Shown here: piece by piece, positions 1 to 64,000 of the stretch | How positions within the stretch are numbered: position 1 is the first letter of the stretch | How the letters are laid out: each line of letters begins with the position of its first letter | Origin: Clostridium sp. AM22-11AC | GTDB lineage: Bacteria; Bacillota; Clostridia; Lachnospirales; Lachnospiraceae | NCBI RefSeq assembly: GCF_003473545.1 | Contig: NZ_QUCM01000008.1 | Span: forward strand, 45,534-109,533 | DNA length: 64,000 nucleotides | Direction of reading: 5' to 3' | The notes under the pieces: model-generated | The model's input: the letters and a program-made list of their open reading frames with translations, nothing else | What the model was told of the DNA's origin: nothing | Databases searched by the model: none | Made by a program: the position numbers and the translations under genes

Positions 1-105
1 GTTGGCAATCATATTCGTTGTCATACCAGCAGCAAGCCTTAAATCTTCTTTTCTCATATCACGCTCTAACAGTGTATGCCAGAGTGGTTTATAGCTGATG
101 TGCAT
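1..105 (-). CDS. XRE/Cro-type HTH regulator, N-terminal part (cut by window edge)
   Basis: An open frame of 35 codons starts at an ATG at 105 and runs off the left edge. It begins MHISYKPLWHTLLERDMRKE and continues into a helix-turn-helix pattern (DLRLAAGMTTNMIAN), which is typical of the small (about 70 aa) XRE regulators found on mobile elements of Clostridia; that family call is from memory. A GGCGGGAAAG ribosome site lies just upstream, and TATAAT near 170-175 (minus strand) may be its -10 box. It lies outside the mobilizable element that starts at about 299, so it belongs to a further foreign segment whose nature cannot be seen here. Confidence 0.7.
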   Translation of the reverse strand, partial: MHISYKPLWHTLLERDMRKEDLRLAAGMTTNMIAN

Positions 106-266
106 ATTGCTTTCCCGCCTTCCTATCCATACCACCGGGGCGGCTGCCCCGGCAGGAACTTTTCTCTTATTATAGCACCAATCTTGTGAAATCACAATTT
201 ATTCTTGTGGACTGCCGCTGATACCGTCTGGATTGTGCTTTTCCTTTCTTTTTGTTCCCTTTAATT

Positions 267-298
267 AGCCATGAACTGCTTGATGCCCTGCGATTTTG
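267..298 (-). pseudogene. maff2: maff2 internal fragment at the left junction of the mobilizable element
   Basis: Read on the minus strand, this short stretch encodes KSQGIKQFMA, the part of Maff2 that normally follows GYGNDNPGA. That preceding part sits 9 kb away at 9436-9576. Joining the two at the shared TTTG (295-298 and 9452-9455, plus strand) restores an in-frame GAKSQGIKQ. The match ends at 267, where two further codons give N and a stop at 261-263, so the usual C-terminal half of Maff2 is absent and a second breakpoint probably lies at about 266. Confidence 0.75.
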
Positions 299-320
299 TT
301 GATGTGTGATAAAGAAGTAA
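299..320. repeat. IME left terminal site (attL side, imperfect inverted repeat)
   Basis: The first bases inside the left junction contain ATGTGTGATAAAGAAGTAA (302-320). The right end, read on the other strand, contains CATGTGCGGTAAAGAAGCTAA (9427-9447). Such imperfect inverted half-sites around a short core are what large serine recombinases bind. The assignment is by comparison of the two ends within this window only. Confidence 0.7.
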
Positions 321-386
321 TAGAAGTGCAAAAAATTTTGCCGTTCCTATCCGGCACTTAGCTCTTGTGTCGGATAGGTCGGGCGG

Positions 387-1997
387 TTATTCGGGCAAGT
401 CCACCTTGCCAACAAAAGAATAATAAATCTCAATGTCCTGCCTACGGGTCTTGTTCTCGTCATAGCTGCACTCATGCACAACGATTTTCTCTACAAACTC
501 CCGCAACAAAGTAGGGGTAAGTTCTTCAAAGCTGGTATGCCGCCGGACAACATTCATAAACTTTTCTGCGTTCACGGTGGCTTCCTGTGCTTTGGAAAGC
601 TCCGCTTGAATAACAGCGGCTCTTTCTTTCAGTTCCCGTTGCTCCGCTTCATAGTCTGCCGACAGCTCTGTGAAACGCTCGTCTGATATGCGCCCGGTCA
701 CGCTGTCCTCATACAGTCGCTTGAAGATAGCGGATAACTCGGCTATGCGTTTCTCGGTGGCTTCCAGCTCCTTTTTCTTGGCGGCGTTCCTGCGCTTGCC
801 CCCGTCCTCGTTCTGCTGGGTCAAGAGCTTCATAAACCGGGCTTCATGCTTTGCCGCATAGCTGGTCACTTTCCGCAGATTGGAGAGTACACCAGCGGTC
901 AAGAGGTCGGTGCGGATAAAGTGCGCCGTACAGTCATGGGTGCGTTTCTTGTAGTTGCCGCAGATATAACAGTCCTGCTTGCGCTTGTCCGTCTGGTATC
1001 GCTGCTGATACATCACGCTGCCGCAGTCCGCACAGAACAGTATGCCGGAGAACAAACCCACTTCATCATAGCGGTTTGGGCGTTTGCGCTGTTTGCGAAG
1101 CTCCTGCACCCGTTCCCATGTTTGGGTGTCTATGATAGGCTCGTGGTGGTTCCCGAAAATCACTTGCTTTTCCGGGGGATTTTCTACACTGTGCTTGACT
1201 TTGTAAGAAAGTTTTTCTGTCTTGAAATTTACCAGACAGCCTGTGTATTCCCGGTTTTCAAGGATATGCACTACGGTATTGGTCGCCCACTTGCACTCAT
1301 AGCCGGGGTGGTAGCGGCGGGTGCTGCCCGTCCTGCGGTATTCAAGCGTTCCCGGCGTGGGGATTTGCTGCTCTGTGAGCATACGGGCTATCTTGGTCGG
1401 ACCGTTCCCGGCAAGGCAGAGGTTGTATATCTGCTTAACTACGGGTGCAGCTTCATCGTCAATAATGAAATTTTCGTCCTCGTCCATGAGGTAGCCATAC
1501 ACAGGTTTGCTTGTGATTGGCTTGCCACTCATACCTTTTGAGCGTTTTACTGCTTTGATTTTCTTGCTCGTATCTCTCACCAGCCATTCGTTAAAGATAT
1601 TCCGCAGCGGGGCAAAGTCATTGTCGCCCTGTGCGCTGTCCACTCCGTCATTGATAGCGATGAAGCGGACGCCTTTCTGTGGGAAAACCATTTCCGTGTA
1701 CATTCCCACTTGCAGGTAGTTTCGCCCTAACCTCGACATATCCTTTACGATAACTGTCCCGACTTTTCCGGCTTCAATGTCCGCAAGCATGGCTTGAAAA
1801 CCGGGTCTTTGAAAGTTCGCACCAGAATAACCGTCGTCCGTGTACCAGCGCAGATTGGAAAAGCCGTTCTGCTTTGCATAGGTTTCAAGAATACGCTTCT
1901 GGTTGGAAATGGAATTGCTCTCGCCTTGCAGCTCGTCCTCATGGGAAAGTCTTGGGTAAAGGGCGGTAATTGGTTGTTGGTTGGTCTGTCTTAACAT
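387..1997 (-). CDS. Large serine recombinase (resolvase N-terminal, recombinase, zinc-ribbon, DUF4368-like C-terminus)
   Basis: This 536-aa site-specific recombinase should excise and integrate the mobilizable element. Its N-terminus has the serine recombinase fold: ALYPRLSHEDE with the catalytic serine probably the one after RL, then DDGYSGANFQRPGF and VKDMSRLGRNYLQVG. A recombinase domain follows, then a zinc-ribbon (CADCG at about residues 325-330 and CYICGNYKK some 25 residues later), a coiled-coil region rich in K/E/A (about 400-490) and a C-terminal DUF4368-like end. The length fits the Tn4451/Tn5397 TnpX/TndX class. It lies about 90 bp from the left end of the element and is divergent from the hydrolase gene. 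The ATG at 1997 is preceded by GGAGGAT. Confidence 0.95.
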   Translation of the reverse strand: MLRQTNQQPITALYPRLSHEDELQGESNSISNQKRILETYAKQNGFSNLRWYTDDGYSGANFQRPGFQAMLADIEAGKVGTVIVKDMSRLGRNYLQVGMYTEMVFPQKGVRFIAINDGVDSAQGDNDFAPLRNIFNEWLVRDTSKKIKAVKRSKGMSGKPITSKPVYGYLMDEDENFIIDDEAAPVVKQIYNLCLAGNGPTKIARMLTEQQIPTPGTLEYRRTGSTRRYHPGYECKWATNTVVHILENREYTGCLVNFKTEKLSYKVKHSVENPPEKQVIFGNHHEPIIDTQTWERVQELRKQRKRPNRYDEVGLFSGILFCADCGSVMYQQRYQTDKRKQDCYICGNYKKRTHDCTAHFIRTDLLTAGVLSNLRKVTSYAAKHEARFMKLLTQQNEDGGKRRNAAKKKELEATEKRIAELSAIFKRLYEDSVTGRISDERFTELSADYEAEQRELKERAAVIQAELSKAQEATVNAEKFMNVVRRHTSFEELTPTLLREFVEKIVVHECSYDENKTRRQDIEIYYSFVGKVDLPE

Positions 1998-2209
1998 AAA
2001 ATCCTCCGTTTCCGACAGCCAGCCCCACTATTCCGTATTTCGATTATACCACATGGGGCGGCTGTCTGTATAGCGGCTTCTGCTTCTTTACCGCCCGGTA
2101 AAATGACGATTTTTTACTGTGCGGCTTCTCGCTGCAAAAAAGATAGAAAAGTTCATAACTCTGTGATATACTTTACCGTAAATACACATCAGACATTGCA
2201 GGAGAGAAA

Positions 2210-2830
2210 ATGAAAACTATATTACTTCATGGATTAGGGCAAACATCATCAAGCTGGAAAAATACGATTAACACTATGGGGAAAAGTGCGGACATTTTAT
2301 GCCCGAACCTTTTTGATTGGTTTGAAGATAAAGAGGTCTGCTATCAAGTTTTATATCTTGCTTTCTCCGAATACTGTAAGCAATTTTCAGAACCGGTCAA
2401 TATCTGTGGGCTATCTTTAGGCGGTATTCTCGCATTGCAATATGGGATTGAAAATCCAGATAAAATAAACTCTTTGGCGTTGGTTGCGACACAATATACA
2501 ATGCCGAAAAAACTCTTGCAATTTCAAAATATGCTCTTTCAGTTTATGCCTAAAAGAACATTTGAAAGCATGGGACTTGGTAAAACGGATTTTATCAATC
2601 TGTCAAAATCCATGATAAACTTGGATTTCCAAAAAGAATTGAAGTGTATCAATAGCCCTGTAATGGTTATCTGCGGGGAGAAAGATGCAGCAAATAAACA
2701 GGCTTCTTTACAGCTTCAATCGCAGTTACCACAAGCCGAATTATTAGTGATTAAAAATTCTGGACATGAAGTAAACATAGACGCTCCCGAAGATTTGGGG
2801 AAAGCACTCTCCGCATTTTTCAACCTATAA
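2210..2830 (+). CDS. Alpha/beta hydrolase (IME cargo)
   Basis: This 206-aa protein has the alpha/beta hydrolase signature. LHGLGQ near residue 6 forms the oxyanion hole, GLSLGG near residue 66 is the nucleophile elbow with the catalytic Ser, CGEKDAANK near 153 carries the acid, and NSGHEVN near 184 carries the His. There is no signal peptide, so it should act in the cytoplasm; the substrate cannot be told. It is the only plus-strand gene of the element, divergent from the recombinase, with a TATACT -10 box near 2167 and GGAGAG before the ATG. A strong hairpin follows it. It looks like cargo rather than part of the transfer or integration machinery. Confidence 0.85.
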   Translation: MKTILLHGLGQTSSSWKNTINTMGKSADILCPNLFDWFEDKEVCYQVLYLAFSEYCKQFSEPVNICGLSLGGILALQYGIENPDKINSLALVATQYTMPKKLLQFQNMLFQFMPKRTFESMGLGKTDFINLSKSMINLDFQKELKCINSPVMVICGEKDAANKQASLQLQSQLPQAELLVIKNSGHEVNIDAPEDLGKALSAFFNL

Positions 2831-2840
2831 TTTCTCCGCC

Positions 2841-2870
2841 AGCGGTCACGCCAAAAGCGTGACCGCTTTT
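2841..2870 (+). terminator. Rho-independent terminator after the hydrolase
   Basis: A perfect 11-bp stem (AGCGGTCACGC at 2841-2851 with GCGTGACCGCT at 2857-2867) encloses a CAAAA loop and is followed by a short T-run. It ends plus-strand transcription of the hydrolase and, being symmetrical, may also serve tnpW on the minus strand. Confidence 0.85.
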
Positions 2871-2880
2871 CAGTATCATG

Positions 2881-3069
2881 TTAAATCACCGTTTTTTGTG
2901 TAGCAGTTTCCGCTTCCAGCACTTTCATCATCTTGTCGGCTGCGGTGGCTGTGGTATCTTTCTTGAAAAAGCCGGACACAACAAGCACGGTGTTACCCAT
3001 GCGGATCTCCGTCACGCAGTCCGGGCGGCGGTCGGTGCGGTCATTGTTATTCTGTTTGTTTTCTGTCAT
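2881..3069 (-). CDS. tnpW: TnpW family transposon-encoded protein
   Basis: This 62-aa protein begins MTENKQNNND and contains the TnpW core (TEIRMGNTVLVVSGFFKKDT followed by a short helix with KMMKVLEAE). TnpW-type proteins accompany Tn4451-like serine-recombinase elements; their biochemical role is not established as far as I know. The ATG at 3069 was chosen over the upstream TTG at 3075 because AGGAG lies 7 bases before it. It is the last gene of the minus-strand replication/mobilization operon. Confidence 0.85.
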   Translation of the reverse strand: MTENKQNNNDRTDRRPDCVTEIRMGNTVLVVSGFFKKDTTATAADKMMKVLEAETATQKTVI

Positions 3070-3081
3070 AGGCAACTCCTT

Positions 3082-3921
3082 TCACTTCAACAGTTCTTTT
3101 AGTCCATTGAGCTTGGCTTGTGCCGTTTCCTTTCGGAAGTTCTTGCCTGTAAAGAGGATAGGCAGACACATTTCAAGCACTCGGTCATGGATACGGGCGT
3201 GGGCGGTGTCCTGTGGATTCTGCAGTTCCGTAAGGCTTAGATTGGTGGTGACAATCAGCGGCTTTCGGCTGCGGTATCGGCTGTCAATTACATTGTAGAC
3301 CTGTTCCAAACCGTACTCTGTGCCACGCTCCATACCAAAATCATCAAGTATCAGCAGAGGGAAACGGCAAAGACGCTCGATATATTCGTTTCGCCCCTCA
3401 AAGCTGGCAGTTAAATCATTCAGTATCGCAGAAAAGTTTGTCATGCGGACGGAGATTTCCTGTTCCATAAGGGCATTGGCAATGCACCCGGCAAAATAGC
3501 TTTTTCCTGTGCCTACCTTGCCCCACAAGAGCAGACCATAGTTGTTTTCTCTCATCTGCTCCCAATGCTCCACATATAAATGTGCCTTGCTCATCTGCGG
3601 GCATTTGCCGTTGTCATGTGCAAAAGTCCATTCCTGCATGGTGAGGTCGGTAAAGCCCCGGCGTTTCAGTTCCATAACGGTGTTAAGGTGTCGTCTGCGT
3701 TCCTCGGCGGATTCACATTCCAAACGCTTCTCCCGTTGGCAGTCACATTCTGTCGGGTGCTTGTCATGCCCCAACCATGCGGCGGTTTCTTTGGGAAAGT
3801 AGGCTTCTTTCGCCGTGCGGCATTTGCTGCAGTAAAGCAGACCGTCCTCGCCCGTGTAGTCCTCCGGCTCTGCGGTAGTAGTCATCATATTCAAAACGGT
3901 ATCGGTAAAAAGTTCAGTCAT
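3082..3921 (-). CDS. DnaC/IstB-like ATP-binding helicase loader
   Basis: This is a 279-aa AAA+ ATPase of the DnaC/DnaI type. The N-terminal part holds a Cys cluster (CSKC near residue 31, CDC near 58) resembling the zinc-binding end of helicase loaders. The ATPase part has Walker A GKVGTGKSYF near 138, Walker B LLILDDFG near 192 and a sensor region TTNLSLTEL. It probably loads the host DnaB helicase at the element origin. The ATG overlaps the stop of the upstream replisome organizer (ATGA, 3918-3921), which implies translational coupling. The pair suggests that the element can replicate as an excised circle. Confidence 0.9.
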   Translation of the reverse strand: MTELFTDTVLNMMTTTAEPEDYTGEDGLLYCSKCRTAKEAYFPKETAAWLGHDKHPTECDCQREKRLECESAEERRRHLNTVMELKRRGFTDLTMQEWTFAHDNGKCPQMSKAHLYVEHWEQMRENNYGLLLWGKVGTGKSYFAGCIANALMEQEISVRMTNFSAILNDLTASFEGRNEYIERLCRFPLLILDDFGMERGTEYGLEQVYNVIDSRYRSRKPLIVTTNLSLTELQNPQDTAHARIHDRVLEMCLPILFTGKNFRKETAQAKLNGLKELLK

Positions 3922-4661
3922 AAACTCTCGCCCTCCTTAAAGGTGTAATCGGGTATGCCTTTTTTCGGCGGTTTCTTGGCTTCGTCCTCCTGCGCCCACT
4001 TGTATATCGTGGCTGCATGACTGCGGTATTTCGTTCCTTTGGACGCTATATGAGTAGATAAGCGGTCAATATAATACTCCCATTTGTCGGGCAGTTCCGC
4101 TTTCAGCTCGTCCAGTTCCGTATCGGAAAGAAAAACATTGTTGTATCTGCCATAGCTGCGGGCGGGGGCTTGTCCCGTTTCTAACTCTCTCTCTTTTTCT
4201 ATCTCTATATCTATCTCTTTCTTTATCTCTATCTCTGGCGGACGAATGTCGGACAAATGTCCGCCGTTTGTCCGGGGTGGTGGCAAAGCCTTGTTTGCAA
4301 GCCTTGCCGCCCGTTTTCGTTCCGCTTCGGTAGAGGATTGCCCTATCATCAGTTCAATATCGGTCATGTAGAGCAAGCCGCCGTGTAGCTGCTCCACAAG
4401 CCCCAACTGCTGAAAAATCCCTAACGCCCGTTCCACCGTGCCTACCTGCTGACGGGTAAGAGTGGCGATCATCTGTGCTGTGTAAGGGATATTCTCGTCA
4501 AGCTGCAACTTGCCGCCGTTTTTCAGCGATTTTAAGTACAGCTTCAAGAGAATGTTGGAATAGAGAATACCGTCCGGCATACTCTCCAACAGCACGATAG
4601 CGTCATCATCAAAATAGCTTTCTTTCAGTTTGAGGTAGTAATATTTGCGGTTATCTGCCAT
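3918..4661 (-). CDS. Replisome organizer / replication initiator (phage replisome organizer N-terminal domain)
   Basis: This 247-aa protein begins MADNRKYYYLKLKESYFDDD. Its first 120 residues form a DnaD-like winged-helix domain (ILYSNILLKLYLKSL, then IATLTRQQVGTVERALGIFQQLGLVEQ). A charged linker with an EIEIKKEIDIEIEKEREL stretch leads to a C-terminal helical part (WEYYIDRLSTHIASKG). It most likely recognises the origin and recruits the helicase loader encoded directly downstream. AAAGGAGG lies 9 bases before the ATG. The linker DNA is a low-complexity TCTATCTC run at 4190-4235. Confidence 0.85.
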   Translation of the reverse strand: MADNRKYYYLKLKESYFDDDAIVLLESMPDGILYSNILLKLYLKSLKNGGKLQLDENIPYTAQMIATLTRQQVGTVERALGIFQQLGLVEQLHGGLLYMTDIELMIGQSSTEAERKRAARLANKALPPPRTNGGHLSDIRPPEIEIKKEIDIEIEKERELETGQAPARSYGRYNNVFLSDTELDELKAELPDKWEYYIDRLSTHIASKGTKYRSHAATIYKWAQEDEAKKPPKKGIPDYTFKEGESL

Positions 4662-4845
4662 AGGCGGTGTCCTCCTTTGGTTTCCAACGCTTGGAGTAAT
4701 ACCGGTGGCAGAGGATAATCACGGCTCGGAAACTCTGCTTGCAATCGTGGGTGCAACCCCGGCAAAGGTCGTTATAGGTAATTCGGTTTCGGTGGTTGAG
4801 GAAAAAGCTCCATTCAATCCGCCGTTTGTTGCTCATGCGTGGCAT
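4651..4845 (-). CDS. Small conserved Cys-containing protein of Tn4451-like elements
   Basis: This 64-aa basic protein (MPRMSNKRRIEWSFFLNHRN...) has three close cysteines (CRGCTHDC) and an additional later Cys, which could bind metal. The ATG at 4845 was chosen over longer forms because AGGAG lies 8 bases upstream. The 3' end overlaps the start of the replisome organizer by about 11 bases. I recall similar short hypothetical proteins in the same position of related elements, but no function. Confidence 0.6.
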   Translation of the reverse strand: MPRMSNKRRIEWSFFLNHRNRITYNDLCRGCTHDCKQSFRAVIILCHRYYSKRWKPKEDTAYGR

Positions 4846-5047
4846 TGGTACGCTCCTTTCTGCCGTTTCCGTGGGTATCACGGATAGGGCGGGAAAACTG
4901 TATCTTCTCGGTATCATTTTCGGGGATTTTTTGCCCTGTACGCCCTGTTTTGAGGTCGGGGAGTATTGCGGATAGGGGTAAGGGTATATCCCTGTTTTTG
5001 TTTGGTTTCGGTATCATTTCGGGGCGGTTTTTAACGCTCCTGTTCAT
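4814..5047 (-). CDS. Small hypothetical protein between relaxase and the Cys-containing ORF
   Basis: This is a 77-aa open frame, basic and proline-rich at its start (MNRSVKNRPEMIPKPNKNRD). It overlaps the relaxase stop by 17 bases and the next small ORF by 32 bases. Such overlaps are common in compact mobile-element operons, but no strong ribosome site is visible and coding is uncertain. If it is not coding, the interval 4846-5030 is an untranslated gap of about 185 bases. Confidence 0.35.
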   Translation of the reverse strand: MNRSVKNRPEMIPKPNKNRDIPLPLSAILPDLKTGRTGQKIPENDTEKIQFSRPIRDTHGNGRKERTNATHEQQTAD

Positions 5048-6647
5048 GCTTTTTCTGTCTGCTCGGTTCGCCGTGGTGCATTTGGGAAAGATTGCTTTTC
5101 ATGGTCTGCAACTCCCGGACACGCTCTTTATTTGCCCGGTACTCGTTGTAAAGGGCGTTCTTCTCGGCGGTAAGCTGCTCGATTTCAGCCTGCAACGATT
5201 TATAGGTGGGCAGCTTGATAATGTCTTTTTGCCGAAAATATCTTACGGCTGCGTCTGCTATGATAAAGTCGCTTTCATGCTTTTCACGGTAGGCTTTGCG
5301 TGCCTTATCGGTTTTCTGCTTTTTCAAGCCGTCACGCACATCTCTTGTCTTGGCATAGGCAAGCACCTGTTTCTGCAAGTCCTTTTTCTCACGGATAGCC
5401 GTTTCAATGGGCTTCAGCTTGGCGGTGCTGCTGTGTAAATCCGCATTGGCAGACACAAGGGCTGCGTCCAGTTCATCCGGGGTAAAGCCGTATTGCTCCA
5501 TAGCGGCAACGGTAGCCGCCATCTGTTTGAGATTGTGGACAGCCGCCCAACGGTCATAGCCGATACCTTTTCCCTCGGCTCGCTTCGCCGCACGGTCAAC
5601 CATTCTCTGAATGTTGCCTGTCGGGGCGATTTTCTGCGTTTTTCCTCGCTCTGTGCGGTTTGTTTCAGCGGTATGGTATTCGGGTATGGGTACGGTCTTT
5701 TCGGCGGCTCTGTGGGCGTTCTGCTCCAAAAGAGTAAGAACGGCAGCGCGGTCAAAATCATCTCCCAGCTTGCGGGCGGTAATGGGCTTTGTCCTGTCCG
5801 GCGTGAGGTAGGATAGCCGCCCTCGGCTCTCCTTGACAGTCACGCCCTGTTGCAAGAGAACGGCGGCGAACTCGCCATAGCTTGCGGCAGAGGACAGCGC
5901 GGTGCGTATGGCCTGCCGCAATTTTTCCTTGTCTGTTTCAAACTTCGTGGGCTTGGCTGGCTGCTCCTCGGCTGGCAAGGCGGCAGCTTCCTTGTCCAGC
6001 TTTGCCTGCCCTTTCCGCTGCGCCCAATACTCACGCTCGGTAATGCGGTTTTTGCTGCCATGCAAAAGGTCGATTTGATAGAGATTTTCCCGGTGGCACA
6101 TCTCCATGACCTCGGCTTTGAAGTATTCCATAGCAGCGTCCGTACAGCGGTGCTTGCACCCGGCACGGGTATCTGCCGGTCTGTCCATGTAGGGCAGTAA
6201 GGGTACTTCCTCGATACGCAGAGAATTGATAACAATGTGAACATGGATATTGCCGCTGTGGTTGTGTCCGTCCGGGTGGGTACAGACAATGGCTTGGTGT
6301 CCTGGGAAATGCTCGGCACAAAATTCCTCGCCCAATGCTTGCGCCCGGTCTACGGTCAAGCCGTTGTCCGCTGCGTCCCGTGGGTCAAAGGAAATGATAT
6401 AGTGGTGGCTTTTCACATCTTCCCGTTTTTGGTTCTTGCCGTATCGGAGATTTGCCCGCATACAGGCAACGGCAAAATCTTCCTCGCCGCAGTTCAGCGT
6501 GGCTATTCGGTAATCCTCCCGGAGAATGAGCCGCCCGGCTTCGTCAAGGGTGGGCTTCATGGTAAACTCGTCATGCTCAAAGGTTAGATACTGCTCGGCT
6601 GCACCGTAGTCCGCATTTTTAGAGCTGATATGCTTGAATGTTGCCAA
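5031..6647 (-). CDS. Relaxase / mobilization nuclease (MOBP-like)
   Basis: This 538-aa relaxase should nick oriT and pilot the strand through a helper's conjugation channel. The N-terminal 200 residues form the relaxase domain: SHHYIISFDPRD, CTHPDGHNHSGNIHVHIVIN with the HxxxxxHxH metal triad, and an early tyrosine (near residue 15) as candidate nucleophile. The rest is charged coiled coil. A TTG at 6647 (MATFKHISSKN) is preferred because AGGTAGGT sits 7 bases upstream; a GTG at 6656 would add three residues. The start lies within the last codons of mobC (stop at 6619), indicating coupling. Confidence 0.92.
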   Translation of the reverse strand: MATFKHISSKNADYGAAEQYLTFEHDEFTMKPTLDEAGRLILREDYRIATLNCGEEDFAVACMRANLRYGKNQKREDVKSHHYIISFDPRDAADNGLTVDRAQALGEEFCAEHFPGHQAIVCTHPDGHNHSGNIHVHIVINSLRIEEVPLLPYMDRPADTRAGCKHRCTDAAMEYFKAEVMEMCHRENLYQIDLLHGSKNRITEREYWAQRKGQAKLDKEAAALPAEEQPAKPTKFETDKEKLRQAIRTALSSAASYGEFAAVLLQQGVTVKESRGRLSYLTPDRTKPITARKLGDDFDRAAVLTLLEQNAHRAAEKTVPIPEYHTAETNRTERGKTQKIAPTGNIQRMVDRAAKRAEGKGIGYDRWAAVHNLKQMAATVAAMEQYGFTPDELDAALVSANADLHSSTAKLKPIETAIREKKDLQKQVLAYAKTRDVRDGLKKQKTDKARKAYREKHESDFIIADAAVRYFRQKDIIKLPTYKSLQAEIEQLTAEKNALYNEYRANKERVRELQTMKSNLSQMHHGEPSRQKKHEQER

Positions 6648-7026
6648 CAGCGTCACCTACCTTTCGCAAGACTTCAAACTTCAAGGCGGCAAGGTCGGAA
6701 ATGGCGGCTCGCACTTCAACGGACAGCGTATTGTAGGGCGTTCCGTATTCGTTGAGGGCACGGGCGATCTGATTAAGGTTGCCGCCGATTTTTCCGTATT
6801 CGGCTATCAACTTTCCAACAGCGGACAGCAGTTCATCATTGACCGGGGAAACGGTAACAATGGGGCGAATGGTCGCCCTTGTAATGGCTTGTCGGATAAA
6901 CTCGGCTTGGCTCATGTCATAATTCTTTAGCCGTTCTGTGAAGTCGGCATATTCTTCTTCGGTCATGCGTGTCTTGACTACATGGCTTCGGTGGGGCGTA
7001 TTGTATCGCTTTCCTATGGGTATCAA
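6619..7026 (-). CDS. mobC: MobC-family relaxosome accessory protein
   Basis: This is a protein of about 135 aa with an N-terminal ribbon-helix-helix-like segment (VKTRMTEEEYADFTERLKNY, then MSQAEFIRQAI) and the MobC hallmark GGNLNQIARALNE near residue 80. MobC proteins bind oriT and help the relaxase open the nick region. The start is awkward: the frame opens with TTG at 7026, directly abutting AAAGGAG, so initiation may be at a rare codon a few triplets later. It lies directly downstream of the candidate oriT. Confidence 0.85.
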   Translation of the reverse strand: MIPIGKRYNTPHRSHVVKTRMTEEEYADFTERLKNYDMSQAEFIRQAITRATIRPIVTVSPVNDELLSAVGKLIAEYGKIGGNLNQIARALNEYGTPYNTLSVEVRAAISDLAALKFEVLRKVGDAVGNIQAYQL

Positions 7027-7559
7027 CTCCTTTCACTTACCGCCGTTTTGTGGGCGATTTTTTAAGTATTTTTTGGTGGGATTTTCAAGCGGCACAAGCC
7101 GCATAGCAGGGTTTGGGGAAGGCACTCCCCAACAAGATTCCCGCAGGGGCAAAATGAGCGATAAGCGAATTTTGGCACCTCGGTAGAATCTTGCTCTAAG
7201 AAACTGCCGGACTGCCGTTCACTTGCTACTGCCACTTTTTCGGGAAATCTATAACCAGCTTTTTTATAAAAGGCTGCGGGCGGCGTTCTCCCCTTACTCC
7301 CTACAACACCGCAAAAAGCAAAAATGACGGACTTTCCGGCAAGAACTTTTCCTGCGGCGTGGTCTTTCCCGACAATAAGGCGTTTTGGAAACTGTGTTTT
7401 GCTCGCCGTCTGAAAAAAACGGCAATCTTTTTTGGCTTCACTGTCTAATACGGAACATTTGGAAATTTGCCAAAAATGGGCGCAAAAAAAGCAGCAAATC
7501 TTTTTCGGATTTACTGCTTCATGTGCCGCTGCGGGGCGGCGGGATATTCAGTTTTTATG
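7027..7559. other. Intergenic region between HTH_16 gene and mobC
   Basis: No convincing coding frame is visible in these 533 bases. The mobC-proximal part holds the candidate oriT. The remainder (7200-7559) is moderately AT-rich with several A/T tracts and would hold the 3' end of the sigma/HTH_16 transcript and the mob promoter; no clear -35/-10 pair was recognised. Confidence 0.5.
7105..7200. other. Candidate origin of transfer (oriT) of the mobilizable element
   Basis: Three nested dyads lie upstream of mobC: TTGGGGA/TCCCCAA (7113-7119 and 7126-7132), CAAGATTC/GAATCTTG (7133-7140 and 7186-7193), and CAAAAT/ATTTTG (7150-7155 and 7169-7174). A direct repeat AGCGA-TA-AGCGA sits inside. GAATCTTGC at 7186-7194 resembles the ATCTTGC/ATCCTGC nick context of IncP-like (MOBP) origins; that comparison is from memory. 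Position and structure support oriT; the nick base is inferred. Confidence 0.6.
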
Positions 7560-7760
7560 TTATCGGTCAAGCCGAAACTTGAACAGGCTTTCAATCAGCT
7601 TTGTTCTGATGTAGTCCTCCATATCAGAGTTATAATAACCGTTCATGTTGGAGAAGTAGCGGATATATCCAGCGTATCGGTCAAGGACGGCTTGTATCGC
7701 TATGGGGTCGCCCTCATGTGCCTTTATGATAGTGTCATAGGGGAGAAGTCGGTTACTCAT
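7560..7760 (-). CDS. HTH_16-type small regulator
   Basis: This 66-aa protein (MSNRLLPYDTIIKAHEGDPI...) matches the pattern of the short helix-turn-helix proteins that pair with a sigma-like factor on Tn916- and Tn4451-type elements. The motif EGDPIAIQAVLDRYAGYIRYFS is characteristic of sigma region-2-like HTH_16 domains. Its start overlaps the end of the sigma-factor gene (stop at 7753), so the two are co-translated. In Tn916 the comparable pair controls excision and transfer genes; the same role here is inferred. Confidence 0.8.
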   Translation of the reverse strand: MSNRLLPYDTIIKAHEGDPIAIQAVLDRYAGYIRYFSNMNGYYNSDMEDYIRTKLIESLFKFRLDR

Positions 7761-8196
7761 GGGACAACACCTCCATTTCCTCTTTCAGCCGCTTCAAGGC
7801 AAGCTGAATATGCCGCCCGATTGTGCTGCGTGTCCAGCCGCTTTGTTCTCCGATTTCTTTCTGTGTCAAGTGCTGGAAGTAATATAAAAAGATTTCCTCT
7901 TGTGTCTGTTCCGGCAGCCCGGCAAGAGCCGCCGCAAGGGAACAGCTATCTAAAAATATCGTCTGCCCCCGGACAGAAAACAGATAAGTTTCGCCATAGT
8001 CCGGCACTTGAAAATACTCGTCTGTGGTGCTTAGTGGGACAAACTTTTCTTCGGTCAAATATTCAAGAGAGATTTCCCGTCTCCACCTCGCCGCCAGCAT
8101 ACGGGCAGCGTCAAAGGACGCATGGCGAATAACAATCCGGCAATAGGTATCATGGGTATAGCGGATATGTTCTTGATAGGCTTCCTGTTCGGTCAT
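7753..8196 (-). CDS. Sigma-70-family RNA polymerase sigma factor-like protein
   Basis: This 147-aa protein ends in a region-4 helix-turn-helix (LPEQTQEEIFLYYFQHLTQK, then EIGEQSGWTRSTIGRHIQLALKRLKEEM). The ATG at 8196 (MTEQEAYQEH) is preferred over TTG at 8217 because AAGGGGGA precedes it at proper spacing. It resembles the Tn916 orf7-type sigma-like activator. Upstream, a GC-rich hairpin (8228-8256) lies between this gene and the DUF2812 gene. Confidence 0.85.
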   Translation of the reverse strand: MTEQEAYQEHIRYTHDTYCRIVIRHASFDAARMLAARWRREISLEYLTEEKFVPLSTTDEYFQVPDYGETYLFSVRGQTIFLDSCSLAAALAGLPEQTQEEIFLYYFQHLTQKEIGEQSGWTRSTIGRHIQLALKRLKEEMEVLSHE

Positions 8197-8353
8197 GGAA
8201 AATCCCCCTTTCTTCAATTATGGGAAAGGGCGGCAGCATTTTCTGCTGTCGCCCCTTGATTACCCACCGGCAAGGACAGGCGGGGCTGTCAACGGTGGGT
8301 GCAGCCCATTTACTTGCCGTTGACTGGCTCGGCTGGATTTGCTATTTATATTA

Positions 8354-8938
8354 TCATTCTTGTGTTTTTGCTTCTTGTCTGTTGTGCATGATTTGTATTT
8401 GATATATAAGAACGGGAATCAGAGAAATCAAAGCAAGCACACCAAAAACAATCGAATGATTTATAACTGCAAATATTGCAAACATAAGCAGTATCAACAA
8501 CCATGGATTACGCAGATTTCTGTAATAGTTTTCCTTGTCCTCATAGGAAGTATGAAGTTCAAACGGCTTTCCATCATTCTCTTTTTCTACAATCAACAAT
8601 TCACGGTTGAAGGTTGTAGTGTTGGTCGCAATGCGTCCGCCTTTTTCAGCCCATGGACGCCAACGCACCTTACCGACAGAATAGTTAAGATTGATATTTT
8701 TGAAAAATACCTTATAGCCCATATCTTCCAAAAAGAGGGAATAGTCTTTTGCATTCTCTTTCGATTTTTCTCCGATAAATTCTACACAGTATTTTACTTC
8801 ATTAGGTTTACATTCTTCAAACTCATATAACATTTTCCCCGCTCGAATAAGACGATAGCCCTTCTCCGACATTTTATTCAGCCAATTCGCCTGTGCATTC
8901 AACAGACCACCAAAAAAATGATAACATTTTTTTCTCAT
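8354..8938 (-). CDS. DUF2812 domain membrane protein
   Basis: This 194-aa protein has a soluble N-terminal DUF2812 domain (GLLNAQANWLNKMSEKGYRL near residues 12-31, CKPNEVKYCVEFI) and two hydrophobic helices at about 146-162 and 165-182, followed by a charged tail. It is almost always paired with a PadR regulator in Firmicutes, as here, where the ATG overlaps the padR stop (8935-8938). The molecular function is unknown to me. The pair is cargo near the right end of the mobilizable element. Confidence 0.85.
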   Translation of the reverse strand: MRKKCYHFFGGLLNAQANWLNKMSEKGYRLIRAGKMLYEFEECKPNEVKYCVEFIGEKSKENAKDYSLFLEDMGYKVFFKNINLNYSVGKVRWRPWAEKGGRIATNTTTFNRELLIVEKENDGKPFELHTSYEDKENYYRNLRNPWLLILLMFAIFAVINHSIVFGVLALISLIPVLIYQIQIMHNRQEAKTQE

Positions 8939-9258
8939 ACTGTACCTCCAATAATTCCACTTGCAACCTCTACAAGTTCATTAAGCCTTACAAGTTCTTT
9001 TTTCGCAACTTCTTTTCCCAGTGAGGTAATGATGTATTCTTTTTTTCTACCTTCACAATCTCCGCAAGGCTTAATCCATTTCTTTTCCTGCAAAGAGTTT
9101 AGCGCACCATACAAAGTGCCTGCTCCCAATGAAAGCCGCCCACCTGTTTTTTCTTCGATAAATTGCATGACAGCATATCCATGTTTTGGAGCATAGAGAG
9201 AAAGTAAAATGTAAAATGTCACTTCTGTAAGCGCACCACCTTTCATATTATCACGCAT
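8935..9258 (-). CDS. PadR-family transcriptional regulator
   Basis: This is a 107-aa winged-helix regulator of the short PadR-s1 type: TEVTFYILLSLYAPKHGYAV, MQFIEEKTGGRLSLGAGTLYGALNSLQEKKWI, GRKKEYIITSLGKEVAKKEL, and a short C-terminal dimerisation helix. It is translated from an AAGGAGG site and directly coupled to the DUF2812 gene. A 9-bp inverted repeat around the promoter (9274-9309) is the likely self-operator. PadR proteins usually repress their own operon and release on ligand binding; the ligand here is unknown. Confidence 0.92.
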   Translation of the reverse strand: MRDNMKGGALTEVTFYILLSLYAPKHGYAVMQFIEEKTGGRLSLGAGTLYGALNSLQEKKWIKPCGDCEGRKKEYIITSLGKEVAKKELVRLNELVEVASGIIGGTV

Positions 9259-9273
9259 TGTTTATCCTCCTTG

Positions 9274-9309
9274 TTACGGTTACTGTAATAAATATATCAC
9301 TAACCGTAA
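9274..9309 (-). promoter_or_regulatory. PadR operator/promoter palindrome
   Basis: TTACGGTTA (9274-9282) and TAACCGTAA (9301-9309) are perfect 9-bp inverted repeats 18 bp apart. An AT-rich segment containing TATATT lies between them and would be the -10 region. The site lies 16 bases upstream of the padR start codon, where an autoregulatory operator is expected. Confidence 0.75.
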
Positions 9310-9354
9310 TAGAAGTCAACAGCGTTCAAAGAAATTTGGAAATATGAAAATGAA

Positions 9355-9378
9355 GCAGCAACATCTTGGTGTTACTGC
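9355..9378 (-). terminator. Hairpin insulating the padR unit from maff2 transcription
   Basis: GCAGCAACA (9355-9363) pairs with TGTTACTGC (9370-9378) with one G-U. Read on the minus strand it is followed by a T-rich stretch. It lies just inside the right end of the mobilizable element and would stop read-through from the interrupted maff2 operon. Confidence 0.45.
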
Positions 9379-9426
9379 TCCATTCTTATACGGTATAGCG
9401 GTAGCCTTGGCTGCCTTTGTCTTGGT

Positions 9427-9455
9427 TTAGCTTCTTTACCGCACATGAGCATTTG
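9427..9455. repeat. IME right terminal site (attR side, imperfect inverted repeat)
   Basis: This is the partner of the repeat at 302-320. The core TTTG at 9452-9455 borders the maff2 codons GGT GCA, and the repeat lies directly inside the element. Because of the insertion, maff2 reads into this end and stops at 9436. Confidence 0.7.
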
Positions 9456-9576
9456 CACCTGGATTATCATTTCCATATCCTTCGAGAAGATTGATTACTC
9501 CCCACACACCTACACCTGCGCCGATTGCGGTTACTACTGTTTTAAGTCCTGTTACTGATGTTGTAAAAAAGCCCAT
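9436..9576 (-). pseudogene. maff2: maff2, 5' part, interrupted by the mobilizable element
   Basis: The reading frame encodes 46 residues: MGFFTTSVTGLKTVVTAIGA, GVGVWGVINLLEGYGNDNPG, then ANAHVR and a stop supplied by the inserted element. The first 41 residues match Maff2, a small membrane protein of about 70 aa encoded after the VirD4 gene in Tn1549/CTn-type ICEs. AAAGGAG precedes the ATG. Loss of the C-terminal half, and separation of virD4 from the downstream virB6/virB4 genes, should disable ICE transfer unless the inserted element excises. Confidence 0.88.
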
Positions 9577-9601
9577 TTGATCGTCTCCTTTTGCTTGAAA
9601 A

Positions 9602-9655
9602 TTAAATGAAAAAAGGGAGCTGTTCTGATTTGTGATTTTTCAGAAAAACTCCCAT
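9602..9655 (-). promoter_or_regulatory. Leader ORF overlapping a terminator upstream of maff2 (attenuator candidate)
   Basis: A terminator-like hairpin on the minus strand (arms 9640-9653 and 9615-9628, then six T) lies between virD4 and maff2. An ATG at 9655 overlaps its first arm and opens a 17-codon frame (MGVFLKNHKSEQLPFFI) that ends after the T-run. Translation of this leader would open the stem and let RNA polymerase proceed. The same layout recurs at 12285-12378 and 13094-13125. Confidence 0.5.
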
Positions 9656-9686
9656 AACAATAGTTCCAATATTTAGTTGTAAAGTC

Positions 9687-9711
9687 ACTTCTGGACGCTG
9701 TGACCAGAAGT
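9687..9711. repeat. 25-bp palindromic repeat, copy 1
   Basis: ACTTCTGG and CCAGAAGT arms enclose the 9-base loop ACGCTGTGA. The copy overlaps the virD4 stop codon by one base. Two other copies (12304-12328, 13061-13085) are identical except for one loop base. Read as RNA it is a strong 8-bp hairpin; it could also be a DNA operator. Confidence 0.8.
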
Positions 9712-11528
9712 TAAGCTGTGATTTCTCCGACATCGCATACCTCATCCACCACATCATTCCTCTTAAAACGAAGTCTGTTGCGGTTCTTCACGTATTTTTC
9801 AATGTCAAATTCATTCTTTTTGTCATAATCGGATAACAGCGGGTACTGCTTATGCTTCGTTATATCAAATTTATCTGAGAAAAATGGTCTTACACCTCTA
9901 AGCTGCATGATACACTTGCTGCCATCCATGACCGCAATCTCGTCCTGACTCATTAACTCCTTTCCGGTCTTTTGATAATTCAGACCGTAGGACTGGCTCG
10001 TACCTCTCGTATCCGAGGTATTATAAAGGTCAATCGTTTCTTTTCCAAGGATTTCTGCCAGATCTTTCAGAGTATCTTTCTCTTTTCCTCCCAGAAACAG
10101 GGTAGTGTCGCAGTTTCCTTCAATCGTGGAAGCGTTGTCCCGGTACAGAGCCTTGAGCTGTGACTTTGACTGCAAAATAATAGAAGCTGATATTTCCCGG
10201 CTACGAATGGTAGCAATCAGCTTCTCAAACTGTGGAATCTGCCCGATGTTTGCAAACTCGTCCAGTAAGCACCGGACGTGAATCGGCAGTCTTCCGTTAT
10301 ATACATCATCTGCCTTGTCACAAAGCAGATTGAATAACTGCGAATACATGATACTTACAATGAAATTGAATGTCGCATCGGTATCGGAGATAATGACAAA
10401 CAGTGCTGTCTTTTTCTCCCCCAATGTATCAAGCTCCAGTTCATCATAAGCAGTCAGGTCACGCAGCTCCTTGATGTCAAATGGTGCCAACCTTGCACCA
10501 CAGCTAATCAGAATAGATTTTGCTGTCTTTCCTGCGGCAAGTTTATACTTCTTATACTGCCTTACCGCAAAATGGTTTGGGTTCTTCTGCTCCAGCTCCT
10601 CAAACAGCAGGTCAACCGCATTTTTGAAATTTTCATCATCCTCCCTAGCTTCGCTGGCATCCACCAGATCAATCAGCATGGAAAAATTCTGTTCTTCCTC
10701 CGGTGCTTCGTACCAGATATATGCGATCAGTGCCGTGTAATAGAGCTTTTCGGCTTTCACCCAGAAATCCTCAGAGGCTTGCTGTCCTTCCCCTTTGGTA
10801 TTTACAATGATTGTGTTTACGAGTTTCAGAATGTCCTTTTCGCTCCGGATGTAAGCGAAAGGATTATAATGCATTGATTTTGCAAAGTTAATGGTATTCA
10901 GCACCTTGATCCGGTAATCATTCTTGGACAACATTTTGCCACATTCCACGAGGACTGTGCCTTTGGGATCAGTCACAACGTAGGAACTGTGCATCTGCAT
11001 GAGGTTCGGCTTTACAAAAAATCTGGTCTTTCCGGAACCGGAACCACCGATTACAAGTATGTTTTTATTTCTCGCATACTTCGGCTGCTTTGGTCTGCCG
11101 GACATCATAAGACGCTCCGTTGCCGTTAAAAGCACGTTGTTTTCAAATACCGGATCGACATAAGGCTCTATGTCTTTGGCAGTTCCCCACCTTGCCGAAC
11201 CGTATTCTACTCCCTGCCGGAATTTCTTTGCATTTTTCGCTTTATAATATACTACCATACGAAATCCTATCCCGCATCCCACGCCAACCAGTAAATCCCT
11301 TGGCATAAAACTGGGAAACGGGTTTACAAACGCACCTCCCATCCCATTGATCGTGTCCAACACCTTCTGTAAGGTGTTATCACCTGCCTGCTGTCCATAC
11401 AGCCATGAAACCTTATTCAGAACATACCCGAAGATCACATAGGGAGCGCATTTCAGGGCAAGCTGCTTTTTATTTACCCCTTTTGTTTTTTCTTTGAGAT
11501 TTTTCGGAATTGACTGCAAATCTTTCAC
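9711..11528 (-). CDS. virD4: VirD4-like conjugative coupling protein (CD1115 family)
   Basis: This 605-aa type IV coupling ATPase should link the relaxosome to the mating channel. Two N-terminal membrane helices are visible (about 26-46 and 73-95). YGSARWGTAKDIEPY leads into Walker A GGSGSGKTRF near residue 165 and the YVVTDPKGTVL segment. Walker B is RCLLDEFANIGQIP near 405, followed by IATIRSREISASIILQSKSQ. The apparent start is a GTG at 11528, 20 bases after the pcfB stop; no strong SD is seen, so the true N-terminus may lie slightly upstream. It belongs to the ICE, not to the inserted IME, and could serve both. Confidence 0.93.
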   Translation of the reverse strand: MKDLQSIPKNLKEKTKGVNKKQLALKCAPYVIFGYVLNKVSWLYGQQAGDNTLQKVLDTINGMGGAFVNPFPSFMPRDLLVGVGCGIGFRMVVYYKAKNAKKFRQGVEYGSARWGTAKDIEPYVDPVFENNVLLTATERLMMSGRPKQPKYARNKNILVIGGSGSGKTRFFVKPNLMQMHSSYVVTDPKGTVLVECGKMLSKNDYRIKVLNTINFAKSMHYNPFAYIRSEKDILKLVNTIIVNTKGEGQQASEDFWVKAEKLYYTALIAYIWYEAPEEEQNFSMLIDLVDASEAREDDENFKNAVDLLFEELEQKNPNHFAVRQYKKYKLAAGKTAKSILISCGARLAPFDIKELRDLTAYDELELDTLGEKKTALFVIISDTDATFNFIVSIMYSQLFNLLCDKADDVYNGRLPIHVRCLLDEFANIGQIPQFEKLIATIRSREISASIILQSKSQLKALYRDNASTIEGNCDTTLFLGGKEKDTLKDLAEILGKETIDLYNTSDTRGTSQSYGLNYQKTGKELMSQDEIAVMDGSKCIMQLRGVRPFFSDKFDITKHKQYPLLSDYDKKNEFDIEKYVKNRNRLRFKRNDVVDEVCDVGEITA

Positions 11529-11548
11529 AATCCCGTCAATGACCTTGC

Positions 11549-12022
11549 TTATAAGCTCTGTCCCCTGTCCTTATTTTTCTCTCTGCTGCGCTCCTTATTT
11601 TTATTCTGTGCAACAATCTTCTGAAGTCCTTTCAGTTTCTGTCTGAGTGACGGACGCTGCTGTTTTTTCTCATTAACTTTTACAAATTCCTTGAATGCCT
11701 GTGCAATCACATCGGCATCTTTGCCCTTGAAAAATACAAGATACCTGGGTGGTTCCGTGGTCTTATCCCTTTTTACTGCGAAATCGACATTGTATTTCCT
11801 TGCGACACGCTCAAAGGATTTTATATTGCTATCCGTAACCTCAATGGACTTTGCACCCTCTCCCTGACCGACCAGCTTTTTTACCGGAATTTTCCCATGC
11901 GAAGGCTCCTTATGCTTCTGATGCTCCAGATACATCTTCATTGCCTTCTGTAAAACGCTTGCGGTCAGCTTGGAAGTCTTGATTGCAAGAGCAATCGTTT
12001 TCTGTGTTGTTTCCTCCTGCAC
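11549..12022 (-). CDS. pcfB: PcfB family protein (DUF3801)
   Basis: This 157-aa protein has a DUF3801 domain: an N-terminal helix (TIALAIKTSKLTASVLQKAMKM), then VKKLVGQGEGAKSIEVTDSN and YNVDFAVKRDKTTEPPRYLV. The C-terminal 30 residues are extremely basic. PcfB-type proteins are encoded directly before the coupling protein in Gram-positive conjugative elements and are part of the relaxosome-channel interface; the exact role in this family is not certain. The start is a GTG at 12022 with GGAGG 7 bases upstream. Confidence 0.85.
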   Translation of the reverse strand: MQEETTQKTIALAIKTSKLTASVLQKAMKMYLEHQKHKEPSHGKIPVKKLVGQGEGAKSIEVTDSNIKSFERVARKYNVDFAVKRDKTTEPPRYLVFFKGKDADVIAQAFKEFVKVNEKKQQRPSLRQKLKGLQKIVAQNKNKERSREKNKDRGQSL

Positions 12023-12103
12023 GGTGTACCTCCTTCCTTATCTGCACCGATTGGATTCAGGGTGGAACCAACAGCCTGTGGAGCTGTATTTTCATTCCCA
12101 TAT

Positions 12104-12289
12104 TTACAATTCCTCTCCTTCCTCAAACTCCCTGTCCCACCAGTTCAGTTCTTCCTCATAAAAATCATCCAATGCAGACCTGAGTTCTTCTTCCTGCTTT
12201 TTTGCCTTTATGACATCCCTCACTGCCTTTACCACAACTGCCCCTACTGCAACCGCAATCAATAACTTCTTTCCATTTTTTTTACTCAT
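12104..12289 (-). CDS. Small membrane protein of unknown function
   Basis: This 61-aa protein has a basic start (MSKKNGKKLL), one hydrophobic helix (LLIAVAVGAVVVKAVRDVI) and a strongly acidic tail (FYEEELNWWDREFEEGEEL). GGAAAGGA lies just before the ATG. A 25-bp palindrome and an upstream leader ORF (ending at 12285, overlapping this start) point to translational or transcriptional control. I do not recognise a family. It is probably an ICE accessory gene in the pcfB-virD4 operon. Confidence 0.6.
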   Translation of the reverse strand: MSKKNGKKLLIAVAVGAVVVKAVRDVIKAKKQEEELRSALDDFYEEELNWWDREFEEGEEL

Positions 12290-12371
12290 TTTTGTTCCTT
12301 TCCACTTCTGGACGTTGTGACCAGAAGTTGTTGCAATAAAAAAAGGCAGCTACAAAATCTTTCGATCTCAT
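12285..12371 (-). promoter_or_regulatory. Leader ORF with terminator and palindrome upstream of the 61-aa gene
   Basis: An ATG at 12371 overlaps the first arm of a terminator hairpin (arms 12371-12378 and 12345-12351, then seven T on the minus strand). The leader frame is 28 codons (MRSKDFVAAFFYCNFWSQRP...) and ends at 12285, overlapping the start of the 61-aa gene at 12289. The 25-bp palindrome (12304-12328) lies within it. This is compatible with translation-dependent attenuation. Confidence 0.5.
12304..12328. repeat. 25-bp palindromic repeat, copy 2
   Basis: Same arms as copy 1 (ACTTCTGG / CCAGAAGT), loop ACGTTGTGA. It ends only three bases before the GGAAAGG ribosome site of the 61-aa gene, so as RNA it could affect ribosome access. 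Confidence 0.8.
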
Positions 12372-12378
12372 ACCTGCC
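12345..12378 (-). terminator. Intrinsic terminator/attenuator after the 215-aa gene
   Basis: On the minus strand GGCAGGTA and TAGCTGCC form a stem with one mismatch, followed by seven T. It separates the 215-aa gene from the 61-aa gene; see the leader ORF at 12285-12371. Confidence 0.7.
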
Positions 12379-12398
12379 TTAACGCTGTTACTTTTTCA

Positions 12399-13046
12399 CT
12401 ATCCTATAAAAATTGTATAGAGCTTAGCTTCAATCTCTCCGTCCCGCAGCACCACATCATCCAATAACAGACAATGTGCCAATACCTCTACATCCTCCAT
12501 ATCCATAAGCCGATTAACCACCTCATTCCCTTTGTCCGGTACTTTGGCTGAACATACAGCAAAATCCCGCCTAGCTTCCCTGCAATACTTATATAACCCC
12601 AAAATATACTTGTTTGACATAATAAATCCAAACGCTTCATTCTTCTGATACGTCATCTTGTGTGTATTCCATTCTTCCTCCGGCAAAGAAAAGTAACACC
12701 TTGCCGTCTCGACATAGCAGTCTCCCTGATAAGTCGGCTGTAACTTTTTCTCCTGCCGCAGCATCTGATGATAGATTTTCTCCCTGTCAAAAACACTTCT
12801 TGCCCTTGTAAAATCCGGTGTTTTTCCTCTCATAAACGTATAGACATTATTGATTATGGTCTTGCCCGCCAATGCCTTATATTCCCCCACTCTATGGAGA
12901 TACTTCAATACCTCTGTCAATTTCTCTTTTGATGCGATCTCCTGATAACAGGTTGCGTCCAGTTCAATCCTTTCAAATTGAAGCGGTGTACTGCCTTTCT
13001 TAATCTCCCGCTCCATAATCCGTTTCGTATCACGCATTGATTCCAT
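12399..13046 (-). CDS. Hypothetical ICE protein, 215 aa
   Basis: The product starts MESMRDTKRIMEREIKKGST at the ATG at 13046, preceded by GGAAAGGA. The open frame extends in frame to an ATG at 13118 (MSREICNCLF...), which looks like a leader peptide fused to the gene, because it overlaps a terminator hairpin. The protein is soluble and mixed alpha/beta with a mid-region FSLPEEEWNTHKMTYQKNEAFGF and a C-terminus VEVLAHCLLLDDVVLRDGEIEAKLYTIFIG. No catalytic motif was recognised. Genes of this type sit between replication and transfer modules of Tn1549-like ICEs. Confidence 0.65.
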   Translation of the reverse strand: MESMRDTKRIMEREIKKGSTPLQFERIELDATCYQEIASKEKLTEVLKYLHRVGEYKALAGKTIINNVYTFMRGKTPDFTRARSVFDREKIYHQMLRQEKKLQPTYQGDCYVETARCYFSLPEEEWNTHKMTYQKNEAFGFIMSNKYILGLYKYCREARRDFAVCSAKVPDKGNEVVNRLMDMEDVEVLAHCLLLDDVVLRDGEIEAKLYTIFIG

Positions 13047-13060
13047 TTTATTTCCTTTCC

Positions 13061-13085
13061 ACTTCTGGACGTTGTGACCAGAAGT
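13061..13085. repeat. 25-bp palindromic repeat, copy 3
   Basis: Identical to copy 2, again placed just before a GGAAAGGA ribosome site (215-aa gene) and just after a terminator hairpin. Confidence 0.8.
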
Positions 13086-13093
13086 TATAAAAA

Positions 13094-13125
13094 GGCAGTT
13101 ACAAATCTCTCGACTCATAACTGCC
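13094..13125 (-). terminator. Intrinsic terminator/attenuator after the HNH gene
   Basis: On the minus strand GGCAGTTA and TAACTGCC form a perfect 8-bp stem followed by five T. An ATG at 13118 overlaps the first arm and continues in frame into the 215-aa gene. The loop sequence resembles that of the terminator at 12345-12378, which suggests duplication of the module. Confidence 0.75.
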
Positions 13126-13137
13126 CTATTGCTATTT

Positions 13138-13884
13138 TTACCTAATACTTATATATTCCCTTTTCTTCTCTTTCGTCCAATTTTTAATTGGTGCCACCCG
13201 ATTTAGTAATGCAACCCCATGTCCATGTTTCCCAGAAATATATTCTTCAAACCATTTTATACCTGGTGCCACACCATAACTTCCCTCTATTTGATAATCA
13301 ATAAATCTAAGTTTATTAGGAATAAATTCATAATTGTTCCGATAATCTAACATAATTGAACGAGCATCATTTATAACAATTCTGTAATCAGCATCATATA
13401 ATAAAAATGCCAGTTCCACCACTGCATCTCTTTCAAGTCCCTCCAATATTAACTTTGCAGGGTAATTAAAGAAAATGGTAATCTGTATCAATTCCGTTTG
13501 AAAATCCTTAAACATTTTTAATGCAATATGCTCTGTATTCTTACACTCTATATCTAATGTGTTTCCTTTGGCTACATTCTCATTTCTTGAGAGAAAACAT
13601 AGATTATTTATATTACAGTTAAAACCATCTCCATCCATGTGGTCAACAACAAAATTATCTGCTGTCATAGTATCAAGAATTTCCTTTGTATACCACTTTT
13701 CCATAATATATCTATGCAAGTATCCCAATTTTGCATTGTAAAAGTATTTTCCGTTCTTTCCCCATGTGACAGACATCAATTCATCACGATAATCATCCCG
13801 TATAGATGCAACCGCATGAAACATACCATCTGCAGTGTGTATTCTAACCAGATCACCACTTATATCAAAACTATTATTACTCAT
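13138..13884 (-). CDS. HNH endonuclease-like protein
   Basis: This 248-aa protein has an HNH_3-like motif: LGYLHRYIMEKWYTKE (first His near residue 57), then VVDHMDGDGFNCNINNLCFL and SRNENVAKGN. This is the HNH pattern of homing-type and phage endonucleases. The N-terminal part (SGDLVRIHTADGMFHAVASI) resembles the beta-strands preceding such domains. The C-terminal 130 residues (IECKNTEHIALKMFKDFQTE onward) are not recognised and may bind DNA. The gene is more AT-rich than its neighbours, which suggests separate acquisition. Confidence 0.75.
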   Translation of the reverse strand: MSNNSFDISGDLVRIHTADGMFHAVASIRDDYRDELMSVTWGKNGKYFYNAKLGYLHRYIMEKWYTKEILDTMTADNFVVDHMDGDGFNCNINNLCFLSRNENVAKGNTLDIECKNTEHIALKMFKDFQTELIQITIFFNYPAKLILEGLERDAVVELAFLLYDADYRIVINDARSIMLDYRNNYEFIPNKLRFIDYQIEGSYGVAPGIKWFEEYISGKHGHGVALLNRVAPIKNWTKEKKREYISIR

Positions 13885-13934
13885 GAAATATTCTCCCAGT
13901 CTTTTAAGATAAGACCAATTATAGCATAAACGGG

Positions 13935-14243
13935 CTATTTTTTACATCTTACAAAATTTAGTATTTCGATAAATATACTTGTAATCTTAATAATAATAAT
14001 TCCTCCGCCTATCACACCTCCAATGACACAATTTAATGCCAGAATTCCTATATTCCCAGCAATACCAAAGTTCTTCGGCACAATAAACATACACATTTTT
14101 CGGATACCATAGGGGCATCCAATCATAATCCAGTAAAGGAAAAAATCAAAGCCATCTGCCCTTATGCAAATCCAATAACACATATTCATCCACGCTGCAA
14201 TCACAAGCAATGGCAGTATCACCTTAAACAATACCCTTTTCAT
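13935..14243 (-). CDS. Small multi-pass membrane protein (DUF6050-like)
   Basis: This 102-aa protein starts MKRVLFKVILPLLVIAAWMN, with GGGGGAGG 6 bases before the ATG at 14243. Three hydrophobic stretches are visible (about 5-25, 33-50, 63-90), the last with a glycine-rich CVIGGVIGGGIIIIK core. It overlaps the end of repA by 20 bases. I recall DUF6050 proteins at this place in CTn-type elements; function unknown. Confidence 0.65.
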   Translation of the reverse strand: MKRVLFKVILPLLVIAAWMNMCYWICIRADGFDFFLYWIMIGCPYGIRKMCMFIVPKNFGIAGNIGILALNCVIGGVIGGGIIIIKITSIFIEILNFVRCKK

Positions 14244-15291
14244 GCCAGCCTCCCCCATACATATCATGCTGCACTTCCTGTTGATAAAAATGATTTATCG
14301 TAGTGGGTGCATTATAAAGTGCCGTAACCATATATGCCTTGATATTTGTGATTTTAGTGGTGGTATTTTGCATACAGCCAATCACATATTCCAAATGGCT
14401 GCTTTCCAGTTTCAAAAACCTTGATTTCACAAGCTCATACGGATATTCTTCTCCTGCTACCCTGATTGTTGGATGCTTCACGCAGACTACCTCACAGATT
14501 ACCTGGAACAGTTCATCGTAAAGCTCTCTCTTTCCATAACCATCATACTGCATATGGTGATCGTAACTGATATTTTCTTTGATTAGCTCTATGTATGTCT
14601 GGACATCATCCATCACATCCATCGTATCCTTTTTCCTTGAATCAGATTGAATGATAGGATTGATATAACTCTCCTCAGTATAGTTTAAATCAGTCTGATT
14701 ATAGTTAGTATAATTAGGGTTCGATTCTCCGACTTCTTGAGGTTCGATTTCCGGACTTCCAGAGGTCTGTTTTTCCGACTTCTTGAAGTTCGATTTTCCG
14801 ACTTCTTGAAGTTCGATTTCCGGACTTCTTGGAGTTCGATTTTCCGACTTCTTGAAGTCTGATTTTCCGACTTCTGTGATTTTATCAGTGTTTCTAGACT
14901 TTTTTTCATCTACATTTTCTGCCAGTGAAGCAAAGTTCTTCACATATATGATGTCCGGTTTGCCCAATCCTCTACGCACTTTCTCTACCAGCCCAATTCC
15001 CTTAACAGAATCCAGCTCTGCAAGAACCTTAACCGCCTTTTCCTTTCCACACCCCAAATCTTCCATAATACTGTCTATGGTGTATATGATATATGCCCGA
15101 TTGTCCTCATCAAACCACTCATTTTTTATAGATAAGGACATACGATCAAGCATCAGACCGTATAAAAGTTTTGCATCACTGGATAATTTCTTAAATCTTT
15201 CATCCTTGATCAGCAGGCGGGGAACACGATAGAATGAGAACTGTTCTGCTTCTATTCCATAATAATAATCCAGTTGTAATATTTCACTCAT
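14224..15291 (-). CDS. repA: RepA_N-family replication initiator
   Basis: This 355-aa initiator has an N-terminal RepA_N domain (FYRVPRLLIKDERFKKLSSD, AKLLYGLMLDRMSLSIKNEW, IMEDLGCGKEKAVKVLAELD; residues about 18-110). A linker of about 60 residues is built of 23-residue repeats (EVGKSDFKKSENRTPRSPEI..., EVGKSNFKKSEKQTSGSPEI...). A C-terminal helical domain carries EYPYELVKSRFLKLESSHLEYVI, typical of ICE RepA proteins. The linker is encoded by seven 23-bp tandem repeats, which may be the replication origin. GGAGGAG precedes the ATG. The gene follows parA-parB in one transcript. Confidence 0.92.
   Translation of the reverse strand: MSEILQLDYYYGIEAEQFSFYRVPRLLIKDERFKKLSSDAKLLYGLMLDRMSLSIKNEWFDEDNRAYIIYTIDSIMEDLGCGKEKAVKVLAELDSVKGIGLVEKVRRGLGKPDIIYVKNFASLAENVDEKKSRNTDKITEVGKSDFKKSENRTPRSPEIELQEVGKSNFKKSEKQTSGSPEIEPQEVGESNPNYTNYNQTDLNYTEESYINPIIQSDSRKKDTMDVMDDVQTYIELIKENISYDHHMQYDGYGKRELYDELFQVICEVVCVKHPTIRVAGEEYPYELVKSRFLKLESSHLEYVIGCMQNTTTKITNIKAYMVTALYNAPTTINHFYQQEVQHDMYGGGWHEKGIV
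14720..14880. repeat. Seven tandem 23-bp repeats (iteron-like) inside repA
   Basis: Seven head-to-tail units of exactly 23 bp fill 161 bp with no spacers. The consensus on the plus strand is TTCGATTTTCCGACTTCTTG followed by A(A/G)G. Variants differ at a few positions. Because 23 is not a multiple of three, the encoded protein repeat is 23 residues long (three DNA units). In RepA_N plasmids the origin is known to lie inside the rep gene. Confidence 0.85.
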
Positions 15292-15307
15292 TCCCGGCTC
15301 CTCCTTT

Positions 15308-16192
15308 CTACTGTGTGCTCTTCCAATTCTCCAATAACTGATAAATAATATTCTCTATTTGCTCCCTGCTGTATGTCGCAGGAAAATAATTGTTAATGCG
15401 CTCTGTTTTTATGACAACCTTTCGCTCCACGGTTTTCTCTTTTTCCAACATCATGCGAACCATCGGAAAGGTAAGTTCCCCTTTTTTGTCACTTTCCTTG
15501 AGCATGGCACTCTGCTGAGTTGTGATAACAACATTTGTTTCCTGTATTGCAACCAAAACCCATTGCTGTGCATCCTCTGATAAAAATGATAAGTCAACCG
15601 CCTGCATGATACCGATTTTCTTTGCATCCACCATATCGAGTAGCGAATCCGACAGGCGTGAAATCCATATATATCTCTGAACCGTCTTTGCACTCTCTCC
15701 TGCCGCTTCTCCCAGTTCTCCAAGCGTAAGTCCGCCTTCCTTACTTCCCTGATGCTTCATTGCATCGTATTTCATTCTGTATGCCTTTGCTTTCTCACTC
15801 GGAAGAATATCCTCCCGCTGAATATTGGAATCTACCATGATAATCGTAGCTTCGTCATCCGTATAATCACGGATGAACATCGGCATTGTAGTAAGTCCGA
15901 CAAGCTCACAGGCGTGTCTCCTGCGATGTCCGGCAATAATCTCATAACCGCCATCTTTCATTGGTCTGGCAATGCCTGGCATCAACACTCCATGCTCCCT
16001 GACGCTTTCTACCGTTTCCTGCATCTTTTCATCATCCAGTACCTTAAACGGGTGTCCTTTGAACTCATGCAGTTCTGACAATGCGATTTCCTGTACCTGC
16101 TCTGTTCCTGTCTGTGGCTGCTCCGTTCCAAATAAATCATCAAAACTGTTCAACTTTACCTTTGCGGCACTTCCTGTCTTACTCATTGCCAA
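15308..16192 (-). CDS. parB: ParB/Spo0J-family partition protein
   Basis: This 294-aa protein has the ParB nuclease/CTP-binding domain (IALSELHEFKGHPFKVLDDE, GVLMPGIARPMKDGGYEIIA, GHRRRHACELVGLTTMP; about 40-125). A helix-turn-helix region follows (LTLGELGEAAGESAKTVQRY, about 175-195), with a C-terminal dimerisation part. The GHRRRHA motif is the CTPase signature. The start lies 14 bases inside the end of parA. It should bind a parS-like site on the excised ICE and stabilise it during replication. Confidence 0.92.
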   Translation of the reverse strand: MAMSKTGSAAKVKLNSFDDLFGTEQPQTGTEQVQEIALSELHEFKGHPFKVLDDEKMQETVESVREHGVLMPGIARPMKDGGYEIIAGHRRRHACELVGLTTMPMFIRDYTDDEATIIMVDSNIQREDILPSEKAKAYRMKYDAMKHQGSKEGGLTLGELGEAAGESAKTVQRYIWISRLSDSLLDMVDAKKIGIMQAVDLSFLSEDAQQWVLVAIQETNVVITTQQSAMLKESDKKGELTFPMVRMMLEKEKTVERKVVIKTERINNYFPATYSREQIENIIYQLLENWKSTQ

Positions 16193-16961
16193 GCACCTCC
16201 TCCGTCAGTGATTGGTAGGCACTTGCTACCTTGCCATTCGGATCGTGCTTATAAATGCTCACACCTTCCGCAGAAATCTCCGCAGCTCTTACCGACATTG
16301 GAATACTGTTTTCAAATATCCGCACTCTACTTCCATAATTTTCAATCAGCAGATTGCTGATGTCTCTGGCATAATTGGTACGATTATCAACCATTGTAAG
16401 CAAAATTCCCTCAATCTCCAGTTTCGGATTGATCTGTCTCTTTACTTTTCCAATAGTTTTAATCAGCTGTTCCAGACCTTTTACCGGCAGATACGCTGCC
16501 TGTACCGGAATCAAGATACTGTCCGCACTGGTAAAAGCATTTATCGTAATCATGCCGAGTGATGGCATACAGTCAATTAGAATGTAATCATAGCGGTCTT
16601 TCTGCTGTTCTATGTAGGTACGAAGCACCGTCTCCCTGCTCATAACATTCACAAGCGAGGTTTCCAAACCGGAAAGCTCAATATTTCCCGGCATGAAATC
16701 CACACCTTCCTCATGTCTTAAAATGCCGTACTCCGGTTTTATTTCCTCATCATTGATAATGGATGCCATAATGGTTGCAAGTGTAATTTCCAGTCTATCC
16801 GGCTCCTGAATACCAAGACTTGCCGTAAGGCTACCCTGTGCATCTGCATCTATCAGCAAAACTCTCTTTCCCTGTTTTGCCAGTCCGATTCCTAAATTGC
16901 TTGTTGTGGTGGTCTTTCCAACTCCACCCTTCTGATTTGCGATTGCTATAACTTTACACAT
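16179..16961 (-). CDS. parA: ParA-family partition ATPase
   Basis: This is a 260-aa deviant-Walker ATPase. KGGVGKTTTTSNLGIGLAKQ (about 10-30) gives Walker A with the signature lysine. VLLIDADAQGSLT is the A' motif and YDYILIDCMPSLGMITINAF is Walker B. It should act with ParB to partition or stabilise the circular ICE form. The upstream DUF3970 gene ends 23 bases before the ATG, and AAGGAG precedes it, so DUF6075-DUF3970-parA-parB-repA form one operon. Confidence 0.95.
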   Translation of the reverse strand: MCKVIAIANQKGGVGKTTTTSNLGIGLAKQGKRVLLIDADAQGSLTASLGIQEPDRLEITLATIMASIINDEEIKPEYGILRHEEGVDFMPGNIELSGLETSLVNVMSRETVLRTYIEQQKDRYDYILIDCMPSLGMITINAFTSADSILIPVQAAYLPVKGLEQLIKTIGKVKRQINPKLEIEGILLTMVDNRTNYARDISNLLIENYGSRVRIFENSIPMSVRAAEISAEGVSIYKHDPNGKVASAYQSLTEEVLGNE

Positions 16962-16984
16962 GATAAAATTCTCCTTATTCTCTA

Positions 16985-17161
16985 CTATTGATTTTTCACA
17001 TTGCTTTTCTGTACTTCCGCATAAGCTCTGTAATATTTGTTTGTTCCTTTGTTGCTATAAAGCTCTGATATTTCCAATACCTCAATTTTGGGATGACGCT
17101 GTAAAATTTTCTGAAACCATACAATGTCATTCTTTGTTCCCATCAGTCTGACTTTTAACAT
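16985..17161 (-). CDS. DUF3970 family small protein
   Basis: This 58-aa protein reads MLKVRLMGTKNDIVWFQKIL and then QRHPKIEVLEISELYSNKGT and NKYYRAYAEVQKSNVKNQ. The strand-helix-strand pattern and SELYSNKGTNKYYRAY match DUF3970 as I remember it. Its ATG overlaps the TAA of the upstream DUF6075 gene by one base (TAATG). Function unknown; it is common beside parA in Tn1549-like ICEs. Confidence 0.75.
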   Translation of the reverse strand: MLKVRLMGTKNDIVWFQKILQRHPKIEVLEISELYSNKGTNKYYRAYAEVQKSNVKNQ

Positions 17162-17634
17162 TAGTCTGCTCCTCCAAATAAGGCATACAGTTCCCGGTTA
17201 TAAGTCGCATACTCCGGATAGCGGATCTGTATCGCCTGCCAAAAGAAAGGTGCATAGGCACAGCAGAACAAGTCCTCCACTGTATACTGCCTGCACTCGT
17301 TTACCTGTTCCTCTGTTTTTGTGTAATCATCTACACTCGGTGTGCCGTTGCAATACAGATTAAATGCCATTCGCACCACCTTCATACTGCCACTGGTCTG
17401 CCAGCCTTCATGCAGACACTCTGTTTTTACACATCCTGTTTTAAAATCATAGATGCTATTGATATTTCTTCTCGTATCATCACTGATACCAAGACAATAG
17501 CAAAGTGCCTTGTGGTACACATCCTGATAGCGTACCTCTTTTAATTTTTCATAGTAGAATTTTTCATGTGCTTCGCTGATAAAATTGATTGTCTGTTTCT
17601 TATTGTTTTCTGCTCCTAACGCTGTGTTGTTCAT
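17161..17634 (-). CDS. DUF6075 family protein
   Basis: This 157-aa protein contains FISEAHEKFYYEKLKEVRYQ, DVYHKALCYCLGISDDTRRN and the region GWQTSGSMKVVRMAFNLYCN, recognisable as DUF6075. It is soluble, rich in Tyr and Cys, and of unknown function. AAGGAGG lies 7 bases before the ATG. It is the first gene of the ICE parA operon. Its 5' leader carries two alternative hairpins (17672-17719) that could regulate the whole operon. Confidence 0.8.
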   Translation of the reverse strand: MNNTALGAENNKKQTINFISEAHEKFYYEKLKEVRYQDVYHKALCYCLGISDDTRRNINSIYDFKTGCVKTECLHEGWQTSGSMKVVRMAFNLYCNGTPSVDDYTKTEEQVNECRQYTVEDLFCCAYAPFFWQAIQIRYPEYATYNRELYALFGGAD

Positions 17635-17671
17635 AGTGAACCTCCTTTAAAAAATTTTTATTTTGCATATA

Positions 17672-17719
17672 AAAAAGGACTAAGTCCTTTTTAAGCCATA
17701 GCTTTAAGGATTTAGTCCT
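17672..17719 (-). promoter_or_regulatory. Attenuator-like alternative hairpins upstream of the ICE parA operon
   Basis: A terminator-like stem (AAAAAGGACT at 17672-17681 with AGTCCTTTTT at 17683-17692) competes with a second pairing (AGGACTAA at 17676-17683 with TTAGTCCT at 17712-17719). Only one can form at a time. On the minus strand the first ends in six T, directly before the DUF6075 ribosome site. Confidence 0.5.
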
Positions 17720-17734
17720 AATCGAGAGATATAA

Positions 17735-17761
17735 GAAAGGGAAGCATTGCGCTTCCCTTTC
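17735..17761 (-). terminator. Intrinsic terminator near the ICE end
   Basis: GAAAGGGAAGC (17735-17745) and GCTTCCCTTTC (17751-17761) form a perfect 11-bp stem with a 5-base loop. It follows the stop codon (17765) of the orphan fragment and shields the parA operon from chromosomal read-through. Confidence 0.75.
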
Positions 17762-17764
17762 GAG

Positions 17765-17896
17765 TTATATATAGATTTTGCAAACAATATCTTTAAATCG
17801 GTTCGCTTTCGTGTACTCAGCATGATATTTCATGTACTCATTCACATCATCCCTTGTAACAATCAGCGTTGTGAAGTAAAAATATTTACGCTCTTC
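17765..17896 (-). pseudogene. Orphan C-terminal coding fragment at the ICE/chromosome junction
   Basis: In a frame shifted from the ECF gene, the minus strand encodes RKVEERKYFYFTTLIVTRDD and then VNEYMKYHAEYTKANRFKDI ending in VCKIYI and a stop at 17765. The composition looks protein-like, a terminator follows directly, and no start codon or ribosome site precedes it. It appears to be the 3' end of a gene whose 5' part was lost at the junction. The family is not recognised. Confidence 0.45.
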
Positions 17897-18360
17897 TACT
17901 TTCCTGCATTGGCAATCGCTGCCTGGGTTGCTGCAAATACAGCATCACCCCACACGTTACCAGTAGTGCCGCCCCAGAACAGAACATTCAACGGAGTTGA
18001 AATAGCTACAGCCACAAAACCTGCCACACAGGCGGTGATGATAGCCTTCGGGAAGGACTTCATAAAGCCCAGACGTGCCATGATTCCTGCCGCCGCGCCA
18101 ATACCAAGACTGGTCAGTGCATAAATCAACGTAATATTATCACCTGCGGAAAATCCGTAGATCAGGTTATTAGCTGCTCCGCAGATTGCTCCGATAATGG
18201 GACCACCCAGGCATCCACCGATACAGGTTCCAATGGAATCCAGCCACAACGGAAGCTTTAACACGCTGGCAAACAGCTTTCCAAGATAGTTAATACCGAT
18301 GCAGGCCGGAATCAATACGATCACTGCCACATCAAATTTAGTTTTGAATAAATTCTTCAT
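17896..18360 (-). CDS. ECF transporter S component, C-terminally truncated
   Basis: This 154-aa membrane protein begins MKNLFKTKFDVAVIVLIPAC (AAAGGA before the ATG at 18360). It carries LWLDSIGTCIGGCLGGPIIG, AICGAANNLIYGFSAGDNIT, a third and fourth hydrophobic stretch, and WGGTTGNVWGDAVFAATQAA, followed abruptly by IANAGK. S components of this type usually continue 35-45 residues with a further helix; that length is from memory. The end coincides with the ICE boundary, so the gene was probably interrupted by insertion. It lies 58 bp after a nucleoside phosphorylase gene, which suggests nucleoside or base uptake. Confidence 0.8.
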   Translation of the reverse strand: MKNLFKTKFDVAVIVLIPACIGINYLGKLFASVLKLPLWLDSIGTCIGGCLGGPIIGAICGAANNLIYGFSAGDNITLIYALTSLGIGAAAGIMARLGFMKSFPKAIITACVAGFVAVAISTPLNVLFWGGTTGNVWGDAVFAATQAAIANAGK

Positions 18361-18418
18361 AACATACATCCTTTCCCATTTGATCGCTCCAGTTTCAGAA
18401 GCTGTATTTTTTGCTGCA

Positions 18419-19153
18419 TTACTGTCTTGTTAACGCTGCAAACGCTGTCAAGATCTCATATTCCTCGCCCTGGGCAGTCAATGTCTCACCATCCACGTAT
18501 CGTCCGATGTTTTCAGCTACATTGCCCTTGCAGGCTGCCACTACATTTAAAATAGATGCTGTCCTCATACCACGTATCCTGCCAACCACAAAAAGTGCCG
18601 CAGTTTCCATGTCAAACGCCAGCACGCCTTTCTTTGCCCATTCCTCATAAATAACCGGATTGTCATCCCGGTACAAGCAGTCATGACTTCTGGCAATGCC
18701 GGTATGGAACCGGCAGCCGGCCTCCTTTGCGCTCTCCTCACAGGCGGTAAGCAGCCTGTGGTCTGCAACAGCCGGATAACTAAGTGGCGCGTATCCAAGT
18801 GAAGTTCCTTCATCACGTACAGCGGCTTCTACCATAACCAGATCTCCGACTCTGACCTCCGGCTGCAGCGCACCGCAGCTTCCGATCCGCACAGCCGCTT
18901 CTACACCGATCTTTTGCAGTTCTTCCACAGCAATTGCCATAGACGGACCACCCATTCCGGTGGACATGACCAGAACCGGCACACCATTCCAGAAACCGCT
19001 GTAGCTTTTATACTCCCGGTTGAAGGTTAAGAGCTTTGCATCTTTTAAATAACCTGCTGCCCGCTCTGCCCGGGCCGGATCTCCCGGCAGCACTGCATAC
19101 CGGATTCCCAGATTCTCCGGAAGCTGGATATGCGGCATTTTATTTTCTCCCAT
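18419..19153 (-). CDS. Nucleoside phosphorylase (uridine/purine type, PNP/UDP family)
   Basis: This 244-aa enzyme contains YAVLPGDPARAERAAGYLKD, VLVMSTGMGGPSMAIAVEEL, VRIGSCGALQPEVRVGDLVM and AFDMETAALFVVGRIRGMRT, the phosphate- and nucleoside-binding motifs of the NP-I hexameric family. It cleaves a nucleoside with phosphate into base and (deoxy)ribose-1-phosphate. The FDMETAA motif suits uridine phosphorylase-type binding, but the exact substrate is not certain. The ATG at 19153 was chosen for the AAGGAG 8 bases upstream. It forms an operon with the downstream ECF S component for salvage. Confidence 0.88.
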   Translation of the reverse strand: MGENKMPHIQLPENLGIRYAVLPGDPARAERAAGYLKDAKLLTFNREYKSYSGFWNGVPVLVMSTGMGGPSMAIAVEELQKIGVEAAVRIGSCGALQPEVRVGDLVMVEAAVRDEGTSLGYAPLSYPAVADHRLLTACEESAKEAGCRFHTGIARSHDCLYRDDNPVIYEEWAKKGVLAFDMETAALFVVGRIRGMRTASILNVVAACKGNVAENIGRYVDGETLTAQGEEYEILTAFAALTRQ

Positions 19154-19363
19154 TTCACAATCTCCTTCCCAACTGTATGACACTTTGTACCTTGTATATC
19201 TGCCACCAGATTTTTTCATGTTGTTCCTTCTAAATCAGGAAAATGTACACCCATTTATGAATTTAACAACAATTTACGATAAAGATAACATTATCCTTAC
19301 ACAAAGTCAATGAAATGAGCCAATTCAGAGTCTTATTGTTAATAAATTAACATATTGTTTTGC

Positions 19364-19392
19364 TTGTAAAATTTTAAGTGTAAAACTATACT
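19364..19392 (+). promoter_or_regulatory. Promoter of the isochorismatase-family gene
   Basis: TTGTAA (19364-19369) and TATACT (19387-19392) are separated by 17 bp and lie 40 bp before the ATG. The rest of 19154-19363 is AT-rich with no coding frame and must also hold the divergent promoter of the nucleoside phosphorylase operon. Confidence 0.65.
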
Positions 19393-19431
19393 GAAAATAC
19401 ATTAATACTGTTCTCCCGGAGGATTTTCAGA

Positions 19432-20034
19432 ATGGAACAAAACAATTCATCAGACCTGCTGTTAGTCATTGACATGCAGAATGTTTATACAAAAGGACAG
19501 GAATGGGCCTGTAAAGGCATTGAACATGCATCTGCCTCCATCCTCCGTCTATTAAACAGTCAAAAAACAAAGCAGGTCATCTTTACCCAATATCTGGCTA
19601 CAGAACACCCGGACGGTGTCTGGAAAGAATATAATAAAGTTAATGCGGCTGTAAACTCTGATCCATGGCTCAATGAAATGATGCCGGAATTCCTTCCATG
19701 GGTAAAAACATACCCGGTATTCACCAAAAGTGTCTATTCCTCCTTTGCCATCCCCGAGGTTGTAAAAGCCGCAAAAAAAGCCCGGCATCTTGTCATCTCC
19801 GGCGTAGTAGCAGAATGCTGCGTACTCTCTACTGTGCTTTCTGCCATTGACGCCGGCTGTAAAGTCATTTACCTGACCGATGCCGTAGCCGGACTCAGTG
19901 AAGTTTCCCGCAAAGAAACCGAAAACATTATCTCTTACTTTGCTCCGCTCCACACAGTACTCATGACTACAGAAGAATACCTGCTCTCTGATACTCCTAA
20001 GTCACACCTCTGCTATAAAGTTTCCGGTCATTAA
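19432..20034 (+). CDS. Isochorismatase-family cysteine hydrolase
   Basis: This 200-aa protein of the nicotinamidase/isochorismatase fold shows the full triad: Asp in LLLVIDMQNVYTKG (residue about 14), Lys in VFTKSVYSSF (about 99) and Cys in VISGVVAECCVLSTVLSAID (about 130-131). Members hydrolyse amide or enol-ether substrates such as nicotinamide or isochorismate; the substrate here cannot be told. It is cytoplasmic and monocistronic, with its own promoter and terminator. CGGAGGA lies 9 bases before the ATG. Confidence 0.9.
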   Translation: MEQNNSSDLLLVIDMQNVYTKGQEWACKGIEHASASILRLLNSQKTKQVIFTQYLATEHPDGVWKEYNKVNAAVNSDPWLNEMMPEFLPWVKTYPVFTKSVYSSFAIPEVVKAAKKARHLVISGVVAECCVLSTVLSAIDAGCKVIYLTDAVAGLSEVSRKETENIISYFAPLHTVLMTTEEYLLSDTPKSHLCYKVSGH

Positions 20035-20050
20035 ATCCGAATCTAAAAAA

Positions 20051-20081
20051 AGACAGGTTCCTTGTGGGCCTGTCTCTTTTT
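20051..20081 (+). terminator. Rho-independent terminator after the cysteine hydrolase
   Basis: AGACAGG (20051-20057) pairs with CCTGTCT (20069-20075), followed by a T-run. It may also end the convergent histidine kinase transcript on the minus strand, where A7 precedes the stem. Confidence 0.85.
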
Positions 20082-20132
20082 AGGATCTTCCTTACATTTT
20101 CTATTTATTTTTTTACTATTTATGTTTTCTAT

Positions 20133-22643
20133 TTACGTTTCCGGTTTATGCTCCCGTTTTCCATTCTGGATCAGGATTTCCTCTTTTGCTGTTAAATTCT
20201 TGTCATTTTCTACCATTACATCCCAGTTATAGGGGGCACTTTCCAGCAGGTTCTCTCCCACAGGCATTTCCCCGGACATTTTCTCCCCGGACTGTTCTTC
20301 TGCCTGCTTCTCTTCCGCAGCCCGTTCCAGACGCATTTCCGCCCTGGTCTCCTGGCGCACTTGCGGGAAAATAACCTGAGCCTTGAACAGATCGCCGTCA
20401 ATGGTGATCACAAACTCACCTTTCTGCAGCTGGGTCAGGCTCCGGGCAATGGAAAGTCCTAATCCGCTGCCTTCTGTTGTCCGCGCCACATCTCCTCTGA
20501 CAAAACGTTCTGTCAGTTCATCCGGGCTGATATTTAACGGCTTTTCCGAAATATTTTTCATAGTGAAAATGGCTTTTCCATCTACAGAAGCCACATCCAC
20601 ATATACCCGGCTGCCTTCCTGGGCATATTTAAAAGCATTGGTATAAAGATTTTCCAGAACACGCCATAATCTGCGCCCATCTGCTCTAATAATGATCATA
20701 CCATCTGGGAAATCAGAGATGATCTTTAAATGGCGCTGTTCAAAACGCTCTTCAAATTCACCATTGGTCTGCTGTACCAGCTCCACCAAGTCAATATCTG
20801 CCATCTCCAGCTTCAGGTTTCCGGAACTTGCCTTGGAAGCTTCCACCAGATCTTCCGTCAGTGTTTTTAAACGCTGGGATTTCTGGTCCAAAACTTCCAG
20901 ATAGGAAGCGATCTTAGGATCCTGTATCTTCTGGCGTTTTAACAGATCCACATAGTTGATAATGGACGTAAGAGGCGTTTTAATATCATGGGACACATTG
21001 GTGATCAGATCCGCTTTCAGGCGTTCGCTCTTTACCTTCTCCTGAAGAGCCGTGTCCAAGCCGCTTCCAATGTTATTAATGTGGTCTCCCACTGTCCGCT
21101 CTTTTCCTGTCAGCTTTTTCGTATCCAGGCGGAAACCGGTATCGCCTTTTGCAATACAGGTGATCGCATTATTTAAAAGATCCTTCTGCTCCGCTTTCCT
21201 GAACAGCTTATGGAATACCCATCCATCCAGACCAACAAATAAAACAGCACATACATAAAAGAGAATACGGAAAGTCAGTTTCTCATCTATATAGGCAAAC
21301 AGGAATAAAATGCCCCACAGCATTACGCCATTGGCTCCTAAAAACAGAAGATAGCAAAGTCCGATCCCGGCTACAAAACTGGCTTTTGCAATATAATCCT
21401 TAGAAGCCTTTACTACCTTTTTTGCAATACTCTTTTTCCACAGGGTATCTGCCTTGTATCTTCTTAAAAGACTGAAACCGCATAGAATACTGCACCCGTA
21501 GATGATCACATATTTCAGCAGTTTACTCCAGTATGCCAGGTGTTCTTCGGAGGCAAATAAGCCGATCACCATCATCCCCAGTCTTTTACAGAAGTACAAG
21601 ATCACAGCTGTCACCACCGCCCACAAAAGGACACAGGTTTCTGTATAGATCCTGTCGATGGGGAAAAGACGGATCTTGCCATCTGCTCCATCTTCATGGC
21701 CGGATAAAAGGACCAATGTTACCAGTGTAGCAAAAAATCCTGCAATTCCTACGATCACACCGCCCATTCCCATGATAAACGTGGATCTGGCACTTTTATA
21801 TTCCCCGGCTTCCTCTGCATAATTATCAGAATAAGGATAGGTAGTATCCACAGAGACCACCATATAATTCTGGTCATTGTCAAAGGGATTCCATGTTTCC
21901 AGAAGAGAAGCCGCATTGTCCGGGATCGTTGCAAGATTGCTTTCCATACGAATGGTATTTCCGGGAATGAACAGATATTTTCCAAATCCCCGCAGCTCAT
22001 CTAAAGACATAGAAGGAACATTGGTATAAACCACTTCTCTTCCATCATTGCTTTTATAGAGGATACGGAAACGGACATTTGTGTTATTGCTGATGAAATT
22101 ATAATAAATGGTATAATATTTTCCCAACCGGTCCAGGATGTCCAGTGCCATTTCCTCTTTGGTCATCCTGGTCTCCAGGCCATCAACATCTGCCAGGTCC
22201 GTTTTTGCGGATTTATACTCTACCGTTATCTCCATGTCATCATCATCCATGGCCATAGGAGATCCCTGTACTGTAAAATCTTCTCCCAGATAATATCCCC
22301 GGATCTTGGCATAGCGGACAATCTGATCCAGTGTCATATCCTCATCTACACCGGGACCGTCTATAATACGCACAATGGGTTTGTGCATATCCAGGACACC
22401 ATTGGTCTCAAACATATCCTTATATCCGATATAGGTAAAAATATTACTGATATCTATGCCAAGCTGGGAACAGAAGGCATCTGAGTCTTCATAAGTCTCA
22501 TCATAGATCCAGCGGATCCCTTTTCCATATCCGCCGTTTAAGTACATGGCGCTGATCCCTGCCAGTGTGATAACAAGAAATATCACATGAAACACTGACA
22601 GAAGCACCTTCCATTTTCTCAGACCAAACGCTCTTTTTTCCAT
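20133..22643 (-). CDS. Membrane sensor histidine kinase with large extracytoplasmic domain
   Basis: This 836-aa kinase starts with a membrane helix (about 13-33), followed by an extracytoplasmic domain of about 250 residues, then six or so membrane helices (about 290-490). After a HAMP-like linker comes the phosphoacceptor H-box NVSHDIKTPLTSIINYVDLL. The ATPase has an N-box (LWRVLENLYTNAFKYAQ) and G-box (GSGLGLSIARSLTQLQKGEF). A hydrophilic, Glu-rich tail of about 75 residues is unusual. It is 7 bp downstream of its response regulator and close to an NlpC/P60 lipoprotein, so a cell-envelope signal is plausible but unproven. Confidence 0.92.
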   Translation of the reverse strand: MEKRAFGLRKWKVLLSVFHVIFLVITLAGISAMYLNGGYGKGIRWIYDETYEDSDAFCSQLGIDISNIFTYIGYKDMFETNGVLDMHKPIVRIIDGPGVDEDMTLDQIVRYAKIRGYYLGEDFTVQGSPMAMDDDDMEITVEYKSAKTDLADVDGLETRMTKEEMALDILDRLGKYYTIYYNFISNNTNVRFRILYKSNDGREVVYTNVPSMSLDELRGFGKYLFIPGNTIRMESNLATIPDNAASLLETWNPFDNDQNYMVVSVDTTYPYSDNYAEEAGEYKSARSTFIMGMGGVIVGIAGFFATLVTLVLLSGHEDGADGKIRLFPIDRIYTETCVLLWAVVTAVILYFCKRLGMMVIGLFASEEHLAYWSKLLKYVIIYGCSILCGFSLLRRYKADTLWKKSIAKKVVKASKDYIAKASFVAGIGLCYLLFLGANGVMLWGILFLFAYIDEKLTFRILFYVCAVLFVGLDGWVFHKLFRKAEQKDLLNNAITCIAKGDTGFRLDTKKLTGKERTVGDHINNIGSGLDTALQEKVKSERLKADLITNVSHDIKTPLTSIINYVDLLKRQKIQDPKIASYLEVLDQKSQRLKTLTEDLVEASKASSGNLKLEMADIDLVELVQQTNGEFEERFEQRHLKIISDFPDGMIIIRADGRRLWRVLENLYTNAFKYAQEGSRVYVDVASVDGKAIFTMKNISEKPLNISPDELTERFVRGDVARTTEGSGLGLSIARSLTQLQKGEFVITIDGDLFKAQVIFPQVRQETRAEMRLERAAEEKQAEEQSGEKMSGEMPVGENLLESAPYNWDVMVENDKNLTAKEEILIQNGKREHKPET

Positions 22644-22650
22644 AGGCCAC

Positions 22651-23346
22651 CTACTGTTTCTCGATCTTATAGCCTACGCCCCATACTACCTTCAGATATT
22701 TTGGCTCTCTTGGGTTGATCTCGATCTTTTCACGGATGTGGCGGATATGGACAGCTACTGTGTTATCCGCGCCAATGGCTTCCTCATTCCAGATCTTTTC
22801 GTAGATCTCATCAATGGAAAATACCTTTCCTGCGTTCTTTACCAGAAGCAGGAGGATATTGTATTCAATAGGAGTCAGCTTAATCGGATCTCCATCAACT
22901 GTAACTTCTTTGTTATCATCATTGATCTGAAGACCGCCACACTTGTAGACCTGTCCTTCCGCCTGCTGGTTCATGTTTCCAAGCTGTGTATAACGGCGCA
23001 GCTGGGATTTAACTCTTGCAACCAGTTCCAGCGGGTTGAATGGCTTTGTAATGTAATCATCTGCACCAATATTAAGTCCTAAGATCTTATCTGCATCTTC
23101 TGACTTTGCGGAAAGAATGATGATCGGGATACTGCTGGTCTCACGTACCTTTAAAGTAGTGCGGATGCCATCCAGTCCCGGCATCATTACATCTAAGATC
23201 AAAAGATCTGCGGACTGGGTCTCCAGATATTCCAGAGCCTCATAACCGTCATATGTTTTTATAACTTTAAAGCCTTCTCCTGTAAGATAAATGTCAATGG
23301 CTTCCACAATCTGTTTATCGTCATCACATACCAGAATCGTCTGCAT
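22651..23346 (-). CDS. OmpR-family response regulator
   Basis: This 231-aa regulator has a receiver domain with acidic pair DDD near residue 8, phosphoacceptor Asp in LLILDVMMPGLDGIRT (about 52), and Lys in DDYITKPFNPLELVARVKSQ (about 101). It is followed by a winged-helix output domain (LTPIEYNILLLLVKNAGKVF, DNTVAVHIRHIREKIEINPR). The ATG at 23346 was chosen over the longer frame because AAAGGAGGG lies just upstream and the receiver fold starts there (MQTILVCDDD). It is co-transcribed with the kinase. Confidence 0.95.
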   Translation of the reverse strand: MQTILVCDDDKQIVEAIDIYLTGEGFKVIKTYDGYEALEYLETQSADLLILDVMMPGLDGIRTTLKVRETSSIPIIILSAKSEDADKILGLNIGADDYITKPFNPLELVARVKSQLRRYTQLGNMNQQAEGQVYKCGGLQINDDNKEVTVDGDPIKLTPIEYNILLLLVKNAGKVFSIDEIYEKIWNEEAIGADNTVAVHIRHIREKIEINPREPKYLKVVWGVGYKIEKQ

Positions 23347-23377
23347 AAATGTCCCTCCTTTTATTGATATATCCTTC

Positions 23378-23440
23378 TGCGCCCGGCCGGGCGCAAATTT
23401 GCTACAATTTGTACCACCTGCGTCCGCGCCGGCAGGCGCG
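23378..23440. repeat. Two GC-rich palindromes between the NlpC/P60 and response regulator genes
   Basis: TGCGCCCGGCCGGGCGCA (23378-23395) is a perfect 18-bp palindrome, and CCGCGCC-GGCA-GGCGCGG (23423-23440) is a 7-bp stem hairpin. They lie downstream of the lipoprotein stop codon. Neither has a T-run, so they may slow or partly terminate transcription into the two-component genes, or be a dispersed repeat. Confidence 0.6.
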
Positions 23441-23452
23441 GGGCAACTTAAT

Positions 23453-25063
23453 TTAGAAGATACGCCAAGCGCAGACAAAGTTGCTTCTCCACCAGGAACT
23501 TAAACCTCTGTGGACAACTTTACCGTTACTGGAAGAAGCATCGATGACTGTTCCGCCGCCTGCAGCGATACCTACATGGCCTCTTACTACTACGATATCT
23601 CCTGCCTGGATATCATTGAAATTGCTTACCTTTGTATAACGTCCTGCGCTTCTCCAGCCGGAAGAAGTCATATAACTCTGGCTCACGCCTACCTGCTTTA
23701 AGCACCAATATACAAAACCGGAACAGTCAAAGGAGCTTGGTCCCTTTGCACCCCATACATATGGACTTCCCAGTTTGGAAGATGCTACGGATATCAGAGC
23801 TGAAACACCTGCACCGGAAGCTGGTCTCGGAGCCGGTGAGCTGGTATTTCCACCGCTGTTGCCCTTACTTGAGCTATTATTCTTATTGCTGCTGCTATTT
23901 GATTTATTACTCTTAGTTGACGCTGCTGTAGTAGGCGCCGGCTTCTTAACATTATCACTGGTCAGCTTTGCCATGGTCTGTACGCCTACTTTACCGTCTG
24001 CAGACAGGCCGTTTCGTGACTGGAAGTTCTTTACCGCGTCTTCTGTTGCTTCACCATAGTAGCCGGTTACATTGGAAGACGGCAGATAGCCGTACTTGCT
24101 TAACAGCTGCTGTACTCTGGTAACAGAATCACCCTGTTCGCCGATCATCAGGCCGTTTGGCTTTGCGTCAGAACTGTTTAATACAATACGTGTGGATGGT
24201 CCTAAGTAACCATCTACTACCTGGTCGTTTCTTGCCTGGAACTGCTTAACTGCGATCACAGTGTCCTGACCGTAGGTACCGTCCGGTGTAGTAGTCAGAT
24301 AGCCCAGATCCTTTAAACGCTGCTGGCATGCTAATACCACATCGCTCTTTTCGCCATATGCAAGCATATTTGCCTTAATGTCATCGCTGTACATCAGGTT
24401 ATAGGTCTGCTGGCCTACCTTGCCGTCTTCTGCAAGGCCATTGACGCCCTGGAGTTTTAAAACAGCGGTTTCTGTGGCATCGTCAAAGTTGCCTGTTACC
24501 TGGTCTGCAGAAGCCAGATAGCCCAGTTCGTATAATCGCTGCTGGATCTTCTGGATATCATCCCCCTGGGTTCCCTTTGATACTGCGTAATGTTTGGCAT
24601 CATCTGCCATCAGTTCATTCCAGGTGGTATCACCTACAATACCATCCTGAGGCAGTTCATTCTGTCTCTGGAAATGTTTCACTGCTGTAAGAGTGACCTG
24701 ACCAAAATAGTCAGTAGGTTCATCGTTATCCATAAAGCCCAAGTCCATTAATCGCTGCTGTAACTTCTTTACGATCTCATGGCGTACACCTTCTCTTAAA
24801 TACTGAGGCGCTGCCTGTGCATCTTCCGGCAATTCTACATCATCCAGTCCAGGAAGGATCTGCCCATCCATTCCTAAAGGTGCTATGGTCTCATCTGTTC
24901 CATCTGAAACTGCTGCCTGTCCGTCCTGGGCATTTGCAGCTACAGCCTCATTCTGAGTTGCAACTCCTCTTTCCCCTGAAGAACAGCCTCCTAACGCCAA
25001 CGCTGCCGCCAGCGCACTGGATATGCAGGCATATCGCAGATAATATGTATATTTTTCATTCAT
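23453..25063 (-). CDS. Lipoprotein with peptidoglycan-binding repeats and NlpC/P60 endopeptidase
   Basis: This 536-aa secreted cell-wall hydrolase has a lipoprotein signal peptide ending in ALALGGCSSG (lipobox Cys near residue 25). Four PG_binding_1 repeats follow, with motifs VKKLQQRLMDLGFM, IQKIQQRLYELGYL, VLACQQRLKDLGYL and VTRVQQLLSKYGYL. A Ser/Asn/Lys-rich linker leads to an NlpC/P60 domain with the catalytic Cys in SSFDCSGFVYWCLK and His in VVRGHVGIAAGGG. It should cleave peptide stems of peptidoglycan outside the membrane. The ATG at 25063 is preceded by GAGGA. It is on the same strand, directly upstream of the two-component pair. Confidence 0.93.
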   Translation of the reverse strand: MNEKYTYYLRYACISSALAAALALGGCSSGERGVATQNEAVAANAQDGQAAVSDGTDETIAPLGMDGQILPGLDDVELPEDAQAAPQYLREGVRHEIVKKLQQRLMDLGFMDNDEPTDYFGQVTLTAVKHFQRQNELPQDGIVGDTTWNELMADDAKHYAVSKGTQGDDIQKIQQRLYELGYLASADQVTGNFDDATETAVLKLQGVNGLAEDGKVGQQTYNLMYSDDIKANMLAYGEKSDVVLACQQRLKDLGYLTTTPDGTYGQDTVIAVKQFQARNDQVVDGYLGPSTRIVLNSSDAKPNGLMIGEQGDSVTRVQQLLSKYGYLPSSNVTGYYGEATEDAVKNFQSRNGLSADGKVGVQTMAKLTSDNVKKPAPTTAASTKSNKSNSSSNKNNSSSKGNSGGNTSSPAPRPASGAGVSALISVASSKLGSPYVWGAKGPSSFDCSGFVYWCLKQVGVSQSYMTSSGWRSAGRYTKVSNFNDIQAGDIVVVRGHVGIAAGGGTVIDASSSNGKVVHRGLSSWWRSNFVCAWRIF

Positions 25064-25329
25064 GAAATGTATCCTCGCTTGTTGTTTGTTGCTTCTGTAA
25101 ATCCAATCCCTGAAGATTTCGCTTCCACTAGTTTCACTCAGGACCACGCGCTTGCGCGCTCTACTGCCTGCTTGCGCTTATCAGATTATAGCACATATCC
25201 TACTATTTTTCGATATTTTTCACAGTCTTAAGAAAATCGCAAAAAAGGACAAACCAGAAACAGCTTCCATAACAGCGCTCCCTGGCTTGTCCTTCTTTTT
25301 CTTTGTTTTTATTATTTTTCTTATTTTCT

Positions 25330-26013
25330 TTAACTTCTCTTTTCCCTGTGAAAAAGCTTCTTAGCCCCCCGTCCAAAGCGTTTTCTTTTAAAAAATGGCA
25401 CTTTTGTTGCAGCAGCTTCCTCCTGTCCTGCTTTCTGGAAGGAACGGATGGTTTCATCCAGGAGACGAAAACGTTCCTCTTCCTTCTGGCCGGACTCCTG
25501 AAGAAGAAGTTCCAATTCACCTGCCAGCCGCTGTTTTACCAGGCAGCTGATATCCTGACTCAGTTTTTCATTGTTTACCTCAAGGGCCCGTCCAATGATC
25601 AGGTTCATCATCTGCTGAAACTGGGCCATTTTCTCTTCTGCGCTTACAGGCAGCGGACTTCCATCTGCAGATGTGCTTACCATAGCTGTATTTTCCTCTT
25701 TCTCTTCTTCCTTAAGTTCTTTTAAAGCAGCATCCATATCCTGCTCTAAAATCTCATCTGTCAGTTCGCCTTCCAGCTTTCCGTCCTTTTTTATCTGTTC
25801 TAAAGCATGTTTGATCGCCTTTAACTGATACCCTTTTTCCTTCAGATTTTTAACCTGCTTAAACAGCCGGATATGAAAATCCGTATAATACCTGTGTCCC
25901 ATTTCATTCCGTGGGATCGCAAGTTCTAACTCCTCCTCCCAGTACCTTAATACATGGGCTTCCACATCCACCTTTCTGGATGCATCCGATATAAGATAAT
26001 GTACTTCATCCAT
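25330..26013 (-). CDS. MerR-type helix-turn-helix protein
   Basis: This 227-aa protein starts MDEVHYLISDASRKVDVEAH, then VLRYWEEELELAIPRNEMGH and RYYTDFHIRLFKQVKNLKEK, a clear MerR winged-helix domain (residues 1-75) without the usual ligand-binding tail. The rest is charged and coiled-coil-like, ending in a highly basic region (FFKRKRFGRGAKKLFHREKR). Two starts are possible: ATG at 26019 is only 3 bases after GGAG, so ATG at 26013 is preferred. It sits after dnaB on the same strand; the target is unknown. Confidence 0.8.
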   Translation of the reverse strand: MDEVHYLISDASRKVDVEAHVLRYWEEELELAIPRNEMGHRYYTDFHIRLFKQVKNLKEKGYQLKAIKHALEQIKKDGKLEGELTDEILEQDMDAALKELKEEEKEENTAMVSTSADGSPLPVSAEEKMAQFQQMMNLIIGRALEVNNEKLSQDISCLVKQRLAGELELLLQESGQKEEERFRLLDETIRSFQKAGQEEAAATKVPFFKRKRFGRGAKKLFHREKRS

Positions 26014-26164
26014 AGCCATTCTCTCCTTCACAACACGTATCATTCTGATTAACTGCAGCCCTTTTGCCGCTGTTTATTATCAATGTATGCGTTGAGAATG
26101 ACTATTATGACTAAAAATATAAATGGCACCTGCATCAACTGATACAAGTGCCAGATCATATACA

Positions 26165-27523
26165 TTATCCTTCCTGATTTCCACCCTGAGGACGCACTGC
26201 ATTTACAAACTTGGTGTACTCCGGTTTCCAGATCAGGTTTACAGTACCGATAGGGCCGTTTCGCTGTTTGGCGATAATAACTTCGGCCTCATTTGGATGT
26301 TCCGTATCTTTATTATAATAATCATCACGATATAAGAACATAACAACGTCCGCATCCTGCTCGATGGCTCCGGACTCTCGAAGGTCGGAAAGCATAGGTC
26401 TGTGGTCTGTACGTGTCTCACAGGCACGGGACAGCTGGGACAGGGCAATGACCGGGGCATGAAGTTCTCTTGCCAGTGCCTTTAAAGAACGGGAAATATC
26501 GGAAATTTCCTGCTGACGGTTGTCATTTCCCCCTTTGCGGCTTCCGCTCATCAACTGTAAGTAGTCAATGATAACAATACTTAAGCCATATTCCAGCTTC
26601 ATTTTCCTGCACTTGGAACGCAGCTCAGAAATGGAAATACCCGGTGTATCATCAATGATCAGCTTGGAATTACCGATAATGCCGATACCTTCCACAACCG
26701 CATCCCAGTCAGAGTCTGTCAGCGTACCTGTACGCAGCTTCTGGGAGTCTACATTGGACTCCATGGAAAGCATACGGTTTACCAGCTGTTCCTTTGACAT
26801 TTCCAGACTGAATACCATACAGGGCAGGTTCTTACGCACAGAAACATAGTCAACTACATTTAAGACAAAAGCCGTTTTACCCATAGAAGGACGGGCTGCG
26901 ATCAGGATAAAATCGGAAGGCTGGAAACCGGACAGTTTATAATCCAGATCAATAAATCCGGAAGGGATACCGGTAACCGTTCCCTGGTTTTTATATGCAT
27001 CCTCGATCTTTTCCAGAACATTGATGGCAACCTGCTTGATGGGTACAAATTCCTGTCCGCCCTTGTTCTGGAGCAGGTCAAAAATAGATTTTTCCGTATC
27101 CGCCAGAATATTTTCCAGTGGCTCTTTTCCTGCATAACAGGTATTTGCGATCTCTTCTGTTGTCTTTATAAGCCGGCGCAGAACTGCTTTCTCACTGACA
27201 ATCGTAGCATAGGATTTAACATTGGCTGATGTAGGCACAATGGTAATGATATCCCGGACAAAATCCAGGCTGCTGACTTCCGGCGGAACATCCTTCTCCT
27301 TTAAACGGTCCTGAAGTGTGACCAGGTCTACCGGCTTTCCTTCATTGAACAGTTCCACCATGGCATCAAACATGATCCCGTACTGCTGCTGATAAAAATC
27401 GCTGCCCGTGATGATCTCCGATGCAGCGATTACCGCTTCCCTGTCCATTAACATAGAACCTATAACAGACTGTTCCGCCTCTATACTGTGAGGAAGCACC
27501 CGCTTGATCAGGGTCTCTTCCAT
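26165..27523 (-). CDS. dnaB: Replicative DNA helicase DnaB
   Basis: This 452-aa hexameric 5'-3' replication-fork helicase has an N-terminal DnaB domain (IEAEQSVIGSMLMDREAVIA), a linker, and a RecA-like core with Walker A (IAARPSMGKTAFVLNVVDYV, near 200-220), Walker B region LSIVIIDYLQLMSGSRKGG, and the DnaB motifs ALARELHAPVIALSQLSRAC and ESGAIEQDADVVMFLYRDDY. The length is normal. It follows rplI and gdpP in the order gdpP-rplI-dnaB conserved in Firmicutes. The helicase loader of the mobile element at 3082-3921 may recruit it. Confidence 0.97.
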   Translation of the reverse strand: MEETLIKRVLPHSIEAEQSVIGSMLMDREAVIAASEIITGSDFYQQQYGIMFDAMVELFNEGKPVDLVTLQDRLKEKDVPPEVSSLDFVRDIITIVPTSANVKSYATIVSEKAVLRRLIKTTEEIANTCYAGKEPLENILADTEKSIFDLLQNKGGQEFVPIKQVAINVLEKIEDAYKNQGTVTGIPSGFIDLDYKLSGFQPSDFILIAARPSMGKTAFVLNVVDYVSVRKNLPCMVFSLEMSKEQLVNRMLSMESNVDSQKLRTGTLTDSDWDAVVEGIGIIGNSKLIIDDTPGISISELRSKCRKMKLEYGLSIVIIDYLQLMSGSRKGGNDNRQQEISDISRSLKALARELHAPVIALSQLSRACETRTDHRPMLSDLRESGAIEQDADVVMFLYRDDYYNKDTEHPNEAEVIIAKQRNGPIGTVNLIWKPEYTKFVNAVRPQGGNQEG

Positions 27524-27572
27524 AAACTTATCTCCTTACATTTCCGGGTAGTGTTCCCGGACTGTGTTATCT

Positions 27573-28019
27573 TTATGCTTCTACTACCTTAACTGCCAGT
27601 TTTGCAGTTACTTCTTTGTGAAGCTTTACAGATACCTCAAAGCTTCCGATTGCCTTGATCGGTGTGTTTAATACGATCTTCTTCTTGTCGATCTCCAGAC
27701 CTAACTGATCCATAGCTGCCTTCTCAATCTCCTTAGAAGAAACAGCACCGAAAGCTCTTCCGCCTTCGCCAGCCTTGATAGAAACAGTCACAGAAGCATT
27801 GTTTAACTTCTCAGCCAGTTCCTTAGCTGCTGCCAGCTGCTCCGCTGCGATCTTTGCATCATTTGCTTTCTGAAGCTTTAAGTCATTTAAGTTCTTGGAG
27901 GTTGCTTCTACACCTAATTTCTTTGGAAGGATGAAGTTGCGTGCGTAACCGTCATTTACCTTTACAACCTGTCCTTTTTTACCTAATGCCTTTACATCTT
28001 CTAATAATACGATTTCCAT
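27573..28019 (-). CDS. rplI: 50S ribosomal protein L9
   Basis: This 148-aa protein has the L9 N-terminal signature [20 protein letters not shown] followed by [20 protein letters not shown], a long central helix, and the C-terminal rRNA-binding domain ([40 protein letters not shown]). Full length. It lies between gdpP and dnaB, with AAGGAAG before the ATG. Confidence 0.98.
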
Positions 28020-28093
28020 TTTACAAAACTTCCTTTCTATATCATCTGAATATCTCTATATCTTATATCTCTGAATATCTTCGATACTGTCTG

Positions 28094-30142
28094 TTAAGAC
28101 ACATCACCTTCATCCATCATCTGACGGATAACCGCTTTCAGGCGCTCCTTGGCTTCTTCAATGGTAACTCCCTGCATCTGGGCACCTGCAATAGTCCTGT
28201 GACCGCCGCCACCCAGTTTTTCCATCATAACCTGAACATTGACCTCATCAATAGACCGGGCACTGAAATAAATGGTATTATTGTAATCAGTAAGTACCAC
28301 AGAAGCCTTAATGCCCTTGATCTCAAGAAGCTCATTAGCCGCCTGGGCACCGATGATCGTCGGGCTGTCTAACCCTTCTGCCGGGCAGACGCTGATAGCA
28401 AATGCGTCCATATAAACCTCTGCAGCCCTTACTGCCTCTGCCTTCGCCTGATAATCTACCATATTTTCACGGAACAGCTTGCGCACTCTTGTTACATCCG
28501 CGCCGCTTCTTCTAAGGAATGCTGCCGCCTCAAAGGTACGCACGCCTGTCTGGTTGGTAAAATTCTGGGTATCGATCACGATACCTGCATACATGGCATC
28601 TGCCTCACAGGGCCTTACTTTAATGCCGTCTGCAATATACTGCAATACTTCCGCAACCATTTCACAGGCAGAAGAAGCATATGGCTCTACATAAGAAAGA
28701 ACCGCATTGTCGATCACTTCGCTGCTGGTACGGTGATGGTCCAGAACCACAATGGTCCGGATCAGACGCAGCAGGCTCGGTTCATCGGTAATACTTGGGC
28801 GGTTTACGTCCACAACCACCAGCATAGTACCTGCATCCACCAGCTCCGCAGCCTTGGCGCCGTTTAAGAACATATCATCCGGGTACTCCGGATTGTTCTG
28901 GAAACGTTCCATCATAGGACGTACAGAAGAAGTTACATCATTGAGTACGATATTTGCCTTTTTATTCATGGACATGGCAATACGGTAAATACCAACTGCC
29001 GCACCGAAAGCATCAATATCTGCCATCCTGTGTCCCATGATCAACAGACGGTCTTTATTATCCATCAGCTCTTTTAAAGCATGTGCCTTCACACGGGCCT
29101 TTACACGGGTGGTCTTTTCCATCTGCTGGGCTTTTCCGCCGTAATAAAGGATCTTATCGGAGTCCTTTACAACTGCCTGGTCACCGCCGCGGCCAAGTGC
29201 CATATCGATGGAAGTTCTTGCATAATCATAATTCTGTGCATAACTTTCACCGTTCATACCAATACCGATACTTAAAGTGACTGCCATGTCATTACCGATA
29301 TTGACTGTTTTTACATCTTCCAGAATGGAAAAACGCTCATCCTGCATCTTTGCAACATACTGCTGCTTGATCACAAAGAAATATTTATCCTTCTCAATAC
29401 TTTTTACAATACCGTTCATGGAAGAAATATACTTGCTGATCTTTCGATCAATCAAAGCTGTTAAAAGAGAACGGCGTACTTCCTCAACGCTTTCCAGCGC
29501 CTCATCATAATTGTCCAGATAAATAAGACCGGCTACCAGTTTCTGGTCATTGATCTGCTGCTTATATAACAGCATCTGAGTCTCATCGATCAGATAAATG
29601 GCTGTTACCAGGGAATTTCCCTCATCCAGTCCACAGTCAGCTGCCGCTGCCTGAGCCTCTTCTGTATGGATCTCTTTCATGTCCACACGGTACTTCTTAT
29701 CTTTAAAAGAGCTGTGGATACTTACAGTTTCTCCACCGGTGGCAAGCATTTCCTTTGTGACATCCGGAAACATCTGGGTAATGTTTTTGATGGTTGCTTT
29801 ATCATCCCCAAGAATGGCTTCCATTTCCTGGTTCATCCACAAAATACGACCTGCTATATCCGCCACACAGTAAGGCACCAGCATTTCTTCCAGAAATTTA
29901 CTTTTGCTCTTGTCGTAGACCTGTGAAAATGCGATCAGTCCCGCAAGAATGCCCTTTCTTCTGGAAAAGTAGATCCATAACGCTATTCCAATATAGATAA
30001 GAGTAAAAAATGAAACTATAATGCCTGCTCTTAATGAAACTGCCCCCACAGCAGCTGTCAGCAGGACCATCAGGACCGATAAAAAAATGGGCCACTGAAG
30101 ATAAATGCGGAAGTTCCCCCGCACCTTCCTTTTCTCATCCAT
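28094..30142 (-). CDS. gdpP: GdpP-type cyclic-di-AMP phosphodiesterase (DHH/DHHA1)
   Basis: This 682-aa membrane enzyme degrades c-di-AMP. Two N-terminal membrane helices (about 13-33 and 36-55) precede a PAS-like domain, a degenerate GGDEF domain (residues about 180-310), and the catalytic DHH/DHHA1 region: LIMGHRMADIDAFGAAVGIY, VVVDVNRPSI, VVLDHHRTSSEVIDNAVLSY and GGGGHRTIAGAQMQG. All metal-binding motifs are present. It is the first gene of the gdpP-rplI-dnaB cluster. By family it controls c-di-AMP levels, linked to cell-wall and potassium balance. Confidence 0.96.
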   Translation of the reverse strand: MDEKRKVRGNFRIYLQWPIFLSVLMVLLTAAVGAVSLRAGIIVSFFTLIYIGIALWIYFSRRKGILAGLIAFSQVYDKSKSKFLEEMLVPYCVADIAGRILWMNQEMEAILGDDKATIKNITQMFPDVTKEMLATGGETVSIHSSFKDKKYRVDMKEIHTEEAQAAAADCGLDEGNSLVTAIYLIDETQMLLYKQQINDQKLVAGLIYLDNYDEALESVEEVRRSLLTALIDRKISKYISSMNGIVKSIEKDKYFFVIKQQYVAKMQDERFSILEDVKTVNIGNDMAVTLSIGIGMNGESYAQNYDYARTSIDMALGRGGDQAVVKDSDKILYYGGKAQQMEKTTRVKARVKAHALKELMDNKDRLLIMGHRMADIDAFGAAVGIYRIAMSMNKKANIVLNDVTSSVRPMMERFQNNPEYPDDMFLNGAKAAELVDAGTMLVVVDVNRPSITDEPSLLRLIRTIVVLDHHRTSSEVIDNAVLSYVEPYASSACEMVAEVLQYIADGIKVRPCEADAMYAGIVIDTQNFTNQTGVRTFEAAAFLRRSGADVTRVRKLFRENMVDYQAKAEAVRAAEVYMDAFAISVCPAEGLDSPTIIGAQAANELLEIKGIKASVVLTDYNNTIYFSARSIDEVNVQVMMEKLGGGGHRTIAGAQMQGVTIEEAKERLKAVIRQMMDEGDVS

Positions 30143-30273
30143 AGTCTTCCTCCAATCGTACCCAAAAATGAATGGAATACGCCTATCTTATGAATTATAC
30201 CATATGCAGGGCCATTCGTCCATGATAAACATTATCAGTCAAAGAATTCCGTAAATTTTTTTCAAAAAAAGTA

Positions 30274-30302
30274 TTGATTTTTCCTTTTTTCTATGGTATC
30301 AT
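30274..30302 (+). promoter_or_regulatory. Promoter of the tRNA-Tyr/tRNA-Leu unit
   Basis: TTGATT (30274-30279) and TATCAT (30297-30302) are separated by 17 bp and end 22 bp before the tRNA-Tyr gene. Confidence 0.6.
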
Positions 30303-30324
30303 CATTACTGCTTGAAAAAGCCAT

Positions 30325-30406
30325 GGGCGAATTCCCGAGTGGCCAAAGGGGACAGACTGTAAATCTGCTGGCACTGCCTTCGGTGGTTCGAATCCACCTT
30401 CGCCCA
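30325..30406 (+). tRNA. tRNA-Tyr (anticodon GTA)
   Basis: Acceptor arms GGGCGAA and TTCGCCC pair. The anticodon loop contains GTA (GACTGTAAATC), the T-loop is GTTCGAATC, and a long variable arm of class II is present. It is the first gene of a two-tRNA unit with tRNA-Leu 79 bp downstream. No CCA is encoded; the discriminator is A. Confidence 0.95.
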
Positions 30407-30485
30407 TTTACATACCTGCTAAGAGCGACAGTGCTTGCACGTATGCGCCTGATTTCAGCAATAGGTATGTATGAAAAAAGAATAT

Positions 30486-30571
30486 GCCGTAGTGGCGGAA
30501 CTGGCAGACGCCCGGGACTTAAAATCCCGTGGGTAGTGATACCCGTACCGGTTCGATTCCGGTCTACGGCA
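30486..30571 (+). tRNA. tRNA-Leu (anticodon TAA)
   Basis: The acceptor stem GCCGTAG/CTACGGC, anticodon stem GGGA-CTTAAAA-TCCC (anticodon TAA, reads UUA/UUG), a long variable arm and T-loop GGTTCGATTCC identify a class II leucine tRNA. It is followed by a strong terminator. Confidence 0.95.
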
Positions 30572-30578
30572 GCTTTTG

Positions 30579-30610
30579 GAACAGAACCTGATTGGTTCTG
30601 TTCTTTTTTT
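30579..30610 (+). terminator. Terminator of the tRNA-Tyr/Leu unit
   Basis: GAACAGAACC (30579-30588) and GGTTCTGTTC (30594-30603) form a perfect 10-bp stem with a TGATT loop, followed by seven T. Confidence 0.95.
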
Positions 30611-30655
30611 GTAAACAGCGTGGCAAATTTCGTTTCGTCTTGCCACAATAACTGC

Positions 30656-30697
30656 AAAAGAAGCAGACTCCCAGCAAAACCGGAGTCTGCTTCTTTT
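30656..30697 (-). terminator. Bidirectional terminator after the GH13 gene
   Basis: AAAAGAAGCAGACTCC (30656-30671) and GGAGTCTGCTTCTTTT (30682-30697) form a 16-bp stem with T-runs on both strands. It ends the minus-strand GH13 transcript at its stop codon (30718). Confidence 0.92.
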
Positions 30698-30717
30698 ATA
30701 TGCTCTTTTATATCTTT

Positions 30718-32868
30718 TTATGCTTCCGCAGCTTTCTCAAGCTGCTCTTTTTCCCTTGCCTCTTCTTCTCCCTCTTCTACAAAACGAGATGGAAGCACCG
30801 GATAAAAATCTTCCGGATGGGAAGCAAAGACCGCACCGCTGTATGCAGGCATTCTTACTTTCAAAATACCGTCTTTTACATGGTAGAATAAAATTCCTGC
30901 ATTGTAGCCGTCCTCTGTTGTTATAATAGGACGTCCCATAATATCTTCATCTGTGATGCCTAACTGCCATACCGGAATTTCTATCGCAGACGGTTGTGGC
31001 AAATTGGAAATAACTGTCACTGTCTGGTATCTGTCCCACATACGGCCATAGGCAATCTGCTGGTTTGCCGCAAATAATGGCTTTACAGCGCCTTTTCGCA
31101 GTGCAGGAAGACGTTTGTGGATACCGGCCATATAACGGTGGAATTCCATTAATTCCAGGTCTTCTCTTCCCCATGGATAAGTTCTTCTGCTGTCCGGATC
31201 GGTCCAGCCGCACACACCGGCCTCATCGCCGTAATACAGTGTAGGAGCACCCGGCCAGGTCATCTGAATCATGACCGCCTCTCTCATAACACATTTCTTT
31301 ACATTTTCAGAAGCACGTTCCGGTCCCATACTTCCGATACGGCCTACTACCTGGTTGGTCCTTGTAAGGAAGCGGGAGTGGTCGTGATTTGACAGCTGGT
31401 TCATGGCTGTAAACACCGTGTTGGTCTGCATCCGGCTCATATGATAAGCCATGGCATCAAAGAAAGACTGTCCATTTCCGTAAAGACCGCCATTATAGCT
31501 GTCACTGTGCTTTTCCATACCTGTCAGGAACCATGTGACCGGCTCCATAAAGGCATCATAGTTCATAATAGAGTCCCACTCATCTCCCTGAAGCCAGCCG
31601 GACGGGTCGCCGTAATGCTCTGCAAGGATCAGTGCCTGGGGATTTGCCTCTTTTACCGCCTTTCTGAATTTTTTCCAGAAAGCGTGATTATATTCTGCTG
31701 TATGTCCCAGATCTGCCGCTACATCCAGACGCCAGCCATCTACGCTGTAAGGCGGAGACACCCATTTTTTTGCCACATTTAAAATATACTCAACTAATTT
31801 ATCAGAGCCTTCATAATTCAGCTTTGGCAGGGTATCATGCCCCCACCAGCCGTCATAGGTGCGGTTGTAAGGCCATGCTTTATCACTGTTGTCATGAAAA
31901 TGGAAAAAGCTGTGATAAGGGCTGTCCTTGGAAATATAGGCCCCTGGCTCATAATCACCGGAACGCTCATAGATCTGCTCTGCATCCAGCCATTTATTAA
32001 AGGATCCGCAGTGATTGAACACACCGTCTAAGATCACCTTCATGCCGCGGTTGTGTACTTCTTTTACGAATTCCGCAAAAAAGGCATCACTGGCTTCCAG
32101 GTTTTCACGGTCTGCGGAGCGCACTACATACCGCTCTGCTTTTGTGTTATCCGCAGCATTCTGATCCACCATGGAACCGCCGTCTTTTACGATCTTTCCA
32201 AAATGAGGATCAATATGTTCATAATCCTGGCAGTCGTATTTATGGTTGGACGGGGATACGAATACCGGGTTTAAATAAATAACTTCTACGCCCAGGCTCT
32301 TGATATAGTCCAGTTTGTCCCACACGCCCTGAAGGTCGCCGCCGTAAAAACAGCCTACGTCCATAGTAGAAGGATTTCTGCTCCAGTCTTTTACCTGGTA
32401 AACCGGTTTGCCAATATAGACATACTCACAGGACTGTACATCATTGGTCGGATCTCCATTGCAGAAACGGTCTACAAAGATCTGGTACATCACGGCACCT
32501 TTTGCCCAGTCCGGAGTGTGAAAACCAGGTGTGATCTTAAAATCAAACTGGTCCGTGTCCTGATCAGAAACTCCCAGACGGTTATACTGACAGACTTCTG
32601 TTCCCTTTACTATTTTAAAATGATACAGGATCTGTTCCTCTCCTGCTGTCATTGTGTGCTCATAATAATCAAAAAGAGTATCTGAGACAGTTTTTTTCAT
32701 CTCTGTCTCTTTCTTTCCCTCTATATAATAAACATGATCCACATCATCCTTTGCCGTGCGCATTCTCACTACAACTTTATCATGAATATCCGGCTCTGCA
32801 GGCATACGGTAATCCTGAGTTTCTGCTGAAAACAGGGCATCCCTGTTTATCTGAATATTATTTTTCAC
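30718..32868 (-). CDS. Cytoplasmic GH13 alpha-glucan hydrolase (neopullulanase/cyclomaltodextrinase-like)
   Basis: This 716-aa glycoside hydrolase acts on alpha-1,4-glucans or maltodextrins. A CBM34-like N-terminal domain (about 1-125) precedes the GH13 barrel: GAVMYQIFVDRFCNGDPTND, VIYLNPVFVSPSNHKYDCQD, DGVFNHCG, nucleophile Asp in VDGWRLDVAADLG, acid/base Glu in ALILAEHYGD, third Asp in QLSNHDHSRF. There is no signal peptide, so it works on imported oligosaccharides. A GTG at 32868 (MKNNIQINRD) is preferred: AGAGGAAAAACCT precedes it, whereas the ATG at 32904 has no ribosome site. The C-terminus is Glu-rich. Monocistronic, with an upstream palindrome that may be an operator. Confidence 0.93.
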   Translation of the reverse strand: MKNNIQINRDALFSAETQDYRMPAEPDIHDKVVVRMRTAKDDVDHVYYIEGKKETEMKKTVSDTLFDYYEHTMTAGEEQILYHFKIVKGTEVCQYNRLGVSDQDTDQFDFKITPGFHTPDWAKGAVMYQIFVDRFCNGDPTNDVQSCEYVYIGKPVYQVKDWSRNPSTMDVGCFYGGDLQGVWDKLDYIKSLGVEVIYLNPVFVSPSNHKYDCQDYEHIDPHFGKIVKDGGSMVDQNAADNTKAERYVVRSADRENLEASDAFFAEFVKEVHNRGMKVILDGVFNHCGSFNKWLDAEQIYERSGDYEPGAYISKDSPYHSFFHFHDNSDKAWPYNRTYDGWWGHDTLPKLNYEGSDKLVEYILNVAKKWVSPPYSVDGWRLDVAADLGHTAEYNHAFWKKFRKAVKEANPQALILAEHYGDPSGWLQGDEWDSIMNYDAFMEPVTWFLTGMEKHSDSYNGGLYGNGQSFFDAMAYHMSRMQTNTVFTAMNQLSNHDHSRFLTRTNQVVGRIGSMGPERASENVKKCVMREAVMIQMTWPGAPTLYYGDEAGVCGWTDPDSRRTYPWGREDLELMEFHRYMAGIHKRLPALRKGAVKPLFAANQQIAYGRMWDRYQTVTVISNLPQPSAIEIPVWQLGITDEDIMGRPIITTEDGYNAGILFYHVKDGILKVRMPAYSGAVFASHPEDFYPVLPSRFVEEGEEEAREKEQLEKAAEA

Positions 32869-32940
32869 AGGTTTTTCCTCTTTTATATTTATTATTAAAT
32901 CCATAATTATTTTAAATCAATTTTTTCAAATATGTAACAC

Positions 32941-32954
32941 ACCGGTATACCGGT
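32941..32954. promoter_or_regulatory. 14-bp palindrome upstream of the GH13 gene (possible operator)
   Basis: ACCGGTATACCGGT is a perfect palindrome 73 bp before the GTG start. Its form suits a dimeric repressor such as a LacI-type sugar regulator; no regulator gene is adjacent. Confidence 0.5.
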
Positions 32955-33007
32955 TATTAACTTTCTTCTCTTTATTTTCCATTTTTTTCCACATATCCAG
33001 ATATGCG

Positions 33008-33035
33008 AAAAGCCTGGCGGGGTAGCCAGGCTTTT
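33008..33035 (-). terminator. Terminator after ftsH
   Basis: AAAAGCCTGGC (33008-33018) and GCCAGGCTTTT (33025-33035) form an 11-bp stem with a 6-base loop and T-runs on both strands. The interval 33036-33200 holds no coding frame. Confidence 0.9.
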
Positions 33036-33200
33036 CAGGAGAAGGTATTTCGTTTCTTATGGGGTGTAGCAAAAACTATATAATGTATTGGGGGGTTACA
33101 TCTATTATAATAGCATAACTCCCCACAAAAGTGTGCACAAAGATATATTTTTTTCACGGTTTTTCGCTGTCAATTTTAACAGCTGCTTTTTGCTGTATTT

Positions 33201-35042
33201 TTACATCTCACCATCATTGTGCATGACAGGTTCGTGATTTTTAAACAAAGCCTCGAATTCTTCCTGTCCGATCTTCTCTTTTTCGATGAGAAGGGCTGCA
33301 CAGGAATGAAGTACATCTTCATGTTCCAGAATGATATTTTTCGCCTTGGTGTAGCATTCATCTACGATCCGCTTTACTTCTTCGTCGATCACATCTGCGA
33401 TCTCGTTTCCGTAGGACTTGGTGTGTGCCAGATCACGGCCGATAAATACTTCGTCCTCATCACTGCCATACTGGATCATTCCCACACGATCAGACATACC
33501 ATACTGGGTGACCATGGCTCTTGCAAGCTTGCTTGCCTGCTTGATATCCTGGGAAGCACCGGTGGTCACATCTTTAAAGATGATCTCCTCTGCAATACGT
33601 CCGCCCAGGTCTACCATAATGTTCTGAAGCATCTTACCCTTTGTATTAAACATTTCATCCTTTTCCGGAAGCGGCATGGTATAACCAGCTGCGCCAACAC
33701 CGGTAGGAATAATGGAAACGGTATGCACAGGACCTACATCAGGAAGCACATGGAACAGGATCGCATGGCCTGCCTCATGGTAAGCAGTGATCTTCTTGTC
33801 TTTCTCAGAGATCACACGGCTCTTCTTCTCAGCACCGATGCCAACCTTTACAAATGCCTTGTCAATATCTGCCTGGCGGATAAAGCGGCGGTTGTCTCTT
33901 GCGGAAATGATTGCTGCCTCATTCATCAGGTTTTCCAAATCTGCACCTGTAAATCCAGCTGTTGTCTGGGCTACTCTGCGAAGGTCTACATCTTCACTTA
34001 AAGGCTTTTCTTTGGAATGTACCTTTAAGATCTCTTCTCTTCCCTTTACATCCGGGCGGCCTACAGCCACCTTACGGTCAAAACGTCCCGGACGAAGGAT
34101 CGCCGGATCAAGGATATCCACACGGTTAGTAGCAGCCATAACGATAATGCCTTCATTGACACCGAAACCATCCATCTCAACCAGTAACTGGTTTAATGTC
34201 TGCTCTCTCTCATCATGTCCGCCGCCCATTCCGGTACCTCTGCGACGGGCCACTGCATCGATCTCATCAATGAAAACGATACATGGTGCATTTTTCTTTG
34301 CTTCTTCAAACAGGTCGCGGACACGGGAAGCGCCCACACCTACGAACATTTCTACGAAATCAGAACCGGAAATGGAAAAAAATGGAACTCCCGCTTCTCC
34401 GGCTACTGCCTTTGCAAGAAGGGTCTTACCGGTTCCTGGAGGGCCTACTAAAAGCATTCCCTTAGGGATACGTGCACCTACGCTGGTGTATTTCTGAGGA
34501 TTTTTTAAGAAATCCACTACTTCTTCCAGCTCCTCTTTTTCCTCTTCCAGACCAGCTACATTGGTGAAATTCACCTTGCTGTCACGGCTGAGTTTTGCAC
34601 GGCTTCTGCCAAAGTTCATCATTCTGGCATTGGAACCGCCGCCTGCTGCTCCACGGTTCATCATGGTAACGATCACTACCACCACTACGATGGAAAGCAT
34701 GAAAGGCATTACCACAGTAAGAAGGGTATTCTCCTGAGGTACATCCTCCATGGAATAATCAATGCTATTGTCCTTTAAAAGCTGCTCTGCATCTTTTACG
34801 TCAGATACGTTCTGGCGGACTGTCTGGCCATTTGCCAGTGTAACTGTCACATATCCGCTTGGTGTCTGGGGATTTGGGCTGATCACTGCCTCTGCCACGT
34901 TTCCGCTTCCCAAGATCTGCTCAAATTCCTGGGCTGTTACCGTCTGTGCCTGCCTTGCATAAGGAAAACGCAGCGCAAGCATAAGAAGGATCAGCATCAG
35001 GATAATAAACATAAAACCTCTGAATGTCTGTTGCTGTTTCAA
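33201..35042 (-). CDS. ftsH: ATP-dependent zinc metalloprotease FtsH
   Basis: This 613-aa membrane AAA+ protease has two N-terminal helices (about 9-25 and 106-128) flanking an extracytoplasmic FtsH-ext domain. The AAA domain has Walker [14 protein letters not shown] (about 200), Walker [12 protein letters not shown] and the second region of homology ([20 protein letters not shown]). The protease domain shows the zinc motif YHEAGHAIL near residue 420. The start is TTG at 35042, with AAGGAGG 7 bases upstream. It follows hpt and tilS in the usual tilS-hpt-ftsH order. Confidence 0.97.
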
Positions 35043-35073
35043 CGAATTGCCTCCTTAATTTTAGGACCCGGAA

Positions 35074-35619
35074 TTATTCCTGTGTCTCTTCCTGATCCTG
35101 CTCTACCACTCCGATATAAGGAAGGTTGCGGTATTTCTGGTCATAATCCAGTCCATAACCTACTACAAACTCATCCGGAATGGTAAAGCATGTGTAATCT
35201 ACTTTTACCTGCTTCTTTACACGGCGCTCCGGCTTGTCAAGAAGGGTACAAAGATGGATATCCTTCGGTCCTCTCTGCTTTAATACTTCGATCAGGTAAG
35301 CCAGGGTACGGCCGGAATCAATGATATCTTCTACGATCAGGACATTCTTTCCCTCTAACGGTTCATCTAAGTCCTTGATGATCCTTACCACACCGCTGGA
35401 CACAGTGCCTGCGCCGTAACTGGATACGGACATAAAGTCCATGGAAACCGGCATGTTCAGTCTCTTTGCCAGTTCACAGGTAAAAAATACACCACCCTTT
35501 AAAATACAGATCAGGTGAACGCTCTTGCCTGCATAATCTTTGTTGATCTGCTCTGCTACTTCATTGATCCGCTTATCTACTTCTTCTTCTGTTAATAATA
35601 CACGAATTTTGTCTGCCAT
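35074..35619 (-). CDS. hpt: Hypoxanthine phosphoribosyltransferase
   Basis: This 181-aa enzyme converts hypoxanthine or guanine and PRPP to IMP or GMP. The PRPP loop is VLIVEDIIDSGRTLAYLIEV (about 95-115), with LICILKGGVFFTCELAKRLN upstream and YTCFTIPDEFVVGYGLDYDQ near the C-terminus, the standard HPRT pattern. CGGAGGA precedes the ATG. It lies 17 bp after tilS; in Firmicutes the TilS-Hpt pair also activates ftsH, which follows here. Confidence 0.96.
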   Translation of the reverse strand: MADKIRVLLTEEEVDKRINEVAEQINKDYAGKSVHLICILKGGVFFTCELAKRLNMPVSMDFMSVSSYGAGTVSSGVVRIIKDLDEPLEGKNVLIVEDIIDSGRTLAYLIEVLKQRGPKDIHLCTLLDKPERRVKKQVKVDYTCFTIPDEFVVGYGLDYDQKYRNLPYIGVVEQDQEETQE

Positions 35620-35636
35620 GATTTATCCTCCGTTTT

Positions 35637-37013
35637 CTATGATAATGTACTTTGGGAAACTTTCGCCTGTAATACACGCCGTGTATCAGGGCCTATTTTA
35701 TAATAACTGCTGATCCGCCTGCCTATGATCCACATGATATGGTCCCCATCTGCTAACAGGGCTATTTCATCCCTTTTATCTGCAGGTATTTTTTCGTCGA
35801 TCATAAAGCGTCTTAATGGTTTGCGACTGCCATTTTCCAGGGTGATATAATCCCCGGTCTGCCTGGTTCTGACAACGGGCGTACCCTTTATTTTATCACA
35901 GTCGAACCATTTCGTATACGTCTTTTTGGGAAATTCCATTGCTTTTTCATAAGAAAAAACCTCAAAAGAAAGCTCCGGAAGGGGATTTTTTATTCTTTCC
36001 TCCAAAGGCTCCTTTTTTACTGCCTGGAGGCTGATCCCGCCGTATACTTTTCGGGCTTCCAGTCCATAAGGAAGAGACACCTTCCGCCCGGTCTGAAGGT
36101 CAACAAGTTTTTCTACCTGTTCTGCATGGACCAGTCCCAGGTCCTTTGCACACCCGGCTGCTGTTTTTAAAAGTTCCATAACACTGTAAAGGCGGATCAC
36201 CGGATCTGCCTCTTTAAAAGGTCCTTCCGGGATCATCCAGGTATGCTCTTCCTCTTTTACATATTTTTGCACCCACTGATCTGCCTGTTTTTTCAGATAC
36301 ACATCTGCCATTCCTGCCAGATACCCGGCACGGCGTATTCCTGCCTCTGCTCCCGGATTGATCTCTTCTTTGATCGCCGGAAGAATGTGGGAACGGACAC
36401 GGTTTCTGGCATAATAGTCTGTGTCATTACTGGAATCATTGACCCATTTTAACCGTTTTTTTTCAAGATAAGGGATGATATCTTCTTTGGAAACATCCAA
36501 CATAGGGCGTATAATACGATCTCTCACATAGGGGATCCCTTTTAAACCGCCAAGACCGCTACCCCGAAACAGGTTTAAAAGTATGGTCTCCGCCTGATCC
36601 CTGCTGTGATGAGCCACTGCGATCTTTACTGTCTGACCGTTTTCTCCTTCCCAGGCCCCTGCTTCTTCCTCCAGGGCTTTATAACGCAGGATCCTTCCGG
36701 CTTCTTCTTCCGACATCCCCGTCTGGGATGCATATTTTTTTACCTCTGCTTTTATCATATGACAGGGGACACCCAAAGCTTCACTGATCTTTATGGAAAA
36801 ATCCCCATCACGGTCCGCTTCTTCTCCCCGCAGTCCGTGATGGACATGAAGGCTCCTCAGTTTCAGCCCCATTTCCTCTCTCATATCCGCAAGCAGACTT
36901 AAAAGGCAGACAGAGTCTGCCCCTCCGGACAGCGCGATGACCACCTGATCACCGGGCTGCAGCATATGATACCGGCAGATCGTCTGCCTGACTGTATACT
37001 CCAGTTTCTCCAT
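35637..37013 (-). CDS. tilS: tRNA(Ile)-lysidine synthetase TilS
   Basis: This 458-aa enzyme modifies C34 of tRNA-Ile(CAU) to lysidine. The PP-loop VVIALSGGADSVCLLSLLAD is near residues 25-43, followed by SLHVHHGLRGEEADRDGDFS and AVAHHSRDQAETILLNLFRG. The C-terminal substrate-binding domains include a TilS-C end (GDYITLENGSRKPLRRFMID). Length is normal. It precedes hpt and ftsH and is essential in most bacteria. Confidence 0.96.
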   Translation of the reverse strand: MEKLEYTVRQTICRYHMLQPGDQVVIALSGGADSVCLLSLLADMREEMGLKLRSLHVHHGLRGEEADRDGDFSIKISEALGVPCHMIKAEVKKYASQTGMSEEEAGRILRYKALEEEAGAWEGENGQTVKIAVAHHSRDQAETILLNLFRGSGLGGLKGIPYVRDRIIRPMLDVSKEDIIPYLEKKRLKWVNDSSNDTDYYARNRVRSHILPAIKEEINPGAEAGIRRAGYLAGMADVYLKKQADQWVQKYVKEEEHTWMIPEGPFKEADPVIRLYSVMELLKTAAGCAKDLGLVHAEQVEKLVDLQTGRKVSLPYGLEARKVYGGISLQAVKKEPLEERIKNPLPELSFEVFSYEKAMEFPKKTYTKWFDCDKIKGTPVVRTRQTGDYITLENGSRKPLRRFMIDEKIPADKRDEIALLADGDHIMWIIGRRISSYYKIGPDTRRVLQAKVSQSTLS

Positions 37014-37165
37014 AGTATGTTCATTTCCGTTTCTGTCTTGCTTACATGACCCTTAAAGATCATGTCCACTCTTACTATACCCACATCCTTCCCCATACGC
37101 AAGGGGCTCTTTATTTTTGTTACACAACCTTATCCTGCCGCTGTTCTTGCATTGCATATGCAATA

Positions 37166-38566
37166 TTACCGTTTCCACACCTGCGCAGTAAGAACTGTCA
37201 TATCATCCCTTGCCCCGGGAACAAAAGAAAGGGCAAACTCCAGGATCCGCTCTGCCATATCCTGAGGCGGCATTTCCTCCAGACTTTCTAAAAACTGCCC
37301 CATGACCTGTTCCTTATCTTCTCCCGGAAGGGCGTCTAAAACACCGTCCGTCACCATAACAAGCCTGTCCCCGTCCCATAATTTCTGTGAAAGAAGGACC
37401 GGTTCTGCCTGCCCTAAAGCGCCTGCCGGTACCTGGCCTGCTTTTAACACCTGTATGCCTTCTTCTCCCATTACAAAAGTAGGAGCAGCCCCCAGTTTGA
37501 ATACTTCCAGGGCGCCTGTATACAGATCAATACAGCCTGCGTCCAACGCTGCCGGGTGTTGTTCTCCGCCTGCTAAAAGGAGTACTGTATTTACCAGTTT
37601 AAAAGCGGATCTGGGGGCAAAACCGGCTTCCAAAAGCGCCTCTAAAAGTTCCACGATCCGCCGGCTTTCCTGTCCTGCCACTGCCCCGCTTCCCATTCCG
37701 TCACACAGGCTGAACATTACCTGACAGCTGCCTCGCTCACAAAAACTGTAATTATCGCCCGAGTAGCGTTCTCCCTGTTTGGGAACTCCCGCAGCACCCC
37801 AGGTAAGATAATAATCTCCTTTTTCTTCAAACCGCACTGTTTCATACCTGCGTGTGATGATACTGCGACTGTCCTTTGCCGGAAGCCAGGTGGTATCAGG
37901 AAAAACGCTCTCCATCAGCTCTGCCGCATCCTTGGAAGTAACACAGCGTCCGTTTGTGGTCTTTGCTGTAAGATAGATCTCCCTGCGCCCGCTTTCATAT
38001 TCCAGCAAAAGCATACTGTCCACCAGGATATGATACCTGCGAAATGCTTTTTTAACTGCTCCTTTATATTCCTCTGTAATATTTTTTGCTTCATCGATCT
38101 GCCTGGAAAATTCTTCCAGTATCACTGCCAGCTCACGGAACTGGGATATGACCACATCCCTGCTTTCCAGAAAGCGGTTCTTCCAGGACAAATTCATGGA
38201 AGCCCTGGTAAAACTGCGGTTTAACTGCTCTAAGTAATCCCGTTTCCTGCGGCAGTCCTTCTTAAAAAGCTCCGGCATATCCTCTGTGCCGATCCGCCCG
38301 TTCTGTTCAAATATACGCAAAAGATAATACAGATAATAACTGTCTTCTTTTTCACTGTCTGCATAAAGGCTGCATCCGCCACAGTTACCGCAGACCAGTG
38401 CAGCGCAGGTCTGCATGGCAGCCAGTCCATCATCCTTTGTAAGGCTCATTGTCTCACCGGCACCTTCATCAAAGGCCTTTGCCAGCTGCTCTAATGACTG
38501 CGCCATATCTTTTAATTTCCTGGCTGTATAATAATTGATCCCATTTTCATTTTTGCCTGATAACAC
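37166..38566 (-). CDS. spoIIE: SpoIIE-type PP2C serine phosphatase lacking the membrane domain
   Basis: This is a 466-aa protein. The central region (about 10-230) has a Cys cluster (CAALVCGNCGGCSLY) and helical segments as in SpoIIE region II. The PP2C phosphatase domain (about 250-466) shows MFSLCDGMGSGAVAGQESRR, RLVMVTDGVLDALPGEDKEQ and GARDDMTVLTAQVW. SpoIIE of Bacillus has ten membrane helices before this and is about 830 aa; here none are encoded and only 127 bp separate the gene from divIC. A GTG at 38566, preceded by TTAGGAGG, is the likely start. It probably dephosphorylates SpoIIAA to activate sigma-F, but localisation must differ. Confidence 0.85.
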   Translation of the reverse strand: MLSGKNENGINYYTARKLKDMAQSLEQLAKAFDEGAGETMSLTKDDGLAAMQTCAALVCGNCGGCSLYADSEKEDSYYLYYLLRIFEQNGRIGTEDMPELFKKDCRRKRDYLEQLNRSFTRASMNLSWKNRFLESRDVVISQFRELAVILEEFSRQIDEAKNITEEYKGAVKKAFRRYHILVDSMLLLEYESGRREIYLTAKTTNGRCVTSKDAAELMESVFPDTTWLPAKDSRSIITRRYETVRFEEKGDYYLTWGAAGVPKQGERYSGDNYSFCERGSCQVMFSLCDGMGSGAVAGQESRRIVELLEALLEAGFAPRSAFKLVNTVLLLAGGEQHPAALDAGCIDLYTGALEVFKLGAAPTFVMGEEGIQVLKAGQVPAGALGQAEPVLLSQKLWDGDRLVMVTDGVLDALPGEDKEQVMGQFLESLEEMPPQDMAERILEFALSFVPGARDDMTVLTAQVWKR

Positions 38567-38693
38567 AAAAATCCCTCCTAATCTGCGCAACATCCAGTAT
38601 ACGCACCCAGGAGGGAAATATCTGTCATATTTTCATGTTTCTTCCAGAAAATGTTTCGACATTTTCTGCCGGTCATTTATTCCGAAACTCATT

Positions 38694-39011
38694 TTACTGA
38701 TTGGGCTTTAAAAGGATCTCATCCGGATTTACCAGACCCAGTTTCTCCTTTGCAACTTCTTCTGCAAACTGTTTTGTCTTTACATATACCTTGTACTCTT
38801 CCAGCTTTTTCGTCCGTTCTTCTTCTTCCCGTACCTGTTCTTCCAGCTGCTTCTCCTTTTGCTGATAATCCAGGTCAGACTTCTTCAAAGTTGAGCCCTT
38901 GGCATTTACAGCAACTGCAAGACAGAGAACTACCATTGTAACGCCCAGTACAGCCATTCTGTTTGCCCATTTTTCCCGCTTTACGCGTTTTGATCTTCCG
39001 TAGGAGCTCAT
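38694..39011 (-). CDS. divIC: Septum formation initiator, DivIC/FtsB family
   Basis: This 105-aa single-pass protein has a basic cytoplasmic N-terminus (SSYGRSKRVKREKWANR), one membrane helix (MAVLGVTMVVLCLAVAV, about 19-35), an extracytoplasmic coiled coil rich in E/K/Q, and the DivIC end FAEEVAKEKLGLVNPDEILL. It works with FtsL and DivIB in division-site assembly. Its place after yabQ and before spoIIE matches Bacillus and Clostridia. Confidence 0.92.
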   Translation of the reverse strand: MSSYGRSKRVKREKWANRMAVLGVTMVVLCLAVAVNAKGSTLKKSDLDYQQKEKQLEEQVREEEERTKKLEEYKVYVKTKQFAEEVAKEKLGLVNPDEILLKPNQ

Positions 39012-39030
39012 GTATCGGTCACCATCTTTT

Positions 39031-39363
39031 TTATCTATTTCTTTTTATTTTAAACCATTTACCAGCCTTTTTCAAGGCTGCAAAGAGAAACCGGCTGACA
39101 ATTTTATCATAAAGGATCATCCCCGTAAAGACGCCCGCAACTGCATACATCCTGACTCCGCCGTCATTTAGCTCATACAGCAGCATAAAAGTGGCTGTCC
39201 CCGCATAGATCCAGTAAAAAAAGTCTTCTATCCCCATTACAAAAGAGCTGTGTTTTATCATAAGCCGCAATACCCGCAGCAGGTCATACACCAGCATCAG
39301 CCAGCAGCCCACCAACAGGCTCAAAAGTAGCAGCCAGGCTTCAAAACGGATCTGCATGCTCAT
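39031..39363 (-). CDS. yabQ: Spore cortex biosynthesis protein YabQ
   Basis: This 110-aa protein has three to four hydrophobic helices (ALLLLSLLVGCWLMLVYDLL, then DFFYWIYAGTATFMLLYELN and GVRMYAVAGVFTGMILYDKI). The GxxxxxxYDxxR and DFxYW motifs are typical of YabQ, required for spore cortex formation. CTGGAGGTG lies just before the ATG. It follows yabP by 15 bp. Confidence 0.92.
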   Translation of the reverse strand: MSMQIRFEAWLLLLSLLVGCWLMLVYDLLRVLRLMIKHSSFVMGIEDFFYWIYAGTATFMLLYELNDGGVRMYAVAGVFTGMILYDKIVSRFLFAALKKAGKWFKIKRNR

Positions 39364-39378
39364 AAATCACCTCCAGGA

Positions 39379-39666
39379 TTATTTAAAAAGACGGTTAAGA
39401 AATGAGTCTCCCGACCGTTTCAGTGCTGCATTGGAACTGTAATTCAAACTGTCCACCTGTCCTTCCAGATCCAGCTCCCCCTTTTCCAATGTAAGCCGCT
39501 TTACATGAAGTTCCTTTCCCCTGACAGTCAAAAGGCCCATATCCGTATCCAGCACGATCTCATTTTCATCAAAAGACACCACATCATTGACTCCTGTTAC
39601 AGAACCTGTATGCCTGTCCGAAAGCACCAGCCGGTGAAGCCTGCCGGATGATATTTTTTCTTCCAT
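39379..39666 (-). CDS. yabP: Sporulation protein YabP
   Basis: This 95-aa protein reads MEEKISSGRLHRLVLSDRHT, GSVTGVNDVVSFDENEIVLD, TDMGLLTVRGKELHVKRLTL, the YabP/YqfC fold. YabP acts at the forespore-mother cell interface in sporulation. The ATG at 39666 was chosen over 39693 because GGGGG lies 8 bases upstream and the family starts there. It is separated from its usual upstream neighbour rqcP by the WYL-AAA insertion. Confidence 0.92.
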   Translation of the reverse strand: MEEKISSGRLHRLVLSDRHTGSVTGVNDVVSFDENEIVLDTDMGLLTVRGKELHVKRLTLEKGELDLEGQVDSLNYSSNAALKRSGDSFLNRLFK

Positions 39667-39769
39667 AAAAATTACCCCCATATATTCACTCATTAACCTG
39701 CTCTGAGCTTTCAGAGTATGTATCAGTTAAATATATGGGGTGGAAACACATTCTATGACTTTTAAGTTT

Positions 39770-40933
39770 TTATTCGTAAAGAGCCAGCCCTGCTTTCAGG
39801 TTTTCAACCACTTTTTCCCGCAGTTTTTGAGGGCTGATCACCTTGCAGTGCCTACAGTGATGGGTACAGAAAACAGCTGCCCCCATCAGGCTTGCTTTTG
39901 CAGTTACATGGACCCAGTCTGGATGGTCCGGATCTTTTATATCCCGTGTCTGGATGTTCCAGCCAAAATCATCCACCAGATTATTTAAGATCACCGGATC
40001 ACAGCTTAAATGGATCCGCACTGTTTCGTCTGAATACATGACCGGATGGTCATTGCGGTACTCGCTGGCCTGAAAAACTTCATGGGCCGCATCCTTGAAA
40101 TAGGGAAGAAGGGCGCTCGGCAATGGTTTTCTGGGCTCATCCAACATCTGGATCTGTAAAATACGGTCAATGCGGAAATTGGTCAGTCCATCGGGATATT
40201 TGGGATTTCCTGCTATGAGATAATAATAACCGTTACTTGACATCACTGCATAAGGTTCAATGGTCCGTGCATCTTCACTGGTAGGCGCCAGTTCCAGATT
40301 TCTGTCATACCGTCCATATAGGATCCGGAGTTTTTTCTTCTTGCGGATACTGTCCCGTATTACTGACAAACTGGCGAAAATATCCGTTGCCTGGTTTTTC
40401 AGCCTGGGGTCCGCAAATGCTGTATAAAGAGACTGTTCCCGGCAGTCAAAAGGCTTTTTATGCTCCAGATCAGCCAGGATCTCCCTTGTTTTTTCCGCTG
40501 AAAGGTACTGGTTAATAGCAACGGTACTTTGAAGCAGTTCCAGCTCCTCCGGTGACATTTCATCTTCTATATAATAATATAAAACACTGTTTTCCGGGAT
40601 TTCCTCTTCCGGCAGACAGATCCGGTAGCTGCTTTCATTTCCGGGCTTTCTGCCATTTTCCCTGCTTTTTTCTTTCCCTTCCTCTTTCCGGCAGCGAAAC
40701 AGCCTGCTGCACAGATACTGTCTGAAAAAAGACTCTTCATCCTGGTCCGCAGACAGCATCTGGTCTGTAAGGATCTTCATATGATTAAAAACCGTCTTCC
40801 GGTCCAGATCGATCCCCAGTTCCTTTAAACGGCGATGGACCATAGGTGCCGAATAGGGCTTTTTCGGAGAAGCATCCAGTTTCAGAATATTAAAAATATA
40901 AAGCATAGTCAGCTGATTGTACCGGGAAGCCAT
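39770..40933 (-). CDS. WYL-domain transcriptional regulator
   Basis: This 387-aa regulator has an N-terminal winged helix (SRYNQLTMLYIFNILKLDAS, VHRRLKELGIDLDRKTVFNH; residues 1-70). The WYL domain (about 185-270) includes RIEPYAVMSSNGYYYLIAGN-like strands (actual: ARTIEPYAVMSSNGYYYLIA) with LTNFRIDRILQIQML, and a WCX-type C-terminus (VRIHLSCDPVILNNLVDDFG). An ATG at 40933 with AAAGGAG 11 bases upstream fits the domain start. WYL regulators often sense nucleic-acid or nucleotide signals. It is divergent from the AAA+ ATPase gene, with 204 bp between the starts, and may regulate it. Confidence 0.88.
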   Translation of the reverse strand: MASRYNQLTMLYIFNILKLDASPKKPYSAPMVHRRLKELGIDLDRKTVFNHMKILTDQMLSADQDEESFFRQYLCSRLFRCRKEEGKEKSRENGRKPGNESSYRICLPEEEIPENSVLYYYIEDEMSPEELELLQSTVAINQYLSAEKTREILADLEHKKPFDCREQSLYTAFADPRLKNQATDIFASLSVIRDSIRKKKKLRILYGRYDRNLELAPTSEDARTIEPYAVMSSNGYYYLIAGNPKYPDGLTNFRIDRILQIQMLDEPRKPLPSALLPYFKDAAHEVFQASEYRNDHPVMYSDETVRIHLSCDPVILNNLVDDFGWNIQTRDIKDPDHPDWVHVTAKASLMGAAVFCTHHCRHCKVISPQKLREKVVENLKAGLALYE

Positions 40934-41137
40934 ATGTCTGTGATCTCCTTTTGTATTTTTATGTAATCTTATTTTATGTACCCTCGTTTCCATTCTCTTT
41001 CACAAGTATACAGGAAAAAATAAATTTTTTCAAAATCAGGCAATTTTGCATAGCCTGATCCGTTATAGTAAGGGCGTGATCAACAAGACAACAACCTTAA
41101 AAACCTGAAAACAGATACAGATAAAAGAGCGGATCCT

Positions 41138-43027
41138 ATGAGTACTAAAAAGAACCTGATCGTACCAAAACTTCAAAAACAAAATCTGGGCAAAGTCAAT
41201 CCCCAGAAAGCAGAGTATTTATATATATCCAAAGAGTTCTGTAAAGAAGGACTTTCACAGATCATAAAAGACGGGGGAGTGCAGTTTAAAGAGATCCAGA
41301 AATTTGTAAAGGATCACCAGGAACCACAGTATATCCTGGTACACGCTTCCAAACTGGAAGAAGGATACCTGGCTATCAGCCTTTTAGCAGGTATCTACAA
41401 TGAGATTCACAGTCGTGGAGAGTGGGAAGAAGGGGCAGAGCCTGACATCCAGTGGTCAGACAGCTGGCAATGCCTCCCCATTATTCCATTTAAAGAAGCC
41501 GATGACTATTACAACTGGCAGGAAAATGACTTCTCCTCTTTTGGAAACTCCTTTCTGGCCAGCCAGAAGACAAATGACACCTTTGTTCCTTACTGGGCAG
41601 AAAATGAGGATAAACCTGTCTGTATCTCTATGGAGAATATCAGTTTTTTCAGGTGTGACCCGATCATTGATACCTTAAATAGCTTCCGCAGCAATGAACA
41701 GGTCTACGTCCTGATCCTTCACGAAGAAAATGACTTCGACTCCTTTAACTCTTTTGGAGGATTTGGCGGATTTGACACCTTTGAGTCAAATGAGGATAAA
41801 AACCTGAACCAGATCATATTAAGCCTTACCGCAGAAGAGCTGGAAATACCAAAAACAAGCTCTGTCTCTCTCTACTATGAAAATATCTGGAAACAAATGG
41901 TCACAAACAGCGGCTGCAAGCTGGAACGTAAATTTCCGGTCCATGATTTTTTACTGGATATTGAAAAAATGAATAAAGAGTTTTCCTATGACTTTTTAGA
42001 TAAGATCCTAAAATATGCCCTGCGGAACAAGGAACATGGTATCCTGCGAAAAAAGGATTTTCAGTTTATGGAACGTTTTGCAGGCAAACGGGGACCTGCA
42101 GAGCAGAAGACAGAGACCCGTTCTGCCATCCGCTGTTTAAGAGAAGATCTGATCGGCATGGACCAGGTAAAAGAACAGGTCATGGAAACCGTCCAGGTCA
42201 TGAAATTCAACCGTCTGCGCAAGGAAATGGGCATGAAAAAGAGCAGTTACCACAACGTTCACATGATGCTTGGTGCTCCCGGAACTGCCAAAACCACAGT
42301 AGCTAAATTAATGGGAAAGATCATGGAAGAAGAAAAACTTCTGCCTGGAAGTCAGTTCACCTGCGTAAACGGTGCTGAATTAAAGGGCATGTATGTAGGC
42401 CATTCCGCCCCGAAAACCAAAGCTTTATTTGAGGAAAATGACATTATCGTTATTGATGAAGCTTATTCTCTCACCGGTGACCGAAGCGAACCGGACTCCT
42501 TCAGCAGAGAAGCCATTGCCCAGTTAGTGATCGAGTTAGAAGAACATGCAGAAGATAAACTGGTGATCTTTGCCGGATATGGCGGAACGGATATAGATGA
42601 AAAAAACAACAAGATGAAAGAATTTATCGATGCCAACCCCGGTATCAAGAGCCGTATTAACTCCACTTTCTATTTTCCGTCCTATACAGCCCCGGAGATG
42701 GCGGAGATCTTTAAGAAACATGCGGAAATGAGTGGATACGAACTGCCGGAAAACTGGAAAGAACCGATCACTGCTTATTTCTCAACCCGTGTAAATGATG
42801 AAAACTTTGGAAACGGTCGTGAAGCCAGAGCCTTATTTGAAAAAGTTTCTGTCCAGATGGCGAAACGGATCATGGGCGATGCAAACGGAGGTCTTCAAAA
42901 TTCCATTAATGAAAAAGCCATAAAACAATGCCGGATCAGCGACATTGAAGGCGCGATCCGGCGGGCAAGGGAAGAAAACAAACAGATCTCAGGCCGTGTG
43001 AAAGTGCACAACAGAATTGGATTTTAA
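41138..43027 (+). CDS. SpoVK/CbbX-like AAA+ ATPase with novel N-terminal region
   Basis: This is a 629-aa protein. The C-terminal 310 residues form a CbbX/SpoVK-type AAA+ domain: LIGMDQVKEQVMETVQVMKF, Walker A LGAPGTAKTTVAKLMGKIME, Walker B DIIVIDEAYSLTGDRSEPDS, an arginine-containing FIDANPGIKSRINSTFYFPS, and sensor 2 FGNGREARALFEKVSVQMAK. The N-terminal 315 residues are not recognised and include a low-complexity FG-rich stretch (DFDSFNSFGGFGGFDTFES, about 206-224). GGATCC-type weak SD precedes the ATG. It lies in a divergent pair with the WYL regulator; its role is unknown. Confidence 0.85.
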   Translation: MSTKKNLIVPKLQKQNLGKVNPQKAEYLYISKEFCKEGLSQIIKDGGVQFKEIQKFVKDHQEPQYILVHASKLEEGYLAISLLAGIYNEIHSRGEWEEGAEPDIQWSDSWQCLPIIPFKEADDYYNWQENDFSSFGNSFLASQKTNDTFVPYWAENEDKPVCISMENISFFRCDPIIDTLNSFRSNEQVYVLILHEENDFDSFNSFGGFGGFDTFESNEDKNLNQIILSLTAEELEIPKTSSVSLYYENIWKQMVTNSGCKLERKFPVHDFLLDIEKMNKEFSYDFLDKILKYALRNKEHGILRKKDFQFMERFAGKRGPAEQKTETRSAIRCLREDLIGMDQVKEQVMETVQVMKFNRLRKEMGMKKSSYHNVHMMLGAPGTAKTTVAKLMGKIMEEEKLLPGSQFTCVNGAELKGMYVGHSAPKTKALFEENDIIVIDEAYSLTGDRSEPDSFSREAIAQLVIELEEHAEDKLVIFAGYGGTDIDEKNNKMKEFIDANPGIKSRINSTFYFPSYTAPEMAEIFKKHAEMSGYELPENWKEPITAYFSTRVNDENFGNGREARALFEKVSVQMAKRIMGDANGGLQNSINEKAIKQCRISDIEGAIRRAREENKQISGRVKVHNRIGF

Positions 43028-43378
43028 TCCCCTTCCGTCTCGCACGTTCATCGAAGGATTAAGTTCCAGACAGGCAGCTACATAAGTAGCTAAAGTCACA
43101 TTTTCCAGATCATGATCCGGGACCAGACTGCCATAACGGTTTTTCTTAAAACAGAAAAGCCGGATGCTGCAGTAATCGGTCACGGAAGTGGTCTGGTAAA
43201 AATCGTTGAGAAACCGCTTTACCGTATCTGCAGAAACCATTTTCCGGGGAGCTGTTACATGATCATAGCGATGGTTAATGATCCCTGCCAGTTCAGACAC
43301 TGTAACCGGCTTATGCAGCTCCAACAATGTGTTTAAAATAAAGATCCCATTTAAACGGCTGGTAAACAGTGTATTCAT
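42989..43378 (-). CDS. Small unknown protein with possible winged helix
   Basis: This 129-aa protein begins MNTLFTSRLNGIFILNTLLE and continues LHKPVTVSELAGIINHRYDH and VSADTVKRFLNDFYQTTSVT, a helix arrangement resembling a winged-helix domain. The C-terminus is not recognised. GAGGA precedes the ATG. It is convergent with the AAA+ gene and overlaps its last 39 bases, so the two antisense 3' ends could influence each other. Confidence 0.6.
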   Translation of the reverse strand: MNTLFTSRLNGIFILNTLLELHKPVTVSELAGIINHRYDHVTAPRKMVSADTVKRFLNDFYQTTSVTDYCSIRLFCFKKNRYGSLVPDHDLENVTLATYVAACLELNPSMNVRDGRGLKSNSVVHFHTA

Positions 43379-43427
43379 AAGAAAATCCTCCTTTGCTATC
43401 TCTGTTACCAGATCATAGCAAAGAAGC

Positions 43428-43445
43428 TGGGGAAAAATTTCCCCA
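43428..43445. terminator. Palindromic hairpin between the TetR gene and the small unknown gene
   Basis: TGGGGAAA and TTTCCCCA surround AA (43428-43445). It lies 33 bp after the TetR stop codon and could act as a weak terminator. Confidence 0.5.
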
Positions 43446-43477
43446 AACCAGATCCCATCTTCTATTCCTGTCTTCTT

Positions 43478-44134
43478 TTATTCCGTTTTTCCCTTACACC
43501 ACATAAGAAGCATTTCTTTCAGATATTTTAACTCCTGGGTATGGTCCGTTTTATGATCATTGGCCCATACGATCCCCTGGGCATAGCGCTCTGCCACCGC
43601 CAGCATGGCAATGGCTACAGTTGTGAAAAGCTCCTGCTCTGAAAGATCGGTGCGGATACTGTGATCCACTTTTGCCTGTTCATAAAGCTTGTGATACATG
43701 GCTCTTAAAGGTTCCAACACGTCCAGGTGTTCCCCTAAAGGCTCTTCTTCAATTCCTTCATGGTAAATAAAGTTCTTATAATTATTGCTGAACCGGAGCA
43801 TTTCCGGTTTTTCCCTGTATAACCGGATGATCATGTCCAGATAAAATTCAATATACTCATAAGCTGTAAAGTTTTCAAAGAAATCCGGTCCATTCTGGGC
43901 CAGCACACTTTTCCAGATATCCCCCCATATCTTTCCACTGATGGCTACTACCAGTTTTACCTTTGTCTGGTAATATTTGTACATAGTGGCAACCCCTACA
44001 TCCGCTGCATCTGCCACCTTCTGCAAACTTACATTTTCGATCCCATTCTCTGAAAACAGTTTAAATCCAGCTTTCATCAGCTGTTCTTTTCTGCGCGTGG
44101 CTTCTCTCTCGTCACGTTCCGTATTTCTTGCCAT
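43478..44134 (-). CDS. TetR/AcrR-family transcriptional regulator
   Basis: This 218-aa regulator has an N-terminal HTH (LMKAGFKLFSENGIENVSLQ, KVADAADVGVATMYKYYQTK; about 18-58) and a helical ligand domain with C-terminal ELKYLKEMLLMWCKGK. The ATG at 44134 (MARNTERDER) is preferred over 44146 because GGAG lies 6 bases upstream. No target operon is adjacent. It lies between rqcP and the AAA cassette, in the segment that is not part of the usual sporulation cluster. Confidence 0.9.
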   Translation of the reverse strand: MARNTERDEREATRRKEQLMKAGFKLFSENGIENVSLQKVADAADVGVATMYKYYQTKVKLVVAISGKIWGDIWKSVLAQNGPDFFENFTAYEYIEFYLDMIIRLYREKPEMLRFSNNYKNFIYHEGIEEEPLGEHLDVLEPLRAMYHKLYEQAKVDHSIRTDLSEQELFTTVAIAMLAVAERYAQGIVWANDHKTDHTQELKYLKEMLLMWCKGKTE

Positions 44135-44325
44135 ATCGTTCTCCATGTTTTTAATGCATTCCCAACCTTTCAGATCAGAAACACATTTTAAAGTTTTGCT
44201 ACACAACTGAGTTGACACTCTATTTGTATTATAGATTAAAAAATTTTTTCAGGCAACTAAAAATCGCCAGAGGATCCTGTAACTTTCACAGAATTCCCTG
44301 ACGAAGTCTATTTATTGGTCTGTTT

Positions 44326-44565
44326 TTACAGATACTCAAACATCTCTTTGGCATCTTCCTTGCGGATGGCATCCTGTACGCTTGTAACCTTCACTTTCAC
44401 AGCCTTGGTACCAAAGGCAATTTCGATCACATCACCTACTTTAACCTCTGCACTGGCTCTTGCTACTTTGTCATTAAGCATAACCCGACCGCTGTCACAG
44501 GCTTCATTGGCCACGGTTCTTCTCTTGATGATACGGGATACTTTCAGGTATTTATCTAATCTCAT
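44326..44565 (-). CDS. rqcP: RqcP (YabO) S4-domain ribosome quality-control factor
   Basis: This 79-aa protein consists of an S4 RNA-binding domain: MRLDKYLKVSRIIKRRTVAN, EACDSGRVMLNDKVARASAE, VKVGDVIEIAFG. The short length and the place next to hup and mazG identify YabO/RqcP, which acts with RqcH in tagging stalled nascent chains on 50S subunits. GGAGCGA precedes the ATG. In Bacillus it is followed by yabP; here 4.7 kb of other genes intervene. Confidence 0.93.
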   Translation of the reverse strand: MRLDKYLKVSRIIKRRTVANEACDSGRVMLNDKVARASAEVKVGDVIEIAFGTKAVKVKVTSVQDAIRKEDAKEMFEYL

Positions 44566-44587
44566 AAAGTCGCTCCTTTTAATACAA

Positions 44588-44624
44588 AATCCCCTCCATG
44601 ATGCAAATGTTCACGGAGGGGATT
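44588..44624 (-). terminator. Hairpin between hup and rqcP
   Basis: AATCCCCTCC (44588-44597) pairs with GGAGGGGATT (44615-44624). On the minus strand it is followed by TTG and A/T bases, so termination of the hup transcript may be partial and allow some rqcP expression. Confidence 0.7.
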
Positions 44625-44647
44625 ACCGAATTTTCTTATAAAATCAA

Positions 44648-44926
44648 TTATTTGTTGATCTCGTCCTTTAAAGCCTTACCTGGTTTGAACTTAGGTGTCT
44701 TGGAAGCAGCGATGGTCATAGTCTCGCCGGTTCTTGGGTTTCTTCCCTCTCTTGCTGGTCTTTCGCTAACTTCAAAGTTACCAAATCCAACTAACTGAAC
44801 CTTTCCGCCCTTTGCCAGTTCTTCTGCTACTGCATCAGTAAAAGCCTTAACTGCCTTTTCTGCATCCTTTTTAGAAATTTCTGCCTTCTCAGCTACTGCT
44901 GCGATTAACTCTGTCTTGTTCATCAA
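44648..44926 (-). CDS. hup: HU family DNA-binding protein
   Basis: This 92-aa nucleoid protein reads MMNKTELIAAVAEKAEISKK, DAEKAVKAFTDAVAEELAKG, GKVQLVGFGNFEVSERPARE and GRNPRTGETMTIAASKTPKF, the complete HU signature. The second Met (MNKTEL) may be the true start. AGGAGGAAAA lies just upstream. It sits between mazG and rqcP, as in other Clostridia. Confidence 0.97.
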   Translation of the reverse strand: MMNKTELIAAVAEKAEISKKDAEKAVKAFTDAVAEELAKGGKVQLVGFGNFEVSERPAREGRNPRTGETMTIAASKTPKFKPGKALKDEINK

Positions 44927-45023
44927 ATTTTCCTCCTAAACCGAATCCGAAAAAAACAGGTTCGGACCGTTTTCGTTCTTGTCTGTGATACCCTATCATT
45001 TATATCTGTTTTACTATAATTTG

Positions 45024-45404
45024 TCAAGGTTTTTTGGCCTTTTCCTGCATTTTTATCCGGGCCCAGAGAGCCTCTCCTTCTTCGGTCGAATTTATCTTTT
45101 CACCACCGAATACCCAGGGGTGTCTGCGCACCATTTTTTCGCAGATCCCACCTATCACATCATCTATAGAAAACAGCCCTTTTTCCTTTGCGATCTGGCT
45201 GTTTAACATCACCTGAAAGAGCACATCTCCCAGTTCTTCACAAAGGTTTTCCATGTCATTTTTATCCACTGCCTGAACTGCTTCCTCTGCCTCTTCCCGC
45301 ATATATTTTCGCAGGCTTTCAAAGGTCTGTTCCCGGTCCCAGGGACAGCCATCTTCTGCCCGTAATTTCGCGGTGATCTCTACCAGATCTTTAAATGTAT
45401 ACAT
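45024..45404 (-). CDS. mazG: MazG-family nucleotide pyrophosphohydrolase (single domain)
   Basis: This 126-aa enzyme begins MYTFKDLVEITAKLRAEDGC and has the MazG metal motifs REEAEEAVQAVDK and NLCEELGDVLFQVMLNSQIA (ExxE...ExxD), then CEKMVRRHPWVFGGEKINST. It hydrolyses abnormal or excess NTPs. Bacillus YabN has an extra N-terminal methylase-like domain and E. coli MazG has two copies; this one is a single domain, the short form common in Clostridia as I recall. Confidence 0.92.
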   Translation of the reverse strand: MYTFKDLVEITAKLRAEDGCPWDREQTFESLRKYMREEAEEAVQAVDKNDMENLCEELGDVLFQVMLNSQIAKEKGLFSIDDVIGGICEKMVRRHPWVFGGEKINSTEEGEALWARIKMQEKAKKP

Positions 45405-45470
45405 GATACAGTATCCCCCTATTTCAATCCATTCAGGCGCTTTGTCAGCTTCTCCATTTTATTATTTCCA

Positions 45471-46088
45471 TCACCCGGTCTTCATCCTCTTAATGACTTT
45501 CAGACGGGTAAATTCTTCCCTTTCCTTCTCTTCCAGAGCATTGGAAATAGACTTGGACAGCTCTTCATAATGAGGAATGGTAATGTTCTTCAACGCATTG
45601 GCACGCTTCTGAGTCTTCTTAATAGAATTTGCCAGCCGGTATGCAGAGTTTTCCACCATAGACAGCTTAATGGTCAGCTCCTTTACCCGTTCAAACCGCT
45701 CTCTGGCAATGTCTAACGCCTCCGAGGTATTATTAAACCCATAAGCCAGCTCCATAGGCTTTTCCTGATGCTGCACCAGAGGGATTTCCGTTCCCATGAT
45801 ACTTCTTGCCTTGATCTTTACCGTATCGTCCACAGGAACGGACATTCCGATCTCCTGGACATAATTGATGCCCAGCTCAATATTGGCGCTCTGCAGTGCT
45901 TCATAAGCAGCCTTAAACACAGTGTCGATCTCAGACTGTATCCCCTTTGCCTCATCGATCAGCCCCATAAGCTCACGGATCAGGATATTTCTCTTCTTAT
46001 CCATTAATCCGTAGCCCATAGTTGCCAGTTTCAGGGAGTTTTTCGCAGCGATCAGATTACCTTTTGTGGGAAATGTATTTGGATCCAT
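45471..46088 (-). CDS. ntpD: V-type ATPase subunit D
   Basis: This 205-aa central-stalk subunit begins MDPNTFPTKGNLIAAKNSLK and has a long helical hairpin (LATMGYGLMDKKRNILIREL and, near the end, LSMVENSAYRLANSIKKTQK, RANALKNITIPHYEELSKSI). This is the typical D subunit that rotates within the A3B3 head. It is the last gene of the operon, 11 bp after subunit B. Confidence 0.95.
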   Translation of the reverse strand: MDPNTFPTKGNLIAAKNSLKLATMGYGLMDKKRNILIRELMGLIDEAKGIQSEIDTVFKAAYEALQSANIELGINYVQEIGMSVPVDDTVKIKARSIMGTEIPLVQHQEKPMELAYGFNNTSEALDIARERFERVKELTIKLSMVENSAYRLANSIKKTQKRANALKNITIPHYEELSKSISNALEEKEREEFTRLKVIKRMKTG

Positions 46089-46099
46089 TCCTGCTCACC

Positions 46100-47473
46100 T
46101 CACTCCTCGTAGTATTGATCCAGAACCTTGGTATCAATACGGTCTAATTCCTCTCTTGGAAGCATACGTAAAAGTTTCCAGCCGATCTCCAGAGTCTCTA
46201 TGATGGAGCGGTTCTCATGATGTGCCTGGCCAATAAAATGCTCCTCAAATGCTTTACCAAACTCCAGATACTTCTTGTCAATGGCAGACAGCTCATCTTC
46301 ACCGATAACAGATGCCAGCGCCCTGGCGTCACCTACCTTGGCATAGCAGGAAAACAGCTGGTTTGCCACATCCTGGTGGTCTTTTCTTGTATATCCTTCA
46401 CCGATACCGTCCTTCATCAGTCGTGAAAGAGATGGGAGTACGCTGATCGGCGGATAAACAGACTGGCTGTTTAACTGACGGTCCAGAACGATCTGTCCCT
46501 CTGTAATATAACCGGTCAGGTCCGGGATCGGGTGTGTAATATCATCATTTGGCATAGTTAAGATCGGGATCTGGGTAACAGATCCATTTCTTCCTGCTAC
46601 GATACCGGCTCTTTCATATAAGGATGCCAGATCACTGTACAGATAACCTGGGAAGCCTTTTCGTGAAGGAATCTCGCCCTTAGAGGAAGAAACCTCACGC
46701 AATGCCTCTGCATAAGAAGTCATATCTGTTAAAATGACCAGGATGTGCATTCCCTTTTCATAAGCCAGATACTCTGCCAGTGTCAATGCGATCTTTGGCG
46801 TGATAAGCCTCTCTACTACCGGGTCATTTGCCAGATTGATAAACATGGCTACATGTTCGGAAACACCGCTTTCCTCAAAGGTACGGCGGAAGAAATCAGC
46901 CACATCATGCTTTACGCCCATAGCGCCAAAAACGATGGCAAACTTTTCATCAGAATTATCACCTAATGATGCCTGCTGCACGATCTGGGCCGCCAGCTGG
47001 TCATGAGGAAGGCCATTTCCTGAGAAAATAGGAAGCTTCTGACCGCGGATCAGTGTAGTCAGTCCGTCAATGGCGGAAATTCCGGTACGGATGTAGTTTC
47101 TTGGATACTCACGGGATACCGGGTTTAAGGGCTGTCCGTTAATGTCCATGCGGATATCAGAAATAATATCCCCCAGTCCGTCAATAGGCTGTCCGATACC
47201 ATTAAAGGTACGTCCTAACATTTCCTCTGAAACGGCGATCTCCATAGGATGTCCTGTCAGCCTTGTATGGGTATTTCTAAGGGCCATACCGTCTGTTCCC
47301 TCAAATACCTGGATAATGGCTTTATCCCCGTAGATCTCAATAATACGTCCGATCTTCTTTGTAGTGCCGCCAACGGTCATTTCCACGATTTCATCATAAG
47401 CTGCGCCCTGAACGCCCTCTAACACTACCAGAGGACCATTGATCTCACTTAAACCTAAATATTCAACTGCCAT
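46100..47473 (-). CDS. ntpB: V-type ATPase subunit B
   Basis: This 457-aa non-catalytic nucleotide-binding subunit starts [20 protein letters not shown] and carries [40 protein letters not shown] (no complete Walker A, as expected for B) and [20 protein letters not shown]. It pairs with subunit A in the A3B3 ring. 12 bp separate it from subunit A upstream. Confidence 0.97.
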
Positions 47474-47485
47474 TTTAAGTCCTCC

Positions 47486-49252
47486 TTATGCGTTGCGCTC
47501 CAGCACATGCTCATAGAACGCGTCAATCTGTTTCTTGTAATCATCAAACATGTCCAAACGGTCATTTGGCACATCATACTTAATAGAAATGATCTTATCA
47601 AAGATCTTGTCCTCTTTTAACACGGACATAGGCATTCCCATGGCGATCAGTGCCTTTGACTTCTTGTACAGATATAAAATGGTCTCCATCATCTTAAACT
47701 GCTTGGTAAGGGGTACGGAAGTATCATCCTTGTGGAATGCATTCTGCTGAAGGAAACCTACACGGATGACCTTTGCGATCTCTAAGACCAGTTTCTGGTC
47801 ATCAGGGAGAACATCTGCACCGATCAGCTTTACGATCTCCATCAAACTGCTTTCCTGGGTCAATAACGCCATCAGGCGGTTTCTGTCACTTACAAAGTTC
47901 TTGTCTACGTTATCAATATACCAGGATGACAGGTCATTTACATACTCTGAATAACTGGTCAGCCAGTGGATCGCCGGGAAATGCCTTGCATAAGAAAGGT
48001 TCTTATCCAGTCCCCAGAAGCAGCGTACAAAACGTTTGGTATTCTGGGTAACAGGCTCAGAGAAATCACCGCCCTGAGGGGAAACCGCACCGATAATGGT
48101 AACGGAACCTTCTGTACCATTTAAATTGCGCATCATGCCTGCTCTCTCGTAGAAAGAAGACAGACGGGATGCCAGATAAGCCGGGAAACCTTCCTCTGCC
48201 GGCATCTCTTCCAGACGGCCGGAAAGCTCACGTAGCGCCTCAGCCCAACGGGAAGTAGAGTCTGCCATGATTGCTACATGATATCCCATATCCCTGTAAT
48301 ATTCTGCCAATGTTACACCGGCATACAGACTTGCCTCACGGGCTGCAACAGGCATGTTGGAGGTATTTGCGATCAATGTAGTTCTGTCCATCAGGGGATT
48401 TCCGCTCTTTGGATCGATCAGCTCTGAAAATTCTTCCAGAACCTGGGTCATTTCATTTCCACGCTCACCACAGCCGATGTAGATAATAACATCCGCATCA
48501 GACCATTTTGCGATCTGATGCTGGGTCATGGTCTTTCCTGTACCAAAACCTCCTGGAATTGCCGCTGTACCTCCCTTTGCCAGTGGGAACATGGTATCCA
48601 GGATACGCTGTCCGGTGATCAGAGGTCTGGTTGCCGGATAACGCTTTGCAGAAGGTCTCGGCACACGGATCGGCCATTTCTGGGTCATGGTCAGCTTCTT
48701 TTCTGTTCCATCAAGTAACTGAAGCGTAAGAAGAGGCTCATTAATGGTATATTCCCCATCTTCCACTACGTCTAATACATAGCCCTCTGTATCCGGCGGC
48801 ACCATTATCTTATGGATAATAGCCCTTGTCTCAGGAACCTCTGCGATAATGGTTCCCGGAAGCACCCGGTCGCCTTTCTTTACTGTCATATGTGTTTTCC
48901 ATTTTTTGGAAGTATCCAGAGAATCTACGCTGATGCCACGGCTGATATAGTAGCCGCTGCGCTCTGCGATCTTGCTTAACGGACGCTCAATACCATCAAA
49001 AATGTTATCTAAAATACCAGGGGCCAGTGTAACAGAAACCGGTGCTCCTGTTCCTGTTACCACCTCACCAGGCTTTAAACCGCTGGTCTCCTCATACACC
49101 TGGACCGTTGTTTTTTCTGAGGTAAGCCCAATGACTTCGCCTACCAGATTTTCCTTACCAACGTACACCATTTCGTTCATCTGAAATCCGGGATCACCGG
49201 CCAGAGAAACTACAGGTCCGTTGATACCGTAGATCACACCTGTCTTAGCCAT
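47486..49252 (-). CDS. ntpA: V-type ATPase catalytic subunit A
   Basis: This 588-aa catalytic subunit shows Walker [21 protein letters not shown] (about 230), the catalytic region [20 protein letters not shown], Walker B-like [20 protein letters not shown], and the V-type non-homologous insertion before the ATPase domain. It drives rotation with ATP hydrolysis, or synthesises ATP from an ion gradient. It abuts subunit E (1 bp apart). Confidence 0.98.
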
Positions 49253-49846
49253 TTACTGCTTACCTCCCAAGTCAAACTTAAATTCATGGCGCGCTTCTTC
49301 CAGTTTTGTCTTAAAGGAACTGTCGATCAGGATATGTTTGGACGGGATCACTGCGCGGATACCGCCGTCAAAGGAATATTCACTGATCTTCACTGTTACA
49401 TTGTGGTGCATGGCCAGTCTGCGGGCCTTATCCTCATCTGAAGGATCCATATACACGATCATGGCCTCATCACCGGCAACCTTTTTAGCTGCCCCGATCT
49501 GTTTTTCCAACAGATCCAGATACTCTCTGGTTTCCATGAAATTCGCCAGTTTATCTCTCACTTCTACAAACAGTTTATCCTTTAATTCTTCCTGTCTGCG
49601 GCTTACTTCTCTTCTTAAGTCCAGCTGTCCGATGGAAAGCTTTTTGTTGCGCTCACGCCCTAACTTTTCCGTCTCAGCCTCTTCCTGCATTTTCGCCCGC
49701 TTCCTGGCATCCTCTGTATGCTCCTCATAGGCCTTATCAAGAGTTTTTGCGTAATCGTCCAGTATTTTTGCACTTTTTTCCCTTGCATCTGTCATACAGA
49801 TCTCCTGAAAATGCTTCAGCTTTTCCTCTGTTGTCAAGCTCTTCAC
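49253..49846 (-). CDS. ntpE: V-type ATPase subunit E (peripheral stalk)
   Basis: This is a 197-aa protein with a long charged N-terminal coiled coil (FQEICMTDAREKSAKILDDY through LRREVSRRQEELKDKLFVEV; about 15-100) and a globular C-terminus ending VTVKISEYSFDGGIRAVIPS, the E-subunit fold. It tethers the A3B3 head to subunit I together with the G/H-type subunit encoded first in the operon. Confidence 0.92.
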   Translation of the reverse strand: MKSLTTEEKLKHFQEICMTDAREKSAKILDDYAKTLDKAYEEHTEDARKRAKMQEEAETEKLGRERNKKLSIGQLDLRREVSRRQEELKDKLFVEVRDKLANFMETREYLDLLEKQIGAAKKVAGDEAMIVYMDPSDEDKARRLAMHHNVTVKISEYSFDGGIRAVIPSKHILIDSSFKTKLEEARHEFKFDLGGKQ

Positions 49847-49853
49847 CTGCTTT

Positions 49854-50162
49854 CTATAGTTTCAGTCCAATGGCCTCGTTTACATAAGAGGTGATAAAGT
49901 CCGGCTTGCGGCCGGTTCCGTGGCGGTCCGGGATCTCTACGATCAGCGGCAGCTTCCGCTCCAGCTTTACATTGTCGATGATCTCCGGAAATTCCCTGCC
50001 AAACTTTTCAGTTAACAGGATAATACCAATGGATTTATCGGCCAGAACCTTATCCAGCTCACGTTTCAGTTCGTCCCTCTCATGTACCACAGCCCCGTCA
50101 ACACCTGCCAGGCGCATGCCGGTCCAGGTGTCGATGTTATCGCTGATGAGATACATTTTCAT
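49854..50162 (-). CDS. ntpF: V-type ATPase subunit F
   Basis: This 102-aa central-stalk subunit begins MKMYLISDNIDTWTGMRLAG and continues VDGAVVHERDELKRELDKVL with SIGIILLTEKFGREFPEIID, the Rossmann-like F subunit. It binds subunit D. Here it lies between K and E, the common order I-K-F-E-A-B-D in Clostridia. Confidence 0.93.
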   Translation of the reverse strand: MKMYLISDNIDTWTGMRLAGVDGAVVHERDELKRELDKVLADKSIGIILLTEKFGREFPEIIDNVKLERKLPLIVEIPDRHGTGRKPDFITSYVNEAIGLKL

Positions 50163-50163
50163 A

Positions 50164-50598
50164 TTAAAGCTTACCTAAGATCATAAAGGAAATGATCAGA
50201 CCATACAGGCACACACCTTCGGCAAGACCTACGAAGATAAGGGATTTACCAAGAATAGAGCTGTCTTCACTGATAGCGCCCAGTGCTGCACTTGCTGCTG
50301 CAGATACTGCAATACCACCGCCTAAACAGGAAAGACCGGTTGCAAGAGCCGCTGACAGATAGCCCATTCCGGCTGCGCTGTTAGAAGCGGCTGCTGCTGT
50401 TTCCTCTGCTGCAAATGCATTTCCTGAAAACATGAAAGCTGCTGCTGCGATCATGGTACCGAAGAATAAAAATACGTTTACGCCAAGAGCTGTTTTATAA
50501 CGTCCCTTTGTCTTTTCTCCTGCTGCAAATGCTCCAAAAGGTACACCGATGCTTAATACTAATGCTGCGCTTAATGTCATTTTAACTAATAAACTCAT
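50164..50598 (-). CDS. ntpK: V-type ATPase subunit K (rotor ring)
   Basis: This is a 144-aa four-helix proteolipid (double hairpin). Only the C-terminal hairpin has the ion-binding Glu, in FVGLAEGVCLYGLIISFMIL (about 121-140). The N-terminal hairpin (SAALVLSIGVPFGAFAAG, YKTALGVNVFLFFGTMIAAA) lacks one, as in V-type rings with one carboxylate per subunit. A loop rich in Ala and Glu (GNAFAAEETAAAASNSAAGM) links the hairpins. Na+ versus H+ specificity cannot be decided by eye. ATG with GGAGAAA upstream. Confidence 0.93.
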   Translation of the reverse strand: MSLLVKMTLSAALVLSIGVPFGAFAAGEKTKGRYKTALGVNVFLFFGTMIAAAAFMFSGNAFAAEETAAAASNSAAGMGYLSAALATGLSCLGGGIAVSAAASAALGAISEDSSILGKSLIFVGLAEGVCLYGLIISFMILGKL

Positions 50599-50628
50599 GA
50601 TTGATTTCTCCTTTTTCTCTTCATTCTG

Positions 50629-52557
50629 CTAATGCTTGCCATACGGCTCAAATGCCCGTCCGCTTCCTCTGTAGAACCGGCTGAACAGCTCATAATATTC
50701 CAGACGAAGTACCTGGATACCTACGATCAGGCCTTCCATACCGCATACAAACAGGTTTCCCCCGATAACAACCGCCCAGTTAGGACTTCCGGCCTCTGCG
50801 CCTGCAAGCATTAAAACCACCTGCATCATGGCTGCATGGCTCACTGCGAAAGCGCCTACACGGACGAAAGAAAGGGTATTGGAAAAATAACTTAAAAGCA
50901 CTTCAAACAGTTCAAATACGCCCTGAGTAATGAACATTCCCACGCCGCCTTCCATTTTCTGTGCCTTCTTCTCTACCATTGCTGACAACGGTTCCTTAAA
51001 GAACATAAGCAGTAACGGGATAATAAATAATACAGTCAGTACAATAGTCGCCGGAAGCGCATTTCCGCTCATATACAGGACAATGACAGTTGCCAGTGCA
51101 AAGTAAAATACCAGTCCCGCAGCGCCGTTGGTGTCAAACCATGTTTTCTCTGTGTTGTGCTCCTTTACGCTGTTGATGATATTTAAGATCATGCATAACA
51201 GGATAATGCCCATACCGATGGCAATAGCAACTACGAATACAGTGTTTAATTTTCCAATAAATGGAAGATCTGTCATGGCTTCCTGAGGTCTTAACCACAC
51301 TGCGTCAATGATATCCTCAAATCCGAACACACTGCCGAACAGCACGCCGAATATGGTAGAGAAGAAGCCACAGCAAGAAATAATGCCTGCCAGACGCATT
51401 TTTTTGAACTTATACAGTAAAAATCCACCAATGAGAAGGCAGAGTCCCTGTCCCGCATCACCAAACATAAATCCAAATAAAATAGAATAGGTGATACCGA
51501 TGAGGATCGTAGGATCGATCTCATTATAAGAAGGCAGACCATACATCTCCACATACATTTCAAATGGCTTAAACAGTCCCGGATTTTTCATTTTCGTAGG
51601 CGGAGTGCTCATAATGTTGTTGTGGTTATCTTCCATGATGCAGAAAGTATCTGCGTCAGACTCGATCTCTTTCTGGAACTTCTTTGCGTCTGTTTCGCTC
51701 ATCCAGCCGCAGAGAATGTAGAAAGTATGATCTCCATGCTTGGTGCAGGCTGCCATTTTACGCACATCAAAGTTGACGGAGAAGCGCTCCAGTCTGGTAC
51801 GGGCTGCTGCCAGCTCTTTTTTATTTTCATCCAGTGTCTGAAGGATCTTTCCTTCCACTTCCTGTTTTTCAGCCTCTAACGCCTTGATCCTGTCATCTAA
51901 CACATGTTCCGCTTCCATCGGAGTACCTTCATACTCATCCGGCAGGAAACACCGTTCAAAATGCATGGACGCGTAAATGGCATCGATCTTGTCTGCCAGC
52001 TTCTCCGGCACGAAATAGACGATCCAGACATATTCCGCATCTTCCAGGCATTTAAACATCACCGTGTCAATGGTCTCGTACACATAGCTGTTGAACTTGT
52101 CAAAGTATTCCCTGGAAATACGGCCAAAGCGGAACTTGATGAACTGGAAGCCCAGGATCTCTTTTACGCTGTAATTTAACTCTGTAAATGGTGCTACCTG
52201 GTCTTTAGAGCGCTTTAAAGTCTGGATCTGCGCCTGAAGCTCTTCTTTCTTATCATTTAATTCCTTTAACCGGCTGTTCAGATCATCTACCATCTTTGCT
52301 GCTTCTTCCTGTGTAGGAAGTTCCGTCTCTGAAACCTCTGGCAGCTGTCCGCCGATCTTTTCTGCCAGTTCTCTGGCAATATTCAATTTTTCCTTATATG
52401 GATTGGTCTCAATATAAGGTCTTAAGTCTTTTACCGTCTTTAACTCTGACAGGGCATTTTCCAGATGGATCTCATATCTGGAAAGATAGGTATCCACCAC
52501 CCGGTCAATGTCTGCCTTGGGGCCGGTAATGCTTAAGAACTTCATCTTCTCTATCAC
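50629..52557 (-). CDS. ntpI: V-type ATPase subunit I (membrane stator)
   Basis: This 642-aa subunit has a cytoplasmic N-terminal half with coiled coils (about 1-330) and a membrane half of about seven to eight helices: TILIGITYSILFGFMFGDAG, FVVAIAIGMGIILLCMILNI, FVRVGAFAVSHAAMMQVVLM. The SFVRVGAFAVSHA helix carries the essential Arg facing the rotor. It forms the ion half-channels. It follows subunit C by 15 bp. Confidence 0.95.
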   Translation of the reverse strand: MIEKMKFLSITGPKADIDRVVDTYLSRYEIHLENALSELKTVKDLRPYIETNPYKEKLNIARELAEKIGGQLPEVSETELPTQEEAAKMVDDLNSRLKELNDKKEELQAQIQTLKRSKDQVAPFTELNYSVKEILGFQFIKFRFGRISREYFDKFNSYVYETIDTVMFKCLEDAEYVWIVYFVPEKLADKIDAIYASMHFERCFLPDEYEGTPMEAEHVLDDRIKALEAEKQEVEGKILQTLDENKKELAAARTRLERFSVNFDVRKMAACTKHGDHTFYILCGWMSETDAKKFQKEIESDADTFCIMEDNHNNIMSTPPTKMKNPGLFKPFEMYVEMYGLPSYNEIDPTILIGITYSILFGFMFGDAGQGLCLLIGGFLLYKFKKMRLAGIISCCGFFSTIFGVLFGSVFGFEDIIDAVWLRPQEAMTDLPFIGKLNTVFVVAIAIGMGIILLCMILNIINSVKEHNTEKTWFDTNGAAGLVFYFALATVIVLYMSGNALPATIVLTVLFIIPLLLMFFKEPLSAMVEKKAQKMEGGVGMFITQGVFELFEVLLSYFSNTLSFVRVGAFAVSHAAMMQVVLMLAGAEAGSPNWAVVIGGNLFVCGMEGLIVGIQVLRLEYYELFSRFYRGSGRAFEPYGKH

Positions 52558-52572
52558 TTCACATTAACCCCC

Positions 52573-53592
52573 TTATGTCCTTGCTGTCATCCCATAACGT
52601 ATCTTTTCGATGGTAGTTATGATCTGCTCGATCTCTCTTTCTTTAAAATAAAGATAAGAGTTTAATACTGCTGCTGAATAAGGCTCTTTCCTGCTGGTAA
52701 GCTCATAGATCTTATCTGTAAGCTCCTTTGCCGCATTTCCAAGGCCCTGATCCATCAGCTCTTCTATATTCTGGCATTTGTACCAGCTGTTTTTGATCAC
52801 CCCGTAAACCTGTTCCATGTTTTCCGCCTGAGCCATGGTCTGAATCTCTTTTTTGGTAACATGATACTGGATCGGAATGATCAGCGCATAAATATCACCT
52901 TCCGACAGGTTATAATATTTTTTCGCCCTGCAGATCCACTGAAAATTCAACATATCCATTTTCGTGCCAAAGCACTGGGCCAGCATTTTTGCCTCCGCCT
53001 TTGAAAGATATTTATCCTTTATCTTCCAGATAGTCTTGAAATAAAGCATATCCATAGCCGTTTCACAGGCCGGAAGCGTTGCTTTTCCCTGCTCTAAAAG
53101 CTTTTCTAATGGCTCATAGTAAGCAGAACCTTTTAACCCGCGGATCACATCTTCTATGCTCCTGCACTGGGACAGCTGCACCAGATCCATATCCGAATGT
53201 TTATCAAAAAATTCCTTAAACCCCGAAAGATCCTGGGCACTTTCTCTGTTTCCCGCTGCATTTCTGAGACAGGTTTTTAATATATCGATCTCATAATGCA
53301 TGAAATAAAGGTCCAGAAAACGCCTCTGCCCTACATTTGCAAACCGGTACAGCTTTGCAAAATCATGGTATTTGCTTAAGTTTAACAGCTGCTCGATCTT
53401 TCCGCGGTGAAGCTCATCCTCAGAAGCTTTGGAAAATGCCTTTTCATAAGAGGGGTTACTCCTTAAGAACTGAACCGCCTCAGGCACAGATCCCAGGTCT
53501 GCCATTGCCTCAAATTGCTCCGGGCGGATCCTGAAACGCTCCATAGCCTTCACCTTGGTGGAAATGCCGCTGTAACTGATCAGGCTTCCCAT
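52573..53592 (-). CDS. ntpC: V-type ATPase subunit C (d-type, rotor socket)
   Basis: This 339-aa soluble helical protein contains GSLISYSGISTKVKAMERFR, LSKYHDFAKLYRFANVGQRR, FLDLYFMHYEIDILKTCLRN, YYNLSEGDIYALIIPIQYHV and a C-terminal FKEREIEQIITTIEKIRYGM, the pattern of the V-ATPase C/AC39 subunit that couples the central stalk to the K ring. It is 4 bp downstream of the first gene of the operon. Confidence 0.93.
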   Translation of the reverse strand: MGSLISYSGISTKVKAMERFRIRPEQFEAMADLGSVPEAVQFLRSNPSYEKAFSKASEDELHRGKIEQLLNLSKYHDFAKLYRFANVGQRRFLDLYFMHYEIDILKTCLRNAAGNRESAQDLSGFKEFFDKHSDMDLVQLSQCRSIEDVIRGLKGSAYYEPLEKLLEQGKATLPACETAMDMLYFKTIWKIKDKYLSKAEAKMLAQCFGTKMDMLNFQWICRAKKYYNLSEGDIYALIIPIQYHVTKKEIQTMAQAENMEQVYGVIKNSWYKCQNIEELMDQGLGNAAKELTDKIYELTSRKEPYSAAVLNSYLYFKEREIEQIITTIEKIRYGMTART

Positions 53593-53596
53593 GTTC

Positions 53597-53908
53597 TCAC
53601 TCCTTTATCATATTTTTAAAGAGAGCCTGCGCATATTCCTCATGCCGGTTTTCGTAGGTGGCCTCCAGGCGCTTCATCGTAGCTTTGGCATCCTCTGATT
53701 GTTGTCTTAACTCCTGCTGTAATTCCTCTTCCATTTTGCTGCGTATCTGGGAAATGCGATCCTGGTTTTCTTTTTCCAGCTGTGCATCAAAAGCCGCCGT
53801 TTTCTCTTCCATTTCACGGGCCATCTGCTTTTTTCGCTCACTGGCACCATCCATCACAGAAACGGCGGCTTTCTCAATATCAGACAGCCGGTTGATCACT
53901 GTATCCAT
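53597..53908 (-). CDS. V-type ATPase G/H-like peripheral stalk subunit
   Basis: This is a 103-aa, almost wholly coiled-coil protein (MDTVINRLSDIEKAAVSVMD, then MAREMEEKTAAFDAQLEKEN, EEELQQELRQQSEDAKATMK). The size, composition and place at the head of the V-ATPase operon fit the G/H-type subunit that dimerises with E; sequence identity in this family is low, so this rests mainly on context. AAAGGGAGG precedes the ATG. The operon promoter should lie in 53909-54000, which is AT-rich and has no coding frame. Confidence 0.82.
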   Translation of the reverse strand: MDTVINRLSDIEKAAVSVMDGASERKKQMAREMEEKTAAFDAQLEKENQDRISQIRSKMEEELQQELRQQSEDAKATMKRLEATYENRHEEYAQALFKNMIKE

Positions 53909-54057
53909 GTCACAGTCCTCCCTTTCTTTGTTCTTTTTTTAATGCAATTTGCTTTTTGCATTTTTTTATCATACTACTTTTTTCAAAAATTAACAGAGCG
54001 AAATTGTACATAAATTAAAAATTTAACGAAATTTTTAAGCGTTATGCACAAAAACAA

Positions 54058-54091
54058 GGAGAATGGGACCTTTTTATGGGTCTCATTCTCC
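54058..54091 (-). terminator. Terminator after the DUF4145/SH3 gene
   Basis: GGAGAATGGGACC (54058-54070) pairs with GGTCTCATTCTCC (54079-54091) with one mismatch. On the minus strand it is followed by TTGTTTTTG. It separates this gene from the V-ATPase operon. Confidence 0.85.
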
Positions 54092-54145
54092 TGTTTTGCA
54101 CAAAGTTCTCAATAACTCAGCCATACACTGACCAAACCAGCGACA

Positions 54146-55369
54146 CTACTGGTTTGCTGCAGTCTCGCCTTCAGCGGCTGTTTCTGCTTCTGCCTGGGTC
54201 TCTGCAGTTGTTTCTGCTTCCTGTTTTGCTATATACTGGCTGGAAACATAAGCTTCCTGACCATCATAATTGATCACAGTCCAGTCATTATTATAACGCT
54301 TTACATAAGTAACTTCTGTTCCGCCTTCCAACTGTACTAAAATACGGCCATTGGTAGACGGTTCTGTACGTACATTTACTTTATTTCCTGTAACTACATA
54401 TACATCAGCCGGTGGCTGGGTCTCTTCCGGAGTCGGTGCTTCTGTCTCTGCTGATGTCATTTCTGTGGACATGGTCTCCGGCTGGGTCGGATCTGCTTTC
54501 TTCTTTCCCGGCACCAGAGTGCGGATCGCTACTACCAGGACTACGATCACAAGGATCGGGATCAGGAATTTTAATACCATTGCCACAGGTGATGGTCTGT
54601 GTTTTCTTCTGCGAGTCCTTCCGCTGCGGGAAGATCCGCTGTAGGAGCGGTTGGTACTTTGGGAATTTCTGTTTCTGCTGCCTGTGCTGCTATTGCTTCC
54701 TGCCGTTCTCCGGCTTCCGTTTGCTCCGGAACGACTGGAAAGTCCCTGCAGTTCTGCACCGGAGCGCGGTCCATTTCCTGTACCGTTAGAGGTTCTGGCT
54801 GATGTCTGGGATCTCGGGGATGTCTGACTTCTTACAGATGACTGTGCTCTTGAAGCTGCAGTCTGCCCTGCACCGGTACCTGTACGCGGTCTTGCCCCGC
54901 CTGTCTGACCATAGGATGCACTTCCTGCACCTGAACTGCCAGTGGTTGCACCTGTTCTGGCATTTCGCACCGGTCTTGTATCTGTTACCGGTACTGTAAA
55001 GGTCTTTGCCACCTGAAAATCATGAGAAAATGCATAAACCTGTTTGGTTAGAAGCTGATATGCCTGATTTGCATTATAGGCCGTATTATCGTTTTCATGG
55101 ACCGCCTTATTTCCCAGAATACGGATGGTATGATAATCATCCTTGGTCGTCTTGTCGATCCAATGTCCCTCATACAGCTGATCTATGGTATCTGCCAGAT
55201 CTCCATCTACAAGACACGCCTTCTCAGCCAGACATCGGACCATACACTCCAACGTCTGTCTGGCCTTCACCATAACAAGATTGTAATCTTTACTGACGAT
55301 CAGGCGCTCCGCTTCCTTCACCCCCTGCTGGATCTGCTGCCAGCTGGTAGTACGTTCAAAGTTTGACAT
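54146..55369 (-). CDS. Membrane-anchored protein with DUF4145-like and SH3b domains
   Basis: This 407-aa protein begins with a DUF4145-type helical domain (QQGVKEAERLIVSKDYNLVM, ARQTLECMVRCLAEKACLVD, IRILGNKAVHENDNTAYNAN; about 13-115). A long Ser/Thr/Gly/Arg-rich disordered linker (about 125-255) follows, then one membrane helix (VLKFLIPILVIVVLVVAIRT, about 265-285) and an extracytoplasmic bacterial SH3 domain (VTGNKVNVRTEPSTNGRILV, VTYVKRYNNDWTVINYDGQE; about 325-385). The topology joins a cytoplasmic sensor-like domain to a wall-binding one. GGAGGGCG precedes the ATG. Confidence 0.85.
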   Translation of the reverse strand: MSNFERTTSWQQIQQGVKEAERLIVSKDYNLVMVKARQTLECMVRCLAEKACLVDGDLADTIDQLYEGHWIDKTTKDDYHTIRILGNKAVHENDNTAYNANQAYQLLTKQVYAFSHDFQVAKTFTVPVTDTRPVRNARTGATTGSSGAGSASYGQTGGARPRTGTGAGQTAASRAQSSVRSQTSPRSQTSARTSNGTGNGPRSGAELQGLSSRSGANGSRRTAGSNSSTGSRNRNSQSTNRSYSGSSRSGRTRRRKHRPSPVAMVLKFLIPILVIVVLVVAIRTLVPGKKKADPTQPETMSTEMTSAETEAPTPEETQPPADVYVVTGNKVNVRTEPSTNGRILVQLEGGTEVTYVKRYNNDWTVINYDGQEAYVSSQYIAKQEAETTAETQAEAETAAEGETAANQ

Positions 55370-55708
55370 CGCCCTTCCTCCTTTGTATGTAATTTTCCCC
55401 CCGAAATCACTTATTCATAAACTTAAAAAGAGCAGTCTTCGTGTTTTTGGCAAAACACGAAGCTTCGGGCGCTGCCCGAATATTCGGAAACGAAAGCAAG
55501 CGCTTATGCAAGCAAGCTTGCAACACCCTTGTTTTCACTCCCGACTGCTCTTTTATCTGCTAACGTAAGTATACTAAATTTTCCTTCACCTTGCAATCAC
55601 TAAGCACTATATGATATAGTTACTAGCAGATATATTTTCACCATATATCCGTATTTTCCGCAGTTGCGGAAGATACTTTTCACCATATTAAGAAAGAGGA
55701 CAATATCC
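55370..55708. other. Divergent intergenic region with composite hairpin structure
   Basis: No gene is visible in these 339 bases between the DUF4145 gene and trmB. The part 55426-55554 forms a closed, multi-hairpin structure (separate entry). The part 55560-55708 is AT-rich and contains the trmB promoter and GAGGA ribosome site. Confidence 0.6.
55426..55554. repeat. Composite multi-hairpin element closed by a terminator-like stem
   Basis: An outer stem AAAAGAGCAGTC (55426-55437) with GACTGCTCTTTT (55543-55554) encloses TTCGTGTTTT/AAAACACGAA (55438-55447, 55452-55461), TTCGGGC/GCCCGAA (55464-55470, 55474-55480), AAGCGCTT and GCAAGCTTGC (55512-55521). It could be a structured RNA, a terminator carrying an insertion, or a miniature repeat. 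Confidence 0.65.
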
Positions 55709-56371
55709 ATGCGTTTAAGACATATACGCGGGGCAGAAGAGACTATTGCTACCAGCCCCTATGTGATCCAGGAACCAGAGCTTCACAAAGGCAGCTGGAA
55801 CCAGGTTTTTGGCAACGACAACCCCATCCAGATCGAAGTAGGTATGGGAAAAGGACGTTTTATCATGGAACTGGCACAGCAGAACCCTGATATCAACTAC
55901 ATCGGCATTGAACGCTATTCCAGCGTACTTTTAAGAGGACTTCAAAAACGTGCCCAGTTAGAATTAAACAATATTTATTTCATGTGCATCGATGCCAAAA
56001 ACATGGCAGACTACTTTGCACCGGGAGAAGTAGACAAGATCTACCTTAACTTCTCCGATCCATGGCCAAAAGACCGCCATGCAAAGCGCCGTCTGACTTC
56101 CCCGGATTTTATGGCCGTATATGACAAGATCCTGGCAGCTGACGGTATGGTAGAATTTAAGACCGACAATAAGGGCCTTTTTGATTACTCCCTGGAAGCA
56201 ATCCCTGAAGCTGGCTGGACCATTACCGCCCACACCTTCGATCTGCACCACGATCCGGTCATGTGTGCCGGAAATGTAATGACAGAATATGAAGAAAAGT
56301 TTTCCTCTATGGGAAATCCTATCTGCAAACTGATCGCTATGAGAGAGCCTAAAGAAAACAAAGAAAAATAA
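55709..56371 (+). CDS. trmB: tRNA (guanine-N7-)-methyltransferase TrmB
   Basis: This 220-aa SAM-dependent enzyme methylates G46 of tRNA. It shows the TrmB pattern: MRLRHIRGAEETIATSPYVI, IQIEVGMGKGRFIMELAQQN (SAM site), YIGIERYSSVLLRGLQKRAQ, DKIYLNFSDPWPKDRHAKRR (catalytic Asp and PWPK motif) and MVEFKTDNKGLFDYSLEAIP. The ATG at 55709 is preferred over 55664 because GAGGA lies 9 bases upstream and the family starts at MRLR. Confidence 0.96.
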   Translation: MRLRHIRGAEETIATSPYVIQEPELHKGSWNQVFGNDNPIQIEVGMGKGRFIMELAQQNPDINYIGIERYSSVLLRGLQKRAQLELNNIYFMCIDAKNMADYFAPGEVDKIYLNFSDPWPKDRHAKRRLTSPDFMAVYDKILAADGMVEFKTDNKGLFDYSLEAIPEAGWTITAHTFDLHHDPVMCAGNVMTEYEEKFSSMGNPICKLIAMREPKENKEK

Positions 56372-56555
56372 ACCACCGTATATGCACCCAGGTCCCGGCA
56401 TACCAATCCGCCGGGATCTTTGCATTTTAAATCCATTTATCTCATTTTATCCACATTCATCCACATATTATCTCTTTTTCCCTTCTTTTATCCACATTTC
56501 ATTTTCCTACATATTATATATAGAAATAACAAAACAAAAAAGGAGCCTCATTTCC

Positions 56556-56711
56556 ATGAAACTCCCACCCAAACTGACCCGACAACTCTGCAAAGCCACC
56601 TGCGACAAAAAAGACTGGGACAAACGGGCTTTAAAGCTTTGCAAAGCTTTTCGCGAGGTAAATAAATGCCTCGGTCCCTGTCCCAGCCATAAACACTGCC
56701 ATAAGAAATAA
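56556..56711 (+). CDS. Cys-rich 51-aa microprotein
   Basis: The frame starts MKLPPKLTRQLCKATCDKKD and ends in NKCLGPCPSHKHCHKK. It has six Cys and two His in 51 residues, strongly basic, with AAAGGAG upstream (10-base spacing). The Cys spacing (C-x3-C, then C, C-x3-C and a C-terminal HCH) suggests metal binding. I do not recognise a family. It is monocistronic, between trmB and a convergent tRNA-Lys. Confidence 0.6.
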   Translation: MKLPPKLTRQLCKATCDKKDWDKRALKLCKAFREVNKCLGPCPSHKHCHKK

Positions 56712-56810
56712 TGATCCAGCCACAATCTCATTGCGCCTGTTCATCTAATTTTATACAACAAAAAAGTCCGACCCCGCAGCCTCCAATATCTGCAAAATCA
56801 GACCTTTCAA

Positions 56811-56883
56811 TGCGCCTTCAGGGACTCGAACCCTGGACAAATAGATTAAGAGTCTACTGCTCTACCAACTGAGCTAAAGGCGC
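56811..56883 (-). tRNA. tRNA-Lys (anticodon CTT), copy 1
   Basis: Acceptor GCGCCTT/AAGGCGC, D-loop AGCTCAGTTGGTAGAGC, anticodon loop CTCTTAA (CTT) and T-loop GGTTCGAGTCC. Identical in sequence to copy 2 at 58152-58224 but on the opposite strand. A strong promoter (56905-56933) and a GCAG...CTGC terminator-like structure (56762-56805) flank it. Confidence 0.96.
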
Positions 56884-56904
56884 GTTCTCTTGAACACAAC
56901 GAGA

Positions 56905-56933
56905 ATTATAGCGTATCATCCTCTTCTTGTCAA
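56905..56933 (-). promoter_or_regulatory. Promoter of tRNA-Lys copy 1
   Basis: On the minus strand TTGACA (56933-56928) and TATAAT (56910-56905) are both consensus, 17 bp apart, 22 bp before the tRNA. Confidence 0.9.
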
Positions 56934-56984
56934 TAATTTTTTTAATATTTTTTTTAAAAAATTTCACCGAATGTTTACAATACA

Positions 56985-57013
56985 TTGTCCACACTTTCAA
57001 TTCATGATATAAT
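56985..57013 (+). promoter_or_regulatory. Promoter of the mscS-like gene
   Basis: TTGTCC (56985-56990) and TATAAT (57008-57013) have a 17-bp spacer. Transcription would begin near 57020, giving a leader of about 135 nt rich in structure. Confidence 0.7.
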
Positions 57014-57017
57014 GAGT

Positions 57018-57124
57018 CCAAGAGAAAAACAAGCGCCGCCAAGAGCGGCATTTGTTTTTCTTGGGCTATTAACGAAGGTTCCGCCTGCGTAGCAGGCAGT
57101 GGAGCGCGTCAGCGCGGGAAACCT
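57018..57124 (+). promoter_or_regulatory. Structured 5' leader of the mscS-like gene
   Basis: A long hairpin (57018-57064, arms CCAAGAGAAAAACAA and TTGTTTTTCTTGG around CCGC/GCGG) is followed by a three-way junction: outer stem AGGTTCC (57076-57082) with GGAAACCT (57117-57124), inner hairpins GCCTGC-GTA-GCAGGC and CGCG-TCAG-CGCG. The ribosome site GCAGGAGG follows. I could not match it to a known riboswitch class. Confidence 0.5.
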
Positions 57125-57156
57125 GAGTTTACACCGAAAAGCAGGAGGAAAAACCT

Positions 57157-58071
57157 ATGATACTATTCACCGCCCAGGAAAGCAGCGCTCTTCCTACCCT
57201 TGCAGAGACCCAGGCAGTTGCTGCCGAAGTCCACGAAGACCTACAGCAGTTAAAGCCCAATGCCATTTTAGAGTCTATAAAGTCCTGGACTCCCGGCCTT
57301 TTGTCCCTGGCTTACCGGTTATTTGTTGCTGCCCTTATTATCTTCATCGGTTCTCGGATCGCCTTATACATCAGCCATTTTCTGAAAAAGACCTTTGACC
57401 GTATGGGAATGGACCTGAGCCTGAGTAAATTCCTTATTTCTCTGGCAAATGCCATTACCTATGCTATTGTCATTTTCATGGCATTAGAAAAGATCGGCGT
57501 TCCATCCGCTTCTATTATCGCACTTTTAGGTTCTGCAACATTGGCCATCGGCCTGTCACTTCAGGGAAGCCTTGCAAACTTCGCAGGCGGCATCCTGATC
57601 CTTGTTATGCGGCCTTTTGGTATCCATGATTACATTGTCTGTGAAGGTACCGAGGGAACAGTACAGAACATCGGTCTTGTATACACAACCTTAGTTACTG
57701 TAGACAACCGAAAGATCACCATTCCAAACGGCAGCCTTTCCAATGCGGTCATCACAAACGTAACAGCCCAGCCAAAACGCCGTGTGGACCTGACTGTTGG
57801 CATCGGCTACACCTCTGATCTGAAAAAAGCCAAAGAGATCTTAAAGCAGATCTATGCCAATGATCCCCTGATCATCAAAGAAGACGGCATCACCGTTTAT
57901 GTAGACGAATTAGCAGACAGCTCCGTTGTCCTCGGTGCAAGAGGCTGGACCAACACTTCTGATTACTGGACCGTCCGCTGGAGGATCTTAGAACAGATCA
58001 AGTTACAGTTTGACCAGGCCGGCATTGAAATTCCATTTAACCAGTTAGATGTGAATGTAAAAAAGTTTTAA
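57157..58071 (+). CDS. MscS-family mechanosensitive channel
   Basis: This 304-aa small-conductance channel has three membrane helices (about 48-70, 90-112, 118-150). The pore helix shows IIALLGSATLAIGLSLQGSL and NFAGGILILVMRPFGIHDYI, the MscS TM3 signature. The beta domain (VQNIGLVYTTLVTVDNRKIT, IPNGSLSNAVITNVTAQPKR) and a C-terminal alpha/beta domain complete it. It protects against osmotic downshock. CAGGAGG precedes the ATG. It lies alone between two inverted tRNA-Lys genes. Confidence 0.95.
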   Translation: MILFTAQESSALPTLAETQAVAAEVHEDLQQLKPNAILESIKSWTPGLLSLAYRLFVAALIIFIGSRIALYISHFLKKTFDRMGMDLSLSKFLISLANAITYAIVIFMALEKIGVPSASIIALLGSATLAIGLSLQGSLANFAGGILILVMRPFGIHDYIVCEGTEGTVQNIGLVYTTLVTVDNRKITIPNGSLSNAVITNVTAQPKRRVDLTVGIGYTSDLKKAKEILKQIYANDPLIIKEDGITVYVDELADSSVVLGARGWTNTSDYWTVRWRILEQIKLQFDQAGIEIPFNQLDVNVKKF

Positions 58072-58090
58072 AAATTTTTCAAGAAACCTC

Positions 58091-58119
58091 TTGACAGTCT
58101 CTATAAAATCCCTTATAAT
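58091..58119 (+). promoter_or_regulatory. Promoter of tRNA-Lys copy 2
   Basis: TTGACA (58091-58096) and TATAAT (58114-58119), spacer 17 bp, both consensus, 32 bp before the tRNA. Confidence 0.9.
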
Positions 58120-58151
58120 GTCTATCGTGTCATTCAAAAGCACATAGACAT

Positions 58152-58224
58152 GCGCCTTTAGCTCAGTTGGTAGAGCAGTAGACTCTTAATCTATTTGTCC
58201 AGGGTTCGAGTCCCTGAAGGCGCA
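58152..58224 (+). tRNA. tRNA-Lys (anticodon CTT), copy 2
   Basis: Same 73 bases as copy 1 at 56811-56883. The similarity continues about 45 bases past the 3' end (AAAGGTCTGA, TTTGCAGATA, GCTGCGGGGT, then T-rich), which is a terminator-like fold shared by both loci. Confidence 0.96.
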
Positions 58225-58339
58225 CTTAAAGGTCTGACTTTGCAGATACCAGAAGCTGCGGGGTTGGGCTTTTCTTTGTATATAAGGAAATTTCTCTCTG
58301 AGAGAACATATACTTATCTTCCAAAAGGAGGCAACTACT

Positions 58340-59029
58340 ATGAAACACCTTCAACGATTTGCCGGTATCCTTACTGCATTCTGCCTTATGATCATACTTT
58401 TTTTCACTTCTGTAGAAGCAGTGGTCTACTGGACTCCGGGATACTTTGAAAAAGAATATACCAAATACCAGGTTCTAGACGACCTTCCTTCTATGACTAT
58501 GGATGACCTCTTAGATGTAACAGACCAGATGATGGCATATTTAAAGGGAAAACGTGCAGACCTTCATGTTTCCACCCATATGGGCGGCGAAACCCGTGAG
58601 TTTTTCAATGAACGGGAAATTGCCCACATGGAAGATGTACAGGGACTGTTTTTAAAAGCCATTGCCCTGCGCCGGATCTGCCTGGTGGTCTGCGTCGTTA
58701 TGCTTTTATTTATGATCCTCTCAAAAGCAGACCTGCGCACATTGCTTCCTTCTTCCCTTTGTATAGGAACCGGGCTGTTTTTTGCAGTAATCGCAGCACT
58801 GGCTGCTATTATATCCACCAATTTTACAAAATATTTCATCATGTTCCACCACATGTTTTTTACCAATGACCTGTGGATCTTAGACCCGACCACAGATATG
58901 CTGATCAATATCGTGCCCGAAGGATTTTTCATGGATACTGCCGGACGCATTGCTTTTCTGTTCGGCGCCCTGTCACTGATCCTTTTTGGCATCTGCCTGA
59001 TCATGACACTGAAAAATAAACGCCGTTAA
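58340..59029 (+). CDS. TIGR01906 (DUF1461) family membrane protein
   Basis: This 229-aa protein has an N-terminal helix (FAGILTAFCLMIILFFTSVE), the region DLPSMTMDDLLDVTDQMMAY and LKGKRADLHVSTHMGGETRE, a conserved FNEREIAHMEDVQGLFLKAI and three further helices. This matches TIGR01906 integral membrane proteins, whose function is not known. AAAAGGAGG precedes the ATG. It is followed 15 bp later by the D,D-carboxypeptidase gene, probably in one operon. Confidence 0.9.
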   Translation: MKHLQRFAGILTAFCLMIILFFTSVEAVVYWTPGYFEKEYTKYQVLDDLPSMTMDDLLDVTDQMMAYLKGKRADLHVSTHMGGETREFFNEREIAHMEDVQGLFLKAIALRRICLVVCVVMLLFMILSKADLRTLLPSSLCIGTGLFFAVIAALAAIISTNFTKYFIMFHHMFFTNDLWILDPTTDMLINIVPEGFFMDTAGRIAFLFGALSLILFGICLIMTLKNKRR

Positions 59030-59044
59030 CAGGAGCTGCTTATA

Positions 59045-60574
59045 ATGAAACGAATTCTTTCTTTTATCCTCAGTATCAATCTGATCTTTATCCTGGTTCC
59101 CGGAACCGTTCTGGCCGCGCCTTCCTGGCCGTCTGCTGTCTCTATTGAAGCAGATGGCGGTATTCTTATGGAAGCGCAGACCGGAACGGTTCTTTTTGCT
59201 AAAAATGAGGACCAGCCTTATTATCCTGCCAGCATTACGAAGATCCTCACTGCCCTTATTGTATTAGAGCACTGCAGTTTAGATGAAGAAGTAACCTTCT
59301 CCCATGATGATGTTTACAATGTGGAAGCAGGCAGCAGTACAGCAGGTATTGACGAAGGAGATGTCCTTACGGTCCGTGACTGCCTGTACGCCCTTATGCT
59401 GGCTTCTGCCAACGAAAGTGCAAATGCCCTTGCCTGCCACGTAAGCGGCTCCAGAGAAGCCTTTGCAGAGCTTATGAACCAGACTGCAGAAAGCCTTGGA
59501 TGTACAGGAAGCCATTTTGCCAATCCAAGTGGTTTAAACGATGAAAATCATTACACCACTGCCCATGACATGGCCCTGATCACCAGAGCAGCCATCCAGA
59601 ACCCGGACTTCTTAGAGATCGATGGCGCACGCAACTACAAGCTTCCGCCTACCAAGCGCAATTTGGAAGGCGGTTATGTAGCCAACCACCACCGTATGCT
59701 GGTAAAAAACACATCTGTGTACTATCCAGGGGCTTTTGCCGGAAAGACAGGTTACACTTCCATTGCGGGCAATACCCTTGTTACCTGTGCAGAGAAAAAC
59801 GATATGACCCTGATCGCCGTTGTTTTAAACGGGCATCAGACTCATTATTCCGATACCAAGGCTCTTTTTGACTTTGGTTTTGATCGTTTCCAGGCGTTAA
59901 AAGCGGTAGACCATGAAACCTCTTACCAGGCACTTGATAACGATATGACCATCGGCGGCATGACTGCCCAGGACAATGTTTCCCTGGAGTTAGACAAAAA
60001 CAGTCTTGTGATCATTCCAAAAGATGCCGATTTCTCTGACACAGAAGCTTCCCTTTCTTACGAATTGGATGAAAATGCGCCGGATCATGCTATTGCCCGC
60101 ATTTTATATGAATACCAGGGCCATTCCATTGGACAGGTCTATCTGTGCTCTGCTGCCCATACACAGGCAAATACAGAAAACATATCCGCCGGATCACAGG
60201 CACCCGCTGCACAGACAGAAACCGGCACTGCTGCTCCTGCAGAAACTCCCGAGCAAAAGGAAATTCCTGATGCAAATGCCCGTTCCAGCGCACAGACACG
60301 TTCCTCCGCTTCCAAAAAGGCATTTCCATTCCTTTTAGTGGGGATCTGCTCTGCAGCCCTGATCATTGTAGGCGTGATCCTTTTTCTCCTTCTCCATTCT
60401 CACAGGAAGGAAAAAGAAGATCTGCTCCTGCGCCGTAAGCGCCGTCTGGAACGCCTGGAAGATATCGGTTATTCTTCTTCCGATTTTGACCAGCTTCTCT
60501 CCCAGAAAAGAAGTTCCACTCCTGCTTACAAAAAGCAGACACACAAAGTAAAGCGGCCCCGTAAAAAATGGTAA
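59045..60574 (+). CDS. D-alanyl-D-alanine carboxypeptidase (PBP5-type) with C-terminal membrane helix
   Basis: This 509-aa penicillin-binding protein has a signal peptide (FILSINLIFILVPGTVLAAP, cleavage near 25). SxxK is in YPASITKILTALIVLEHC (about 59-64), SxN in MLASANESANALACHVSG (about 120), KTG in FAGKTGYTSIAGNTLVTC (about 240). A linker rich in A/T/P/Q and a membrane helix (AFPFLLVGICSAALIIVGVI) near 435-460 are followed by a basic cytoplasmic tail of about 45 residues, unlike the short amphipathic end of PBP5. It trims terminal D-Ala from peptidoglycan. GGAGCT precedes the ATG. Confidence 0.94.
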   Translation: MKRILSFILSINLIFILVPGTVLAAPSWPSAVSIEADGGILMEAQTGTVLFAKNEDQPYYPASITKILTALIVLEHCSLDEEVTFSHDDVYNVEAGSSTAGIDEGDVLTVRDCLYALMLASANESANALACHVSGSREAFAELMNQTAESLGCTGSHFANPSGLNDENHYTTAHDMALITRAAIQNPDFLEIDGARNYKLPPTKRNLEGGYVANHHRMLVKNTSVYYPGAFAGKTGYTSIAGNTLVTCAEKNDMTLIAVVLNGHQTHYSDTKALFDFGFDRFQALKAVDHETSYQALDNDMTIGGMTAQDNVSLELDKNSLVIIPKDADFSDTEASLSYELDENAPDHAIARILYEYQGHSIGQVYLCSAAHTQANTENISAGSQAPAAQTETGTAAPAETPEQKEIPDANARSSAQTRSSASKKAFPFLLVGICSAALIIVGVILFLLLHSHRKEKEDLLLRRKRRLERLEDIGYSSSDFDQLLSQKRSSTPAYKKQTHKVKRPRKKW

Positions 60575-60586
60575 CACTCTCTTACA

Positions 60587-60615
60587 TTGCGCTTATAAGC
60601 AGAATGAATTATAAT
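60587..60615 (+). promoter_or_regulatory. Promoter of the KdpDE-like two-component operon
   Basis: TTGCGC (60587-60592) and TATAAT (60610-60615) are 17 bp apart, 29 bp before the ATG at 60645. Confidence 0.65.
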
Positions 60616-60644
60616 ATAATTATCCTAATACTGAGGTAAATATT

Positions 60645-61766
60645 ATGATTTTAAAAAAAGGCTCTTTGAAAAAACTGCCCGCGCTATTAAAAGTTACTTT
60701 TTTCAATACACTGCACACACTTCCTATAACGGTCGCCTGTATGGCGGTAGCTACGTTGACTGCCAATGCCATCTTTCATCTCAGCGGTAATGCCATTAAT
60801 GTATCGATCATCTACATCCTGGCCATTCTGCTCCACGCCCGTTATACCAAATGCTACAGTGCCGGTATCATCGCTTCTCTTTACAGCGTGTTCTGGGTCA
60901 ATTACGCTTATACTTACCCATATATGACCCTGAATTTTACATTGAGCGGCTACCCGCTGACATTCGTGGGAATGACCTTTATCTCCTGTTTCACCAGCAG
61001 TATCTGCATCATGCTCTCCAAACAGAGCGTACAGATCCAGGAAAAGGACCGTATGCTGATGCAGGCGGAAAAAGAAACTATGCGTGCCAATCTGCTGCGC
61101 GCCATGTCCCATGACCTGCGTACCCCTCTTACCACGATCATTGGTTCCAGCGCTGCCTACTTAGAGCAGGAAAATGAAATGTCACCGGAGGAAAAGCGGA
61201 AGCTGATCCACAATATTGAAGAAGATGCCCAGTGGCTTTTAAACATGGTAGAAAACCTGCTTTCTGTTACACGCATCCAGGATGACAAAGGCATTACCAG
61301 TGTTACAAAAACAGATGAATCCCTGGAAGAAGTGATCTCAGAAGCAGTCAGACGCTTCCATAAGCGTTTTCCAGGCGTAACTGTCCAGGTTCATATTCCT
61401 GAGTCCTTTATCATGGTCCCCATGGATGCCATGCTCATTGAGCAGGTTATTAACAATCTCTTAGAAAATGCACATTTTCATTCCGGCAGCGAAAAGCCCA
61501 TTGAATTAAAAGTACGTACAGAAAATGGAGTACTTTATATTACTATTAAAGACCACGGAAAAGGTATTGATCCTAAGCGGCTCCCAACCCTTTTTGATGG
61601 CGGTGGCGTAAACACAAATGAATCCGGCGACAGCCACAAAGGAATGGGAATCGGGCTTTCGATCTGTAAAACTATTATCAATGCCCATGGCGGTATGATC
61701 CAGGCTGCAAATCATGCAGATGGCGCCATGTTTACTTTTACCTTACCCGACTGGAAGGAGTATTAA
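60645..61766 (+). CDS. KdpD-like sensor kinase lacking the N-terminal KdpD/USP domains
   Basis: This 373-aa kinase starts with a DUF4118 four-helix membrane unit (TLPITVACMAVATLTANAIF, SIIYILAILLHARYTKCYSA, GIIASLYSVFWVNYAYTYPY, TFVGMTFISCFTSSICIMLS), as in the middle of KdpD. It is followed by HisKA with LLRAMSHDLRTPLTTIIGSS and HATPase_c (EQVINNLLENAHFHS, GMGIGLSICKTIINAHGGMI). The about 400-residue cytoplasmic KdpD sensing region is absent. No kdpABC genes are nearby, so the target may not be potassium transport. It is co-transcribed with its regulator, 2 bp apart. Confidence 0.9.
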   Translation: MILKKGSLKKLPALLKVTFFNTLHTLPITVACMAVATLTANAIFHLSGNAINVSIIYILAILLHARYTKCYSAGIIASLYSVFWVNYAYTYPYMTLNFTLSGYPLTFVGMTFISCFTSSICIMLSKQSVQIQEKDRMLMQAEKETMRANLLRAMSHDLRTPLTTIIGSSAAYLEQENEMSPEEKRKLIHNIEEDAQWLLNMVENLLSVTRIQDDKGITSVTKTDESLEEVISEAVRRFHKRFPGVTVQVHIPESFIMVPMDAMLIEQVINNLLENAHFHSGSEKPIELKVRTENGVLYITIKDHGKGIDPKRLPTLFDGGGVNTNESGDSHKGMGIGLSICKTIINAHGGMIQAANHADGAMFTFTLPDWKEY

Positions 61767-61768
61767 TT

Positions 61769-62461
61769 ATGACTACGAAAGCAAATATCATCATTATTGA
61801 AGACGAAAAAAATATCTGCAGTTTTATTGAACATATTTTAGAGCCTCAGGGCTACCGGGTGATCAGCGCCAATACAGGAAAGGAAGGCTTACAGTACATC
61901 ACTTCCGAGCATCCGGATGTGATCCTGTTAGATTTAGGTCTGCCGGATATGGACGGCTTAAAGCTCATTGAACAGGTCCGTTCCTGGAGCATCACTCCGA
62001 TTATCGTTATCTCTGCCAGAACCCTTGAAAAGAGCAAGATCGCTGCTTTGGATCTGGGCGCAGATGACTATCTCACCAAGCCATTTGGTACAGGAGAGCT
62101 TCTGGCACGTATCCGTACCGCTCTGCGCCATTCCCAGCGCAACCAGCATATTGGAAGCTCCAAATACCAGGTAGGCGATCTGTTGGTGGATTTTGAACGC
62201 CGTCTGGTAAAAGTAAAAGATCAGGAGATCCATTTAACCCAGATCGAATACAAACTGGTATGTCTTCTTGCCCAGAATGCAGGACGGGTCATGACCTATG
62301 AGTCCATTATCACAAAGATCTGGGGACCCTATGCAGACAATGACAACCAGATCCTGCGTGTAAACATGGCCCACATCCGCCGGAAACTGGAAGAAAATCC
62401 GGCAGAACCACAGTACATTTTTACAGAGATCGGTGTTGGCTACCGCATGCGTGAAGAATAG
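61769..62461 (+). CDS. KdpE-like OmpR-family response regulator
   Basis: This 230-aa regulator has a receiver domain with IIIEDEKNICSFIEHILEPQ, phosphoacceptor Asp in VILLDLGLPDMDGLKLIEQV (about 54) and Lys in DDYLTKPFGTGELLARIRTA. The winged-helix output (LTQIEYKLVCLLAQNAGRVM, DNQILRVNMAHIRRKLEENP, YIFTEIGVGYRM) resembles KdpE. Its partner is the kinase just upstream. A strong bidirectional terminator follows. Confidence 0.93.
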   Translation: MTTKANIIIIEDEKNICSFIEHILEPQGYRVISANTGKEGLQYITSEHPDVILLDLGLPDMDGLKLIEQVRSWSITPIIVISARTLEKSKIAALDLGADDYLTKPFGTGELLARIRTALRHSQRNQHIGSSKYQVGDLLVDFERRLVKVKDQEIHLTQIEYKLVCLLAQNAGRVMTYESIITKIWGPYADNDNQILRVNMAHIRRKLEENPAEPQYIFTEIGVGYRMREE

Positions 62462-62467
62462 TAAATT

Positions 62468-62515
62468 AAAAAGAAGAATTCGCCCAGCCTACTGTTTGGA
62501 CGAATTCTTCTTTTT
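62468..62515. terminator. Bidirectional terminator between regulator and exonuclease genes
   Basis: AAAAAGAAGAATTCG (62468-62482) and CGAATTCTTCTTTTT (62501-62515) form a 15-bp stem. The exonuclease stop codon (62489) lies in the loop, so the coding end and terminator overlap. Confidence 0.92.
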
Positions 62516-63439
62516 CTTTTTATTATCTTCTCTTTTCTGTACTAGCATAGGCAGCGCCTCTTCTCCAACTGCCTTGATCGTCTTTACTGCATAATACAGA
62601 TCCTGTTCCGATTTCTTCACCCGGATCTTGCCCTTCATATAACCATGTTCCGGACAAATACCCAGTGCAAAATAAAACCGCTGCCCATAAGAAAACCAGC
62701 GGATCTTTTTCCGCAGCATCCTTGAACACTTTACACAGATGATATCCGATATTTCCTTATCCTTAAGGATCTCTTCCTTACAGTCAAATTCCCCTGAAAT
62801 ATATTTGGAATACTCCGGAAATTTCAACTTATAGCTGCTTCCCCGCTCAGGAAGCCGGTAATAATCAATGGATCTGTATATCCCATATGTTTCCATATGG
62901 ATCATACGAAGGGTCCGGCCTGTATACACCGCATCATCCAAGGCCCGGTGAAACGGACGCTCCTGGTTCAATTCAAGCTGTTCCACTGCATGGTCCAGGG
63001 AAATACGGCTCTTTCCATCAGAATACTCCAGAGAATACAGTTTCTGTACATCGTAATACAATAAGGGCCTTGGAAACGGTATTTCCATACCATGATAGGT
63101 CATATTCCTCTGAAGCTCTGTCAGATCCATCGATCCCCAGGTACAGAAAACATATTCATCTTCCCCGCACCAGTTCAGGAAATCCTCCATCACAACCGGA
63201 AATGGCTGCCCCTTTTTACAAAGCTCCTCCATATCCATATGGGTCACTTCTGATATTTTAAAATGCATTTCTTTATATGCTTTCGGCTGGACCAGACGAT
63301 GGAATTCGCTTACCTGCTTCATCTGACTGTTCAGCTTCACAGCTCCAATTTCAATAATCTCAAAAGGCATATGCTCCACAGAGCATTCTTTCCCCTCCGC
63401 GCTCTGGTTCCACTCCAGATCAAATACAATATAATTCAT
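62489..63439 (-). CDS. DEDDh 3'-5' exonuclease family protein
   Basis: This 316-aa protein has the DEDDh exonuclease core: YIVFDLEWNQSAEGK (Asp and Glu at about 7 and 9), FEIIEIGAVKLNSQ, TWGSMDLTELQRNM, and HRALDDAVYTGRTLRMIHME (His and Asp near 165). The C-terminal 120 residues hold a possible zinc ribbon (CVKCSRMLRKK, then GICPEHGYMKG). It ends in a Lys-rich tail. Similar proteins resemble KapD; whether the substrate is RNA or DNA cannot be told. Confidence 0.88.
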   Translation of the reverse strand: MNYIVFDLEWNQSAEGKECSVEHMPFEIIEIGAVKLNSQMKQVSEFHRLVQPKAYKEMHFKISEVTHMDMEELCKKGQPFPVVMEDFLNWCGEDEYVFCTWGSMDLTELQRNMTYHGMEIPFPRPLLYYDVQKLYSLEYSDGKSRISLDHAVEQLELNQERPFHRALDDAVYTGRTLRMIHMETYGIYRSIDYYRLPERGSSYKLKFPEYSKYISGEFDCKEEILKDKEISDIICVKCSRMLRKKIRWFSYGQRFYFALGICPEHGYMKGKIRVKKSEQDLYYAVKTIKAVGEEALPMLVQKREDNKKKKKNSSKQ

Positions 63440-63513
63440 GTCTTTATCCTGTCAAATTTTTTCCTTATACATAGTACCATATTGACCTCAATATGAAAAG
63501 GGCATATTTCAGA

Positions 63514-63542
63514 CAAAAAAAGAACCACATTTCTGTGATTCT
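63514..63542 (-). terminator. Terminator of the tRNA Asn-Glu-Cys unit
   Basis: AGAACCACA (63521-63529) pairs with TGTGATTCT (63534-63542, one G-U), with seven T on the minus strand after it. Confidence 0.88.
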
Positions 63543-63548
63543 TTAGAG

Positions 63549-63619
63549 AGGCGACAACCGGAATCGAACCGGTGATAGAGGTGTTGCAGACCTTTGCCTT
63601 ACCGCTTGGCTATGTCGCC
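63549..63619 (-). tRNA. tRNA-Cys (anticodon GCA)
   Basis: Acceptor GGCGACA/TGTCGCC, anticodon loop CTGCAAC (GCA), T-arm ACCGG-TTCGATT-CCGGT. It is the last gene of the three-tRNA unit. Confidence 0.95.
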
Positions 63620-63632
63620 ATATTTAGTTAAA

Positions 63633-63704
63633 TGACCCCAAGGGGATTCGGACCCCTGTTACCGCCGTGAAAGGGCGATGTCTTAACCGCTTGACCATGG
63701 GGCC
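63633..63704 (-). tRNA. tRNA-Glu (anticodon TTC)
   Basis: Acceptor GGCCCCA/TGGGGTC (one G-U), anticodon loop CTTTCAC (TTC), T-loop GGTCCGAATCC, which has TCCGAAT instead of the common TTCGAAT, a known variant in tRNA-Glu. Confidence 0.95.
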
Positions 63705-63730
63705 TTGCTAAAAATATAAACTTTGTAAAA

Positions 63731-63803
63731 CTCCCCGAGTAGGACTCGAACCTACGACCCAACGGTTAACAGCCGTTTGCTCTACCGACTGAGCTATCGA
63801 GGA
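63731..63803 (-). tRNA. tRNA-Asn (anticodon GTT)
   Basis: Acceptor TCCTCGA/TCGGGGA (one T-G), anticodon loop CTGTTAA (GTT), T-loop GGTTCGAGTCC. It is the first tRNA of the unit seen in this window; the leader region continues to the right edge. Confidence 0.95.
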
Positions 63804-64000
63804 ATATTGACGGTAGAAGGTACATACCTTCAAAACCACATATTGAACTGTTGATCTTCCGAATACTTTACAACCTTTGTTATCCAACTCCGCGGCGGTC
63901 ATTCGAAAAATCTTCGATTTTCCTCATGTCATTGGCTTCGCCAATGCCTGAAGTCTTCCAGATCCGACCTTATGAAAGTAAACTTTCAACGGTCTCCTCT
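63804..64000 (-). other. Structured non-coding leader upstream of the tRNA unit
   Basis: No gene is recognised. Four short perfect hairpins follow one another: GAAGGTA-CA-TACCTTC (63816-63831), AAAATC-TTC-GATTTT (63907-63921), CATTGGC-TTC-GCCAATG (63930-63946) and GAAAGT-AA-ACTTTC (63975-63988). The outermost GACC...GGTC may close the last. It could be the spacer after an rRNA operon lying to the right, but no rRNA is visible here. Confidence 0.5.

Follow-up and report, generated by a model that had tools for sequence, protein, structure and literature searches.

The window analyzed here, a stretch of 64,000 nucleotides from a contig of Clostridium sp. AM22-11AC, includes a mobilizable element of 9.16 kb (IME1) that interrupts maff2, a gene of a Tn1549-like ICE. 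The host element shows the order expected of Tn1549-like and Tn5252-superfamily ICEs, a CD1115-type virD4 and then maff2. The inserted element has the marks of an IME: its own integrase at one end, a relaxase without T4SS genes, defined ends and an empty site in a relative (L175). The features are listed below from the virD4 side.

9711-11528, minus strand: ICE virD4, a coupling protein gene of the CD1115 family (NCBIfam NF045973 at 571.7 bits, cut-off 250; PF02534)
9454-9576, minus: maff2 N-terminal part, 41 codons (translation; PF12750 relatives broken at profile position 43)
9452-9453, minus: attL core dinucleotide AA of IME1 (GCN/AATGCTC across loci)
297-9451, minus: IME1, 9155 unique bp, 9157 with one core copy (flanks contiguous in the IME1-less L175)
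9430-9451, no strand: left terminal inverted repeat of IME1, identical to the right repeat at 17 of 22 positions
8935-9258, minus: PadR-like regulator, IME1 cargo (PF03551)
8354-8938, minus: DUF2812 protein, IME1 cargo (PF11193)
7753-8217, minus: sigma-70-like factor (PF08281)
7133-7193, minus: candidate oriT upstream of mobC, with a perfect 8-bp inverted repeat that encloses an imperfect one of 15 bp
6619-7026, minus: MobC/NikA-like relaxosome protein (PF21983)
5031-6656, minus: MobA/VirD2-type (MobP) relaxase (PF03432)
3918-4661, minus: replisome organiser (PF09681)
3082-3921, minus: DnaC/IstB-like ATPase (PF01695)
2210-2830, plus: alpha/beta hydrolase, IME1 cargo (PF00561; under the cut-off of every NCBIfam model listed)
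387-1997, minus: large serine recombinase of IME1 (PF00239, PF07508, PF13408, PF14287)
330-384, minus: intrinsic-terminator-like hairpin and AAAATTTTTT, between the recombinase stop and the IME1 end
297-318, no strand: right terminal inverted repeat of IME1, counterpart of the left one
295-296, minus: attR core dinucleotide AA of IME1 (junctions in relatives)
276-296, minus: maff2 sliver (codons KSQGIKQ) between IME1 and a second element, IME2 (right-end sequences, complete doubles, IME2-end pattern)
1-275, minus: IME2 left end, clipped by the window edge (FMAN-stop tail, promoter-like site, regulator gene start)

The alpha/beta hydrolase is encoded on the strand opposite to the remaining named IME1 genes, and 90 bp (386-297) separate the serine recombinase stop from the right end. 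The gene content of 387-9258 bears out the proposal of the first-pass annotation that a coherent mobilizable element, with a recombinase at one end, lies between the junctions. The nine IME1 proteins scanned include neither a T4SS protein (VirB4 or mating-channel) nor the product of a ribosomal-protection tet gene, and no IME1 ORF has the size of the latter. Many loci match stretches of 7068-7553 at about 88-94% identity (some, in part, at 81-83%), against about 76-80% for their relaxase region. The sequence of 7133-7193 suggests that this segment could function as an oriT.

Where exactly does IME1 begin and end? The minus-strand start of maff2 reads MGFFTTSVTGLKTVVTAIGAGVGVWGVINLLEGYGNDNPGA (9576-9454), after which the open frame enters IME1, reads NAHVR and meets a stop codon near 9436. 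The GYGNDNPGA codons reported by the first-pass annotation are present, at 9480-9454 and thus a few bases off its 9456-9485; the KSQGIKQFMA codons lie at 296-267, the stop coming as MAN-stop. Both sides of IME1 share CAAA (TTTG on the plus strand), at 9455-9452 on the left and 298-295 on the right, and the reading frame passes through it unbroken, as proposed. We reject TTTG as a 4-bp target, since the base preceding the core on the left side follows the target and may be A, C, G or T among loci. Hence, the target is a 2-bp AA core, and TTTG is this core plus two chance matches.

In L175, a natural relative lacking IME1, the counterparts of the left flank (10532-9452, 90.4% identity) and of the right flank (298-1, 97.7%) abut with an overlap of exactly 4 bp, forming an empty IME1 site. 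An IME-less relative that did not match the rejoined flanks had been named as grounds for refutation; L175 matches them. Among 80 loci with relatives of the IME1 recombinase, 76 are informative (L066 and L068 are masked, L018 and L049 reach a contig end), and 48 of these have the KSQG codons of maff2 directly at the right end, counting L034, L067 and L074, in which KSQGxK precedes another short tail. These loci and the abutting flanks of L175 indicate that the IME1-maff2 junction is not due to chance; the two junctions and the contiguity in L175 confirm that IME1, a complete IME with a serine recombinase, lies within maff2 of a Tn1549-like ICE. Relatives with ends elsewhere, the other suggested refutation, do exist: 28 of the 76 are integrated outside maff2. 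We therefore reject strict maff2 specificity for this type of recombinase. The non-maff2 targets share, counting from the core, G at +8 (26/28), G at +9 (23/28) and T at +12 (25/28).

The sequence to the right of IME1 is not the C-terminus of the ICE maff2. Positions 1-303 of the window match the left end of a second IME, IME2, at 94-96% identity in six loci (L026, L036, L037, L038, L068, L078) and, in whole or in part, at 75-93% in four further loci. The window shows the first 275 bp of IME2, while the maff2 C-terminus and the downstream mating-channel genes lie outside it. The VirB6, VirB4, relaxase and integrase genes of the ICE would likewise fall past this edge. This end includes a promoter-like TTGTGA-17-TATAAT at 197-169 (a scan gave 24 such sites in 12 kb, with 14.6 expected) and a reading frame that starts at 105, presumably of a helix-turn-helix-like regulator. 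The gene content of IME2, taken from L037, comprises a MobA/MobL relaxase (PF03389), a serine recombinase (PF00239/PF07508) and a VapE-like domain; in the one relative compared, this recombinase is 36% identical to that of IME1. Past the junction, L175 has IME2, the IME2 recombinase and a downstream ORF of 290 aa. The crossover of IME2 probably falls inside the CAG codon at 278-276 (Gln48), about 18 bp downstream of the IME1 core.

These data make it very improbable that maff2 is intact apart from one IME, so that excision would restore it and free the helper. Such a structure agrees with the intact-looking maff2 C-terminus found on the right side in 36 of the 78 relatives with a locatable right end. 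However, instead of the GGG..LL.LF C-terminus, the window has FMAN-stop and 275 bp at 94-98% identity to IME2 ends, which refutes this explanation here unless the 275 bp represent a mere remnant of IME2 with ICE genes directly beyond the edge.

Relatives also tell whether the two elements are separate. Three of them (L133, L134, L135) are complete double insertions, with the maff2 N-terminus, IME1, KSQGxKQ, IME2 and the maff2 C-terminus in this order, and three others (L136, L140, L142) have IME2 alone, with an LMAK-stop or FMAN-stop tail and then the maff2 C-terminus. A search for the IME2-end pattern gave 26 matches in 299 genomes and 6 in another 197; the reversed pattern, used as a control, had no match in those 299 and 197 genomes. 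The sequence upstream of these 32 left ends was the right end of IME1 in 14 cases, the maff2 N-terminus in 12 and something else in 6; five of the 14 double occupancies (L159, L169, L170, L171, L174) come from genomes that entered the sample through earlier picking. One could propose that KSQGIKQFMAN-stop and the sequence beyond belong to IME1, which would then be a longer element with a maff2 tail of its own, since the two adjoin in 14 of 32 places. Yet no IME1 precedes the IME2 end in the 12 maff2 genes and at 4 sites lacking maff2 codons. In the 36 loci above, the maff2 C-terminus comes after IME1 with no IME2, and each element has its own recombinase and relaxase. We give this proposal almost no credence.

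Both junctions of IME1, the contiguity of the locus without it and the complete double insertions in relatives are established. We are highly confident in the explanation as a whole, that maff2 holds two distinct IMEs here, in neighboring attachment sites. In this explanation, the large serine recombinase of IME1 inserted it at an AA core corresponding to the first two bases of the Lys42 codon, and a different serine recombinase inserted IME2 at a core placed inside the Gln48 codon, the end of IME2 supplying a substitute tail (FMAN-stop) that mimics and truncates maff2. IME1 could excise as a circle by AA x AA recombination, be nicked at the oriT upstream of mobC and then use the VirD4 and mating channel of the ICE. 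The first-pass annotation expected excision to repair maff2. This does not hold, because a second IME sits in the same gene about 18 bp further on. Excision of IME1 alone would leave a truncated maff2 of 52 codons, and an intact gene would thus require both recombinases.

The double insertion could also be a decayed dead end: neither the IMEs nor the ICE would move any longer, and maff2 would simply be a place where defective ICEs tolerate insertions. This is unlikely, although many maff2 genes are broken (68 of 150 among the matches listed). Against it, the recombinase, relaxase and replication frames of IME1 appear full length in the window, and its recombinase is 98.5% identical to recombinases in several genera, which points to recent movement; these are signs of intactness and mobility in the past, not of activity. 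With its recurrent double occupancy, maff2, a gene of 70 codons, is a landing pad shared by IMEs and offers two or more adjacent sites.

What does IME1 do to its helper? Downstream of maff2, L140, L142 and L175 have an ORF of about 280-290 aa that we take to be VirB6. The hairpin at 330-384 has a 12-pair helix with 91.6% of cells paired (21-39% in slid controls) and a folding z of -4.1. None of 500 shuffles reach its covariation score, whereas two of the five measures are within shuffle reach: the four pairs with changes on both sides (76/500) and another measure (195/500). The alignment comprises 20 of 24 distinct sequences, with L030, L033, L035 and L055 omitted (trimmed, L033 equals the window). 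An alternative 5-pair stem showed no covariation, and Rfam at gathering thresholds gave no match in 1-20000 of the window. A conserved terminator-like hairpin just inside the end of IME1 argues for polarity: while IME1 is integrated, it probably cuts read-through from virD4 into the downstream ICE genes. That integrated IME1 may block its helper ICE is nevertheless unproven, and the accessible text of two papers reports transfer of ICESp2905 with an IME in maff2 (PMC5704250, PMC5357655).

We consider, as a doubtful proposal, that maff2 encodes a VirB2-like pilin or pore subunit and is a paired landing pad for two IMEs with evolved back-to-back sites, becoming whole only once both passengers leave the integrated state. 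Maff2 is modeled as a two-helix hairpin, two variants have a leader-like N-terminus, and the gene adjoins virD4. With an E limit of 1, 5 of 14 Maff2 proteins matched Pfam T4SS_pilin, the best at 1.4e-4; the single bit score obtained, 16.7, falls short of the 26.6 threshold. Other membrane families also match (DUF308, 9.1e-4), and a profile comparison was weak (35%). An HMM of five pilin sequences gave a top score of 7.8 bits in both 74 Maff2 proteins and 740 shuffles (medians 1.2 and -1.2); since it did not clearly separate them, the pilin idea remains a hint. A fold search with Maff2 was uninformative (best E 1.9, helical hairpins of many kinds), and a PDB sequence search found no relevant match.

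These results may have broader consequences. Codons flanking an element, when taken as the two halves of maff2, can mislead about the sequence beyond them, and a model that lets the helper resume activity once one passenger excises has to include the second passenger. Should maff2 prove necessary for mating, the locus would offer a testable case in which two parasites share control of one helper.

As the first-pass annotation stated, serine-recombinase IMEs target maff2 elsewhere, namely in streptococci (PMC5357655). The accessible text of PMC5357655 and PMC5704250 already includes IMEs in maff2, two maff2 sites and the idea that excision restores the gene. IME_ScoC232_maff2_site1 and IMESp2907 (maff2 site 2), from maff2 of Tn5252-superfamily ICEs, resemble the elements described here in their serine integrases, their insertion within maff2 and the use of two distinct sites there. 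Unlike here, the text available assigns those two to different hosts and has no maff2 carrying both. Two IMEs in one maff2 were not described in the accessible main text of the literature searched (including PMC5357655, PMC5704250, PMC12904643, PMC13214566, PMC9092696, PMC12857230 and PMC7168690). A two-site occupancy like ours is reported for IME_Sco1050_traG_site1 and IME_Sco1050_traG_site2, serine-integrase IMEs in one ICE conjugation gene (PMC5704250), the target being traG (VirD4) and not maff2. Streptococcus suis IMEs in 'Tn1549_mb prot' (PMC7168690) likewise interrupt a gene for a membrane protein in Tn1549-related ICEs. This gene may be maff2, although the text available does not call it so, and the host is streptococcal.

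The closest comparison is with IME_Rho_tet. According to the accessible part of its description (PMC12904643), IMEs in maff2 carry resistance genes among gut bacteria, and IME_Rho_tet has a recombinase 85-100% identical to a reference protein, a 3' boundary 81-90 bp after the recombinase stop, 21-bp terminal inverted repeats, a relaxase, mobC and a ribosomal-protection tet gene, with maff2 as its preferred, not exclusive, target. IME1 and IME_Rho_tet probably have the same kind of recombinase. The comparison was with relatives: the IME1 recombinase is 98.5% identical to those of eight loci with an RPP-like N-terminal motif and 86.1% identical to that of L138, whose RPP was identified, and the motif occurs somewhere in 29 of 80 relatives' loci. 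As in the published element, IME1 ends 90 bp past the recombinase stop, within the 81-90 bp range, has a relaxase and mobC, and prefers maff2 without exclusivity; it also has terminal inverted repeats, which match each other at 17 of 22 positions and may correspond to the published 21-bp ones. IME1 differs from the accessible account of IME_Rho_tet by lacking a tetracycline resistance gene, by its PadR/DUF2812 and hydrolase cargo, and by sharing its maff2 with a second IME.

The maff2 gene of the Tn1549-like ICE is occupied at two adjacent points, site 1 by the serine-recombinase element IME1 (9451-297) and site 2 by a different element, IME2, of which the left 275 bp (1-275) lie in the window. 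Two ICE genes precede IME1:

11528-9711, minus strand, ICE virD4 (VirD4 of the CD1115 family)
9576-9454, minus strand, first 41 codons of maff2

With this virD4, a split maff2 and a recombinase whose stop lies 90 bp from the right end of the element, the nesting of a serine-recombinase element in maff2 of a Tn1549-like ICE, claimed in the first-pass annotation, stands. DUF3801, HNH, RepA_N/DUF6017, ParB, ParA and DUF6075 genes lie upstream of virD4, which we take to be the gene order expected of such an ICE. IME1 (9.16 kb) directly follows maff2 codon 41 on the minus strand, and its named genes are, in order, PadR-like, DUF2812, sigma-like, MobC, MobA/VirD2-type relaxase, replisome organiser, DnaC-like, hydrolase and large serine recombinase, the hydrolase alone being oriented oppositely. 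This alpha/beta hydrolase (2210-2830, plus strand), between the recombinase and the DnaC-like gene, scores below threshold with all of the NCBIfam models listed. Beyond the right end of IME1, the maff2-like codons KSQGIKQFMA are followed by one Asn codon and a stop.

The right sides of relatives identify this short tail. We fetched relatives with the IME1 recombinase, keeping the best 80 of 519 encoding places (88-99% identity over the best segment). Among these 80 loci, 36 have the true maff2 C terminus (KSQGxKQL[MV]AG.GV... or alike), nine have KSQGxKQ[FLV]MAN and a stop, the group that includes the window, 33 have other sequences and two are masked. The stretch to the right of the recombinase is 94-96% identical to window positions 1-303 in six loci (L026, L036, L037, L038, L068, L078) and 75-93%, over all or part, in four more (L047, L058, L063, L069). 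In L037 and L026 this stretch begins a second IME. Its copy in L037 has a serine recombinase of its own, a VapE-like gene and a relaxase of the MobA/MobL type (PF03389); a small regulator and a primase-like zinc-finger gene are presumably present as well. The IME2 recombinase, taken from L085, shares 36% identity with that of IME1 in the window, and behind it the maff2 C terminus picks up again as KQL[MV]AGGG (L082, L084, L085). Three genomes (L133-L135) have the complete series of maff2 N terminus, IME1, IME2 and maff2 C terminus over ~19-20 kb, and IME2-type elements occur alone in maff2 in L136, L140 and L142. Other short tails right of IME1, KSQGIKHLVSSM, KSQGIKHFIPK and KSQGMKCFIPN, each before a stop (L034, L067 and L074), probably mark further kinds of site-2 element.

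A natural relative, L175, has the window's maff2 N-terminal sequence (one residue different) and the FMAN-stop tail, without IME1. The rejoined flanks could thus be compared with an existing locus, where both are contiguous: the left flank (10532-9452) matches at 90.4% and the right flank (298-1) at 97.7%, with a 4-bp overlap. This shows that the insertion of IME1 was a clean event and that IME2 sits at site 2 without IME1 in L175. The expectation that excision of IME1 repairs maff2 fails here: while IME2 stays, the window gene would have 52 codons and still end in FMAN-stop. In L175, virD4 (reverse strand, upstream of ~6960) appears to be broken around codon 332 by a further element, which has a frame for a MobA/MobL-like relaxase. 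With this element besides IME2, the L175 ICE would carry at least two IMEs.

How often are both sites occupied? An IME2-end pattern matched 26 times in a sample of 299 genomes and six times in a second sample of 197; the reversed pattern matched nowhere in the same genomes. Directly upstream of these 32 ends lie the IME1 right end (14 cases, five of them in genomes picked earlier for such loci and nine in others), the maff2 N terminus (12) or something else (six: L153 at a contig end, L158 with KSQG codons behind unrecognised DNA, and four without maff2 codons). Since the ends in L143, L154, L156 and L173, and also L158, have neither maff2 N terminus nor IME1 upstream, IME2 likewise seems not to be strictly maff2-specific. 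Maff2 (PF12750) is present in 36 of the 197 genomes and 83 of the 299 (79 of the latter above the family cut-off). Among the 150 matches listed for the larger sample, 82 are full length, 47 end at profile positions 38-43 (site 1), 14 at 50-51 (site 2) and seven at 44-46 with an in-frame stop, although some breaks may be contig ends. With so many listed matches breaking at these places, maff2 is, by this count, a hot spot for insertions; neither these breaks nor the 32 IME2 ends give any sign of mutual exclusion between the sites. Both samples also contain further N-terminal parts that break off at position 44 and have an in-frame stop. In L137 (3501 bp; 197-genome sample), maff2 is split by a 2.8-kb insert (~340-3180, reverse strand) with a 628-aa frame, presumably a group II intron protein (reverse transcriptase-like).

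The ends of the 80 loci align with one another. At the left junction, located in 53 of them, the target (GCN in maff2) runs into AATGCTCATGTRCGG or a sequence close to it; at the right, ...CATCAGYA or a close version of it precedes AA, after which the target resumes. Because the two ends share only AA, we read AA as the common crossover core of IME1, the preceding base being dictated by the target. The TTTG initially proposed as shared target resolves into this core and two bases agreeing by chance. Of 76 informative loci, 48 have maff2 sites; since the other 28 are integrated elsewhere, the recombinase is, on this evidence, not strictly maff2-specific. Among the 28 distinct non-maff2 right flanks, 26 share G at +8, 23 share G at +9 and 25 share T at +12, and many left flanks have a mirror CC (judged by eye only). 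The recombinase thus seems to recognise a loose dyad, one that is present in maff2.

The recombinase and relaxase frames of IME1 look full length from their sequence, and its terminal inverted repeats match at 17 of 22 positions. Upstream of mobC, positions 7068-7553 are conserved at ~88-94% in many relatives, versus ~76-80% for the relaxase region, and contain nested inverted repeats; this stretch could be the oriT. Between the recombinase and the right end lies a terminator-like hairpin, with 91.6% of pairs kept over 20 of 24 distinct sequences and changes on both sides at four pairs. Pairing drops to 21-39% when the hairpin is slid; with shuffles, three of five measures were reached by 0/500 and two by 76/500 and 195/500. 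AA x AA recombination would release IME1 as a circle, which would use the VirD4 and channel of the ICE for transfer; when integrated, IME1 probably halts transcription running from virD4 towards the genes that lie beyond maff2, which might block the helper.

What Maff2 might be is suggested by Pfam T4SS_pilin: of 14 Maff2 proteins, five match it with E values no higher than 1, the lowest being 1.4e-4. Other membrane families match at similar strength (DUF308, 9.1e-4), the profile comparison gave 35%, and the HMM control did not clearly separate Maff2 from shuffles. Maff2 is modelled as a helical hairpin (mean pLDDT 87.7), for which fold searches gave nothing informative, and two variants (L121, L122) have a longer leader-like N terminus containing AFAA. 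A T4SS pilin is a lead. According to a passage of a 2025 review, neither VirB2 nor VirB5 is found among Gram-positive T4SSs except in Patescibacteria (PMC12857230).

IMEs of other Firmicutes in maff2, named in the first-pass annotation, are indeed published (passages of PMC5357655, PMC5704250), as are a pair of distinct sites within maff2 and a traG gene that holds two IMEs. Coluzzi et al. 2017 suggested that the helper is restored when the IME excises upon conjugation, and reported transfer of ICESp2905 despite IMEs in its snf2 and maff2 (PMC5357655); a 2017 review adds that transconjugants were obtained carrying the entire ICE along with both IMEs, this being the sole such ICE tested by then (PMC5704250). 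According to the main text of PMC12904643, from which "tandem" and "nested" are absent, the tet(W)-bearing IME_Rho_tet family has the same 3' distance as IME1 and prefers maff2, the site of 116 of its 256 elements; of 39 sites labelled "hypothetical protein", a further 36 resemble maff2. L138, with a recombinase 86% identical to the window's, encodes a TetM/W/O/S-type protein, unlike IME1. Two IMEs in one maff2 were not found described in the literature searched, supplements excepted. Within that literature, what is new compared with these systems is that a single maff2 is repeatedly occupied by two IMEs, whose cores lie ~18 bp apart, a state marked by the FMAN-stop signature.
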